Below, one piece after another: positions 1-64,000 of a stretch of DNA of 64,000 bases. Position numbers and translations under genes: made by a program. The DNA is taken from NCBI RefSeq assembly GCF_018143015.1, contig NC_054758.1, forward strand, positions 8,478,501-8,542,500, written 5' to 3'. This stretch comes from Lytechinus variegatus (taxonomy: Eukaryota > Echinodermata > Echinoidea > Temnopleuroida > Toxopneustidae). Positions within the stretch are counted from its first letter, which is position 1, and each line of letters opens with the position of its first letter. Under the pieces are notes generated by a model. That model saw only the letters and a program-made list of their open reading frames with translations, did no database searches and had not been told where the DNA came from.

Positions 1-389
1 CGTACAGCGACGACTTGAGTGTATGTTGGATAGAACCGTACCATTTTTGACCGGGGGTGTGCCAATGAATGCAAGTGATCAATAAGAGTTACAAAACTGA
101 AGGGAGTGAGAAAACAAGGAAAGTGAGAGGGAAATTTATGAAAACAAGTAATGCGAGGAAAAATTACAAGAAAAGGAGAGAAAGGAGAAGAAGTGAAAAC
201 ACGCAGCTGAGTGCGCTCACGATATGTAAGTTGAACACCCCTGCACCGCAATGTAGCAGCCCGCCACTATACACGTAGACTGCCTGCACGATGCGAAGAC
301 AGCGGCGCGTATTAGTGACTGTGCGTTAAACGTCCCATTTCTATGCCTTATAAAAGGAGCGTTTTTTGTACACAACAAATTGATATGTT
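1..389. other. No gene recognised
   Basis: Probably intron of the RPTP gene upstream of its EGF-like exon. A TATAAAAG string at about 350 stands just before the satellite. A basic open frame at 69-278 shows no domain and is not called. Confidence 0.3.
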
Positions 390-1204
390 AACTATGTGAT
401 CTGAAGTCTAACACTGTGTCCACATAGTTTACACATAGTCAACTATGTGAACACACTGTGGTAACACTGTGTTTGTTACCCAACTATGTGGGCAATTATG
501 TGATTAACTATGTGATCTGAGTCTCACACTGTGACCATATAGTTTACACATAGTCAACTATGTGAACACACTGTGGCAACACTGTGTTTGTTGCCAAACT
601 ATGTGGGCAATTATGATTAACTATGTGATCTGAAGTCTCACACTGTGACCACATAGTTTACACATAGTCAACTATGTGAACACACTGTGGTAACACTGTG
701 TTTGTTACCCAACTATGTGGGCAATTGTGTGATTAACTATGTGATCTGCAGTCTAACACTGTGACCACATAGTTTACACATAGTCAACTTTGTGAACACA
801 CTGTGGTAACACTGTGTTTGTTACCCAACTATGTGGGCAATTATGTGATTAACTATGTGATCTGAAGTCTCACACTGTGACCACATAGTTAACACATAGT
901 TTACACATAGTCAACTATGTGAACACACTGTGGTAACACTGTGTTTGTTACCCAACTATGTGGGCAATTGTGTGATTAACTATGTGATCTGCAGTCTAAC
1001 ACTGTGACCACATAGTTTACACATAGTCAACTATGTGAACACACTGTGGTAACACTGTGTTTGTTACCCAACTATGTGGGCCATTATGTGATTAACTATG
1101 TGATCTGAAGTCTCACACTGTGACAACACTGTGACCACATAGTTAACACATAGTTTACACATAGTCAACTATGTGAACACACTGTGGTAACACTGTGTTT
1201 GTTC
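390..1204. repeat. 116-bp satellite array, seven copies
   Basis: Units begin with aactatgtgatctg at 390, 506, 619, 735, 851, 978 and 1094: five spacings are 116, 113 or 116 bases and one is 127 because of an extra 11-base word. Each unit is built from short dyads, CACATAGT and its complement ACTATGTG two bases apart, and repeated ACACTGTG. Copies differ by only a few bases. The array lies in an RPTP intron and ends 76 bases before the EGF-like exon. Confidence 0.93.
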
Positions 1205-1280
1205 CATAAGGGTATTGATATCATCATCATTATTATTTATATAATTATCAGTTACTTTGAACTATGCTTACATCTTATAG

Positions 1281-1403
1281 TTGCTGGATGTTTCGAGTCC
1301 TGTTCTAAGACATGTCACTGTGCTGCTACCGTCACGTGTGACGATGAGTCGGGTTCGTGCCCTTCATGTCATCCACGATGGTCGGGAGACAATTGCCAAA
1401 CAG
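1281..1403 (+). CDS. RPTP exon: EGF-like module
   Basis: Acceptor catcttatag, donor gtaatc; both ends are phase 1, as is usual for shuffled extracellular modules. The ~41 residues hold eight cysteines (C-x3-C-x3-C-x-C-x5-C-x6-C-x2-C-x8-C) ending HPRWSGDNC, a laminin- or Tie-type EGF pattern. The exon starts only about 77 bases after the end of the 116-bp satellite array. More upstream exons are expected because this one cannot begin a protein. Confidence 0.82.
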
Positions 1404-4400
1404 GTAATCAAATCCCTCAAGTAATGAATATATAGATTCCAAAGTTTTTAATCCTCTTGAGTTAGTTAAAGAGTACACAATATCCGTTTGCTTAATTAAG
1501 GATTATGCAAACAACATTTTACTATCAGGATATGTTGCATTTTGCATCGCCATTATACAGTTCTTGAGACGTTTGTCATGAACCCAGAATTAAAACATCG
1601 CTTTTTCTGCTCCACACTTGTTTTTATGAAGATCGTTTTACCGCTACTAGAGAAAAGACGAATCCAGGCACGGCAATCATTTCTTGCACATTCGATGCCG
1701 ATTCAGACGGTAGCCTCTCCATGAGAGCTTCTATTGGGGACTTCTCAGCTGAGAGTTTTGTTACTGCAACTTCTACTGACACAAGCGATGGATCATCGTT
1801 GCAATCGAACTTTACACTTTCCATTGATGACATAGAAACTAAAACAATTTACTGTTTCGTTGGCAATTCAACCAGTGACGATGGATTTGCTTATATCAGC
1901 TTGCTCCCTCAGGGGACATTTGGTAGGTTCTGAATCATTTAAGAATTAAGTTTTTTAATAATCCTTGCAACAAATATTCATGTATCTACATGATATATGT
2001 AGACGTGAGTGTGATCGACTATTCTGCGCCACAGTCATGCAAGTGAAATTACGAAAGGGAAATTTGTAGTGAGAAAGGCTAGGTATTTTATTGCATTTTC
2101 GAATATATCAATTTGCATTTGACACTGTGGATGATTTTCTGTATGTGCTATATCCACGACCACAAGCCATATATCCACAAACTTCGTGTAAAGAGACATC
2201 GACGAATGTACAGCCAGACATTACAGGAATATGTAATATACAATGTACATTGGCATCATTAAATTGAAGGAATAGAGTGGGAAATTTTTAAAGCAGATTA
2301 GGACTAAAGCCAATTGCACATTTTGCAGAAACTTCATTTACCTATGCCAAGGGGTTCCTTGCATATGTGCCTTTTCATGGTAACCAACAGGGTAATTAGT
2401 AATGCTTTAATGGAAACATAATTCGAGACATTTGACACATTTTGAAATCAGATTACCCGGACCAAATTTGTTCATTGTTCATTCTTGTCCGTAAAAGAAA
2501 ATTTACTACATATACAGAACAATTATTTTAAATATTTATGTCTCTTTCAGTTCTTCCGTTCTTCAACACCCAGCCTAGATTAGCGGAGCAAGGCTACAAT
2601 TATCTGGTTATTGCATGGGATTCTTGGAACCCTGGCGTTGATGTTGGAGATGGCCCTGTCATCGGTTATAAAGTATACGTTAGCTCTTCGGATGGAAACG
2701 AAACGGTCACTTTCATTACTGCATCAGGTGTCCCAAGTGAAAGGAGACCTTCAAGAAGACGAAGAGAGGATGCAGAATGGATGAATTCTCCAATGGTCGG
2801 ACCTCCAAGGAATTTACCATCAAGGAAGAAGAGACAAGGGGATGCAGGAACACTGATGCACAACATTACCGGTCTGGATGATGGTCAGTCGTATCGGATT
2901 CGGATTTCAGCAGTTCGTGATGGCCTGAACGGTGAAGGAGAAAAGGGTCCGGCTTTAAGTGTGACAACTCGAAAAATAGGTATAAGATTTACCTCAGTTC
3001 GATCTAGTGCATTTATCATGGACTTGACGTACGAAGACAATAATCGTTATGTTGCGTTTTCTATCAATATTCTATACATAACCATATGAAGGGATATGCA
3101 TTCAAAGCTAAAATGAGGCATTACTGAATTTGTCGTACCCTCTTGATTAATTCTCAATTGCGCAATATGTATATATTCTTTCTCATTAACAGAACCCCCT
3201 CCGGTCCTTCTGCAACTGGTGCTATTGTAGGTGGAGCAGTCGGTGGGATAATCTTCATCGTGCTGCTGATTGTCATCATAATAATTGTACTAAGATTGAG
3301 AAGGTATCTTATTCAGTGGTATTCTGATTATTCTGATAGCAATGGTTTACTTAACTTTGACCACACTTTTATGGAGTGCCTTATGTCGACCTATTCACCA
3401 AGTAACACAATTATAGGATTACTGCGGGGAAAGATTCTTAAAAAGTATTATTTTGTCACAAAGATTAGACTAGGAAAATATTAATGAATTTAAATGACTC
3501 GGTCGAAACAGAAGTATCGTGGCACTGGGTATTCCATAGAGGTGTGGTCTGATACTAAGATGGAACAGGTAAACCTGTGGCCTGTCTTACAAAGAATTGT
3601 GATCGATCCGATGAAAAACAACTATGGAAAGCCAGCAAAGTCAGCATATAAAATGCATGTTTGTTTAAAAAACCTTCTAGATATGAATTTATATCTATGA
3701 ATTCGTTGTTTCTTGACAATTTGGTGTGTTCTCCTTCGTTTACAAAAGGCATTATGCAAATTTCCTGTGGAACAAAATATGAAACTAAATGATTTCCATA
3801 GTTATGATTGATTGGATCAATCGCAACTCTTTAAGATGAGACCCTGCTGTCTCGATATCTGATCATTCATATTTGATCAATATAACAAACCCTTGTGCTT
3901 GACGATATAGCACTAAACACTTAATTTATAAGAAACTAGGGCTTACAGTAATGCAGGATAACTACTTGGACTTTTTTTCAAGGAAACTCCTGCCAGGTTC
4001 CCCCCCCCCCATTCACCTCGCCTGGGTTGAGGGCATCACATTGTGGGTCCATTTCTCGCTGAAGGAAATTACGCAATGGCCGGGATAAGGGTACATGTCG
4101 GTCTGTTTCAAATTCCACAGACCAATCTATTTTAGCAAAACGCTCCACAATTACCAGATTACAGGAGTATTATATCCCCGATGGTGATATTGAAGGAGTG
4201 GTAAATAATGTTCGGTATTGTTGTCTGTGCCTGCCAGGTTCCCCCCCCCCCCCTTCACCTCGCCTGGGTTGAGGGTACATGTCCGTCTGTTTCAAATGGG
4301 TTGAGGGCATCACATTGTTAGAAATAATTTCAAGATATATAATATTACGTAATTAAAAACATTTTCACTGTCACACTCTGTGAAATTCATGTTTTTTCAC

Positions 4401-7400
4401 ATCCGACTATTTATTTATTTTGTTTTAAATAAAAATTTGTTTACAAAGAAATTTTGGTTGATTCTACACCATTTAAATCAATTATATTTGTTCCCCTGTG
4501 TTTTTTTTTGTTCCCCTTGATTTGCCATTATCCTTAACGCCTTCATTCTTTTTTTTTCTAGAAAAAAACCTCGCCCTAAGCCGGTCTCCTACTCATATAA
4601 TAATGATTGCATTGGCGACATTTCAACAGGTATACTCACGTTGTATTTTCACTTCGCTGGGTACACCAGTTGTTGGGATAACCCATTGATTCATTCTAGA
4701 GGCAATTCAGTGTAGACGCGTGATTATGTCTTTATGGTACCATCGGAATTTCGAGTTGGATTACTAAGTAGCAACTGAGCCATATTACCATGGCAATTAT
4801 CATAATGAAAAAGTGATCATTATTTGATATCGCCTGCAAATTCCGAACCATATTATTACACATCTATATATTAAAGGATCCTGGCTGACAAAGCTGACAG
4901 CAAAGAATAGAGAAAAGTGGCAATTTCCGATGGTATTATAATCCCTCGGGAAATTCAGGAATCATTACCTTAGTAAATGAAAATTGTTTCAGTTTCAATT
5001 TTCCCAGGTACTTTGCCATGAGCCCCCACACCCCCCCCCAAAAAAAAAAGAGTTTTCCCTCCTCCAAAAGACTTTTACTTACAGGATGAACTCAAAGAGC
5101 TACTCCTGAGATGAATGATATACAGGTAGTTTTGTTTCTTAAACACAGACCTATATTATTAGTACTAGGTTCAACATTTAACATGAGGTAAAAGTGAACA
5201 TATCCTGACCAGACAGTCATTTGTGTTTTCTCTGTAAATACCTAGTAATGCTGTTTTCATGTTCTTGGTTCGTTACTAGGTCAAGAGAGTAAAGCACAAT
5301 GACATTGCCGGTGTCGACGACTGTTTTCCCCCGAAGTTTGGATGCAATCAGAGGATGCAATTATTTAGGGTTGTGCTTGCCTAACATTGCAATAATTGTC
5401 ATCAAAAGATCGAAATACTCTAGCATCTGAACTGGCATGTACAGTGTCATACCGTTGGTCACGGCATTGGGGGGGGGGGCACCAGCAAAAATTTTGAGTC
5501 CCCTAGAGAGCGCGCTCAGTTTCCACGTATACTGACCTAATAGACACATTTTAAGGACAGTGACATATATTAAACAGTTATGTATCTCACTGAAGCACGA
5601 GTTTGAAATTTTTGATATTCAGACGTAAAAAGGGACATTATGATCAACTTATTGTAATCATGATACGTACCTTTCTTGCTAAACAATGAGAGCGCGAAGC
5701 GCGATCTGAAATTTTTGTATATATTGACCCCAAAAAGGGAGATTTTAAGGACTATACTTAAGGAATCCATTACATATCTCACCACAGTCATCTAATGCGA
5801 GTGCTAAGCGCTTGCTGATTTTGTTAGATAAACACATGAAGCACTTGAAATCATTGTAATCATGATGCTTAACGTACGCATCTCAATAATCAAATATTGC
5901 GAGCGCGAGTTGAAAAATTAGGAAATTCAGACCTGAAAAGGGGCATTCTAAAGCTTGTTTGTAGGAATTCACTAAGACGATACGTATTTAATTAACCAAA
6001 TGATGCGATCGCGAAGCGCGACCTGAAAATTTTGATATTGATATTAGAAAAAGGGACATTTTTAAGGACTGATTCTAGGAATTCATGGAGAGCAGACACA
6101 TCTCACCAATCAACTAATGCGAACATAAGCACGGACAAGAAATGTCTTATATTAAGACCTCAAAATGTGGCAATCACTTTAAGTAGTCATGAAAAAGAAG
6201 CATACTATTGTTGAAGTGCGAGGAAGTATATTGAAAACAGGAGGTTTTAGTACAGCATAATTATATATCTCGTTAAAGTTTAACAGACAATCTGAGAACC
6301 AGGAACAAAGAAGACATGGGCCCTAATCAAATTATGTTTCATAAAGTAATGAAAAAATGTGTCTCACGTAATATAACAGAATTATAGTATAATATAACAT
6401 CATAATGAATAATAATTTCTTCTTTCCCATTATGTTTCTCTTCCTCTCTCTCTCTTACTTCTTTTTCTGTTTTGTTGTTTAGTCAGCCGATTGGGGAGCT
6501 CGTGCCCCCCATGGCCCCCGTAGTTACGCCACTGGGCATGTGTGTGATCGCCCATTTAAAAGCATCTCATTTTCATGCCATAATTACTTACTACCCCGTG
6601 ATAACGCGGTGGTTCAATCTTCTAACGTTTGTCTTTTCCATTCCAATCCCTTATACGAGATAAAGGCCAAGAAACAGATCAATCACCTCAGCGGTATGAA
6701 AATCTTGGACCTAGGAGGCGGATTGAATCTCCAACGCAAGCTCCTTTGCCCGACCTACCAATTACTCGTTTAGATCAGAGTTACAAACCTACACGGGTTA
6801 CAGTAGAGAAGTCTTCAAGGGATCGTCGCATCATACCTGTCTCAAAGTTTGCCACTTTTGTTGAGAATAATAGGCACACTGACACATTCTATAAGGATTT
6901 CCTTGTGAGCAATTAGGAAGTTTTCGCACTACGACGTGGAACAAATTTAAGAACACAGCACATGCATTGAAAAATCACCATTAACTCACAAATTGGGGAA
7001 CCGGTAAAGCATTTTCGTCGTAAGTTTCACAGCTGACAATAAACCGCAAACGTGTCGTTTGTCAGAGAGGACTGTTGTTTGATATGTAAATTTAATTTTC
7101 GACGAAGACATTTTGTTTGCTCTTTGTCATGAAAAGATTTGATAATTACATTTTCAATGTTCTTGAAAGCGTTTGTCATCTTAGTTCGAAAACTTCCTAT
7201 TATCATTGTAATCCTAGCAACTCTCCATACATTTTAAACGTCTTCAAAATTCTTCAAGACATGTAATTTTTAGTTGTACTAATAATTCTGAGTATGATTT
7301 CTTCCTCGGGTCATTTTTTCACTTGAGGTATTAAGGGCCTCAACGGAAATAGGCCGTCCAAGCTTTCATGAAATTCTTAAATAAAATGAAATCAATCACT

Positions 7401-10400
7401 GAATTGGTTACACCTAGTTCCTACTGCCATAATTTGTGCCACGATCAACCCTAAAAGGACTGGGGGCCATAGTTCCCCCTCCCTGAATGCTTCGTGCGAT
7501 ATATCCGAAACGCAATAAGATAGAACCGCAAATTTCTATGACTTTATTTTATGACGTTTTATAGACCAAATTCGCGACATACAAGTATAGAATCGCGACG
7601 CCCCATGACTGTTTACGAGACAATGTCTTGCCAAAAATGAATTTTTTTATAATTTGTCTACAAAGTCAAGGGAGATGAAACTCATAAAAGGGTTATTATA
7701 TTTCGTTCTAAATGGTCTGATTAATTGCTAAATGATCTGTAAAAATGTCGAATAAAAAGGAAATAAGCAAAATACGATTAAACAAGGAAACACAAAAGAA
7801 AATATGTTGTTGGGGTTTTTTTTGGAATTTCTTTGTAGAAACCTTATAATTAGATTACAAAAAAGGCATCTCATAAAAAGATAGAAAATTTGAAATTAAA
7901 TTGTGTGTGAAATATGCAAATTGTGTTATTCATGAATAAATTTGCATATTTTATTCATTATAAATAACAAAAATACCTTCCGTTTTTTTAAATGGCCTGT
8001 AGTTTACGTGGTAAAAAATGTGCGTACCAAATTTCGCTGCGATTGCTCGAACGGCGGCCGAGATCAGAAAAGGGGGAATCATGCCCCCCCCCCCCCCCGT
8101 CAATACCTCTCAAATAGCCCAGTCCTGTTAGGGTTAAACCCTTGGTCTAAACCTTGGAGTGATCGTATAGTGATCGTATAAGATCTTATCAGATCTTCAG
8201 ATCAGACGCGGTATTGCTGAGATATAAAGGCCAATCTTAACGGATCATGCAACAGTTGGGATGAGGTGTTAGGGTATGTTCATAAAAGTAAAGGCATTGT
8301 TTATTTGACAAGTGTGAACTTAAGAACTGTACAGAACTGAAAAGCCTAGTACTACATAATTTTAGTTAATTGTGCATATAAGATTGGCAATATACCTGAT
8401 TTAATCAAAGCGATGACGCAAATCTGTTGGACAACTATTCATTAGGTTTTTTACTCCAACCAATTTGTGCGACAAGATTAATATGTGATTTCTTTCAGCT
8501 GGAAGATAAAGGTGCTAAAAAAATAATCATTGAAGAATACTTTGACACAAGTTTGATTATGATTACTTTTATACATTTTCTTTTCTAATTTTTATTGTAT
8601 TTTTAGAATTTGGCAAACGTTTGTCCTGGTCCTTCAACCTCCATGATAAGAAGTGCGTTGAAGAAAGAAAACCGGTCAAAGAGTCGAAACACCAACAACC
8701 ATCCACGTAATTAAAAAATAATGTCAATGTGTGGTTTTCATGAATACCTTTGTTTGCTAACTTGTTTCAAGACGGTAAAAATACTATCAGCAGCAGGGAA
8801 TTGCCCTGCGAAGTGGGGGTGTTAGGGTGCTGAAGCATTCCCAAGATTGACATGGGTGAGTTGGGTGCTTGTCAATATCATAGGCAGTAAGTAGGATATG
8901 CTAAGTAGAAATATACCCAAAATATCTTTCATTTTGAAGTTAAAACCTTTCATTTTGGGTTTTTCTTGCGGTGCCAATTCACTTTTGGGACAGTTTTGAG
9001 TTTTCTTCTCAAATATTCTTCAAAACCGGCAATCCCTATATAAAAATCGCTCCCAGGACCTGCTGCATGAATAGTTTGTAAGCAGGTCCGTATTAAGATG
9101 AAATACAAAAGTAAACAAAAAAAGATAGCAAATTTATTTAAGGTTGAATAATTAAAGACAAGGAAAGAAATATTATAAACATGACAGCTTTAATTTGTAG
9201 CACTCTCATTGATTGCCTATATTCCAATGTCATTTGGTGTTCACTATAACTGAGTGGTTTTATTCTCATTAACATCAGTTTCTTGACATTTTTTTCTCAA
9301 TAATATCGATATATTTTCTTTTACCCTCATATTAATAAACTTCCAGTGGATAGAAACCGGGTCATCCTAGAGTCTGTAGGCTCTCTAGATTCAGATTTCA
9401 TCGACGCCAGCTACGTCAAGGTGAGTTTAATTATTCAAATCGAGAGATTTCGTATGAAGGTAGTTAAGAGGACATTAAAGGGGAATGAAATCTTTGAAAC
9501 AAATAGGCTTGTGTAGAAACAGAAAAATCAAAGAATAAGAATAAAGAAAGTTTGAGAAAAATCGGACAAATAGTGAGAAAGTTATGAGCATTTGAATATT
9601 GCAATCACTAATGCTATGGAGATCCTCACATTGGCAATACGACAAAGATGTGTGATGTCACTGATGAACAACTCTCCCCATTACTTTAGTATATATTTCA
9701 CTTGAATTGCCTCTTTTATCACATCTATCCATAGATCATGTGTTCTTTCTACATGAGGGCATTTAATACATATTTCTTAAGAATACATAAGGAATAAAGA
9801 GTTTGTATCATCGTAAGAAAAAGCAAAAAGAGACATTTTGAGGGTATTTTATAGTCCACCAAAGGGAAAGTTATTCATCAGTGACATCACACATCCTTGT
9901 CGCATTGCCAATGGGAGGATCTCCATAGCATTAGTGATTGCAATATTCAAATGCTCATAACTTTCTCATTATTTGTCCGATTTTTCTCAAACTTTCTTTA
10001 TTCTTATTCTTTGATTTTTTTCTTTTTCTACACAACACTATTTGTTCCAAAGGTTTCATTCCCCTTTAAAGTGATTGTTTAACATTGGTTTGACTTTTAA
10101 AAAATCTGAGCTAGAAGGTCACACTTGTCACCTGTATCTGTGATATGTTCCAAAAATGAAGCCCAGAAAAAATTGCGTTCGAAAATGATTATTTAGTGCT
10201 TCAAAAATTGAAATAAAAAGTGACCGGAAACACCATCTTAATTTAATCCCATACACTAATGTGTACTATTTAGGTGTCTATAAGACGCCTATTTACAAAA
10301 TCGGGGTTTGCCTTGTAGTTTTAGCTTTTCATTCTCAGTAATGGTTGTTTTCAGGGTTTATTAGTTCTAATACATGCACTTGTACACATGTTTCATCTTG

Positions 10401-13400
10401 GTTTGAGATTTTTTTAAATCGGCTGCTCACAAAGTTAAACATTCACCTTTAAGCAGCTGGTACAAGACAACGTTATACACAAAATTTTATCTCACTATTA
10501 GATTTCTACATGTATGTTCCATCGATTACGCCTAGTCGTGGTTTCAACATCAATTGGTCTACATTAGGAGCCACTATTTTTTTCGGGGTAATTTAAGCAC
10601 CACAGTTCTTCTGGCAAAATGTGCTGTTAGGCGAATGCAAGAGACATTATTTCCCCCCATGGAACTGCATCATCGTGATGGAATAAGCATAAACCCATGC
10701 TTGAGGCCGTCGTCAACATCAAGCAGGTCGCTCATGACGACGGTCTCCTGCGTTCTGAAATTGAGTTAAATAATATTTTTCATATGCTTTTTTTATATTC
10801 AGAAAGAGATTGTAAATGATACGTGTGTCTAAAATGTATATATATGTAAAATCTATGTAATAATCGATTATGTTGTATTATGTTGAACATGTTGAACGCA
10901 GAAATAAATTTCAAGCAAACAAACAAAAATATATGAATGGGAAAACTTAGAAATGCCACCCTCATGGTCGTCGAACGTCACCATCTGTCAAAAATGAAAT
11001 GTTCTAGAAGTATACACTGAACTCATTCAAGTTATTGTTTGAATTAACGTAGGTATCATATTGAACTATTTATTGATCTAGAAATAAGTCTTACTTGTCT
11101 ATTCCTATACAAAGCTTGAGCGTACTAAAAATTCGAAATTCGAAATTATTTGAAAGGTTGGAGGAGTGACAACCTTTTCCAAATGTTACATTAAACCTTG
11201 TATAAACATGATAAAGCTGAATCCAACATTTTAAGTGTTGGGTAAAACCATTTAAATTGGTAATTGCAATATTCAGACAATGTTGTTAATCATCCAACCT
11301 TTCAAATGTTTAGTTAACATTTCTTTTCTTTAGAGTGTAATGAGATGTTTACACTTTATCCTACAAGAAAACACGAGGAAACATGCAATAGTCTTGGAAG
11401 ATCGGAGCAAATATAACAATGGCTCTGAATATGGTGATCCATCCGTATCTTTTCAAGTGTAGTATTCTTGATATTTCGTACATTGTAATTTGTTGTGATT
11501 GTCATACGGTAAATAAATCCAAAACAATCCATCACGAAATCTTTGGGAATACATTATGCGTGGGTGTGGGTGGAATGGTGTTATGTACGTATGGCATAGC
11601 TGCGTTGTAACAGTTACATCTATTGTCTAACAACTGTATAATCATTTAACATTTAACTTGCTTTATAATGTGATTTTTTTTTCATCTTATGATGTATAGG
11701 GTATTCGATACAGGTTTATAACTACACAGATGCCTATGCCTAACACAGTCGCCGATTTCTGGGACGTGGTGTTTTACAACCAACCAACCGTTATCATTAT
11801 GCTTAACGATGATAACAGACGTAACAAGGTGAGGGGCCTCCTGGAAAGAATGATAATAGGCATATTGTCGACAGTGTATCCGGAGTTGTGTTCACATTGT
11901 GTCCACAATGTGAACACAGTGTAATAAAAGTGTGTTCAGAGTGTGTAACAAAATATGAAATCATCTTCATACTGGTCAAAACCCACACGTTTTACATTGT
12001 GAATCTCACGGTGCTACTTTATGAACATAGCATGTAAAAGTATCAGTACACATACTCGACTCCAAATTGAGAAAATTAATGATTTCAACGATTTGAAATA
12101 TATCACCACATAGTCCACTACATGATCATACTGTGAACACACTGTACTCAGATTTTTTCAGCATGGACTATGGGCTCTTAATTGTGGAGAGCCTTAAGAT
12201 TCTTTCACAGATATAAATTTACATTTCATATTTACTTCGTCAAAATGATGGTTATAGACCGTTACTAAATAATCTTTTACGCTACTAAATATGATTCGTG
12301 TTCTGATGTTAGCACCTAGAGAGCTATAGAAAATGTTCATCTCATTATTTGTGACTCTAAAAGAGAAAGCTGTGCGTTAACATTGATAACACGTGTAGAA
12401 TCGTTGTCTCAGTATGTAACAAAAATGAAAGTATATAGGCCTAATTATTACGGAGGTGGCCATTGGGGATAATGCTTGATTGCTTTGGGAAGAACTTACA
12501 AGACAATCCTGGTGTTTGTTTAACACCATGTGGTGTTATAACGGCACTGTTGGTGGAGTCTTAGGTGTTATGTTAAAAATCCAATAGAATAATTTTATTA
12601 CGTTAGGTTTTATTCGTCTACCAGCATCTCAAATCATGAATGTTACTTGCTACATTTATCACTTTATTATGATGATCGATATTTTTTTCAACGGTAGAGA
12701 AGAAGTGTGATGACTGCATCGATAATGAAAGTCGGTAGATATGCAAGTTATTAGTCAATAAAATTTAACTTACATGTTTGCCTATCTTAACCCCTTTAGA
12801 CTTGTGCCCAATACTGGTTGGACAGTGGTGTTGCCATTTTCGGATCTTTTTCTGTCACTACGGTGTCTGTCTCCGAGAACGAAGGACTGATAGAGAGGGA
12901 GATGCAAGTTACCAGAAATAATTCAAAGGTATACCCTTTCTTCAACTTTCAAGTTTATAAAATCTCATTAAGAAATTGAAATATTTGTTTACCTATCGCT
13001 CCTTTTCAATTTAAATACATTTTTGGTTCCCGTTTTATAAACTCGTCTTATTTTATGTTACAATTAGATATTAGCCACTCAAATCAAAGTATTTCAGTAG
13101 CTTTAAATTGTTATTACAAATTCGTTATGACTCTTTTATGAAACGGACACAAGATTATGGGCACTTGCTTATTATTCAAGGGGGAAGTTGGAGTATGTCA
13201 AAAAACTGAAGAATCTTTACGCATAGCTCGCATGCAGCGTTATGGTTGGATCGGGTTCTTGAAAAAATGTACCGGAAATGTTTGAAGAACCCGGAAGTAA
13301 ACCAAGTTCTGGATTTTGAAGAATCGGTTTGTACCATTTCAGCGGGAGTTGGAAATTACAATTCACAATAATAGAAACACATATAAAATAATTGATCAAA

Positions 13401-15517
13401 TAACAAATGTGACATTGAGTAAATGATAAACAATAGATAATATATATAATTCATGTAAATTTTATGAACAAGTACAAATAGAAAGTAGTGGCCAGTAATC
13501 GTATGCAAATTGCTTGAGTACATCGTAGTCGACATATGATTGTACAATACGACTTAATGAATGCCATTGAGAGATTACATTCTTAAAATCGAGTCGTGTT
13601 GAAATTTGTTTGTGAGGTAACATTTGCTACAATACAAGAGGAACCGCAACAAATAAGTAAATTAGTTAGGCTTTTTCTGTTTTTATTACAATAAACATAA
13701 GAAATGATAAAAAAAACAGTTGGTACATAAACTCCCGTTCGAGGGTATAAGTAGTTTTGGTTAATATGATAGCTCCAAAAGGGCCAAATAATGATCCAAG
13801 TTGGCTAGCAAAGAGTTCTTGAGTAAAAGCCCATAGTGCTGGTGATAACAAAATTGGTGTTGAGTTGCAATGGGCGATCATAGTCACTGAGTTAATATAT
13901 CCTTGAACACAGCCGATTTCATCAATTCATGAGTTGATTTATGTTCTTTCGAACTGGTGGATGATCTTGATGAGATCTGAGAATTCCACTCAAAACATTT
14001 GCAGTCTCTTGATGATGCGGAAAAGAGTTCATCAGAAGTTGATGTGGTATTCCACCATTGAATTACTTGCTGTAAGATAACTTATCGAGACATTCTAGAA
14101 TATTCGAGTGTACCTTAAAAAGACAGTTCTTTACTTGCAATCCTTTTTATTAAGAAAGTGATAATTTTTATCTGCAAACTCTCTCAGGAGTTTTTAAAAC
14201 AAAATGGTTAAAATAATGTTCATACAATTATTCTTGTATGAAACATGTTTGGGTGCCAACGTTTAATAATGAATCAAAAGTACCTTAAAAATTTACAGAT
14301 ATCATGAATATGTTTTAATACTCATTCTAGGCTCGTCATGTTGTGAAGCAGTACCAGTTCTTACACTGGCCAAATGAGGCCCAGCAGCAAGCGAATCGAC
14401 CTCGTCAGCTAGTCAATCTGATGACAAAAGTTCAGGAAACTTTAGAACGATCCCGAGAAGGGTTCCCAGTACTTGTTCATTGCATGTGAGTAATGGAGAT
14501 CAACCATGACTGTGCATCCCTGTAATACGATTGTATTCCTAGTTCCCCAAAAGTGTTCACCACTGTATCTTCTTTTCCTGCACTTTACTGTATTGGGAAA
14601 TGACTATACCGTAATATCAATTGAGTGGATCCGATAATTGGGTTGTCTAATCTAGCATGTTTGTGTTGTCTACGCTAATGGATGAAATTACTCTTACGTC
14701 TGGTTTGTTTTTCTAAGGACAGGCAGAAAGATTATTAAAACATTAAATCAATTTCAAAGATTTTTTTGGCAAGCTTTGTAGAACAATTTATGGTACGATT
14801 AATGCTGGTATTGATTTGTTATTTTATTTATTTAATTTTTTCTAAGTATGTAGGCATAGTGATGACTTTGTTAACACATTTACATATCTATAGGAATGGA
14901 GTTGGCCGAACTGGCGTATTTTGTAGCACGCTTGAGTGCATCGCACAAGTAAATGAAGAAGGCGCTGTCGATGTCTTTCACGTGGTGAAGATGCTCAGAA
15001 GTGAAAGGATGCATTTCGTACAAACCGAGGTAACATTTACCTGTACTGTGTGTGTGTGTGTGTGTGCATGACTCGGATGGAGTGAGAGTGTGTATGTGCG
15101 TCTGTTTGAGAACGCCAGTGTTTAGGAAATGTGAAATCGCATAGGAGTACATTTGTAAGTACATTTGTAAGTACATGGTCATGTACCCACCGAGTGCATT
15201 TTTGCATGTGAGTGGGTTTTCGACTATGGCTGGCTTTTTGTATTGCTTGTGAGGGTTAGCGTTATTCATGTGCATGTATTACTTTTCTTCTATTTCTTGT
15301 AATGCAGGAAGAATATTCGCTCATCTACGAGCTGATCAAAGAATATCTTCGAGAAAATGATTACGAGCATCCGTTTCCTGAGGTTTCGCCGAACGATCAC
15401 ACTTACACGTATGCCGATTCCCCTCTGGCCCCAGGTTCCGGTGAGAGTGAGCATGTATACGCACAACTGCAAGAGGGCGCCCCCGATAAAGGAGTGTATA
15501 CCCCACTGAAGACATAA
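1281..15517 (+). CDS. Receptor-type protein tyrosine phosphatase, 13 exons, 5' incomplete
   Basis: Thirteen exons chain in phase: 1281-1403, 1632-1922, 2551-2979, 3231-3303, 4562-4629, 6660-6904, 8607-8706, 9347-9420, 11700-11828, 12800-12928, 14331-14485, 14894-15029, 15308-15517 (stop TAA). They give an EGF-like module, an Ig-like domain, one FN3 domain, a transmembrane helix, a ~110-residue juxtamembrane segment, one PTP domain and a ~40-residue tail. The protein would sit in the plasma membrane and would, if active, remove phosphate from tyrosine. The PTP shows NTVADFWD, HC-x5-R followed by TG, and QT motifs, but has WPN instead of WPD. There is no second PTP domain. No signal peptide is visible, so at least one exon lies upstream of the window. 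The domain order resembles a Tie-receptor ectodomain joined to a phosphatase. Lineage-specific FN3-bearing RPTPs are known from sea urchins; orthology was not tested. Confidence 0.88.
1632..1922 (+). CDS. RPTP exon: Ig-like domain
   Basis: The exon runs in phase 1 at both ends and gives 97 residues. The two Ig cysteines lie in AIISCTFDAD and TIYCFVGN, about 60 residues apart. Two N-glycosylation sequons (NFT, NST) fit an extracellular domain. The start was chosen at the AG at 1630-1631 because it keeps the phase of the preceding exon. An AG at 1649-1650 would break the phase. Confidence 0.78.
1923..2550. other. RPTP intron, nothing recognised
   Basis: AT-rich intron between the Ig-like and FN3 exons. 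I see no repeat or gene in it. Confidence 0.5.
2551..2979 (+). CDS. RPTP exon: membrane-proximal FN3 domain with furin-type sites
   Basis: Strong acceptor (tctctttcag) and a phase 1-1 exon of 143 residues, longer than a usual ~90-residue FN3. The FN3 signatures are YLVIAWDSW near the start, VIGYKVYVSSSDG in the middle, and ITGLDDGQSYRIRISAV near the end. Between the middle and last strands is a ~50-residue insert that is very basic, with RPSRRRRE and RKKRQG. Both fit the furin consensus R-x-K/R-R. Cleavage within the membrane-proximal FN3 is known in several RPTP families and leaves two non-covalently joined subunits. Sequons NET and NIT are present. That the sites are cut here is inferred. 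Confidence 0.85.
3231..3303 (+). CDS. RPTP exon: transmembrane helix
   Basis: The exon encodes a glycine-rich start and about 20 hydrophobic residues (GGIIFIVLLIVIIIIV), then LRLRR as stop-transfer signal. The AG at 3229-3230 keeps the phase-1 join from the FN3 exon. A better-looking acceptor at 3191-3192 (cattaacag) would add TPSGPSATGAIV but shifts phase (enters at phase 2). The donor after AAG at 3303 leaves phase 2, which the next exon accepts. Confidence 0.7.
3999..4325 (-). repeat. Rearranged tRNA-SINE fragments
   Basis: The stretch after the C-run at 3999-4008 (cctcgcctgggttgag, then gctgaaggaaattacgcaatggc) matches the middle of the minus-strand SINE at 60945-61236. Part of it recurs at 4237-4320 after a second C-run. 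This is a duplicated SINE body without its tRNA-like head. Confidence 0.6.
4562..4629 (+). CDS. RPTP exon: juxtamembrane segment 1
   Basis: A pyrimidine tract and AG at 4560-4561, entered in phase 2, give KKPRPKPVSYSYNNDCIGD. The donor gtatac leaves phase 1. The run of basic residues continues the stop-transfer stretch, and the two tyrosines (SYSY) are candidate phosphorylation sites. There is no domain; the exon is assigned by phase and position. Confidence 0.68.
5540..6230. repeat. Degenerate ~105-bp tandem repeat with GCGCGAAGCGCG core
   Basis: Cores at about 5691, 5797, 5898, 6003 and 6117 (gcgcgaagcgcga and decayed forms) are 101-114 bases apart. Between them recur ctgaaaattttgatatt, aaaagggacatt and ggaattcat. 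Related units lie at 38380-38920, 39000-39560, 43860-44600 and 49140-49560, in both orientations. Confidence 0.65.
6660..6904 (+). CDS. RPTP exon: juxtamembrane segment 2 and start of PTP domain
   Basis: The acceptor after a pyrimidine-rich stretch (ttatacgag) is entered in phase 1; the donor gtgagc leaves phase 0. The first ~55 residues are polar, with RYENLG and a Pro-rich stretch. The last ~25 residues, IPVSKFATFVENN then FYKDFL, match the N-terminal helix of receptor PTP domains (usual form vxxFxxyvxxm, then FxxEF). Confidence 0.8.
7447..8136. mobile_element. DNA element with AACCCTAA-type inverted ends
   Basis: The left end aaccctaaaaggactggg and right end cccagtcctgttagggtt are inverted copies with two mismatches. 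The ~690-base interior is AT-rich with a run of C at 8083-8098, and no open frame. A non-autonomous DNA transposon is inferred. It lies in the RPTP intron after exon 6660-6904. Confidence 0.6.
8607..8706 (+). CDS. RPTP exon: PTP N-terminal part, pTyr-loop region
   Basis: Acceptor tatttttag, phase 0 in and phase 1 out. It encodes 33 residues ending SRNTNNHP. This corresponds to the stretch that in active PTPs carries KNRY before the aspartate-rich D-x-SRV motif. Here KNRY reads KSRN, so the tyrosine that stacks on the substrate phosphotyrosine is absent. Confidence 0.75.
9347..9420 (+). CDS. RPTP exon: DRNRV and DFIDASYV motifs
   Basis: Acceptor aacttccag, phase 1 in, donor gtgagt, phase 0 out. 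The product DRNRVILESVGSLDSDFIDA followed by SYVK is the PTP motif usually written D-x-SRVxL...DYINASYI. It fixes the reading frame of the flanking exons. A TTAA-flanked foldback transposon lies about 55 bases downstream of the donor. Confidence 0.9.
9475..10069. mobile_element. TTAA-flanked foldback element, family 1
   Basis: TTAA at 9475-9478 and 10066-10069 flank arms that begin AGGGGAATGAAA and end TTTCATTCCCCT. The arms are long, about 190 bases, and nearly complementary (for example gttatgagcatttgaatatt against its complement near 9940). The interior is noncoding. The TTAA duplication points to piggyBac- or Kolobok-type transposition in trans. Confidence 0.85.
11700..11828 (+). CDS. RPTP exon: PTP core, TQ-P-NTVADFW motif
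   Basis: A 129-base phase 0-0 exon encoding GIRYRFITTQMPMPNTVADF and then WDVVFYNQPTVIIMLND. It matches the PTP core (usual ATQGPxxxTxxDFWxMxW, then ivMLt). The usual AxQGP reads TTQMP. The donor is gtgagg. The following intron opens with diverged relics of the 116-bp satellite. Confidence 0.93.
11885..12150. repeat. Diverged relic of the dyad-rich satellite
   Basis: The words gttcacattgtgtccac, acacagtgt and caccacatagtccactac, then gaacacactgt, match the vocabulary of the 390-1204 array but no longer keep its period. It lies in the RPTP intron after the exon ending at 11828. Confidence 0.5.
12800..12928 (+). CDS. RPTP exon: KCxxYWP-type motif
   Basis: A 129-base phase 0-0 exon with strong acceptor (cccctttag) and donor gtatac. 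TCAQYWLDSG replaces the usual KCxQYWPxxx, and GSFSVTTVS matches the following beta strand. Confidence 0.9.
14331..14485 (+). CDS. RPTP exon: WPD loop (as WPN) and start of catalytic loop
   Basis: Acceptor ctcattctag, phase 0 in. VKQYQFLHWPNEAQQQANRP corresponds to the vxxfhfxxWPDHGVP segment. The general-acid Asp of the WPD loop is Asn, and the HGVP that follows is EAQQ. The exon ends PVLVHC plus two bases of the next codon, so the catalytic cysteine is the last complete codon. The donor gtgagt gives phase 2, the usual intron position before the P-loop. Confidence 0.93.
14894..15029 (+). CDS. RPTP exon: catalytic P-loop and alpha helices
   Basis: Entered in phase 2. With the previous exon it reads HCMNGVGRTGVF, where active enzymes have HCSAGVGRTGVF. 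Cys and Arg of C-x5-R are kept; Ser-Ala is Met-Asn. It continues to SERMHFVQTE, keeping the first Gln of the QTxxQ motif. The second Gln (start of the next exon) is Glu. Confidence 0.95.
15046..15066. repeat. GT microsatellite
   Basis: A short run of GT just after the donor of the P-loop exon, in the last RPTP intron. Confidence 0.8.
15308..15517 (+). CDS. RPTP last exon: PTP C-terminus and Tyr-rich tail
   Basis: Acceptor ttgtaatgcag, phase 0. EEYSLIYELIKEYLREN completes the PTP fold. The remaining ~40 residues form a cytoplasmic tail with tyrosines in HTYTYADSPL, EHVYAQL and GVYTPLKT, possible SH2-docking sites. The stop is at 15515-15517. There is no second PTP domain. Confidence 0.9.
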   Translation, partial: EEYSLIYELIKEYLRENDYEHPFPEVSPNDHTYTYADSPLAPGSGESEHVYAQLQEGAPDKGVYTPLKT

Positions 15518-16638
15518 AGATGATTCCGTTGGGACAAAGGCTCTTCCAGCTAAGGATTCCATGAACTCGGGAATGGTTTAAAATATTGAAATACGCACTG
15601 GCATTTACTAAACACCTAAACTTTAAAGCCTGTAGACTAGTTGGTCAACAAGTTTATAGTCCGCGAACAAGCTAAGAGTTACTTGTACGACTTTGACTAT
15701 ACAGATATTGAATAACAACACTGCATAATGATGTTTATGTTATAATTTAAGTGTTTTAAAATTCATTTTTTTAATTCATTTTTCAAAGGCATTTAGTCGC
15801 CTCTTGATGGAGATTGTATTCATTCTATAACCTGTTACCTGTTTTCGAAAGAAATATATTGTTATATCTTGGGAGTATTTGTGAGAAGGGAGTCGTTGCT
15901 GCAAGGGAGAAGGGATGGCAGAAAGACAGCTTCTACTACCCTTCCCCCAAAACGTGTTCAAACATGCACACAAGCATAAAGTGTGCGCGTCAATTATTAC
16001 ATGTCAACCAGGTAAATTTTATCTTTATTATATGATTGGCCGCTTCGCGCTCTCACTTTCTGATCCTAAAAAAATACTACGCATTCTTACCTCAATTCCC
16101 AGGAAATTTTCTCATTGGCCTTACAAAAAAAAAATCGTTTCAATAATATCTTCAAACTTCCTTTAATCAAATGCATTTTCCTCTCATGTAAAAGCGGATC
16201 TATCTTTGTTGTATGAGAAACATGTTTGTATCATTATCTATAATAGAAATTTCTTTGATATGTTACGTTTTAAATAAACAAACTACATTATTGTGTAATG
16301 TTAAGTACATTTTATAGATTTTTTTAATTGTTATTTTTTTCCAAATCAGAACATTTTGTGACAGGCAAACATACACTATGCCGATGTGTTGGCTTTCATG
16401 AAGCTCACGAATGTATGCAAAGGACGCGAATTAAAAAAGAAGAACAAATGGCAAAGTCCATCAGTCATTTTGCGTAGCAAAAATATCGCTTATTCTTTTC
16501 ACCTGGGATGTGATGCCTTTTCTTTACGCTTTATTTTTTTAGAGTACCTCAAAATCATTATAACAAGTTAAACATGCTCAAATCGCAAATGTGATGTTCG
16601 TGTCCTTCGCAAGATCTTGGTGTCGCCCTTAACTCATT
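15518..16638. other. 3' flank of the RPTP gene
   Basis: Probable 3' UTR and spacer, AT-rich. A short gcttcgcgctctcac string at 16042 resembles the GCGCGAAGCGCG repeat family. No gene seen. Confidence 0.5.
16273..16278 (+). promoter_or_regulatory. Candidate polyadenylation signal of the RPTP gene
   Basis: This AATAAA lies about 755 bases after the RPTP stop codon; I saw no nearer canonical hexamer. AATAAA is common by chance in AT-rich DNA, so this is weak. Confidence 0.25.
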
Positions 16639-16855
16639 GTGGAGTGTTGTGGCCCAATGAATTAGTCTCCAGACTCTTAAAACAGAGGGTCGTGGGTTCG
16701 AATCCCAGCCGTGGCGTAAATTCCTTCGGCAAGAAATTTATCCACATCGTGCTGCACTCGACCCAGATGACCTTAATGGGTACCCGGTAGACTTTATTCC
16801 TTGAACGCTTTAGCGCCTATTAATATGGCGGCCAGCTACAGCCGGGGTATCAAAA
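16639..16855 (+). mobile_element. tRNA-derived SINE
   Basis: The tRNA-like head has an A-box-like stretch (gtggcccaatgaattag) and a B box ggttcgaatcc at 16695-16705, then a tRNA-unrelated body. The head shares cagagggtcgtggg and tcgaatcc with the copy at 63109, so both belong to one family. The 3' end is decayed. Confidence 0.75.
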
Positions 16856-17414
16856 AAAGTTTACACTTTGAAAAAGCCCTGGAAATTAAAAAAATATATA
16901 CAACATGTGGGTAATTTGTTCACATACAAAATTGGGATTGGGTCTCATCTATCCAATAAAAGTAAAAGTTTTGACAAAATGTTACACTTGAGTGAGCACT
17001 GTCCATTTTTGTAAGTCTCACAGAAATGCACGTTTTACGCTGTGTCAAGGGATGAGGGAGAAATCAAACTTACCCAATGAAACATTTCAGTTCAGTTCAG
17101 TTCATTTTATTTCAAATTCCATATAAAAATAACATTAAGAAAATACATATATCTACACACAATAGAAACAAGGATTAAACAATAATTTGGTATACATGGT
17201 ATATACGAATAATGTTAACATATTGCAATTTACAGGAATTAGGGGAAAGCCAAAAAAAGCCAGATGGCTTGTCGAGCAGGCTACCCTAGTAGGGGGAAAT
17301 AAATTATTGTCAATATTGAAATAAAACCAGATATAAAACTATATTGAAATTAAATTAACAGAAGAATAGGACAGATACCACACAACCCTATACAAAGCAG
17401 CATATCTAAAATAT

Positions 17415-19058
17415 TCAAGATGTCAGCAAATATTTCTTAAGCTTCCTTTTAAATACGTTAAGTGTTTTACAAGATCGAATTTCAATTGAAAGACTGTTCC
17501 AAACTTTTGGGGCACGATGTCGAAAAGATTGAAGTGTATAATTTTTTGCAACTGGGTATAAATGATAATTTTCCCTAGTTCTTGTGTTATAAGTATGTAT
17601 ATTACAATTTTTATTTACCATACATGAAACTGTGCTAGGAAGAATATTATTTTCATTTTTAAATATAAGTATTGCACATTGGTAATCATTTAGATTAAAT
17701 ATATTAAGTACATTCAGTTGAATAAAAAGATCTTTTGTATGTGCCAAATAATGAGAATGAGTGCATATTCTGACTACTTTCTTTTGGAGAAGATACAATG
17801 GTTGTAGTTTTGAATGATAAGTATTAGCCCATACAATATTGCAATAACTTAGGTAAGATAAGATTAATGTATTATATAAAGTCAAAAGAACTCGTTGAGG
17901 GAGAATATGACGGAGTTTGCTGATAACACCAACATTTTTTGCTACCTTATTTGTAATAGTAGAAATATGAATACTCCATGATAATTTTTCATCTATTAAA
18001 ACACCTAAAAACTTTGTATGATGGACACGTTCAATAATTTTATCATTCATTTTGATTTGAAAATTATCCAAAGATTGCTGTGGTGAATTTTTTGAGTTGA
18101 TATGAAAATATACATAATTAGATTTTTCTGTATTCAATAAAAGTTTATTTGAAGAGAACCAAAGTGAGACTTTCTTCAGTTCAGTATTAAGTAAAGTATT
18201 TAATGAAGAAAATGAATCACTGGAGATTAAAATGTTGGTGTCATCAGCAAACAAAATAAACTTGAGTTTGTCTGTGCAATATGGTAAATCATTGATAAAA
18301 ATTAAAAATAACAGTGGGCCCAGAATGGACCCTTGAGGAACGCCACATGAAATTGAACGAGAGTCAGACAGGGTTTCATTATACGATACATATTGGGATC
18401 TATCATACAAATAATGTTTGAACCAAAGTAAAGAGGTACCTCTTACACCATAACATTGCAATTTATACAATAATATTTGAAAATCTATACAGTCGAAAGC
18501 TTTACTAAGATCAAGGAATATACCAATAGTAGTTAATTTTTTATCTAAGGCATCAATAATGTAATCATGTAATTTTATAACGGCAAAGTCAGTGGAGGAA
18601 TTCTTCAAAAATCCAAATTGAGACTGGTTCAAGATATTATTTTTACATAGGAAATCATATAGTCTGGAGTAAACTATTTTTTCAAGAATTTTAGAGAAAA
18701 ATGGCAAAACAGATATTGGACGATAATTGGAGACATTATGTACATCATCTTTTTTATATATGGGCGTAACTCGAGCAATCTTTAAATTAGAAGGAACAAT
18801 GCCTGAAGACAAAGACAAATTAAAAATATAACACAATGGTTTCAATATCAAGTATATAATTTTCTTTATGACAACAGGACTAATACCATCGATTCCACAA
18901 GAGGAAGTTGAATTTAAGTTCTTTACAACATCAAATATTTCGCTATCTGAAACAGGGTGAAGAAATAATGATTTATCACATGGTTCCGGAAGAAACTTTG
19001 TAAAAATATTTAAACCACCAAAGTTTGTAGAATTATTTGAAAGTAAACCAATTTTCAC
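17415..19058 (-). pseudogene. LINE ORF2, reverse transcriptase part
   Basis: An uninterrupted frame of about 547 codons. In order: the Pro/Tyr-rich palm entry SNYRPISVLPFFSKILEK (motif 1-2), DLSKAFDCID (motif A, catalytic Asp), GVPQGSILGPLLFLIFINDL (motif B), FADDTN (motif C, catalytic Asp pair), then KFLGVLIDEKLSW. It ends with the C-terminal domain typical of the CR1/Jockey group (YLQKK-like, HT-x2-LF). No RNase H domain is seen. The frame lacks its own endonuclease, which lies upstream in shifted frames. Confidence 0.93.
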
Positions 19059-19403
19059 AAAAAATCATTAAAACAATTGGCAATATTCTCATCACCATGG
19101 ATTGAATCATTACCATTTATTATATAATCTGGTAACTTCTTTTTCTTTTGACCAAGTAACTCTCTAATAGCATTCCATGTTTTTTTAATATTTCCGTTGC
19201 ATTCATCAAATTTGTTAACATAAAATTTCCTCCTAGCTTCTTTTAGTAATTGATTTAATTTGTTCCTGAGTATAACATGTTTCTTTTTATTATTTACAGA
19301 TCTATTTTTACAATAATCTTTATAAAGTCTATGTTTTTTCTAATCATTTTAAGTAGTGATGAATCAATCCATGGTTTTTTAGCTCTGTTTTTAGGTCTTG
19401 ACT

Positions 19404-20593
19404 TTACAATTTTAAAGTTGCATTATACAATAAAAGAAATTTGTTTAAGAAAATATCATATGCTTTGTTGGCATTGTCATAATCAAATAATACATTCCAA
19501 TCAATATTTAATAGCTTTTCTTGAAATTCGTTTATAGTATTTTTATTAATGAGTCGTTTCACACAACCATCATTTTTAGTATTGAGGCTATATTCTTTGG
19601 TAATCTGAAAAACTGGTAAATGGTCTGAAATGTCATTATAAAATAAGCCAGATGATATATCGCAATTTAGGTTATTGGTAAATATATTGTCTATAAGAGT
19701 ATATGAGATGTTTGAAATTCTAGAAGGTTTGTCAATTAAAGGAAGAAAATTATTGGCATATAAGACATTAAGAAAATGGTTTGAACCCACACTGGTTGAT
19801 TTGATAAGATCGATATTAAAATCTCCCATGATATAACAAGGTTTATTTTCACTATCAATTTTTTCTAAGCAGTTCTGAAATATGTCGTTTAAATGAGTAA
19901 TGCTAGATTGTAGTTTTCTATAAATAATACCGACCAATATATTTTTCTCTTTTTCAAATTAACTTCAATAAAAAGGGATTCATAATCATCTTCATTGGCA
20001 AGTATATCATCTCTGATAGTAATATCTAACTTATCATCAACCATCAAGGCCACACCACCACCTCTTCCATGTTTACGGTCTTTATTAAAAAAATTATAAC
20101 CTGTGATATTAAACAAAATGGGAGTGCTATTATTGATCCAAGTCTCAGAGAAACCATAAATAGTGAAACTCAAAGGTAATGTACTTATAAAGTCAGAAAT
20201 AGCCTGAAAGTTTTTGGAGAGACTGCGTGAGTTAAAGTGTAACATACTAAAATGGTTATCAGAGCACTTATCCCTACAAAAGTCTTCAAATTCACTTTCG
20301 AGGTAGTATTTACAGTTAAAATCAAGGTCATATTGCACATCAAACTCATCAAAATCATTGGAAAAGCTATTTTTTAAGTTATTCAAATCATTGATATGTT
20401 GATGGTTTAATAAGGCTTTAGTATCATTGAAGAATAGTTTAAATTCGTTATCATCAATACTACTAAAAGGGAATACAGAATGTACACATCTTGAAAACGT
20501 ACAATCGCATAATTCTACATCACTGAAAGTTGAGTCTTTACAAAAAGGACAATCTATGAGTGCTGCACAGTTACAATCAACACAGAACATCAA
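19404..20593 (-). pseudogene. LINE ORF2, N-terminus and AP-endonuclease part
   Basis: Two overlapping frames (20593-19889 and 19937-19404). The first starts with a Cys-rich stretch (MMFCVDCNCAALIDCPFC), then HFNSRSLSKN, FSETWINNS and GRGGGVALMV, the first endonuclease motifs. The second has YIMGDFNIDL and SDHLPVFQI, the GDFN and SDH catalytic motifs. A frame break near 19930 separates them and another near 19420 ends the second. Confidence 0.9.
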
Positions 20594-20680
20594 GGAGATT
20601 AAAAAATGTACAAAAGGTTAAAAAACGGCTAAAAGTTTGTGAGACAGTAGTAGTAGTAGGAGTACTTCATTTCATTCAAA

Positions 20681-21366
20681 CTATATTTTATCAACGTCTG
20701 TTTTGGACTTTATGAGTATCTTCTGGCATCCTGGAGCTTTCCCTAGGGCGAAGAGTCTACCATCAAGCGACCAAGCTGCTTTGACAGTGTTGCTACTTAG
20801 GGCATAGTTGAGAAGTTCTGCATTTGGTGCAGTGAGGTCCTCCATGGTTGATTTCCCGGCGCCGGCAAGTTTACGACGTACACGCATAACTTCTGCACGC
20901 TTCCGATACGAGATGAATTTCACAATTATTGCACGGGGCTTGTTGTTTCTCGGTTTACCCACCCGATGACTTCTTTCAAGATCAGCTTTAGATAAATCAA
21001 CTCCAATGTGCGATGCTACTTGAATGACTAAGTCGTCCGTATTTTCCCCTGCGATTTCCTGGATTCCAAAGAAACGTAGACAGTTTCTCCTTTCATATTG
21101 CTCCTGTGGTTGAGACGATGTTGCAGACGCTCAATGTTGTTGTTTTGTTTCTCTACTTGGGATCGAAGATGTTGAATTTCCTTATCCTTACTCTTCAGTG
21201 TAGATTCCAGTTCCAAGATGCTTCCTTCCTGCTTTTCAAGGGTCTCCCTCATCTCAGACATATGTTTAGCCAATTGAGATTCAATGACACCTAGGAATCT
21301 AGGGTCATTTACAATGTCCTTTATTATTGCAGATACTTTCTCTTTTCCTCTAGTTGCGTCAGCCAT
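20681..21366 (-). pseudogene. LINE ORF1, coiled coil and RRM-like part
   Basis: The first frame (21366-21028) has ~55 residues of heptad-like coiled coil (ESTLKSKDKEIQHLRSQVEK). The second (20962-20681) has KPRAIIVKFISYRKR and MEDLT, typical of the L1/Tx1-type ORF1 RNA-binding fold (RRM plus C-terminal domain). A frame break near 21090 separates them. Such proteins bind the element's RNA as trimers in L1. Confidence 0.8.
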
Positions 21367-22410
21367 TGAAGATTAGTATAATAGTTGTTGATAAGAGAAA
21401 ATGGATTGAACAGTAAAGATAGAAGACAAGATCAAAGGACAACGTTGTTCGAAAATTAATAGAGTTTGCGTACAGTACGATATAGTAGATCTACTCACAA
21501 GTCACAACTGCATCAACAGAGTGAAGGTGTGGGACCGTAGAGAAGAAATGCAGTACTGGCTACGTGGCAAGAAACGAGGCAGATCTTGAATATAATGACT
21601 AAATCCAAAGCAGAATAGAAATATAGATGTACTCCTGAGAGATGGTTGTTAAATCTAAAGTTCACATATTAAAATCTGGTATCGAAGTTGACGAAAGACG
21701 ATAAAAAGATGAATATTTTCAGCAGGAAATGTAATAAAGTCAGTCCGTGAAGAGAAGAATTTTTGTATTTCTCATACAGATCCCTTCCACGTTTAGTCTA
21801 ATGAAATAAAACGGATACATTCAAGCATTTTGTAACACTTTTGCTTCCCAAAATGAAATTTCAACACTTATAAAGCACACCCTTTACCCCTTTTGTGCCA
21901 GCTGGATCTGAGGACATAACTGAATCTAAACAAAAGTTTATATCAGACATCTCCAGCATTTTTTCACTAAGTTTTTATAATTTAAAGTGGGTTTATATTT
22001 CATTTTTCATTTGATACTTGTTTCTCCACACTTTTTCTAAGCTTGACAATAATTCACAATGAAAATCAAGCCTAAGCCATTTCATGTAAATCACAGTTCA
22101 CGGTAAAGCAAATATCGTTACGATGGCCTCGGTGTGTGGGGGAGTGGGGTGGGGCGCAATGCACCCTTCGAAGTGTTTTGGGCAAGGAAACAAGTTTTAA
22201 AAAGGGTTAAAGATATGTTCAAGTCAGTTTTACTAGCTAAATTCCATGTGTTCTTCGTGATTAAGGTCCGGGTTTTATTCGCATAACTATTTCAAAGTTC
22301 TGCGCAAACCATTTTTCACTAACTTTTCCAAAAGCAAGTGGTGCTCATTCAAGCGGAAATATATTTCGTCAGTTATATCGTCATTTGCTTAAATGGATCC
22401 GTGTAAAAAT

Positions 22411-22500
22411 GTAAAAATGTAGAAAAATATTCAGAATATTACAAATGTATAATTTTAGAGGATTTCTTCTTAATGTAAACTTTTTTTGATACGCACTGTA
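22411..22500. repeat. Single end of a Tc1/mariner-like element
   Basis: It ends tttgatacgcactgta, the complement of TACAGTGCGTATCAAAA, a mariner-type terminus. It shares acaaatgtataa and the terminal stretch with 59803-59878. No partner end was found nearby. Confidence 0.5.
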
Positions 22501-22661
22501 TTAGCTGAAATGTGTTCTTATTATTCTTATAAATATGTAATACACTTTGGCCTTTGTTACGATATGCGATATCAGTATCGATGTCCACACCCCTTAATAA
22601 TAATATAAAAAAAACTTTAACTCGCTATCATGGCCGCCTTACCTGTGTGAATAAATCACCT

Positions 22662-22819
22662 GGGGCCCGTTTCATAAAGAACTTGCGACTGTTGTAACTT
22701 TGCCTTTTTGGAAACTGCCATGGTAACCTTGATTATGATTGGCTGCTGAGCCCTGCTACCATGGTAGTTGTCATTATTGCAAAGTTACAGCAGTTACAAG
22801 TCCTTTATGAAACGGCCCC
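22662..22819. mobile_element. Small foldback MITE, GGGGCCCGTTTCATAAAG ends
   Basis: The left end ggggcccgtttcataaag and right end ctttatgaaacggcccc are inverted copies. Inside, gttgtaactttgc pairs with gcaaagttacagc and gccatggtaac with taccatggtag. About 158 bases, noncoding. Confidence 0.85.
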
Positions 22820-23313
22820 TGCTAAGTATACGTTACTTTACAACAAGTGTCCAAGCCTCTTCTGTTAAGTTGCCTACACTATACTGATACTTGGTGACAG
22901 CGGTAATAATTTGGAAGTCTCAGAGATGACGGCGGGAAGACATCTACGAGTGTTGGGAAGTATTTGCATGAAATGTTAACTTCTGCATGCCTCACTAACG
23001 GGGGTTTTCGTAATTACTTGTGCGATCGTTTGCGATCAGTTGGTCGCCATAACATGTATGTTGCACAGAATCGCAACGGTTGCAATGTGTCGCACCAAAA
23101 GTCTGGTAAAGCCGAATATACATGGAATGTCGGATGCATAACATAAACCACCAATCGTTGCTGTGTGGGGAGAGCGATCGTAACAAATAGCCTGAATAAT
23201 TTGTTTTTACTGTGTTCAAAAAGAGATGTGCATCAGAAGATCAACATACTCTAAAGTCGAAAAAAAACCTAAATTACTTCAATTTCTGGAAGTGTGAAAA
23301 AATGGATATTTTC

Positions 23314-23927
23314 TTAAAGGTCAAGTCCACCTCAGAAAAATGTTGATTTGAATCAATAGAGAAAGATCAGACAAGCACAATGCTGAAAATTTCATCAAAA
23401 TCGGAGGTAAAATAAGAAAGTTATGACATCTTAAAGTTTCGCTTATTTTCAACAAAATAGTTATATAAACGAGCCAGTTACATCCAAATGAGAGAGCTGA
23501 TGATGTCACTCAACTCACTATTTGATTTGTGTTTTATTGTTTGAATTATACAATATTTCAATTTTTACGAATTTGACGATTAGGACCTCCTTGCCTGAAG
23601 CACAAAATATTAAAATAATGGAATTCCACGTGTTCAGGGAGGAATAAAACTTCATTTCACATGACAATATGACGAGAAAATAAAAATATTTCATATTTCA
23701 TGTAATAAAATACAAAAGAAATAGTGAGTGAGTGATGTCATCAACTCTCTCATTTGGATGTAACTGGCTCGTTCATATAATTATTTTGTTGAAAATAAGC
23801 AAAACTTTAAAATGCCATAACTTTTTTATTTCACAACCGATTTTGATAAAATTTTCAGTGTTATGCTTGATGAATTTTTCTCTTTTTATTCAAATTAAAT
23901 TTTTGTTGGGGTGGACTTGTCCTTTAA
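23314..23927. mobile_element. TTAA-flanked foldback element, family 2, copy 1
   Basis: TTAA at 23314-23317 and 23924-23927 flank AGGTCAAGTCCACC and GGTGGACTTGTCCT. The arms extend ~200 bases with high complementarity (aacgagccagttacatccaa against ttggatgtaactggctcgtt). The middle ~200 bases are unpaired. Noncoding; likely moved by a TTAA-specific transposase. Confidence 0.88.
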
Positions 23928-24134
23928 TATTAATTGTAAAATCTGGTGTGTGAGAACTGAGTGGGAGTGAGCAGCATTTTTGCTTCATGAAACACTCAAT
24001 TAATGACATTGACATAGGGGTGTGAGTGCGTTACAGGTATCCTCACCAGACACCAGTTGACATGTGACCGTACATAAGGAGCGTTCACACGTGGATAAAT
24101 AGGCTACATGTATCTACATCATGATATACGTATA

Positions 24135-24360
24135 CAGCGAATATTCAGAATGAGTAGTGGAAAACATCCAAACATGAACTGGGAGGCGACAGACCTTCAC
24201 GAAGAATTCAAGCTTTTCAGACAAAGAATGCAGCTCGTTCTACAGATCAAGACATAACTGATCCAAGAAAAATGGCTACAATAATCAAGAATGTTGTAGC
24301 CAATGGAGCTTTTCGCAGGATCACTGCATCGTAGTCTGGGCGATATGTGCAAAAAATAGG
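24135..24360 (+). mobile_element. Short LTR-retrotransposon fossil (Gag-like fragment)
   Basis: A short stretch resembles the start of a Gag-type protein of a Gypsy/BEL-type LTR element. It is broken and without LTRs, protease or polymerase nearby. Family assignment is weak. Confidence 0.35.
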
Positions 24361-24661
24361 CACTTTTGCTCAGAAAATGATAATAGCATAAAACCTGGCA
24401 CGATGATTGAACTCATACTGATCATTCTCAGGGGTAGCGCCAAAATTTTTAACATTTTTCTTAACAAAGGTTGCTAGGTAACAAAATTAGATGCATCAAT
24501 TATTTCAATATATCGTCACTGTGAACTTTGTATCCCTGATGAAGACGTTATGCTTGCGTCGATAAATTTGAGAATACTTTGAAATAAACTTTGTTGGAAC
24601 TACAATGCATTATCCCTCTGTCTCCCTTATCTTATCTGCGTCCAATACGAATTTAATATTG

Positions 24662-24694
24662 TGTCATATATATATACATGTATATATATATATG

Positions 24695-24728
<34 letters not shown>

Positions 24729-24733
24729 TAATA

Positions 24734-24767
<34 letters not shown>

Positions 24768-24772
24768 TTACA
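24662..24772. repeat. AT microsatellite
   Basis: About 110 bases of (TA)n with occasional TGTA/CATG interruptions. The open frame across it is meaningless. Confidence 0.95.
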
Positions 24773-27700
24773 TATATACATAGCGCTAAGCCATATACTC
24801 AAGATGGCTTCCAGATGGCCATCAAATAAACTCACAGTAGTATTTCGTCTTACGTGTTTTAAATGCGTATATATTTTTGCAACATAAAAATCAGTGGTGA
24901 AATAAGGTCCGAGCAGTCGGTGATGAGAGCAATAATTATATTGAATTGAAAATCAAACGTTTTGGGGGCCCCCATACATCGAGGTGGTGAAGAAATACGA
25001 ACAAAATGTTATGATTTATCACTTTTGGTGGTGACAATAAAGGCATATAAAACGATTTTTTTCGAAGGCTGTTTTAACGGTTTTAATAGTGACATAATTC
25101 AATTACAGTTGCGCTGACCACGCAAGCAAAGTGAGGTAGCAAATATTCAGTGTTCGGAAGACTGAACGGTGTCCAAAATCGCTTTTTTTATGTATTGAAT
25201 GAAAATTTATTTACTAATTTATTACGGGTGAGATGAAAATGGAAAAGTCAAATATGCCTATCAGGAATAAGGATGCATGAAAATGCAATTCGAGACCAGA
25301 GTGTTATCTCCCAAAACCGTGGAATAGAGCACACTCATGCAAATGAAATGGAAATTATAAGCTGAAAGGAATGATTTGATTTTTTTATATATTCAAAGAT
25401 TATACTACATTAAACAAAAGTTCATTCGCAATTAGTACATTGCTTTGCTAATAATAGTTATTTGAAGTGTCATATAAAATGGAAAAATTCGTAAAGCTAT
25501 TCTGTTGTTTTGTTACCGTAACGGAAGTAATTTGATCAATGTCAACATTTGTGACGTCATGTAATACGAGCCGCTGCATCATATTTCATGCACTATAAAA
25601 TTTATACTTTTTAATTGTTTATCGGTTCATGATTGCTAAAAAACAAATATTTCATTTGCGGGTGTGAAATGATTTGTCTGTTGATATACTAATAGTACAA
25701 TAAAACCATTTTCATTTTTTTTTAATAGAAAACTACCTTTCATTGATTTTTTTTATTAAACCATATGGAAAAGCTGCTCGCAAATAACGCCACCATTAAC
25801 AAATACAATTCTAATAGTTTTTCAAATTTTGGATGGATTTCCTAAAACCCCTCACCAATATCATTTGTTTTAATTATTTTTCTGCTATTTTTACAATAAC
25901 CTTTATGTCAGGGTGAACTTACCCTACAATGAATTAAGTTGGCCTACAATACTTGGGGTCAACGAGTGATTGAAATTTGAACATTAGTAAAGCGATTTGA
26001 CATAAGAAGGCTGCTATGCTTCAAGCATATATATGCTTATATAGTTTGCCTCTGCATCTTACTCATTATATATTTGTTTTCTATATTGTATTTATGTCTT
26101 TCTCCAGTCACAATATATAAGATTGTATGTACTTTATGCTATATCATGATTATGTCTCACGCATTGTAAACTTGTTTTGTATATTATTGCAATAAAAGCA
26201 GAAAACCCTGCAAAAAAGTCATAGGGAAAAAGATACACCAACCCAAGGCAAGGGACATCAATTTGGTGCAGGCCGCTATGATACATTGTAATTTTAATTC
26301 TTTTCTCAGAAGCTTTCTTATTCAATTCTGAACATGCTGGGCCTTACAATTTATTGCATGGTTGTTTAGGACCAGCCATTTTTATCTCTGCCATTGTTAC
26401 CTCTGCCATTTGTTTTACACCGAACCATCGGATTTGCCAACTAGGATATCAATACTGCATTAATTTCATATGATATATGTATGGATTAATGTAGATTTAT
26501 TCATGAAATTCATGAATATTTCTGAAGTAGAATATTATGCAAATATTCAGTGTTGATGGTGCGATCGTTCCGAATATTACATCAGTGTGCAAAGGAGTAG
26601 GATAGACTGTCTCAACCTGCACCGAAAGTAATATTCGGAAGGTCACCATGGTCACACGAAGACAGTAATGAATACTATGTTTATACAGCACCGATAGATT
26701 AATCTAGACTATAATTATGGATTTAGATCGTGGCAATATATACCAGATTACGTAATTACAAGAAGAGGGCAATTGACCAATCAGATGCATTCTCTCATAT
26801 AATCCATCTTTTATAAAAAATATATTTTAATTCTCCTTTTAAATGAGTTCAATATTTGACTTTCTTTCTCCTTATAATGTGAAAAGCTCGCGCGATGGTT
26901 CACAACTTTTCAAAACAAAAAATATCATTGTTTTGCATTGAGTATTATTACAGCAAAAAATAGACGTACTATTTTTTTTTCTTCCATGGAAGATAGCCCG
27001 CGCAAATATATTTTGTTTATATAAGCAATAACATATCTATTCTCTTTAGTGCATCCTTGAATGACAGACAATGAAAATATTGACTTAGTTGCCAATACGG
27101 TTTATCCCTTGATTGCCATATCTGAAATTATGGAAAACTCATATAAACACGGTTGGCAATTATCGTCCAAGTATTGTGTAAACATCGCGTTCAATTTGGT
27201 TTCACTTCATAATCACATTAATTCCTTGTTTAAAACGTGAAAAAAATACACATGGACTTTTATACCAATCTTTGCTAAGTGTCAATCAAAGAGGAATATA
27301 CAGAATATACCAGTGTGGACAATAAAAAAATTCCAACACAGCTGTGCTGAAGAAACCACTGGAGGCTAAAAATAATATGAATGGCAGAGAAAAAGTAAAA
27401 TCCGACACATATAACAGTGATATTTCATAAACAGAAAAATATCTACGTTAAGACATTTTAAAGTTTTGCTTTATTCCAGTGAAGCAAATTATCATTGCAT
27501 GTGTTCATAAATATGTAATTAACCTACACCTGTACTAGTGTCATATCCCCATTTATTATTATTTTTATCATAATCAAAGTGTTTCCAACAAGAAGGGGAA
27601 AAATGTACCGAATACTAATTCAGTGTGTGAGATAATCTTTACATCAACTTATTTTGTTGCAATGGAGACCCAATGGAGACATATTATACACACATGTATT

Positions 27701-28200
27701 GACATAATATGACGTAATGTAATTATGATTTCACATAATATGATTAGAGAAAGGGCAGAGGGGACATGTTATTATTAGCCAAACTTTTTTTTAATTCATG
27801 GCGGCGTGCATTTACACAAAATATGTGTGATGACAGCCAACACACACTCAAGCAAAGACACAGAAGTCATGTAAAAATAATCATGCATACATACATTGTA
27901 TAGTCAGGAACTTAATTGTGCATACAGTTTTCCCTAAATATATTTCCTGCATATTAATACAAAGTTTGGTGCCCCTCCCGGGTGGGGGGCAGCCGAATCT
28001 ACTCTAATCAGAAATTATTCGCAGACGAAAACGAAACAAATAAACAATCGGATGGAGTGTTTTCTATATTAACCAATTGACCTTGAGCGAATTTGCGTAG
28101 TTATTGTTTTCTTTTGCAGTATGACTAATTTTTATCAACACGACCACCGGGAAATAATCCCGGATCTCATTATTTCCTGCATTCTGTAAAATGAAGGGAT
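24773..28200. other. Intergenic, nothing recognised
   Basis: AT-rich intergenic DNA between the LINE region and the foldback elements at 28209. I see no exon, RNA gene or convincing repeat. Confidence 0.5.
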
Positions 28201-28208
28201 TAACACTA

Positions 28209-28313
28209 AAGGAGCTTGTATTACAGTGACTGCACTTTAGAGTACTGATTTTCTTATTCATTTTTAGTAAAGAATCAGCAATCTGAAGTGCAGTCACCAT
28301 ACAAGCTCCTTAA
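28209..28313. mobile_element. 105-bp hairpin MITE
   Basis: The left arm aaaggagcttgtattacagt and following gactgcactt pair with aagtgcagtcaccatacaag then ctcctt. The right end is TTAA (28310-28313), shared with the next foldback element. The left flank reads CTAA, possibly a decayed TTAA. Confidence 0.75.
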
Positions 28314-28900
28314 TGGTCAAGTCCACCCCACACAAAGGTTGATTTGAATAAATAAAGAAAATCAAACTAGCAAAATGCTGAAAAATTCATCATAATCAGA
28401 TGTAAAATAAGAAAGTTATGGCATTTTAAAGTTTCACTTATTTTTCACAAAACAGTGATATGCACAACTCAGTAAAATGCAAATGAGGCAGTCGGTGATG
28501 TCCCTCACTCACCATTTCATTTTTTATTGTTTGAATTATACAATATTTCATTTTTACAGATTGGACAACATGGGCCAATTTGATTGAACCATATAGTATT
28601 AAACAATGCTAATTCTACATGTTCAGGGAGGAATTAATCGTTGTTTCACTTGACAATGAGGAGAAGATTAGAATATTTCATATTTCATATCATAAAATAT
28701 AAAATAAATGTGAGTGCATGATGTCATCAGTCTCCTCATTTGCATACTGACCAGGATGTACATATAACTATTTTGTGAAATTAAGCGAAACTTTAAAATG
28801 TCATTTTTTTAATTTTACATCCGATTTTGATGAAATTTTCGATGTTATGCTTGTTGGATTTTTCTCTTTTTTATTCAAATCAACTTTTTGTTTTTGTTTT
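28310..28900. mobile_element. TTAA foldback element, family 2, copy 2
   Basis: It starts TTAATGGTCAAGTCCACC and follows copy 1 (23314) along its length, with the same internal words (gttatggcattttaaag, ttcagggaggaatta). The right terminus is decayed after tcaactttttg, so the end is approximate. Confidence 0.8.
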
Positions 28901-29689
28901 TGCACTTCCCAGTTTATATTGTGATGCCATTGATAAATAGTCTATTGGAAAATACCCATATGGTTTTTATTAAAACACGCTTTACATCAAACGATTGCTT
29001 TATTTGTGTAAATCTGATTTTTTTTTTTCTATTTCGAAAAAAATAATAGATATTCAGCATAGTAAGAAATGGTATTCAATCAATTAATCAAAACTTTTTT
29101 AACGATCTAAACTTTCTTATATTTTCGAACAGTGCCAAGTAGGTTAGGCATTTTCATACACGATGTGATTGATAATCGCTTGCCTTTTTTTATTATTTTT
29201 TTTTATTCCAAGGATCATCGCAAATACCCGAACCAAAGAAACAATAAAACATAAAACTTATGTAAGGAAAGAATAAATTTATTTTCTGTTTTTGTAGTCA
29301 CGTGATATGATAATCTCAAGATTTATCACCATTATTTTAGGGGATAGCATAATTTTTTGGTAAGGGATGTTTTTATTGTAATAAAATCCCAATATAATCT
29401 CAAATCAAAATACACATTCACATTTCATGAACAAGTTGTACAAATTATTTCAAGCATGAATTGTAGATTATACATTAAATCCATATCCCATATAATTATA
29501 CAAATTATATATCAAACTTCAGAGACACCGGAAATTAATACTGAAGTGTTTCAACTATTGCAAAATGAAATATTAAGATGTATTAAATAACATAAGAGGA
29601 AACAAATTATAAAAAATAATGTTCACCCCCCCCCCCCCCAGATATAGAGCACCCTCCCCGTTATGCCTATTCTACATGGAAGGGACTCC

Positions 29690-30110
29690 AAATCCCCGTA
29701 TTTATAATAATAATAGTACAGTTCTTAAATACGCAAAACACCTACGGGTCTCTACGAGGAATGAGGGAAATGTGGTTGAATTGTAAATTTAACAATTAGA
29801 CATCAAAGAATTATACATAACATCAAAGAATACTAAACATGGATTGGACCTACATGTGACTAAGTTAAACATTCTGAAAGAGATGGGTTTTCAATTGAAC
29901 TTTTAATTTCTCAAGCTGGGTAATACATCTTAATGTCGATGGTAGAGAATTCAATTGTGCTGGTGAAGCTTTATTGGAAAGCCCGATCCCCATATGATTT
30001 GGTCTTGACAGTAATTTCAGAAAGAAGATTTTGTGAGCCAGAACGGAGTTCTGAACAAGTTCTTGAAGATAAGCAGGGGCAATACCATGAATACATTTCA
30101 TTCATGCTTT
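29690..30110 (-). mobile_element. LINE 3' relic
   Basis: A minus-strand frame at 30101-29865 reads KCIHGIAPAYLQELV and later LNSLPSTLRCITQLEKLK. This is the C-terminal tail of CR1/Jockey-group ORF2 proteins (KxxxGxAPxYLxxL, then WNxLPxxLR, then FKxxLKTHLF). No RT motifs remain, so it is a 5'-truncated copy. Confidence 0.7.
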
Positions 30111-30163
30111 TTCTACAAGAAAAAAAAGGAGACACAAGTTTGTGTTTTTGTTTAATTGTACCG

Positions 30164-30744
30164 TAAGGGCACTAGTATTCAACCCATTTGGAGAGTTTCC
30201 TCAATTATATAGAAATATAGAATTTACCAGAATTTCAGACCCTTCTTATTTTTAAGAGCAAATGCTGTTTATTCCTTTTCCGTTATTTTTTTCTTCAACC
30301 AGTTGACTGTGTGCGCGGGCGATCGAATTATAAGGCGACGGTTTTTGGAACTAGTATTCAACTTAGCGATGAAAGATGGCCCTGTCTTTCAATCTCCCCT
30401 TGTCCCATCCGACTATGGACTAGACCATTGAGATGAGACCAAACATGGAATTAATCAAAGCCAGAGACTTACATAGAACTAGATCTAATTTGGCAATCTA
30501 AACCCTTTTGAGATTTGCTATCAATCCTCACTAGGTTGAACACTAGTGCCATTCCGTGCAAAAGGCCATCGCCACATAATTCGATCCTCCGCACACACAG
30601 TTGACAGATTGGTAAAGAAAATACCAACAACAGATTACCCTGGAAATAACAAACGTATGAAATTAAGATAAATTCCCTATTTCTAAATATTTTGGAGAAT
30701 ATCTCAAAATCTTTGAATTATGCCGGGTTGATCTAGTGCCCTTA
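30164..30744. mobile_element. DNA element with TAAGGGCACTAG ends
   Basis: The left end taagggcactagtattcaac and right end gttgatctagtgccctta are inverted copies. Two more copies of the actagtattcaac / gttgaacactagtgcc words lie inside at about 30350 and 30535. About 580 bases, noncoding. Confidence 0.65.
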
Positions 30745-33314
30745 GGTAATTGTTCTTGTTTTGTGGTTTTGTCTCTCGCTTCATCATGTCCTACAATGTA
30801 GAGCCATATCGCCTCTATCTAACCCCAGCATTTATTCTTCCCATTCTTCTTCTTTAAATTTCCCTTTAATTTCATCCATGGTTGTGAGTGCGTCCTTTTC
30901 CCTTACTTTGAAGATTAACGATGTTACAAAGATTACAAAATGATTGACTAAACGTTCCTTTCCTTTGTCTTTTAATTCTACACAGTCATACAAGAATTTT
31001 CCCGAAACTTAAATTAGCCATAAATATAAAACAAACATCTCCTTACACTATCATTCCAAACCAAACATCTCCTTACATTATTATTCCAAACTAAACAAGC
31101 ATATTTATATTCCAAAAATAGATGGCGATATGTTTCCTCCTCTTTTTTTTACAATAACAACAAGGATGCATGTTTATATCTATTCACAGCATCTCACTTT
31201 TTAAAAGCATATTTTGGGGTGTTAACTCACGGTTATCATTGCCAATATCGTAGAATACATATTTCACTTAAAAATAATGAACTGAAATGCCCGTATTCCG
31301 AAGTCCGCTTTAAATGAGACCATGGTCACACTCCTCGTTAAATTATGGGAAGCCAACGATTTCAAAATTACGTTCACATTATAATATACCTTTGCTTGGT
31401 TTTTCTCAGTGTTTGAAGATAAAGAGTCATGTTTCCGTAATTACTCACTGCCCTCTCACGCGGTAAAAAAAATTGTGATTTGAATGATTCCTGTGAAAAT
31501 AACTGTAAATGACAAATATGTAGCACTTATGAAACCAAACTAGAACATGATTATAGAATCACGAACCCTAATCACAGTCATGATTACAATAGCAATCATC
31601 ATTACATTTATGATTCAAGATTCACGTGTGAAAAGGTCCTTAGTCAGTTATGGATATTTCGAGTGTCAATATAGCTGTCAAATGGACTTTGCTCTGTTTT
31701 AGAAATAACCACAACCTTAGAACATGGTTGTTAATCTAGAGTTTAGATTGTGAAAAAATCACTTTCACAAATAGTGTTGAAATATAGAAATTGAAATATC
31801 GATGTTCTTGTATTGTTTTTTTTTCGGAATAACATATTTACTTGGGCTTTCCTTACTATTCCTAAATTATCATGTCAATTTTTTTTTAATTTCCGAATAA
31901 GATGTATCATCCAATATTGAAAATATTCCGGGCGTATGGTAGACTTGGCCTATATTTCTGCAAAGTAAATGTGTAATTATAAAACGACAATCATAAGACT
32001 GCATGAATATTGATAGACTCTATATCAACCCTTACTCTCAACTCACATATTGTAAAAACGTTGATAAAATTTTAAGCAAGTTTTTAAACTTTTATATGAA
32101 CTTTATGAACCTTTAGTACACAACTTTTATGATTTAAACAAGTTTTACAAACCGTAAAAAACTAGTAAAACCTTAAACAACTTCCTTAATACTTTAAATA
32201 ACTTGTTACAAACTTTCTACATTTTTTTTAACTTTAAACAGCGTTTGTACAGTGTATGGATTCTAATGACCCCCTTCTACACTGCTTCCTGTTTTCTTAT
32301 TGCCTTATACCGCGTATACATCTCACTGAAAAAGCACCGGTGTTAGCTCAAGTCCAGTCAATTGCCGGAATACATCATTTTGAATCGAATTTTTGACTTG
32401 AATTTATTTATTTCAAATCATTTCTTCTTTTTAACATACACACTAAAATACAATCATTTCAGTATTTAAGTACACCGGTTTGGTTTTAACACCCGATGGG
32501 CACTCAAACGACATCAGCTATATATGCATGTATAATGTTACAACAACATCGGTTTGATTTTACTGGTTTTAATTGTTTTAACACCACGTATTTCGATATA
32601 GATATCAGGTTGTTGTTATATTAACAACGACATTTATCCTAGCTGATTAACTCATATGTATATTTTATAGCATCTTACATAGGGATTAATTTCCCGCCTT
32701 AGAGAGTTAGAGTTATGTATTTTTTAAATTTTCCCATTAATTTTATATTCGCTTTAGCATTTTACAATTACATCATAGAGTATTTCAAGGATTACCCAGA
32801 AAACTTAATTGTCAGTAATTAAGAAATCACAGCTTCATTGAATTGTAATCATAATTTGATCATGGCCTTCGTTGTCCCATATACACATTTGCATGTTTCA
32901 TAAAAAAGGCGAACGTGTGACTACAGTGCTAGTAATATTTGTATAAAGTGGCCTCAATTGTGTGGAATCATACACCATGCAACATCAACAATATTTTCTG
33001 ACAAAGTAATTATTTGAAAGGACACACGTGGATGAGCAGGTAGATAGCTGCATGGGGGGATATCGCAACTACTCGTTTGAGGAAGTAGAGACGGATCTAA
33101 TTCCGGCTTCAAACATACACACATACACAGTTCCCGTTGGGGAAATACTTAACAGGTTGGCAAACCAGTAATTATCCAATACTTTTGGAGAGTTTTATTA
33201 CTATTTGACTGGATTCGCCGAGCTATGGGAGTTTTTAAAAGACGATAAGGATAAAATAGCAGCGTGTAGTGGATTTGGATATTCAGTCGGTGCTACGATT
33301 GACGCTTAGGAATT
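30745..33314. other. 5' flank of the lectin gene
   Basis: AT-rich. A ~31-base word (aaacatctccttac... ) is repeated twice at 31029-31092. Poorly conserved aaacttt-rich sequence spans 32060-32250. TATAAAG at 32942 is one possible core promoter, ~370 bases before the ATG, but nothing else supports it. Confidence 0.4.
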
Positions 33315-33420
33315 ATGGGGGATTTATACACATTGTGTGGTTTTAGGAAGTCACTTCTTACTCTAATATCTACGTCACAATGGATTATTCTATCGATTCT
33401 CTTTCTGATGACCGGACAAG
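33315..33420 (+). CDS. Lectin gene exon 1: start codon and signal peptide
   Basis: ATG at 33315 opens 35 codons. After ~20 residues comes the hydrophobic core WIILSILFLM, then TGQ and a glycine completed by the next exon, a plausible signal peptidase site. The donor gtagga leaves phase 1, matching the next exon. The hydrophobic core begins unusually far from the Met; a Met further in (LFLMTG) is too late to be the start. Confidence 0.72.
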
Positions 33421-36400
33421 GTAGGATGTTTAAACCAAATACTTCTGTAGATAATTCCCTCAGGAAGCATCGAGAGAGAGAGTAATAAAATGATCAACCT
33501 GAAGATATTTGTTTAATGAACCCTCTAGACATTCCATCCCAGTGTCAGTGTGCACATAAATTCGTCTTTTATTAGGAGGGGTGCATACTCGCTATTCGAA
33601 AAATCAACTATTATCCGGACTGCTCTAGACAATGCGTACGTGGAGCGGTGGGTTGAGGAGGTGTGTGCGGGTGCATGGAAGGGGGTGCATGTGTGTGTTC
33701 AAATTTAGGTGCGAAGTTTCGTTAAAAGTAATGAAAAATTCCTCATCATACATCATTGACATTTATTTTTTTACTGAAGGTTCATTTTTTTCGTTTTTTT
33801 TAATGAGGGGAGGGTATGGTATGTTCTACAGCAGGGATTCTCAAATGGTGCCGCGTGCGCCACTTGTGGCGCACCGAACCTTGCAGAGTGGCGCGTGGGA
33901 GCCGGTATAAAAAAATAAAATATGGACAAATGTGGGTGCAAAAAATGTATCTACCAGTTGGCCTTACCTGTAAATGAGGATTTGGTGATCATTTTATTAC
34001 AAAGAGGAAAAAGAAAGCCTTACTTGACACTTAAAAGCTAATTGATTTCCTCAGATTGTGTCAAATTTAGCACTCGATAACCCCTATTATGGAGGATCGA
34101 TATGGTGTTTTTATTTTTGTTTTATGTTTTTTTATTCTGTTCTGTACAAATTTTCTGTGACACACAAGTGATCTGGAAGCCCCGTTCACAAGATTGCTAT
34201 TTCCTCGGGCTATTTCTACGGCGAGTAATTTTGCATTTCGAGAGTATATGTTTTTTGGTTAAGTTTTAAACATCAAATAATATAAAATTCAACGAAAATC
34301 CTGTTCATGGATGACTTTGAAACATATTAACAAGCATAAAATTTGTTTCCGAAGCCGATTAAAATCCAAAGATATAAAAGTGAAATATGCTCCGATGTAT
34401 TGTCTCTACCGTGATTGCCTGCATGTATTCTTGCTAAGCACGAGCTAAATGAATGACTGCACGTTAGTTATATATAGAGAGAGGGGCAGTTTCGGGCGTT
34501 AGTGCAGTGCAACGCCTGATTTTTTAGCCCTTAGTAGTAGTAGTAGTAGTAGGAGTAGGAGTAGTATTAGTAAGTAGTGGTAGTTTTTATTATTTTTATT
34601 TTTATTCTAGTTATCATCATTATTAGTAATATCTGAGCTATTATCGTCATCATTATCGTCATCTTAATCACCATTACTATTGATAATACTATCCATATTT
34701 TTCCTTTTATGGTTTGATATACTGCATATTTGTTTCCATGTAGGGAGTGGTCAGATATGCAACACGCCTAATTGGAGAGAATTTGGCAATAATCAGTACC
34801 GTTTCGTGAATGATCCGGGTAGAACATGGGATGATGCTAAGGATTATTGCCGATCACAGGGCGGAGACCTCGCAGTTATAACTTCTCATGAACAAAACGT
34901 AAGTACTTGTTCCTGTTGTGAACACATCCATGTATAAGCCTATATAGTCGATTATCAATAATGAAATATGAAAGGACAAGTCCGCTCCCAACTGAAAGTT
35001 CATTTGAAGAAAAAGAGAAAAATCCAGCAACCATACCAGAAACACTGAAAGTTCCATCGAAATCGGTTGTAAAATAAGAAAGTTAGGGTATTTTAAATTG
35101 GTGCTTACTTTCACTAAACAGTTATATACGCACGTTGTGGTTGGTATGCAAATGAGGGGAATGGTGACATCATCCACTCAGTGTTTCTTTTGTTTATCAT
35201 TTCATGAAATTTGAAATACTTTAATTTTCTCCACATGTACATGTGAAACATATTTTTATTCCTCCCTGAACATGTGGAATTATCATTGATTTGACATTTG
35301 TGCATCAGTCAAGTTGGTGATAATTATCAAATCTGAAAAAATATCGTGTAAACTTCTATACAATTAAAAATAAATAGTGAGTGAGGGACATCTTCGATTC
35401 TCTCATTGGCATATCACTGACTTGTGCACATAAATGTTAAGTGGAAGCGAAACCTTATGTCATAACTTACTTATTTTACACCCGATGTTTAGACGAGATC
35501 TTCATTGGCATTCTTAGGAATGTTCTCTATTGATTCAAACGTCATTCTTCTGATGCGCAGTGGGGGATCCAGAGGGGAGCACAGGGGGTGCATGCCCCCC
35601 CCCCCCTAATATTTGAGCGGCGCCGAAGGCGCCGCTAAAAAAATGAAAAAAAAGGAAAGAAAAGAGCATTTGACAGGGTCAGACTCTACCCCTTTTTCAA
35701 CATTTTCTTTTATGGCGCCGGTGAAGTGCTAAATTATGTGCGCCGCTCGGATACCACCCCCCCCCCTTCGCCAAAAGCTAGATCCACCTATGACGTGGAC
35801 TTATTTTTTTTATTTGAACTATACTGGAATGTATCACTTTGTCATATTTTTTATATGAAATTGAACTTTTAAAGGCCACTGGTCAATCAAGCTTTGGTAT
35901 AAAAATTACTAAGTAATTATTATGATTAAAGAATTTGGGTTCTTGCTCGGGTAAATGAACGTTTACGGAGAAAACAAATTTCTGAATTCTGTGTTGCAGT
36001 TTGGCGAACCTCATGTAGCTATACCAGATAGAATTTTAAAAAATCGAAGAAGGGGAATCATTAAATCCAGATGAAAAAGGCGCCTGTTTTTTTTTCGATA
36101 TTTCGTGTAGAAGCTTTGTGTTACCATGGACCTACCTAGGTCCATGCTCAAAGCAAACATGATTAACCTGACCAACAAATGAGGCCCGGAGTAACCAGGC
36201 CTTGGACCTATAAAGAGATGGATAATGAATTCAGTAAAAGGGTGACTGTTATCGTCATCTGAATAAAATTCTCTTCATAAACTAAGATCTAAGAGAAACT
36301 TATCAAACTTCACGAGCGCACTACACAAATTCCGCTTAGTCAAAATTATCGAAATTTTGACACAAACTAGCTTCAATGATACTAAGCACAGGTCAAAAAT

Positions 36401-39400
36401 TATGAGATTGGATGAATCACAAAGAGGCTGCGGCCCCTCGAATCCATTTGTATCGGAGATAGGATTACACGGTTGTTAAAGTTCACAGTATGACCGTAGC
36501 CATGTTTATTATTGTTAATTGACCCAATAACTAAGAAGTTTCAGGAAGTTAGAATGGACATTTTGAACACACTTAATGAGGTGAAAGAAGCATAATACCT
36601 GAATGGACTCAATAGCAGTAAAGCAAATAATGGCCATTTTCATTGGTCTTTCTTTTGCCGTTTTGTGACTTTGGATTCCGGAACCATTTGATTTAAGGGA
36701 CTACAGCCTTGATCTCAAACCACTCTCTTTTAATTATTGCTTAGTAAAGATTATTCAAGCTAGCCCGTGTCAGAATCGTTTTATTTTAACTGAGTTAAAT
36801 TTGTGTAGTGCGCTTGTGAAGTTTGATAACTTTCTTTTGGATCCCAGTTTACTTGTCTACTTTGGTCCTATGATCTTTACCGTTAGAAGGCTCTGAATCA
36901 GTTCGTGATTGGATTATATTTCACAGATATGCACAGCTGATAACAAATCACTTAAATCGTAAAAAGCGATGTGCAGTCCTTGCTTACCTTTGGTAATCTT
37001 AGTTCCATCTGTTTTATATGGGAAAATGTCTGCATATTTTGTTATATAGGCAAATTTGTCATTGATTGTTAACCATGAAAATTCCATTTCCCACGTTTCC
37101 CCGTAATATTACAGATATACTTGGCACATAACGTGTTTAGATCGTTTATCTATCAATGTTATTGGCTTCCTTACGTGCTTCTCAAATTTGCTGCTCCAAA
37201 TATGAAGCATGTTAACTGAAAGGCACATGCTGAAACAGGGTATCAGCAAACAAAACTAAGACCGGGGAAATCGATCTGTCTTTAAGTGATCAGATACGTC
37301 TTGGTCGTCATGGTAATTGTTATTGTCACAACACATGTATATTCTTATTAAGATATACATAACCAGATGACGGTGACTATCATTGGATCAAAGAAATGCT
37401 CGCGTATCCCGTCAATCTCTTCATAAGTCCATTTTGAAACACTTCTGTTTTTTCAATCGCGATCATCACGAAGAGCTATATCGATAGTCCAAACATATAT
37501 ATCATAAACTTCATAGATATATTATTAATTTCATTCAGTTTCATTGATGTTGAGCAATGAATTTTTCTGCAACATTAATGAAGTATGACTTTGTGAATTT
37601 ATATCGGTTATAAATGGGTAATATCTACTGTTGTGTTACTGAATTTATCCACTGTTTATGAACGCATACATTCGTAATTCCGAAGCTTCGTAATTCCGAA
37701 GGTTCGGTTATTCCGAAGGTTCGTATTTCCGAAGGTTCGTATTTCCGAAGGTTCGTAATTCCGAAGGTTCGTCAATCCGAAAACGAAATAAGGTTCGTAA
37801 TTCCGAAGGTTCGTCAATCCGAAAACGAAATAAGGTTCGTAATTCCGAAGGTTCGTCAATCCGAAAACGAAATAAGGTTCGTAATTCCGAAGGTTCGTCA
37901 ATGCGAAAACGAAATAAGGTTCGTAATTCCGAAGGTTCGTTAATCCGAAAACAAAATAAGGTTCGTAATTCCGAAGGTTCGTTAATCCGAAAACGAAATA
38001 AGGTTCGTTAATCCGAAAATTAAATAAGGTTCGTATTTCCGAAAATGAAAAATTATTCATTTTGGTAACAAAAACGGTGTTGTCATTACAAGATTACACG
38101 ATATTATGCAATGACGATCGATGATGCATGCATGTGTTGTGGCCAAAAGCACGTATTTCATTAGAATAGGCGCCCTGATCAAGCATAGGCTAATTTCGAT
38201 TTTATCTGAGCAATTGCTGCCTAAGCAAATGGTTTAAAGATGCAGGGGATCAAGTGTGTTGGTCGCGTGCGAGTAACCCCTAGATAATAGGATTTGTATT
38301 GGAGATGATGTCATTTTTAATAACAGCTTCTGCTGGTAATAAAAATAATACTATAATAATGATCCTTGTGAGATGTTGAAAGCGCGAATCGCAAGCTCAA
38401 ACTTGTAGACATTTCATGTAACAAGATGTGAACTTAAACATTCTGAGCAGTTTTTTTAATCGTGAGAAAGATGTGTATCTTTCTAAATAATTAACTCGAG
38501 GGCGAGCTGTAATTTGTTTATATACTGACCTGGGGCCCGTTGCATAAAACCTTTTACCTGAGAAAACTCATGTTGTTTTTACCGGAGTTTTTGCCCTGTG
38601 CTAAAGTCAATGGCGGAAATCAGACTAACCTTAGTTTTCAGTTTTTACCAGAGTTTTCTCAGGTAAAAAGTTTTATGCAACAGGCTTCTAAGTAATCTTT
38701 AAGGACTGCATTTAGTGACTCATGAATAGAATATATGTCTCACGAACTAAATAATGAGAGCGCGAACCGCAAGCTTAAAATTTGTGATATTCCACCTGAA
38801 AACTGGACATTTTTTTTGTAACCAGGAATAGAATGAGTTCCTCAATAAATAATACTTGATGCGAGGAAGAAACGTGAGCCAAAATTTTCCGATTTTCCAA
38901 CCTGAAAACTGGACATTCTAAGCATTCTTGTAAAAAAAAATGATAGCTGGGAGAACAGTTTTCAGAACTGAAGTGGCTTCCCTGGGTAAATAATATCTAT
39001 ATCATTATTATTCTAGGCCTACATGAAATTTCCAAAAGTTTGAGCAGGTGATTCGCTCGCAACATCTCACAAGGATGCCCTTTTAACAGTAATTGACCAA
39101 AAAGGCGAATTTTACATCTTCAGATTTGATTTCTTTCCCCCAGCCGCTTGCTCGCTACGCTCGCAGAAATGAAACGTAAATATATAATTTATCAATCAGT
39201 GATCACTTAAATTTTTTTGCTCAATTCAATTACTACAAAACACACAACCTCTTTACACAGATGATAATCTCAAGGTGAAAATATACGTTTGCACCAAATT
39301 GCCCCTATTGGCCCCTTTTTGGCTTTGCCCCCCCCCCCCCCAGGAAAATATATTCCGCCGCCACTGGTTGAAACACGCATCGTCTTCATGGCTAACTGCA

Positions 39401-42400
39401 AAAAGTTCTTTGAATGTCCCCTTTATATCAGGTCAGAGCTTATATATTTCAATTTCTGTTTGCGATCTTGCTCGCAGTTATTATCTAAATTTAGTTACAT
39501 AGGCATCTCGTTTTGAAGATCACAAACATATTGCCCATCATATTAAAAAAATATATAGCTCGCGCTCGCATTATTTAAAAAGGGTTTATCATGCTATTAC
39601 ATATTTACTTTATTTGATAAGTATATAGCTATATATTAGATAGCCAAGACAGATAGCCAAGCGCGATTGGTCAATTGCGCGTCACGTGATATGATCAAAA
39701 TCTGTGTATTTTCCCAGCCGGTCCACCTTCGATGAATATATTGACCAACTGGTCCGTGAATATATTTTTCTACGTGTATGGCGCCCTCTTGTGGGTTAGA
39801 TGTTACCAACTAAACGGAAATAAAATATGTGGGACTAAAGTATCTGAACTGGACTCTAACTTAGGGCTAGGCCTAAAACAAACTTGATTTGATTAGAAAA
39901 GGGCCATTCACTGCATTAGAGTAGTAGTAGACTAAAGTTACATCTAGATCTATACCAGTTCCATCAATCACTCTGACTATCGTAAACAACAGGCTGCACG
40001 CATCGTTAGGCCATTTTTATCTACATCATTAAAGGCTATCTAATATAACAGATATTGACTGATGGGATGTGTAAAAAAACATTCTTTGGACCGCCTAAAG
40101 GATTAATATTTTCCCTCGTGATCATATTTTCCCTCAGCGCTGCACGCTTCGGGAAAATATAACCCCTCGAGAAAATATAAATCCGGCGGTCCAAAGAATG
40201 TTTATATTACACACTCCATTAGTCAATATCTGTATATTATTGACTGTTAGGACTACCCTTTCAAAGAAACAAACAAATATCAACTTTAAGCTGCCGATCG
40301 AGGAAAATGTGGCTGAAAAAAATATTGCCCCCCCCCCCTACTTGACGAAAGTTGGATCCGCCGGGAGGGAGGCAGGGGGGACTTGCACCCCAAAAATGAA
40401 ATAAAAAAACAGGGAAATGAATATTTTCCAAAATGGGAAAGTTCCTTTTTCAAAAATAAATATGCCGTTTTTCGTGTTTTTTTCGAAATAAAATATTCTT
40501 TTTACAGTATACAAGTTAAGTTTTCAGGCTGGAATATTGCAAATTTTCAGCTTGCGCTTCGCACTCTCATTCGATTGGTGAAATATGCATCCTAAAGAGG
40601 TCACGAAATGCTTTCTTTAACAGGTTCCTTTTCTGGTCAGTATGTTTAAGCTGTGTTTTGCGCTCGTGTTAATTTTTTAGTTAGATGCACATCTTTTTAA
40701 TGACAGCAGAAATCTGCTCGGATTTTTAAAAACTTATTTTCATTTTTTATTGAAATACCCTCAAGTTTTAGCTTGTGATTCACGCTCGCAACACCTCGCA
40801 ATTATGCCATTTTAAGAATAATTGACCCCCCCAAAAAAGTTTTACAACTTCACCTTTGAATTTGTTTTACCAAGCCGCTCGGTCATTACACTCTCCCGAA
40901 AAATAAAGCCTAAACATACGTTTTGCCATAATAAGAAATCTCTTCAAAAAAGGTTTTTCTCTAATTAATCACTATCAAACACACAATGACTTCAAGCAGA
41001 TGATAATCTTAAGAGGAAATATCACCAAAGTGTCCATTTTGACGTATGAGTTTCATTTTTTGGCTTTACCCCCCAAACGAAAATTCGTTCGGCCGCCCTT
41101 GCCTTCCCATCCTCAAAACAATTGAACGGCAACAGTGTCCCCCGCCCCCTCCCCCTTGCCTCTGCCTCTGCTTTCACGGTTTTCATTTTTCGGATTAACG
41201 AACCTTATTTTGTTTTCGGATTAACGAACCTTTTTTCGTTTTCGGATAAACGAACCTTCGGAAAAACGAACCTTATTTCGTTTTCGGATTAACGAACCTT
41301 CGGAACAACGAACCTTATTTCGTTTTCGGATTAACGAACCTTCGGAACAACGAACCTTATTTCGTTTTCGGATTAACGAACCTTCGGAACAACGAACCTT
41401 ATTTCGTTTTCGGATTAACGAACCTTATTTCGTTTTCGGATTAACGAACCTTATTTCGTTTTCGGATTATCGAACCTTCGGAACAACGAACCTTATTTCC
41501 TTTTCGGATTATCGAACCTTCGGAATAACGAACCGTCGGAATAACGCCACAAATGTTCGGATTAACGAACCCTTTTTCGTTTTCGGATTAACGAACATCG
41601 AGGTATAGGCAATTTACGTGTTTCGGAATTACGAACCTTCGGAATTACGAAGTGTAACTGTTTATGAATATGCTATTACTATGACATTTTGTACGATTAT
41701 TTGTGTGATGGATAATTATCGTTGTGAAAAGTGTTTTGCTGATATTGATATTGTAATATTTTGCAATGTACCATCACTTCGATTTTGAACTGAATGATTT
41801 AACAAATGTTTTTACAAAACAAAACAAAATCATAGGGTCAGGCGGGTTACATTAATAAACATTTGTTTGTTTATTGCTGTTTTTATTCTTTACCTAAGCA
41901 TACCTAAGCAATAGGGAGCTTAAGCACAACGACTTATGAACGATCAAATAACAGAGACAAATGTTGTCAAATTCCCGTCATAACAAAGAAGAACCACGAA
42001 GTAATCGTCGAAAATTTGTGAATCAAACGGCAGTTTTTGTCATTTGACAGGCATTTTTGATACATTTACTGTGCTCTTAAATCCTCTGTAGAGAATAATA
42101 CCTATTATTTGTATTCAACTAACGATTTTGATGTTATATCTGTTCATCTTCAAAGTCGTTCTTGAACACTTTTGCACTGAAAAGACCGGGTACGAATGGA
42201 TATAACTACTGGATAGGCCTGAGTGACATAGATGATGACAGGGTATACACGTGGGTAAACAACACGCCATCCGGGTAAGTGCTTAAAAAAATAATAATCC
42301 GTCACCATTACATATTCCAAAGGGAGGGGTGCAAAAACCGTATAGACCTATCGCAAATATGTTATTATTTTTTCCCTAAAAACTCACTTTGATAAATATT

Positions 42401-45400
42401 TCCGCGTATACTGGAACTTTCGGATTGCTCTTATCAAGTGAAGGCTGTTAGAAATGTTCAATGTATTAAAGAGTGCACCTATTTTATGTACTCACTGCGC
42501 TATTGTTTTCGGGAATGGAAAAATTCAATAAAGCGCGGAAATGGCTGAACTTAAAAGTATATTAGTTTGAATCCTCCAATATTTGAATTTATGAGACTGT
42601 AGTGAACAACTAGTCTATAGTTTTCCCAAAATAGAAAGTCTCAGTTATAGTAAAATAACAGGACTTAGAAGAGATAAAGAGAAAACAATAATGTTTATTT
42701 TTCATGTTTTATTTAGCACAATCGATAAAAACAGTGGAGGGTAGTCCAGTTCAGTAAAAAAAAGTTTTAACAAGAGTTATATACATGATATAACGATATT
42801 TCCTTACGTCTTGGTATATAAATTGTTTTTGGTTTTAGTCTCTTAAAATATCTCTATTACTTCCTTCTGGTATGAGGTTTGTATTTTCTGTCAAATATTT
42901 GAAATGTTTATTTCTCATTGTGCGATTTCCTTTTATTGAGCTTTCGGAGATTGGTTAAAATCTGTCCAAGGGTGTTCTCAGTGGCAGTAGTGGAGGATAT
43001 AATAGGCACTCCTAGCCCGTCCTTGGGGTTTCGTACCCCCTACGGGTTACACTTCGTAATTCCGAAGGTTCATTATTCCGAAGGTTCGTAATTTCGAAAC
43101 ATGTAAATTGCCTTTACCTCGATGCCTCCGAAAACGAAAAAGGGTTCGTTAATCCGAACATCTGTGGCGTCATTCCGAAAACGAAATAAGGTTCGTTGTT
43201 CCGAAGGTTCGATAATCCGAAAACTATATAAGGTTCGTTGTTCCGAAGGTTCGTTAGTCCGAAAACGAAATAAGGTTCGTTAATCCGAAAATTAAATAAG
43301 GTTCGTATTTTTGAAAGTTAGATTAATTCACTTTGGTAACAAGAACGGTGTTGTCCTTGCAAGATAACAGGATATTATGCACTGATAAAATAACGAACGA
43401 TGATACATGTGTGCGTTGTGGCCAAAGCATGTATTGATTTAAGAATGGGCACCCGGATCAAGCATACGGTTAATTTCAATTTTATCTGTGCAATTGCTGC
43501 CCAAGCAAAAGGTTTAAAGATGCAGGAGATTAAGTGTGTTTTACGGGAGCGAGTAACCTCAAGATAATAGGATTTGTATTGAAGGGAATGTCAATTTTAA
43601 TAAGAGCTTCTGCTGGTAATAAAATAATACTTGTTATGATCATAATAATTCCCAGAGCTTCTTCTGAAAATTCATCTAAAATGTATACTTTAAGAATAGT
43701 AGTTTATTTTGAAAAAGGGAATTTTCCATTTTGTAAAAATAACATTTCCCTGTTGATTATTTTGGGGTATAAGTTCTCCCTGCCCCCCCCCCCCGCAGAT
43801 CCAACTTTCGCCAATAGGGGCAAAATTTTTCACCCACAATTAATTAATTAATAATTAATAATATCATAAGACTTTTTTTAATAATTCAAGCACGAAGCGC
43901 GAGCTAATTTTTTTTATGATGGGCAATATGTTATCTTCAATACAAGATGGCTATGTACATGTATAAACTAGATAAAAGCTGCGAGCAAGAAGCACGAGCA
44001 GAAATTTTAATTATAAGCTCTGACCTGGGGTGCATTTCATGAAGGGACTTGTCGGACGTTTTATCCGACAAGTCTTGTTTTATCCGACAGTTACTATAGT
44101 AACATTGCTTCTAAACCAATGAGAATCCAGGAAAGTTGTCAGATCTGACAACTTGTCGGACGAAAATATTGATGAAACACCCCCCTGATCTAAAAGGGAT
44201 ATAATAAGGGATTTTTGAAGTAAGCCTTGAAGACGATACATGTTTCAATCAAGGGCGGCGGAACGTGTTTTCCTTGCATGGGGGGGGGGGAGAAGCCAAC
44301 AAATGTGCACTTATATGCAAAAACGGGCATTTTGTGCAGACCATGAGATTATCATTTGTGTAAAGTTGTGTGTTTTGTAGTAATTTAGTTGAGCAAAGTT
44401 TTTTTAATTGATTTTTGATTGACAAGATATATATATATTTAGGTTTTATTTTCGCGAGCAAGAGGTTTGGAAAAAATCTGAAGTTATAGAACTCGCTTTT
44501 TTGGTCAATAATGGACCTAATTACTCTTCAAAGGGCATCATTGTGATATATCGCGAGCGAGTCACGAGCTCAAACTTTGGAAATTTCATGTAGGCCTAAT
44601 AAGACATGATAGTAACAATAATAATGACAATAATAATAGTAATGATGGTATTATTTACCAAGGGAAGCCACTTCAGTTCTGGAACTGTTATCATTACCAC
44701 GGCTATTGCTGGGATGCCTAGGCGCCCAAATGAAGGCATGTAATTAATTTCTTCATACCGGGTACCCATTCACATAGGCGGCGGAAGCGGGGGGACGGGG
44801 GGACGTGTCCCCCCCTAAATTTTAGTTGGGGGGGACGGTCCCCCCTAAATTTTGTTTTGATGACCTTTTTTTTTTTTTTTTGCTTGTCCAATTTTTTCCT
44901 GCGTCCCCCCCCCTAAATTCACGTGGCCCGCCCTTAAACGTGTGTTGTCCCCCCCCCCTGAAATTTAGGGTGATGACCTTTTTTTTTTTTTTTTTTTTTT
45001 GCTTGTTAAAGAATTTGTGGTTAACAAATCACTTAAATCGTAAAAAGCGATGTGCAGTCCTTGCTTACCTTTGGTAATCTTGAGTCATCTTTGCACTCCT
45101 CAACAAGACCTACGAGGTAAGATCGCTTCGACCTCTTGACAAGAGAGTTGACAAGGTCGCGCTGAACTCGGAAATGATCCCTATCAATCAGTAGTCCACT
45201 TTTCCGCCACTTCGTCTCCAGTCTTCGTCGAATGCGCTTCTGTAAAGTGATGTCAGAGCTGTACCATGGACAGTCCACATGGCTCTTTACCTTTCTAGTC
45301 CTTGGTGGAGCGTGAATGTTGAGAAGCTTCTCAAGCTCACTGTTGTAGCGAAGAACAGCGGTATCAACGTTTTCTGTAGAAGGATAATGCTGCTATCAGC

Positions 45401-48400
45401 CACACTCTGGGCAAAAGTTGCCCTATCTATGTCTCGGATGTTGCGGGAGATAAATGTTGATCGAGTCCGACTGGGCTTGCTGAAACCAATCCTCCAAACA
45501 ACTGCAGAGTGATCTGAGATGCCCGGAACAACATTCGGTTTAGAACATAGAGATCGGTCATTTGAATCCCGCACTATTACAACATCAAGTAGGTGGCCTT
45601 TATCGTGGGTAGGAGAACTGACAAGCTGAGACATGGTGTGACTACTGAGAAGTGTGTTAAACTTCTGCGTGTGAGATGAAGAGGCATTGTGGAGATGTAT
45701 TTTCAAATCGCCGGTGATAATCAATGGAGGAGGTCTGTACATGCTGCCGTCGAGAGAATTTGAAAATTCTTCCAAAAATCTGGAAAAGCTCTGACCGCTC
45801 GGTGGCCTGTAGATTACCGCGACGTCGATGCAACCGGAGTCACTGGAGATGGTGCCACACATACATTCAAAACTGTCGTACTTACACGTAGGTTTAATGG
45901 TAACTTGTAGATTATCCTTGTAGAGGAAGGCCACCGCGCCCGGAGGCTCTAGGACAATGTTCGAATCTATAAGAACTTGGGCGAAGATCAGCTATTACTG
46001 CTTCATCATCGGGTGAGAGCCATGTCTCACATACACAGACAAAATCTAGGTTATGATCTAACACAAAATCCTGGAAAGTTGTAGACTTATTGCGTAGTGA
46101 GCGAGAATTGAGAGCACCAAACTTTAAATGCTCCTTATAACGGTCACTTCCACCCCTACTCCCACGATGTGTCCTCCGCCTTCGACATGATCTACCGATT
46201 CCGAGAGACACCAAGCGATCCCAAACACCAGTGTTCTCATCACGCCATTTTAAAAAGAAACGTCTGTCAATGACATGAACATTCATGGCATGAAGAGTAT
46301 GATTACTATAATTGTGAAATTGTAAAGAAGAATCACTGGAATCATTACTATTGAGGTGGGTCGATACTTGTAAAGAGGGTCCGGGATTGCGGTTGACGTC
46401 TCCCGAGATCAGCAGAAGAATACGAAAACTTGAAAGGGCATTAGCATATCGCAGAACTGGCCTACCTATATATTTACACTTTCGTTCAAACTTGGTGTCA
46501 GATCTTGGGACTGAAATTCCCAGTCTGGTAATAGATTTGGTTCTGTTTGAAACGAAAGTAGTTACCACTTGCAATAATCACACAATTATTCAATATCTAT
46601 ATGTAACATAAATTTAATTCAGAGCGACCAGCTCTATAAATGTACATATAGTTAAAGAAATTGAACAATCAGAATTAAATCATGAATCACATGCATATCA
46701 ACATAGTCATAACATCAAACTGTATTTAGCAGTTAGCATCAGCATGAATTAACCTATACTGGATATGTTGCAATATGTATCTAATGAGAGTGATATATTT
46801 ATATTAAATCAAGGCCTAATAATTTGGCATCCAAACGTGACAATATTTTTGGTTATTAATTCCACCAATTAAGTTTCATCAGAAGAGGGTTCATACTTGG
46901 ATGAATACCTACACTGGACCGTAGTATATCTAATCTGGTTATAATTTATATAGTTCAGAATAAGGACCCCTTCGACATCGTCAATGACTATCGTTGGTCC
47001 GATGAACATAGTCGTCTAAGAGCGAGCTGCGGTGGCTTCGACGACGCGAAGTAAAGCGAGCGAACTCTCGACGAAAAGCCAGTCCAGATTCGCGGACGAA
47101 ATGATGAGGGCTGAGAGCCACAGTACGAAGAAGATTGCTACGATGAATCACAAGTCACGAACTCTGAGTTCGAGGATGAAGTACGAGCCCAGCTCGTCCC
47201 TAAAGAGAGTAAATAAATAACCATCTCCTAATAGACAAGGTCCAGTAATAACACTATAAATGTTCACAAGTCAGTTACGATATACTAGCTTGAATTCACT
47301 GAACTACTTACGGAAAATAATGTAAAAACAAACTACGGTATCTTTTATCCCTAAATAGCAAAAGGAAATCTCTCTTCTCCTAGAAGTATACTTCTCAGTT
47401 CAATGAATATTTACATCAACTATATCATATACAACATCAATAAACTGATCCTGGCTATTACTCTTGTTCAGTTCACAAGCCATATATCACATAACTATCA
47501 GTTTAAAATATATGGGAATCGTCATTGTCATTGAGCGTATAAACCAACAATTCTTCCATAATAAAATGTCTACTTTAATAACATTTAATTACTACATCTT
47601 TATATCATTACTTCATGTTTAGTTGGTTTCTCGTTGGTTTGATTTCACAAAGTTTTCATTTATGAAATATGATTTACTATACAATACAACAAAGCATTTA
47701 ATATTCTTTGCACTTTAGTGTTCAATACTCTAACATTAATCATAAGCAAAATAATTACTGAATTTCTGTTTTCTTTGAAAACACTAAGTTTTGCTTTTAA
47801 TTACAATAATTAATTATACCAATAAAATAGTGAACTTACAGTTCTTTGGAACAGTCGTGCCTGGTGAGATGAGGGCAGATGTGGTGGCTTTACCTGGCCT
47901 GTGCTGCCTGGATCCAGCCTGCCAACGATGGGATTAAGACTCCGCTGTGCCTGCACTACACAGCCTGCAACATACACCCAAAGTAATGGCCTACGAGAAC
48001 CACACCCTCACACTCCGAGTTAAGACCAAATGTGGAAGGGTCTTCCTCTCCCGAGAATCAAACGATTTCTGATTTGCTTTTACTCAAACACCACTCCATC
48101 TTGACTCTCACAAAGACAAAGTCATTAACATTCTCAATATTCCTCTGCTTTACTCTTCCACGCTGAACATATCCAATTAAAACTACTTAACTATCCAAGC
48201 TTTAATTTCACCTATTCAAAACTCCCATCTCAAACATTCTCAACAGTCTTTTCCTCTCATACATAAAAACAAACATCTATAGAATTTTAGAGCCCCATTG
48301 AACTTAACTAAATATATCAAGTTAAATGACCCAATGCTCATGACCTAAGCTTGTCAAGAAGTCAAAGTAAAATTCTAATCCTTACACCCCAGCGGGTTTG

Positions 48401-51400
48401 ATCACTTACTTAAAGATACAGTTGATTGACTCTGGGACTATGACAAGAGTCAACCACCCAAATTCCTTTTATTATATACAAGCTGAATGGTTACTAGGGG
48501 TTAACACTAAATAGACTTACAGTCGCATTGTGACACTTGGGTTGTGCCAGTGGCAATGCATTGCAACAATTAACATTCAATTCAGAACAAGAGAGAGTGA
48601 TACAATAGCGACATGAGTATACAACAGACACAAAGGCTATGAAAGTGGAGACCTTCATTGTGAAGATTCGCACAGGCGTGAAGCCAGATCACTGACAGTG
48701 AAAGAGTAAGCTATCTATGTAATGTGTGTACAAACAAGCAACATGGCCACTGGACATAGGGCAATGGGCAAAGCCAAAAATCCTAACGACTAAAAACCAA
48801 ACGGACTAAGAGTAAGAATCTCACCAAAACGATCTAGTAGCTTCCTGAAGACATACAAAAACCACATATAGTAATTAAGAATGAGTAAATGATATAGGAA
48901 CAAGAATAAAATAGATAACAAGCAGAGCTCTGTGGGAGGTCAACCACCAGGCGCGCGCACCCCACAAAAAAAATTTAAGCTCACGCTGCGTGGGCACATT
49001 GTTTGATTTACCAAGTTAATATTGTCTACGTGTATTCCATAATGTTCCATAAACAAATGTATTCAGAATGCCCAGATTCTAGGTCTAATCTAAAACAACA
49101 TGCGCAATAGCCTGCAGGCATGTTCTTTTTTTCAAAATTTACTTAAATTATTCAGGTTCACTTCAGAATATCAATAATTGTCTGCTCACGCTTCACGATC
49201 GGCTTATTAATGATACCCAATTAACTAATAGTTAATTGGGTATCATTAATAAGCCGATCGTGAAGCGTGAGATTTTAGACCTAAAACTTATATAGTATAT
49301 AAGTTTTAGGTTCTCGCCCTTCGCGCTCGCATCAATTGTTTAGTGACATACCTATCCCATTTATTAATACAGAAGTGCTTAGAATTCCCATTTTTAGGTC
49401 GGAATGTCAAAAAAATTTGCTCGCACTCGAGCTAGTTACATACGAATCTTGTTCAGGATCACATATAACATTGCCCAGAATACTAAATTTTAAAGACAAA
49501 ATACATGAAAGTAAAAAGAAATCGCTCGCGTTTCGCGCTCGCACTTTTTATAAGGCTTTTCAGATTATTTCATGTTTATGTTGTTTTATAAAAATAAAAT
49601 TAAGAAGTGACTGATCGGGGAAAATATAGGTGAGGGTAATTTCGGGCCCCGTCACCTATTGGCAAAAGTCGTATCCGCCCCTGTGACACATACACACACA
49701 CACTCGAAAAAATGGCCGGCGCCCCCCCCCCCTTAAAAAGCAAGAACCCCCTAGTGCCCCCCCCCCATAAAAAAATCCTAGCTACGCCACTGCCTGCTTC
49801 ATCGTCAGAAGACTAATCCACTGGGCCACAACGTCCAGCATAAAAAAAACATTCCGAGCATTTTTGTAATCATTAAAAACAGATTAACATTGTAATCACT
49901 AGGCGTAACGATCAATAAAACATTTATATTCTTTATCACCATTTTTATCATGATCTTTGTTTGGGATTTTTATGATCATATTTCTATTTTTATTACCAAC
50001 AGAAGCTCTAATGACATCCCCTTCAATACAAATCCTATTATCTGGAGGTTACTCGCACCCGGTGACAGCCAACACACTTAACCCCTGCATCTTTAAACCA
50101 TTTGCATTGGCAGCATTTGCTCAGAGAAAAATCGAAATTAAGTGTATGCTTGATCCGGGCGCCTATTCTTAAATCAATACATGCTTTGGCCACAACACAC
50201 ACGTGTATCATCCTTTGTTATTTTATCACTGCATAATATCCTGTTATCTTGCAAGGACAACATCGTTCTTGTTACCAACATGAATTAATTTAATTTTCGG
50301 AAATACGAACCTTATTTAATTTTCGGATTAACGAACCTTATTTCGTTTTCGGACTAACGAACCTTCGGTATTACGAACCTTATTTCGTTTTCGGACTAAC
50401 GAACCTTCGGAATTACGAACCTCATTTCGTGTTCGGATTAACGAACCTTCAAAATTAGGAACCTTCGGAATTACGAACCTCATTTCGTTTTCAGACTAAC
50501 GAACCTTCGGATTAACGAACCTTATTTCGTTTTCGGACTAACGAACCTTCGGAATTACGAACCTCATTTCGTGTTCGGATGAACGAACCTTCAAAATTAG
50601 GAACCTTCGGAATTACGAACCTCATTTCGTTTTCAGACTAACGAACCTTCGGAATTACGAACCTCATTTCGTTTTCGGATTAACGAACCTTCGGAATTAC
50701 GAACCTCATTTCTTGTTCGGATTAACGAAGTTTCAGAAATACGAATGTATGCGCCCCTATACGTATATACAACGTGTACACATCAGATTCTCACATTCCC
50801 AAATAACACAATTAATTAAACCATAGAATTATGATGAAAAATCTTTTCGAAGACTCTTTAGTGTCGGTAAATCTCCACCCCCCCCCCCCCGCAAAAATAT
50901 CGTTGTATTTTGTATTGATTTTTAGGATTTTTAGCTACTGAATTCCGGGAAAATAGGTATGAAATTACGAAAGAAGAAGCTGGAGGTCAAATTTATAATA
51001 TATAACGGCTGAAAACCACAAAATTGTCTTTTTAATGGCTTAAAAGAAAACAATGACCACTCCGCTTTGACGCATTGGGATGTAGGACAATAATGGAGTG
51101 GGTTATTTTTTGTTTTTTTTTCTTTGCTTGTCAATCTTTTATAAGCACCCTCATTAAAAAAAGTCGTTTTCAGGGCCTGGTATTTTGTATTTTTAATGCA
51201 GTGACGTACAGACAAGTGAGCGATTAATACACATTATGGTAAATTTACCGAATTGTGTGGCAACATAGTTATGGCACATTTTGGTACTTTGCAAAAATGT
51301 GCAATTCACCAAAATGTTCAACAACGAACGGTCAAATAAATCAGACTATGGTCGTGCCCATAGTTTGGAGTGGGGGCCTAATCAACCGTTTTTCTACCGT

Positions 51401-54400
51401 AAACAACAAAATTAACACTCCGCGCTCCCCTGCCTCTCCTTTGTAGAATTCATAGTGACGCGGACCTCCTTAGACGTAAATAGGCCCTGTATCTGTTAAT
51501 GACTGTACAGGGGCCGTGAAACCGGGGAGCTGGTTGGGGGGCTTCAGCCCCCCACTTTTTTCCAAAAAACCGTGTACAAAAACGTAAAAATGACCATATA
51601 ATTGTGATTTTTAGAATGGTCAGCCCCCCCCCCCCACTTTGAAAACCGTTCCGCGGCCCCTGCTGTACTCTAACTCACTTGTTCTTTCAACTATACCTTT
51701 TGGTTGACTTTTATATTAAGGTATTCCAACCTAAGATCCCAGGGCGAGCAAGGGGGATGTGTTCGACTCAGAACGGTTTACTCAGGACAATGGGAGGGCA
51801 GCGACTGTGCACTAGAACGTGTTCATATTTGCCAGCGTGATTCAGGTAATCTAACGTGAAAATTAATACTCCACACCTTAGGCACGGTGTTATGTTGAGG
51901 GGTTTTCCTTTAATTTTTTTGTTTGACTTCAAAATATTTTGTGAGCCTAGGGAATGCCCCCCCCCCCCCATCTCCGGCGCACTGCCCGTGATCGAGAATA
52001 TCAACTATATCATTTCCCTTTTAATTATACGATTATTACTAGCCTTGAGGGTAACACCAAATATATTGCCCGCAATAAAAGCATATTAGCCCTAGTCTTT
52101 AGACGATTAAGACGAGGGCAATATGGTTCCTTTAACGGCAATGGCCCGTATTATGATAGCAGGTTTAATTTAACCCTAGTCTAAAGTTAACCCTCGTTTA
52201 ACTAAACCTCCTCTAAACCTCACCTCTGGTCTAAGTGTAGTTTTATTATTTTGGTATTCTGATAGCCAGGTTGTAGTAAATATGGGTTAAACCCGGGTTT
52301 AAAAATTCTCTTTTGGAAATAATATTCCTCTTTTAACCAAGACTAGCACCTTTTTGGTAAATTACTTCTGCAAGGATGACTGCAACAAAGTTAAAAAACT
52401 GTCACTAAAGTTCTTCTTCTTCTTCATATATACATGTAAGTACATACCACCTGTAGTGTATTGTCGTACTGTATTGTGGATTTGAATACTGAGTGCTGAG
52501 AATCCACCGGTGAAGTTGTGGTAAAAAAACAAACATATATATAATATTTACATACAAATACAGACTAACATAGTCTGACATGTTGCACCTCACTCTTTAA
52601 TATATTTGCTGAGGTGCTGTCTACGACGTCCTGAGGTAGGGAATTCCATAACCTGGCAGTGGCAGGAAAGAAGGAATTTTTGTAACATTCTGTATTTGCA
52701 AATGGAATCATGGGGGTTTTTTTTAGAATGACCTCGATGTTTGAATGATGAGTGTTTCAGTTGTTGCTGGACGTCTACAAGATTATTAACGATGCGATAC
52801 ATTAGTAGAGTCTTTGCTTGGGGCCCTACGCTCTTGAATGGTTTGCCACTGTAGTTGTCGAAGCATAGCAGAAATGCTGCTTGTAGTTCGGAAGTCGTGA
52901 CAAACATAGCGAGCGTACCTGTGTTGAATCGTTTCAAGATTTCTGATTTTTGTCTGTGTGAATGGGTTCCAGATCTCAGATGCATACTCCATTATTGGCC
53001 TCAGGAGCATCTTGTAACAAATGACCTTAGTGTTTCTTGGACAGCTTGTTAGATTTCTTTGCAGAAAACATCTGGTATTATTTGCTTTCTTGGTAATTGA
53101 GTCTACATGGGCGTTCCAACTGAGATTATCGGTAAAGGTTATGCCGAGGTATTTGGCATTACCTTTTTCTTCCAGAGCTTGGCCGTGGATGAAGTACCTG
53201 TTGTGTGGAAAGATTTTCTTCCTTGTAATGTGTAAAACCTGGCACTTTCCGGGATGGAATGTCATACCCCAGTCCCTCTCCCATTGCTGCAGGGCATCAA
53301 GATCACGCTGCAGATCTTCGGCGTCTTCTCGTAAACTGATCGGATGGTATAGGGCACAGTCGTCAGCAAAAAGACGAACTGAAGAGCCATTGGTCACATA
53401 CTCTGCCAACTCTGGCAAGTCATTTATGTACAGAAGAAAGAGCAAAGGACCGATGACACTCCCCTGCGGTACTCCTGAGAGGACAGGTGCTGGTTCTGAT
53501 GTTGCTCCATCAATAACAACTCGTTGACTACGTTGAGACAAAAAGTCAGCAAGCCAAAGATGTACCTCATTCCTTATACCATAGTATCCAATCTTGTACA
53601 GCAGTCTTTGATGTGGGACTTTGTCAAACGCCTTGGAAAAATCTAACAAGATTGCATCAGTTTGCCCTTTCCTGTCGATTGTTGAAGCTAGATCATCAAC
53701 TACTTTAACTGTGTTACACATGATCTCCTTTTCCGGAAGCCATGTTGGGCATCAGATGATGCAAGTCCAGGTGTTTCATGATGCTGCTACACACAATATG
53801 TTCTAATGTTAGCATACTATAGAGGTGAGTGATACAGGCCTGTAGTTCTCTGGCCGTGATCTATCACCCTTCTTAAAGACAGGGACGATGTTTCCTTTCT
53901 TCCAATCTTCAGGAATGGTACCTTGATTAAGGGAAGCCTGATAGAAGTGAACAAAGATTGGTGTTAACTCAAGTGCAAGTTCTTTCAAGAGCCGCGCTGG
54001 AATCATGTCAGGTCCAGAAGCTTTGTGTGGGTTCAAATCGTGTAGGAGCTTGTAAACCCCTGCTGGTGACACATTAATGGATTCCATACTCTTGTAAGGA
54101 CTGGGTCCTTTCTGTGGTATGCTGGTGATGTCTTCGTTTCCATTGAAAACTGAAGAAAAATGTTTGAGAAGACTAGCTTTAGCAGAACTGTCAGACACCA
54201 TTCCTTTGTTTGGAGAAAATAAAGTGGATACACCATTCTTGTCGCACTTCTTGCTGTTGATGAAACTCCAAAATCTTTTTGGATTTGAGGAGCATTCTGG
54301 GCTCACAATGTTGGTAATGTAGTCACTGTATGCTACTTTACAAGCCTGCTTGCACTCTTTTTGGAGTTTCCTGTATCGCAAAAAATCATGTTTTTTTTCT

Positions 54401-57400
54401 TAAAAATCTGGATTTTATGGAAACTAATTACAACGGTTATGGTGAAAGAAAACCATTCATCACCCATATATGGTAAGACATTTTCATTAAGATTATCTAT
54501 ATTTTTTTAATTACTGAAACATTTCGATCCCAAACCGAGTGACCTGCACAGTTTTATGTGTATCAGTCCCATTTATTGCTTTTCATGTTTGTGAAAAATC
54601 TAAATTGAATAGTTTTCCCTAGCTCACCCACTGTAGACTAAACTCTAGACTCTAGTCCTACTCCTGGATCTAAAACATTAGGTTAAGAGGTTGACATCGT
54701 TATTCTAACTTTAAGGGGAAATTTAGAGAGCTGAGAGTAGTCTTGGGTCTAACATTAGGTCTACAGTTAGATCTAGCCTAGCCCAATTGTTTAGAGAATT
54801 GAACATTATTTCAGTTTTGACCTTTTTTACTTTCCTGAAGCAAAACGTAGTCTAGTGGAGCAATTGAGACCGTTTAAGCTACATATTGGTCTATGCCTAG
54901 AAGAACATTCAGGACTTAGGCTAGCTTAGCCTTTGGATATCTGAATTGTCTTAGACAAAAAAAGGTTTGAACAGTCTCTGTATTGGTTGTTCCGCTGAAC
55001 TATGACAGTCTACGTTGTCGTTGGCCTCTGTCACCAAGGCAATGTGATATGACAGTAATATGTTAGAATTTTGAAATTAAATCCCTAGAAATTTCAGTCT
55101 ACAGTTTCAGATCTGACTATCGCTGCATTGCTTGCCAAGTAACTAGGCCTGGATAAATTTAGAATTAGTCCTAGACATCTCTCAACTCCTATTTTAGGCC
55201 CATATCTATCTGTTTCTTTGAACAGTTTTAATTTTTTTTTTTACATTTTTGGGGACTTGTTTAGGTTTCCAGACCCAGGACTAGAAAGCAGGCCTAAACC
55301 TAGAACAGATCAGTCTTGACTAGACTAGGCTTGGCCTAGAATAAGAAATATTTAGATCTATGCCTAACTTAGTCTGTGCTATCTATTCATTCTAGATTCT
55401 CTATCTAGCCTAGCAGGTAGCCCTAACGTTAGGACTCACTGGCTGATCTAGTCTACTGAGTACTGTATGATCTAGGATCTCTAACGCTGCATATGGCCTA
55501 GATGTAGACTAAATTACTTAAAGTTAGATCATATCTAGACCTAGATCTATATCAATCTAGGTCTACATGTAATATGTCTAGATCTAGAGATTTGTAGTCT
55601 ATAGTAGATCTTCTCATCTAACGTTAGACCTGAAAAAGGAGGTAGGCTAGAGATCTAACGGATTGTTTCTATTACTAGATCTAAAGAGAGGTTTAGCACC
55701 CCCCCCCCCTTATTAACCAGAACAAAACCTACAGCTACATGTAGTTCTCTGTGTAACCAGTTTAATTTACCATTGTCTTAATCTTATTTTGGTGTATGTA
55801 GTTTACAGACACATATGATGATGAATGAGAAAATGTGTCTTGCAGATTATATTACCTCAAGTCAAAACATACAAAAATGTGTTATAAATTTCATGAGCAT
55901 AGGCCTATGTCATAAAATAAGCAGTTCTATCCACAAGATGTGTTTACATACAGCGCGTCCCAAAAAAAATGTCCCTCTGATATGCGGCTAAATAACTTCC
56001 AAAAATAAAAATTATTCTCAATGAAATGTATGGATATAGGAAGCCCATCTCTTGTTCTAACTTCTATAAAAATTTCATTGGTCTCGCTTCAGTGGTTTTG
56101 AATACACAGCCTATTATGTAACAGTGGTGCTTTTCAGCCCATTCCAAGTTTGCATGCATGCAGCACTGCTCTGTGTTCTGCATTTTCTTGCATATCAACC
56201 ACCTTTGACCATTCTGACCAAGGAGATATTAACTCTATCTCCTTGTTCTGACCAAGGAATTCCCTGATCTGACCAGGGAAATCTCCATGATCTAACCAAG
56301 CTCGTCAAATCACAACCTGGAGCATGTTCAGAAGGGCGAAAACAGTATTTGACAGTACATTTCATGTTTGATAAACGGGAGATGCACAATGATTGAGACA
56401 ACAGGTCATGTCTGTTTCATGCATAATTCCAACAATACTGCATCTTTGTTTTAATTTATTTGTTTTGTTAGTAAGCAACTGAGGTCAAGTTTAATAATTC
56501 AATGTAACTTTTTAAAAGAAAAAGTCAAAATTTTCTATGGTAAAAATCCTTTGCGCAAAGGGTGATTAACTTGTGGATTCCCCCTTTTTTCAGCTTATTT
56601 CACCCATCCATCATTCACATCTTCTTTAAAATTGGTGCACTGATTCCCCTTATCAATCATCAAACAAACTTAATTTTTATGTTTCTTGTCCTTCTGAACA
56701 TGCTCAAGTTTATGATTTAATGAGCCTGGATATGATTAGGAAATATCCCTGCTAAGATCCTGGATGTAAGAATGGGGGGTTAACATGCCATAGACAAATG
56801 AAGAAATGCATCAATACTGCAAACTTGGAATGGGCTAAAATGCACCACTGTTACGTAACAGAGTGTGTATTCAAAACCGCTGAAGCGCGACCAATGAAAT
56901 TTTCATAGAAGTTAGATCATGAAATGAGCTTTCTACTTATGAACATTTATCTGAGAATCCTTCCACATTTTAGAATTAATCCAGTCCTATGACAGAGGGA
57001 CATTTTTTTTGGGACGCGCTGTATATGCTGTTACCATGGCAAGACAGTTTCCAACACACACAAATATGTCTTGCAGATCTATACCTTAAACCAATGCGTG
57101 AGCCAACTTTTATAATAATTGGTTGAAAACTAATGAGGGAGTTCAGATTTTCACCTAATATCAATATGCAATATTTTGTTACCATGGCAACACGAATTCT
57201 GATACATACAAAAATATGTCTTGTACATCTTCGACTCAAGACTAATATGTGTTCCAAATTTTATTAACATTGTTTAAAAAAGGATGAAGGAGTTGGAACT
57301 ACAAAATTTTCACCTTATTTTCGTTATTTAATATGTTACCATGGCAAGACGATTTCTGATACTGGCAAAAATGTGTCTTAGACATCTTCACCTCAACATT

Positions 57401-60400
57401 AATGTATGTGCCAATTTTTTAAGAGAATTGTTCAAGTAGTTCAAGTCACAAGATTTTTATCTAACTCTGATATTTGGTTTGTTACCATGGCAACATGATT
57501 TTTTTATAAAATCAAAAAATATGTTTTGCTCTTCTTCACATGAAGACTAATGTTTGTGCCACATTTCCAGAGAATCGATAAAAAGAATGAGGAAGTAGTT
57601 GGAATTTTTGCCATAACATTCCATTACCATGGCAACATAATTTCCGACACCTGCAAAAATGTGTCTTGCAAATCTCCACCCTTTCATGAGAAATGGTAAA
57701 AAAGTGATGTAGTATTTTAAACAAAATTTTGGCCAAAATATGCTGTTATCATAGTAACACATTTGCAGGAAAAAAAAATCTTGCACCTCATTACCTAGAG
57801 ACCAATGTGTGTTCCAAATCTCATGAAAATCGATCAAAAACTGAGGAAGTAGCTCAAAATGCAATATAGGTATAAATTCTTTTAAAAAAATTGTTGGCCA
57901 TGATTTGTTGGATTTAAACCAGGCTTAAAGTACCCCCTGCGCGAGTTTAACTTTTTGAGGATTTATTACACTTAGACCAGGGTTAACTTAAACCTTGCTA
58001 TCATAATACGAAACTTAAACCTAGCTTTAAATATGGCAGTTTATTACTACACAAGGGTTAAGTCAAACCACGCTATCAGAATACGGACCAACATGTTTGA
58101 TGTTTCCCGAAAGCAGACCAAGTCAGTATTTTTATTATCATCCAAATCTCACATCTAGAGCAAAATCATGAAAATTGTCATATTTTACCGTTTAAGAATG
58201 TGATTTGATTTTTTTTCATGTTGAGGAAATTGTGCTTGTAAGCTTAGTTATTGTGACTTATTTGAAATGTAGCTGTATCCGTCAGATTAACATTTATATA
58301 TTGTGCTTCGCGGGTCAACACATGACACGTATCTCTGTCTTCGTTTCCTCAGATGCCCGGATGCGAGACAAAGGTATATTTTACGTAGTCTTTGCATGCA
58401 AAGTCAGTACGCGCAGACAGACCGAGGAAAATACGAATAATATACCTATCTCTTCCGATATTCATAAAATCTTGGGCAACATGGTTTCGTAAATGACCTG
58501 CTCAGGTGTCTGATACGGTAAAATTAACTTTTAAGTATTTCATAGTTTGTTTAATTGCTTGAAATAACAATTTTAAGATATCGAAATATTTTGCTTAGAT
58601 GCATAATTTTTTTTTCATTCAATGGAAAGGTTTCTCAGTTGAAATAAACATCAATTATCATTTTGCAGATCCTCGTTGTTCTTGGCACCAGTACGGGCAA
58701 TCATTCTACCGCTTCATGGGAAATGGGAGAAGTTTTGATTCAGCAAAGACTGAATGCGCGAATATCGGAGGAAGATTGGCGATTATCAGATCAATGGAAA
58801 TTAATGTTAGTAGGATCGAGGTTTTGACGGGGCATGATGTTCTACATAATCTATAATTTTCTTGAAACTATAATATTCGTGTTTGCCCTTTTAAATGAAA
58901 TAAAGTTGCGTTGTGTCAACTCAATTAAGTATTTATCCCAACACTGTCTAAAGAGCAGTCACATGTATTCAGTGAAATTTGTGAATGCCTTGGAGTTTAC
59001 TCTGGTAACGGGTCCTAAAAAATGACCAATAATAATAATAAATAACAAATATAGCGATTGGTGTTCTCACTTCCATTACTTTTGTTTACTTCACCGATAA
59101 TCATGATAATATATCTCCCATATAAAAACGGAGATTGGTTAACATTCTACATAATTATAATTATATCTTGTTGTGAGACTTTTCTCTCATAGAAGTACGA
59201 GTGCATGTTGCATTATATTTGTATGCAGTACAGTGATTGTGGTGAAAAGGATATAAAGTAAAATAGTTACTGTACTTTATTAAAAATTACCAATTTTACC
59301 TCTGATTTTTATTCGATAGCGTGCATGATCAGAATGAATATCTGCGCAATTTTGTCGTGTTTATATAACACTTTTTATCTCTGTCAGTAGCTTAATAATA
59401 TCTAATTTATAAATATGTAAAGTAAGTGCTAAAACAGCCATTTAAAACATAAAGAAGAACATGACCAGGGATGTCTTGAAGGGTGATTTATTTTACAATT
59501 TAGACCAATATGTATTTATTTTACAATTTAGACCAATATGTATTTGTTTTCCTTGTTAATTACACAATTTGTTTCTTAATTTCTCAGACATTTCTAGAAT
59601 CGTTTCTTACACCAGCTCTTTCCTCTCCTCATTGTTACTGGATTGGTTTAAGTCGAAGTTCAGATACTGATCCATTTAGATGGAATGATAGTATTAACTT
59701 GAGGTGAGTGTATTCCTTTTATTTTTCCACATGATTACTAAATTCTTGACGTATGATTTGGAAAAGGGTCGTCGTGTTGAGCTTACATTGATCTGTACCA
59801 ATGCTAAAATGTGGAAAATCTCGAGGATATTACAAATGTATAACTTTAAAAGTGTAAACGTTTTGATACGCACTGTATAATCACCAGCAATAACAATATG
59901 AATCGTTCGCTGTTTTAGATAAACTCGCTGCTTGTAATCTTTCTAGGATCAAAGTTTGGTGTAGGCATGCCAATGCGAATCGTTTACATTAGGAAAAAAG
60001 GTTATGGAACTGTACACTGAATGGAGAACACGGACTCATAATGGAATTATTTATACTTTCAAAACATTGGAATCGGTTGATATAATTACGAATGTAAAAT
60101 TCACCACATCCCGGTACATTCATCATGTTCATGAGGCGTACGTACATGTATACTGTATCTTTTAGCATGTTTAGGACAACTCCCTTTTTAGGACGAAACA
60201 GGCAAGGGGTATGTTTTGTGGTATTTCGATATATTATAATGGATCGGAAATTGGTAAGTCCTAATTTCTTCGAATTTAGAAGACAGTGCATAAGCCCACA
60301 GTGTATTTGTACGCTCTGCGTTTCATTCTGAGACTAACCATTAAGTTTATGATGCCGTAGCAAAGCGGAGTCCCCTAGCCTCTCGAAATGGGATGAATTG

Positions 60401-63400
60401 TGCGGTGCATAGATTGTTTCTGTTTGAAAAAAAAGTAGAAACACATTAAGATGTACTCTTCCATTTTCCCTTAGCCAGACAACCATCACCAAGATCTTTT
60501 TTCAAAATCAATTCTGTTTTTCCTACCTTTTTTACTTAGTGACTCTCAATGGGCTCCTGAAGAGCCACTGAGTTCGACAGAACGGTCCTGTGGATGTTTA
60601 TGGTCTGATGGAAACAATGCTGACAATCATGGTCGATGGGACAGTAGGGATTGTCAAGACGCACTGCCTTACATCTGTGAAAGAACGCAAAGTAAATCAT
60701 GATTTTTTTTGTCTTCGAGTACAGTATGATATAATGTACAGTTACTACACACCATAATAAGGTTTAACTAAGAATTACACGCACGAGATACTTTTGGAAT
60801 AGTTCTAAGGGTCTGTAATTGTTCTAATGGCAGACTAAGATTATGTCTTATGAATTTCGTAGGATATAAGACGATCATCCCCATTTATAAACCATCCTCG
60901 TCTCAAAACCACGACCAACTGACAGAAAAATGTCATCATTAAAAAAAAAGGTAAATACTATAGGATTTATATAGCGCACGTCTCCACCTTGTTAGGCGAT
61001 CAAGGCATTCCTATGCATTACCCCGGCTAAGCTAGTCTACATATTCCGGTGCTCACAGCTTTTTGAGGAATTACTACCTGTCCGTCTGTACCCATTTTCC
61101 TCACCCGGGTTGAGTTTAGTACAATGTGGGTAAATTTCCTGCTGAAGGAAAAAACGTCATGGCTGGGAATCGAACCTACGTCCATCGGATTGAAAGACGA
61201 GAGCCTTAACCACAAGACCACAGGGCCGCCGGTACCACTCATTTGTAATTTTTCGGTAGGCTAAATAAGAGACTTGTAGCTGATTCATTTTTGGAAAAGC
61301 ATTTGAATAGGTGTAAACATATTACCATTATATAAAAGAATGTAAAAAAAATAAACTATGAACTCGCAGATCAATGTTAAACTTAATGCTTAGACTAATG
61401 TTTAATTCATTGAAGTTTTATTAAGCAACAAGACTACCGAAACGTTTGAAAATGCACCCCTCTTATAAAATATTTTTCTCTTACGCAGTCCCACTTGATG
61501 GAAAATGGACAGAAATTGAAGGAGTGAAAGATGTGCAGTATTACTTCTCAACATTTATGTCGAATTTTTTCAATGCAAGGGAGTATTGTAGGCATATAGG
61601 TGGACATCTAGCGCAACTGAAAACTTCAACCATTTATGTAAGTTATTTATTCAAAAAAACTTTATCATATAAGCTTGACACCGTGCAAGAAAAACCAGAC
61701 AGCCTTTTCTCGCCACTTCCTCTTTCGTTGTAATCATTTGGCGACTGTAGTCTTTGTTTCATACATCATGCACATGGTAAATAGTAGTAAGGATTTCATG
61801 TATGCTATTATCGGACGATGGAGGGTCTGTGGCCGCTTCCCACGAAAGGCATTATATTGCCATTGATTCTATATAAAATCTTATACTTTTATACATGATT
61901 TCATTTTCCTAATTTCTTTCAGTATCTAAACAATATTACCGTGAGTATTCTAAATTTCTTCCAAAATGATATAATGCAAAGTATTATGATATAATTCGAA
62001 GTTAAAACTTGAAAACAAAATAACGAATGGAACATATTCTGATACATATATTCCCAAGAGAACTTTCGGGATTTGTATAACAGAAAACAGTTTTTAGCAT
62101 TCAGTCATATCTAACAATTTATTCTTCTAAATTATTTATATTTTCCATGGGCTACAGACGGCAGTGAAAACTCAATTTGAAAATATGCAGGTCTACAGGT
62201 TTTTCTTCGGGCTAGATGATCTAAGTAGCGAAAATAATTTTCGATGGGCTGATGGCACGTTATTAAGCAAAACGGGGGTAAGATTTATCGTATCATATTT
62301 CTTCCTTTATTTTCGTGAACTTCTCAGTTACATTTACTACATCATTAACAGTTGTAGTAGTTAGAGATAGTAGTAGTGTCGTGGTAGTAGTAGTTTTAGT
62401 AGAACAAGTAGTAGAAGTAGTAGTAGTACAAAAAAATCTACGTAAATTCAACGTAGACGACGCCACCGCCATCGTCACCGTGGCCGTTAGAAAACGGTGC
62501 CTATAATCACGCTCTGTGCTAGCGAAACAAAATTTAATTTCCGGTAAACGAGGTGAATTTAAAACTGGTGTTACTCTTTCATTCCATGTTGTAGCTAAGG
62601 TAACACTTTGAAAGAGAGGCCTAATCTAGGCCTCTTTTATACTTTGAAGGATTTTGATGAAAATAATTTCATGTTTTACTACGTATTAATTGGGACATTA
62701 TTTCAATGATCATTTCCGATGCAATCATTGTAAAAAAATGCCTTATAAGGGAATCCTTACTGCATTGCCTATGGTGATAGCAATTGTAGACTGGTGATTT
62801 AATAATTATGTTTTTCCGACTCACTTTCTAAGCAGTTATTGGAAGGTTGAAATAATGAATAATGATAACAAGCAGTGCCACTCAATCATAACTCTCAATA
62901 TTGAAGATCATTAATTATGTGGTTTTTAACTGATCATGTGAGATAGAATAATATATATATTTTTTTATATTTATATATTTTAAGAAAGCGAGAATGTATA
63001 CAAGATATCACTATCTGACTCGTCGCATATTAAGCTACATCACATGCATACTAATGTTTCAAGAATTGATATATTTTGTTATTATTATTTTCATCCGACG
63101 TTTTATATGGAGTGTTGAGGCCAAGTGGATTAGTCTACAGACTTTGAAACAGAGGGTCGTGGGCTCGAATCCAAGCCATGGCGTAATTTCCTCCGACCCA
63201 GCTGATGTACCAGGCAGGAATTTATTCCTTAAAATGCCATCGCGCTTTAAAAGGCTGTGGCGCTAAAGCCATGGTAAAGATATCCAATCAAATGCGTAGT
63301 GACGCATTCGGTAGTGATATGCGCTATATAAGCATGTTGGTATAATTATTATTATTATTATCATGTCATTGTCGGTATGTGCTTGCTTGATTTTACTCTA

Positions 63401-63665
63401 CTTCTTGAAATGTTGATACTGTAGCCTCGATTACCCATTTTAATCAGTAACAACTATTTATCTTCATACTAATATGTAAGCAATGTTATAATTCATCAAT
63501 AACATATTTCTGTGATTGCACCAACATGCAGATATTCACTATGGATCGGCATGAACCCGGATAATTATGAAGGGTACGAACATTGTGTGGAGAGGAATTC
63601 AAACATTGGTTGGAATGATCTTTTTTGTAGCACTCAATTGAGATTTGTGTGCGAGAAACCAGAAG
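33315..63665 (+). CDS. Multi-domain C-type lectin gene, 11 exons seen, 3' incomplete
   Basis: Exons: 33315-33420 (signal peptide); domain 1 34744-34898, 42156-42274, 51721-51845; domain 2 58669-58805, 59588-59703, 60540-60691; domain 3 61489-61637, 61923-61940, 62158-62277, 63532-63665. Each lectin domain is cut at the same places with phases 1-0, 0-2, 2-1, as expected from repeated duplication of one three-exon unit. The protein is secreted or anchored beyond the window. C-type lectin domains bind sugars through Ca2+ with EPN/QPD and WND motifs; domains 1 and 2 lack the first, domain 3 has NPD and WND. The last exon leaves phase 1, so more follows. The gene spans 30 kb because of transposon-filled introns in domain 1. 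One join (62277 to 63532) is out of phase by one base. Confidence 0.85.
33832..33910. mobile_element. hAT-like terminal fragment
   Basis: CAGGGATTCTCAAATGGTG with a GGCGC-rich continuation resembles the ends of hAT transposons (CAGGGgTTCtCAAAc-type). No matching second end was found, so the call is weak. Confidence 0.35.
34529..34600. repeat. AGT trinucleotide repeat
   Basis: Imperfect (TAG)n/(GAGTAG)n run in the first lectin-gene intron, 150 bases before the lectin domain 1 exon. Confidence 0.85.
34744..34898 (+). CDS. Lectin domain 1, first exon
   Basis: Acceptor ttccatgtag in phase 1, donor gtaagt in phase 0. It encodes a first cysteine (QICNTPNW), an aromatic-rich strand, TWDDAKDYCRSQGGDLAVI and SHEQN. 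This is the classic N-terminal half of a C-type lectin domain (WxxAxxxCxxxGGxLAxI). Confidence 0.9.
34972..35830. mobile_element. TTAA-type foldback element, family 2, copy 3, with nested MITE
   Basis: It opens aaaggacaagtccgctccc, the family 2 end, and carries its internal words (gtaaaataagaaagtta, gcaaatgagg, ttcctccctgaacatgtgg). It is more diverged than the other copies. At 35557 the element is interrupted by a MITE and resumes with gtggacttat at 35795. Confidence 0.7.
35557..35792. mobile_element. C/G-run MITE nested in the foldback element
   Basis: The ends gcagtgggggatccag and ctagatccaccta are inverted. Inside are G/C-runs and a gagcggcgccgaaggcgccgc hairpin. Similar GGATCC plus long C-run modules occur at 40325-40390, 43780-43820 and 49670-49790. 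Confidence 0.6.
36292..36838. mobile_element. Foldback element with ACTACACAAATT arms
   Basis: The left arm aacttatcaaacttcacgag then cgcactacacaaatt pairs with aatttgtgtagtgcg then cttgtgaagtttgataactt. Arms are 40-80 bases with a ~400-base noncoding interior. It lies in the first intron of lectin domain 1. Confidence 0.75.
37671..38047. repeat. 42-bp minisatellite, left arm of element A
   Basis: The unit is ggttcgtaattccgaaggtt followed by cgtcaatccgaaaacgaaat and aa, about six regular copies from 37751 on plus shorter ones before. The reverse strand is open in one frame (NYEPYFVFGLTNLR repeated), which is a by-product of a period divisible by three. Confidence 0.95.
38532..38687. mobile_element. 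Small foldback MITE, GGGGCCCGTTGCATAAAA ends
   Basis: The left ggggcccgttgcataaaac pairs with gttttatgcaacaggc, and inside ttttacctgagaaaact pairs with agttttctcaggtaaaaa. It is about 155 bases, similar in design to 22662-22819, and nested in element A. Confidence 0.8.
39631..40232. mobile_element. Two abutting inverted-repeat elements in element A
   Basis: tatattagatagcc at 39631 and ggctatctaatata at 40034 bound the first. Immediately next, 40049-40096 and 40184-40232 form ~48-base complementary arms (cagatattgactgatggg and its complement). The palindromic centre has ttttccctcgtgatc and cgagaaaatataa. Both are noncoding. Confidence 0.6.
41189..41652. repeat. 42-bp minisatellite, right arm of element A
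   Basis: The inverted form of the left-arm unit, written ttcggattaacgaacc and ttcggaacaacgaacc with cttatttcgtt between. Copies vary in length (21, 42) and in aacaac versus aattac. The right end is cttcggaattacgaagtgta. Confidence 0.95.
42156..42274 (+). CDS. Lectin domain 1, second exon
   Basis: Acceptor cttcaaag in phase 0, donor gtaagt in phase 2. The product SFLNTFALKRPGTN runs into YNYWIGLSDIDDDRVYTWVN. It carries the WIGL hallmark and the following W of the domain. It lies 7.3 kb from the first exon, just past a 4-kb TU-like element that ends at 41658. Confidence 0.9.
43050..43311. repeat. Minisatellite, left arm of element B
   Basis: About five degenerate copies of the ttcgtaattccgaagg / ccgaaaacgaaataagg unit. 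Confidence 0.9.
44026..44186. mobile_element. Small foldback MITE, TGGGGTGCATTTCAT ends
   Basis: The left ctggggtgcatttcat and right atgaaacacccccct are inverted. Inside acttgtcggacgttttatcc pairs with tgacaacttgtcggacg-type words. It is about 160 bases, nested in element B; design like 22662-22819. Confidence 0.7.
44775..45000. repeat. G/C-run and poly-T module
   Basis: Alternating ggggggacg, ccccccctaaattt and two long T-runs (44864-44880, 44980-45000). The word ccctaaatttt recurs four times in both orientations. Looks like a decayed foldback of the C/G-run family. Confidence 0.6.
45022..46612 (-). mobile_element. 3'-truncated LINE, ORF2 endonuclease only
   Basis: Minus-strand frames 46574-45912, 45934-45287 and 45278-45033 are parts of one ORF2. 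They show LLISGDVNRNPGPS, FGALNSRSLRNKS, CETWLSPDD, AVIYRPPSG, ITGDLKIHL (usual GDFNIH) and SDHSAVVWRI of the AP-endonuclease. The link to the RT begins (YSSDITLQKRIRRRLETKW), but no RT follows: the copy stops near 45080. Frame breaks near 45920 and 45285 disable it. Loss of the 3' part is unusual, as LINEs normally lose the 5' part. Confidence 0.88.
46613..49184. other. 2.5 kb inside element B, not identified
   Basis: It lies 5' of the minus-strand LINE frames and could be that element's 5' region or another insertion. It includes a GC-richer part at 47850-48060 and a gagctctgtgggaggtcaac patch at 48925. No domain is readable. Confidence 0.35.
49185..49271. repeat. Perfect 42-bp palindrome
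   Basis: 49185-49226 and 49230-49271 are exact reverse complements with a 3-base loop (AAT). Arms begin ctcacgcttcacgatcgg. Confidence 0.95.
49280..49310. repeat. Perfect 15-bp palindrome next to the 42-bp one
   Basis: cctaaaacttatata, one G, then tatataagttttagg. It starts 8 bases after the preceding palindrome ends. Confidence 0.95.
50297..50748. repeat. Minisatellite, right arm of element B
   Basis: About ten copies of the inverted unit (ttcggactaacgaacc, ttcggaattacgaacc, tcatttcgtt), with a ~125-base higher-order repeat visible (50415-50515 and 50545-50640 share ttcaaaattaggaacc). Confidence 0.93.
51505..51667. mobile_element. TA-flanked MITE upstream of a lectin exon
   Basis: tgTACAGGGGCCGTG at the left and CGGCCCCTGCTGTA at the right are inverted copies with TA ends, as in Tc1/mariner-like MITEs. 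Inside are G- and C-runs. It ends 53 bases before the third exon of lectin domain 1. Confidence 0.65.
51721..51845 (+). CDS. Lectin domain 1, third exon
   Basis: Found by phase: AG at 51719-51720 entered in phase 2 completes a Gly codon from the second exon. It reads YSNLRSQGEQGGCVRLRT, then GQWEGSDCALERVHICQRDS, with a donor at 51846 in phase 1. The two cysteines plus the last one (ICQ) complete the domain. The EPN/QPD position reads GEQG and WND reads WEGSD, so Ca2+-dependent sugar binding is unlikely. A MITE (51505-51667) lies 53 bases upstream of the acceptor. Confidence 0.85.
52130..52330. repeat. CCGTATTATGATAGC repeat, left partner
   Basis: ggcccgtattatgatagc plus (t)taaccctagtctaaag, and a second ggtattctgatagcc. 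An inverted relative lies at 57905-58100. Confidence 0.5.
52405..54395 (-). mobile_element. 5'-truncated LINE with reverse transcriptase
   Basis: Minus-strand frames 54381-53809, 53721-52786 and 52985-52590. They carry KASGPDMIPARLLKE, KKGDRSRPENYRPVSL, LLDFSKAFDKVPH (motif A), GVPQGSVIGPLLFLLYINDL (motif B), FADDCALY (motif C) and KYLGITFTDNLSW. The endonuclease is missing. The 3' end is a (GAA)n tail (cttcttcttcttc on the plus strand at 52411). Frame breaks near 53760 and 52860 disable it. It differs in sequence from the LINEs at 17086 and 45022 and belongs to another Jockey/CR1-group family. Confidence 0.92.
54620..55690. repeat. CTAG-rich low-complexity tract
   Basis: Over ~1 kb the words ctaga, tctag, agatct, cctaga and taggcct recur very often without fixed period (for example ctagacctagatctatatca near 55534). 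The nature is unclear: a decayed satellite or a biased simple sequence. Confidence 0.6.
55800..57870. repeat. Degenerate ~145-bp tandem array, split by a MITE
   Basis: Units carry gttaccatggcaa at 57030, 57178, 57335, 57481, about 57623 and 57745 (spacings 148, 157, 146, 142, 122), followed by aaaaatatgtcttgcagatc and a tgtgtgccaaattt-type word. A further copy lies at 55820-55900, on the other side of the 1071-bp MITE at 55951-57021. Confidence 0.8.
55951..57021. mobile_element. 1.07-kb TA-flanked inverted-repeat element
   Basis: The left end CAGCGCGTCCC then AAAAAAAATGTCCCTCTG, and the right end its complement, with TA on both sides (55949-55950, 57022-57023): Tc1/mariner-type. Inner arms of ~110 bases near 56050-56160 and 56815-56930 are also complementary (gcttcagtggttttgaatac against gtattcaaaaccgctgaagc). 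No transposase frame. Inserted inside a tandem array. Confidence 0.85.
57905..58100. repeat. CGTATTCTGATAGC repeat, right partner
   Basis: gctatcagaatacggacc ends a stretch of ttaaacc/ggtttaa words, an inverted relative of 52130-52330. It may be an independent MITE. Confidence 0.5.
58101..58668. other. Lectin-gene intron before domain 2
   Basis: The open frame at 58205-58492 shows no lectin or other motif and has no matching splice phase. Nothing else is seen. Confidence 0.45.
58669..58805 (+). CDS. Lectin domain 2, first exon
   Basis: Acceptor cattttgcag in phase 1; the weaker donor gttagt leaves phase 0. RCSWHQYGQSFYRFMG precedes SFDSAKTECANIGGRLAIIR, the N-terminal half of a C-type lectin domain with its first two cysteines. 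Confidence 0.88.
59588..59703 (+). CDS. Lectin domain 2, second exon
   Basis: Acceptor aatttctcag in phase 0, donor gtgagt in phase 2. TFLESFLTPAL is followed by CYWIGLSRSSDTDPFRWNDS. WIGL and the later W are conserved. An extra cysteine sits just before WIGL, as in some long-form lectin domains. Confidence 0.9.
59803..59878. repeat. Single end of a Tc1/mariner-like element
   Basis: It shares acaaatgtataactttaaaa-type sequence and the terminus ttttgatacgcactgta with 22411-22500. Confidence 0.5.
60540..60691 (+). CDS. Lectin domain 2, third exon
   Basis: Acceptor tttacttag in phase 2, donor gtaaat in phase 1. DSQWAPEEPLSSTERSCG then GRWDSRDCQDALPYICE gives the C-terminal half with its cysteines. 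The EPN/QPD position is occupied by PEEPLS and WND reads WDS, so a canonical Ca2+/sugar site is not seen. An extra cysteine (SCGC) could pair with the one in the second exon. Confidence 0.9.
60945..61236 (-). mobile_element. tRNA-derived SINE, minus strand
   Basis: Read on the minus strand: head with A box (tggtcttgtggttaagg) and B box (ggttcgattccc, plus-strand 61165-61176), body with ttccttcagcagg, and 3' end gcgctatataaa-type (plus strand tttatatagcgc at 60968). It lies in the intron between lectin domains 2 and 3. Confidence 0.85.
61489..61637 (+). CDS. Lectin domain 3, first exon
   Basis: Acceptor tcttacgcag in phase 1, donor gtaagt in phase 0. WTEIEGVKDVQYYFSTFM precedes FFNAREYCRHIGGHLAQLKT. 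The domain lacks the first cysteine present in domains 1 and 2, so it is the short form. Confidence 0.88.
61923..61940 (+). CDS. Lectin domain 3, 18-base micro-exon
   Basis: Acceptor cctaatttctttcag and donor gtgagt, both near consensus, bracket six codons (YLNNIT) with phase 0 at each end. It fits between the first exon (phase 0 out) and the next one (phase 0 in). It adds an NIT sequon at the point where the domain's loop starts. Domains 1 and 2 have no such exon. It could be skipped without changing the frame. Confidence 0.6.
62158..62277 (+). CDS. Lectin domain 3, second exon, ends one base out of phase
   Basis: Acceptor gggctacag in phase 0. TAVKTQFENMQVYRFFFGLD runs into ENNFRWADGTLLSKTG, where the usual WIGL reads FFGL. 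The only GT donor (gtaaga) follows a run of five G at 62274-62278, so the exon is 120 bases and leaves phase 0. The third exon needs phase 2, as in domains 1 and 2. One G fewer in the run would restore it. Confidence 0.82.
62348..62430. repeat. TAG trinucleotide repeat
   Basis: Imperfect (GTA/TAG)n run in the intron after the second exon of lectin domain 3. Open frames on both strands (poly-V, poly-T) are artefacts. Confidence 0.9.
63109..63362 (+). mobile_element. tRNA-derived SINE
   Basis: The head ggagtgttgaggccaagtgg carries an A box and gctcgaatcc at 63163-63172 a B box. The body ends gcgctatataagcatg, and the tail is (ATT)n (63345-63362). Same family as 16639-16855 and more complete. 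It lies 170 bases before the last lectin exon. Confidence 0.88.
63532..63665 (+). CDS. Lectin domain 3, third exon, with NPD and WND motifs
   Basis: Acceptor caacatgcag; the readable frame enters in phase 2, and the donor gtaggt leaves phase 1. YSLWIGMNPDNYEGYEHCVE precedes GWNDLFCSTQLRFVCEK. It has the NPD form of the EPN/QPD sugar-selectivity motif and the WND Ca2+ motif, with the three expected cysteines. If translated in frame, this is the only one of the three domains likely to bind sugar through Ca2+. Confidence 0.88.
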
Positions 63666-64000
63666 GTAGGTCTGAATTAATTGGATAATTTATTGGGGAT
63701 CTTCACCCAGCGACGTACAGAGATCCAAGAACAAAGAAAATGTATTGTCAAATACCCTTTATGACAAAGCAAAACCAAGGAGTCTTTGTCGAAATTTGAT
63801 TATTCAAATCAACAGTTCCATACAATCGACTTATTTGCAATTTTTCGTCAGTTCGGAAACTTAATTGACCTCCCATATGTCAATTTTTTCTTTCATGGGA
63901 GTACATTTATGGAGTTTTTTAATCAGCCATGCGTAGCGGAGCAAAAATACAACAACCCTGTTGGAACTGAAACATTTTCCTTTTTCATATAGATATTGTC
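63666..64000. other. Lectin-gene intron at window end
   Basis: Starts with donor gtaggt. Open frames here show no lectin motif. The gene should continue beyond the window with a phase-1 exon. Confidence 0.5.

Follow-up and report, generated by a model that had tools for sequence, protein, structure and literature searches.

The window analysed here, a stretch of 64,000 nucleotides from the sea urchin Lytechinus variegatus, contains two minisatellite arrays that face each other, and the question raised by this locus is whether the arrays are unrelated repeats or the arms of one transposon, and, if so, where this transposon ends and what kind of enzyme moves it. A reading of the letters alone (the sequence-only reading) had described a TU-like foldback transposon, with arms of 42-bp minisatellites in inverted orientation, two particular ends, and the word TGTTTATGAA flanking it on both sides. 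The DNA itself, tandem-repeat and repeat searches, and self-comparison confirmed the inverted arms, both ends and the flanking word, and the arms share 84% identity over 390 bp in inverted orientation. Element 1 is a real element of an ordinary kind, and we are highly confident that it is one member of a high-copy family of non-autonomous cut-and-paste DNA transposons with foldback anatomy. This confidence covers the non-autonomous transposon of foldback anatomy, and the enzyme superfamily is graded separately below. The coordinates of all features are collected in Table 1.

Table 1. Features of the two foldback elements; positions are those of the window, except in the first row.
Feature	Position	Strand	Remarks
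Window within genome	C19:8478501-8542500		
Element 1, non-autonomous foldback transposon	37663..41659	+	End A left, end B right; sequence read, self-comparison
Element 1, left 9-bp TSD GTTTATGAA	37654..37662	+	
Element 1, right 9-bp TSD GTTTATGAA	41660..41668	+	
Element 1, arm A	37663..38043	+	Terminal motif CGCATACA, then array of TTCGNNNNTCCGAA-type units, 18 by exact pattern
Element 1, arm B	41189..41659	-	20 units by exact pattern; two B-type spacers; outermost base T, in the family mostly C
Element 2, same family as element 1	43045..50753	-	Inverted (end B left, end A right); more diverged
Element 2, arm B	43045..43306	+	
Element 2, arm A	50296..50753	-	
Element 2, left flank CCCCTACG	43037..43044	+	Probable decayed TSD; mismatch at 2 of 8 bases if no 2-bp TA slip is assumed
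Element 2, right flank CCCCTATACG	50754..50763	+	Probable TSD copy with TA slip
Probable LINE fragment inside element 2	45033..46577	-	Endonuclease-like matches, 2 of 3 frames scanned

In the genome search that the sequence-only reading had proposed, which covered 870 Mb in 33 contigs, end A (CGCATACATTCGTA) gave 2,483 exact matches (1,256 + 1,227) against none (0 + 0) for the reversed control, and end B (GGTTACACTTCGTA) gave 2,844 (1,412 + 1,432) against 6 (5 + 1). Target site duplications (TSDs) were compared in 29 elements that run from an A end to a B end, namely the 2 in the window and 27 on contig C1, where all of the sampled elements outside the window lie. The 27 were obtained from 43 consecutive end A matches (among 100 listed on C1, out of the 2,483 genome-wide): in 15 of 23 a B end with up to two changes was found, and in 12 of 20 a B end with up to three changes, this second batch being confined to a DNA slice about 2.1-4.3 kb from end A. 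The other 16 of the 43 fell outside the TSD test, among them 1232269, whose coordinates make it a 340-bp pair. One A end at L023, separated from the B end by a second A end, was left out of the count.

Exact TSDs were found in 19 of the 29 elements, 8 bp long in 8 and 9 bp long in 11, with a GC content of 31%. Among 812 mismatched flank pairs there was a single exact match, between the two copies of a tandem duplication (L014). The sequence-only reading had proposed to test each insertion for duplications of 9-11 bp. Of the 10 elements without an exact TSD, six have near-TSDs: one base is off over 9 bp in L013 and over 8 bp in L052, and two bases are off at 8 bp in L021 (poly-T), L026, L074 and element 2. 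No TSD was seen in the remaining four (L018, L027, L039 and, of the L014 tandem pair, the first copy). Whole elements of the common type, including the arms, are 86-94% alike among the best matches listed.

The rule that joins an A end to a B end is unusually clean. With exact ends on C1 at places under 23.25 Mb (82 of the 100 A places listed and 96 of the 100 B places), 58 of the 62 inward-facing pairs of adjacent ends less than 25 kb apart join one A to one B (32 AB, 26 BA, 3 BB, 1 AA), and 54 of the 178 ends have no partner. Given 82 A and 96 B ends, we infer that interchangeable ends would give about half mixed pairs. For pairs of up to 5,342 bp the count is 53 of 55; the two that break the rule include one of 3,539 bp, in which a B end sits within the A..B element of L020. 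The lengths of the A-with-B pairs cluster, with 31 of the 58 at 3.18-3.82 kb and 10 at 309-625 bp, the latter known by coordinates only.

The target duplication of element 1 had been described as a perfect repeat of 10 bp, and the flank match is in fact longer, extending over 12 bp (ACTGTTTATGAA). When the family is compared, the duplication is best read as the 9 bp GTTTATGAA, because elsewhere in the family the base just ahead of the right-hand TSD is part of the element. In 27 of the 29 elements this base is C; it is T in element 1 and A in the degenerate L039/L040 end. The family right end ...GTGTAACC is found in 26 of 29, the others being GTGCAACC (one element), GTGTAACT (element 1) and GTGTAAGA (L039/L040). 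Since this base is counted as part of the element, the right border lies at 41659 and not at 41658 as previously given, while the left border at 37663 stands. The outermost base of element 1 is changed from C to T, which happens to extend the flank match; the change affects a C before a G and fits a CpG transition, and the A and C that complete the 12-bp match would be due to chance. An enzyme that duplicates 10 bp, with element 1 ending at GTTAC, would explain the perfect TGTTTATGAA on both sides, and L023 also has an exact 10-bp match with the GTTAC end. However, the GTTAC end leaves an exact match of 6-13 bp in only these 2 of the 29 elements (10 bp in both), whereas the GGTTAC end leaves one in 19 of 29, all of 8 or 9 bp and none of 10 bp. 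Together with the genome-wide abundance of GGTTACACTTCGTA and a base change that is compatible with CpG decay, this makes a 10-bp duplication very improbable.

The flanking word could also have been a common repeat, and this was not borne out: TGTTTATGAA occurs 3 times in the window, while shuffled sequences contain it 0.60 times on average and a count of 3 is attained in 2 of 100 shuffles. Each arm can be detected as a tandem array, as two unrelated minisatellites facing each other by chance would be, but that reading is refuted by the thousands of copies with fixed ends, the A-with-B pairing and the TSDs, and it can practically be dismissed. The same evidence strongly supports the earlier proposal that both arrays belong to a single transposon as its arms. 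Both features of the foldback class were observed in the family, namely long inverted tandem-repeat arms whose length differs among copies, and a target duplication at the insertion site, exact in 19 of 29 elements.

The arms were found to be tandem arrays, as had been proposed, but their 42-bp unit is composite. Both arms consist of a 14-bp core, TTCGNNNNTCCGAA, repeated at steps of 16 or 26 bp, and the period of 42 bp is the sum of one 16-bp and one 26-bp step, each on this core; the linkers between cores are mostly GG (16-bp step) or AACGAAATAAGG (26-bp step). The steps of 16 and 26 bp correspond to about 1.5 and 2.5 helical turns, and 42 bp to four turns. The unit is quasi-palindromic, and in both arms its TTCG and TCCGAA positions are highly conserved while the inner bases vary, although the conservation of TTCG and CGAA is partly by construction, as the unit search was anchored on them with one change allowed in each. 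Arm B carries two spacers in most of the 17 elements compared (L025 is without the second), and these spacers were seen neither within the first 150 bases of arm A nor among its commonest linkers. By median score, arm A is closer to the A arms of other elements than to its own arm B in 17 of 17 elements, and arm B is likewise nearer to other B arms than to its own arm A in 16 of 17, the exception being L025. Homogenisation of the arms within one element is unsupported by these counts. Three viral contigs that matched the pattern of two units at a 16-bp step have two or three units each and no longer array, and they were taken as unrelated.

A second copy of the family, absent from the finding of the sequence-only reading, starts 1.4 kb to the right of element 1 in the opposite orientation. 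The six best matches to element 2 among 16 other elements reach 75-79% identity and span 22-24% of its length. Its two flanks resemble copies of a single TSD that differ by a TA slip. The endonuclease-like matches in the probable LINE fragment inside it (E = 4.6e-05 and 0.011) both fall under the Pfam cut-off. The Pfam scan of element 2 covered 45033-46577 in three minus-strand frames and 46578-50127 in six frames, and no match was obtained in 46578-50127. In element 1, no Pfam match up to E = 1 was found in the six frames of the interior (38060-41181, stops as X). The frames listed in 17 elements are of four sorts: the LINE of element 2, frames of low complexity, frames within the arrays, and short frames with no recognisable character; none of them is transposase-like by eye, and the Pfam scan was applied to element 1 and most of element 2. 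Receptor-phosphatase-like frames are also present in the window and point to an animal.

The TU elements of Strongylocentrotus purpuratus have a foldback shape with outer arms of tandem 15-bp repeats and 8-bp TSDs. The family described here shares with them the foldback shape and the tandem-repeat outer arms, and differs in its 14-bp core at steps of 16 or 26 bp and in its TSDs of 8 bp (8 of 29) or 9 bp (11 of 29). "TU-like" is a fairly apt description of the shape of element 1. The closest described match is Tm1, a Mutator/Foldback family of root-knot nematodes. Its TSDs are 8-10 bp, mostly 9 (45 of 53 elements), its termini carry the asymmetric motifs A1 (CGGTTAA) and A2 (CCTACCC), and its coding copy encodes a FLYWCH + MULE transposase (PMC3169594). 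Both families have inverted termini of approximately 14-bp tandem units in varying number, different short motifs at the two termini, TSDs of which the 8- and 9-bp ones found here lie within the range of Tm1, many short MITE-like members, and mostly non-coding copies (PMC3169594). They differ in that no coding copy was found here, in the motifs themselves (CGCATACA and GGTTACAC here), and in number (61 elements in the Tm1 study, thousands of ends here). The 16/26-bp alternation does not appear in the text on Tm1 that was consulted (PMC3169594).

Two other groups share part of this anatomy. Rehavkus elements are Mutator-related, with a 9-bp TSD and a minisatellite near one end, and Rehavkus-1_TC of Tribolium has 164-bp tandem repeats in its inverted termini (PMC6446971, PMC10218199); their hosts are arthropods and annelids, and their transposase has a PHD-finger (PMC6446971). 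The present family resembles them in its 9-bp TSDs and in having a minisatellite at the ends, and is unlike them in its far shorter repeat unit and in that no transposase was seen. Tetris of Drosophila virilis is a foldback element with tandem-repeat arms of approximately 220-bp repeats and TSDs of 8-9 bp in its three structurally complete copies (9-10 bp in rearranged ones), and no coding copy of it was found (PMC4079207). Tandem-repeat foldback arms, TSDs of 8 and 9 bp and the lack of a coding copy among those found are common to both, while the arm repeat is a 14-bp core here. No title listed in the literature searches, which did not extend to Repbase, describes this family; this is no proof that it is undescribed, and it may well be catalogued already.

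Mutator-like transposons make TSDs of about 8-11 bp, often 9, and the TSDs of this family, 8 bp long in 8 of the 29 elements and 9 bp long in 11, are of that kind. On the basis of TSD length and the likeness to Tm1, the superfamily is probably Mutator-like, though unproven. It is rather unlikely that an element of this kind depends on a transposase of the Merlin (IS1016-like), hAT or P type. Merlin makes TSDs of 8-9 bp, and hAT and P make TSDs of 8 bp, which is the length of 8 of the 19 exact TSDs, and no transposase was tied to ends A and B. However, the 9 bp of the other 11 are contrary to the fixed 8-bp makers hAT and P, and the asymmetric ends and tandem-repeat arms match Tm1, a MULE carrier.

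At least 31 matches to MULE transposase are present in the genome. FLYWCH and MULE domains occur together in the proteins of L033 and L034, and at L032 a FLYWCH frame adjoins a MULE frame; this combination is the Phantom layout (PMC3169594). The search for an autonomous copy with a transposase, as had been suggested, found none among the elements and MULE loci examined, and no transposase was linked to ends A or B at the 8 of 31 MULE loci checked, six of them partly. In the six neighbourhoods read (among L029-L036; two over 9.9 kb and four about 1.5 kb on each side), neither an arm array nor an A or B end, even with two changes allowed, was found, and the loose unit matches, one to three in five of the six, do not form arrays. 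Two further MULE matches on C1 have no enclosing A/B pair in the lists of exact ends. The loci L029-L036 were rejected as autonomous copies, having shown neither the ends nor an arm array in the DNA read.

Under the preferred, Mutator-like assignment, the transposase would be supplied from elsewhere, most likely by an enzyme of the MULE/Phantom type, and would recognise one A end together with one B end, the units of the arrays probably being repeated binding sites for it. Cuts staggered by 8-9 bp would then be made in the target and the element inserted, and repair of the staggered cuts by the host would produce the TSD. Tentatively, the two ends may be functionally different, with movement requiring exactly one A and one B: the asymmetric motifs would mark left and right, the arrays at 16- and 26-bp steps would offer a multimeric transposase phased sites for loading, and the A and B arms would be kept as separate lineages despite their common repeat unit.

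The paired minisatellites in the window are explained by the foldback family, and with two end tags thousands of ends of this family can be located. The strict pairing of A with B ends provides a large data set on the working of foldback arms.

The MULE transposase loci L035 and L036 lie within a repeated unit that contains a MULE/ZSWIM-type frame of 494 aa, is 99.5% identical between the two loci over the stretches compared, and is longer than 9.9 kb, as it extends past both stretches. A third copy is carried by contig C15, where the match spans all 3.3 kb compared. At L014, a contig C1 locus with a foldback element, the entire element was duplicated in tandem together with its flank (4.06 kb), and an exact target-site duplication was found in the second tandem copy only.

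Two reverse transcriptase frames outside element 2 were judged by eye to be LINE-like, and a Pfam scan of their adjoining frames gave no match. The tandem array, in whose units the palindromic words CACATAGTT and AACTATGTG are abundant, is possibly another inverted-repeat-derived satellite. The exon-like frames, with a fibronectin III match just below the Pfam cut-off, are perhaps parts of a single receptor phosphatase gene.

Features in the window and at L035 and L036
Feature	Position	Strand	Detail
L035 repeated unit	C3:36707600-36717500		MULE/ZSWIM-type frame
L036 repeated unit	C5:45202500-45212400		MULE/ZSWIM-type frame
Reverse transcriptase frame, RVT_1	17415-19061	minus	Pfam E = 3.1e-34
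Reverse transcriptase frame, RVT_1	52786-53748	minus	Pfam E = 3.2e-25
Tandem array	388-1203		unit ~116 bp; tandem-repeat search
Exon-like frames	2532-3089 and 14739-15071		fibronectin III (just below the cut-off) and tyrosine phosphatase domains, Pfam
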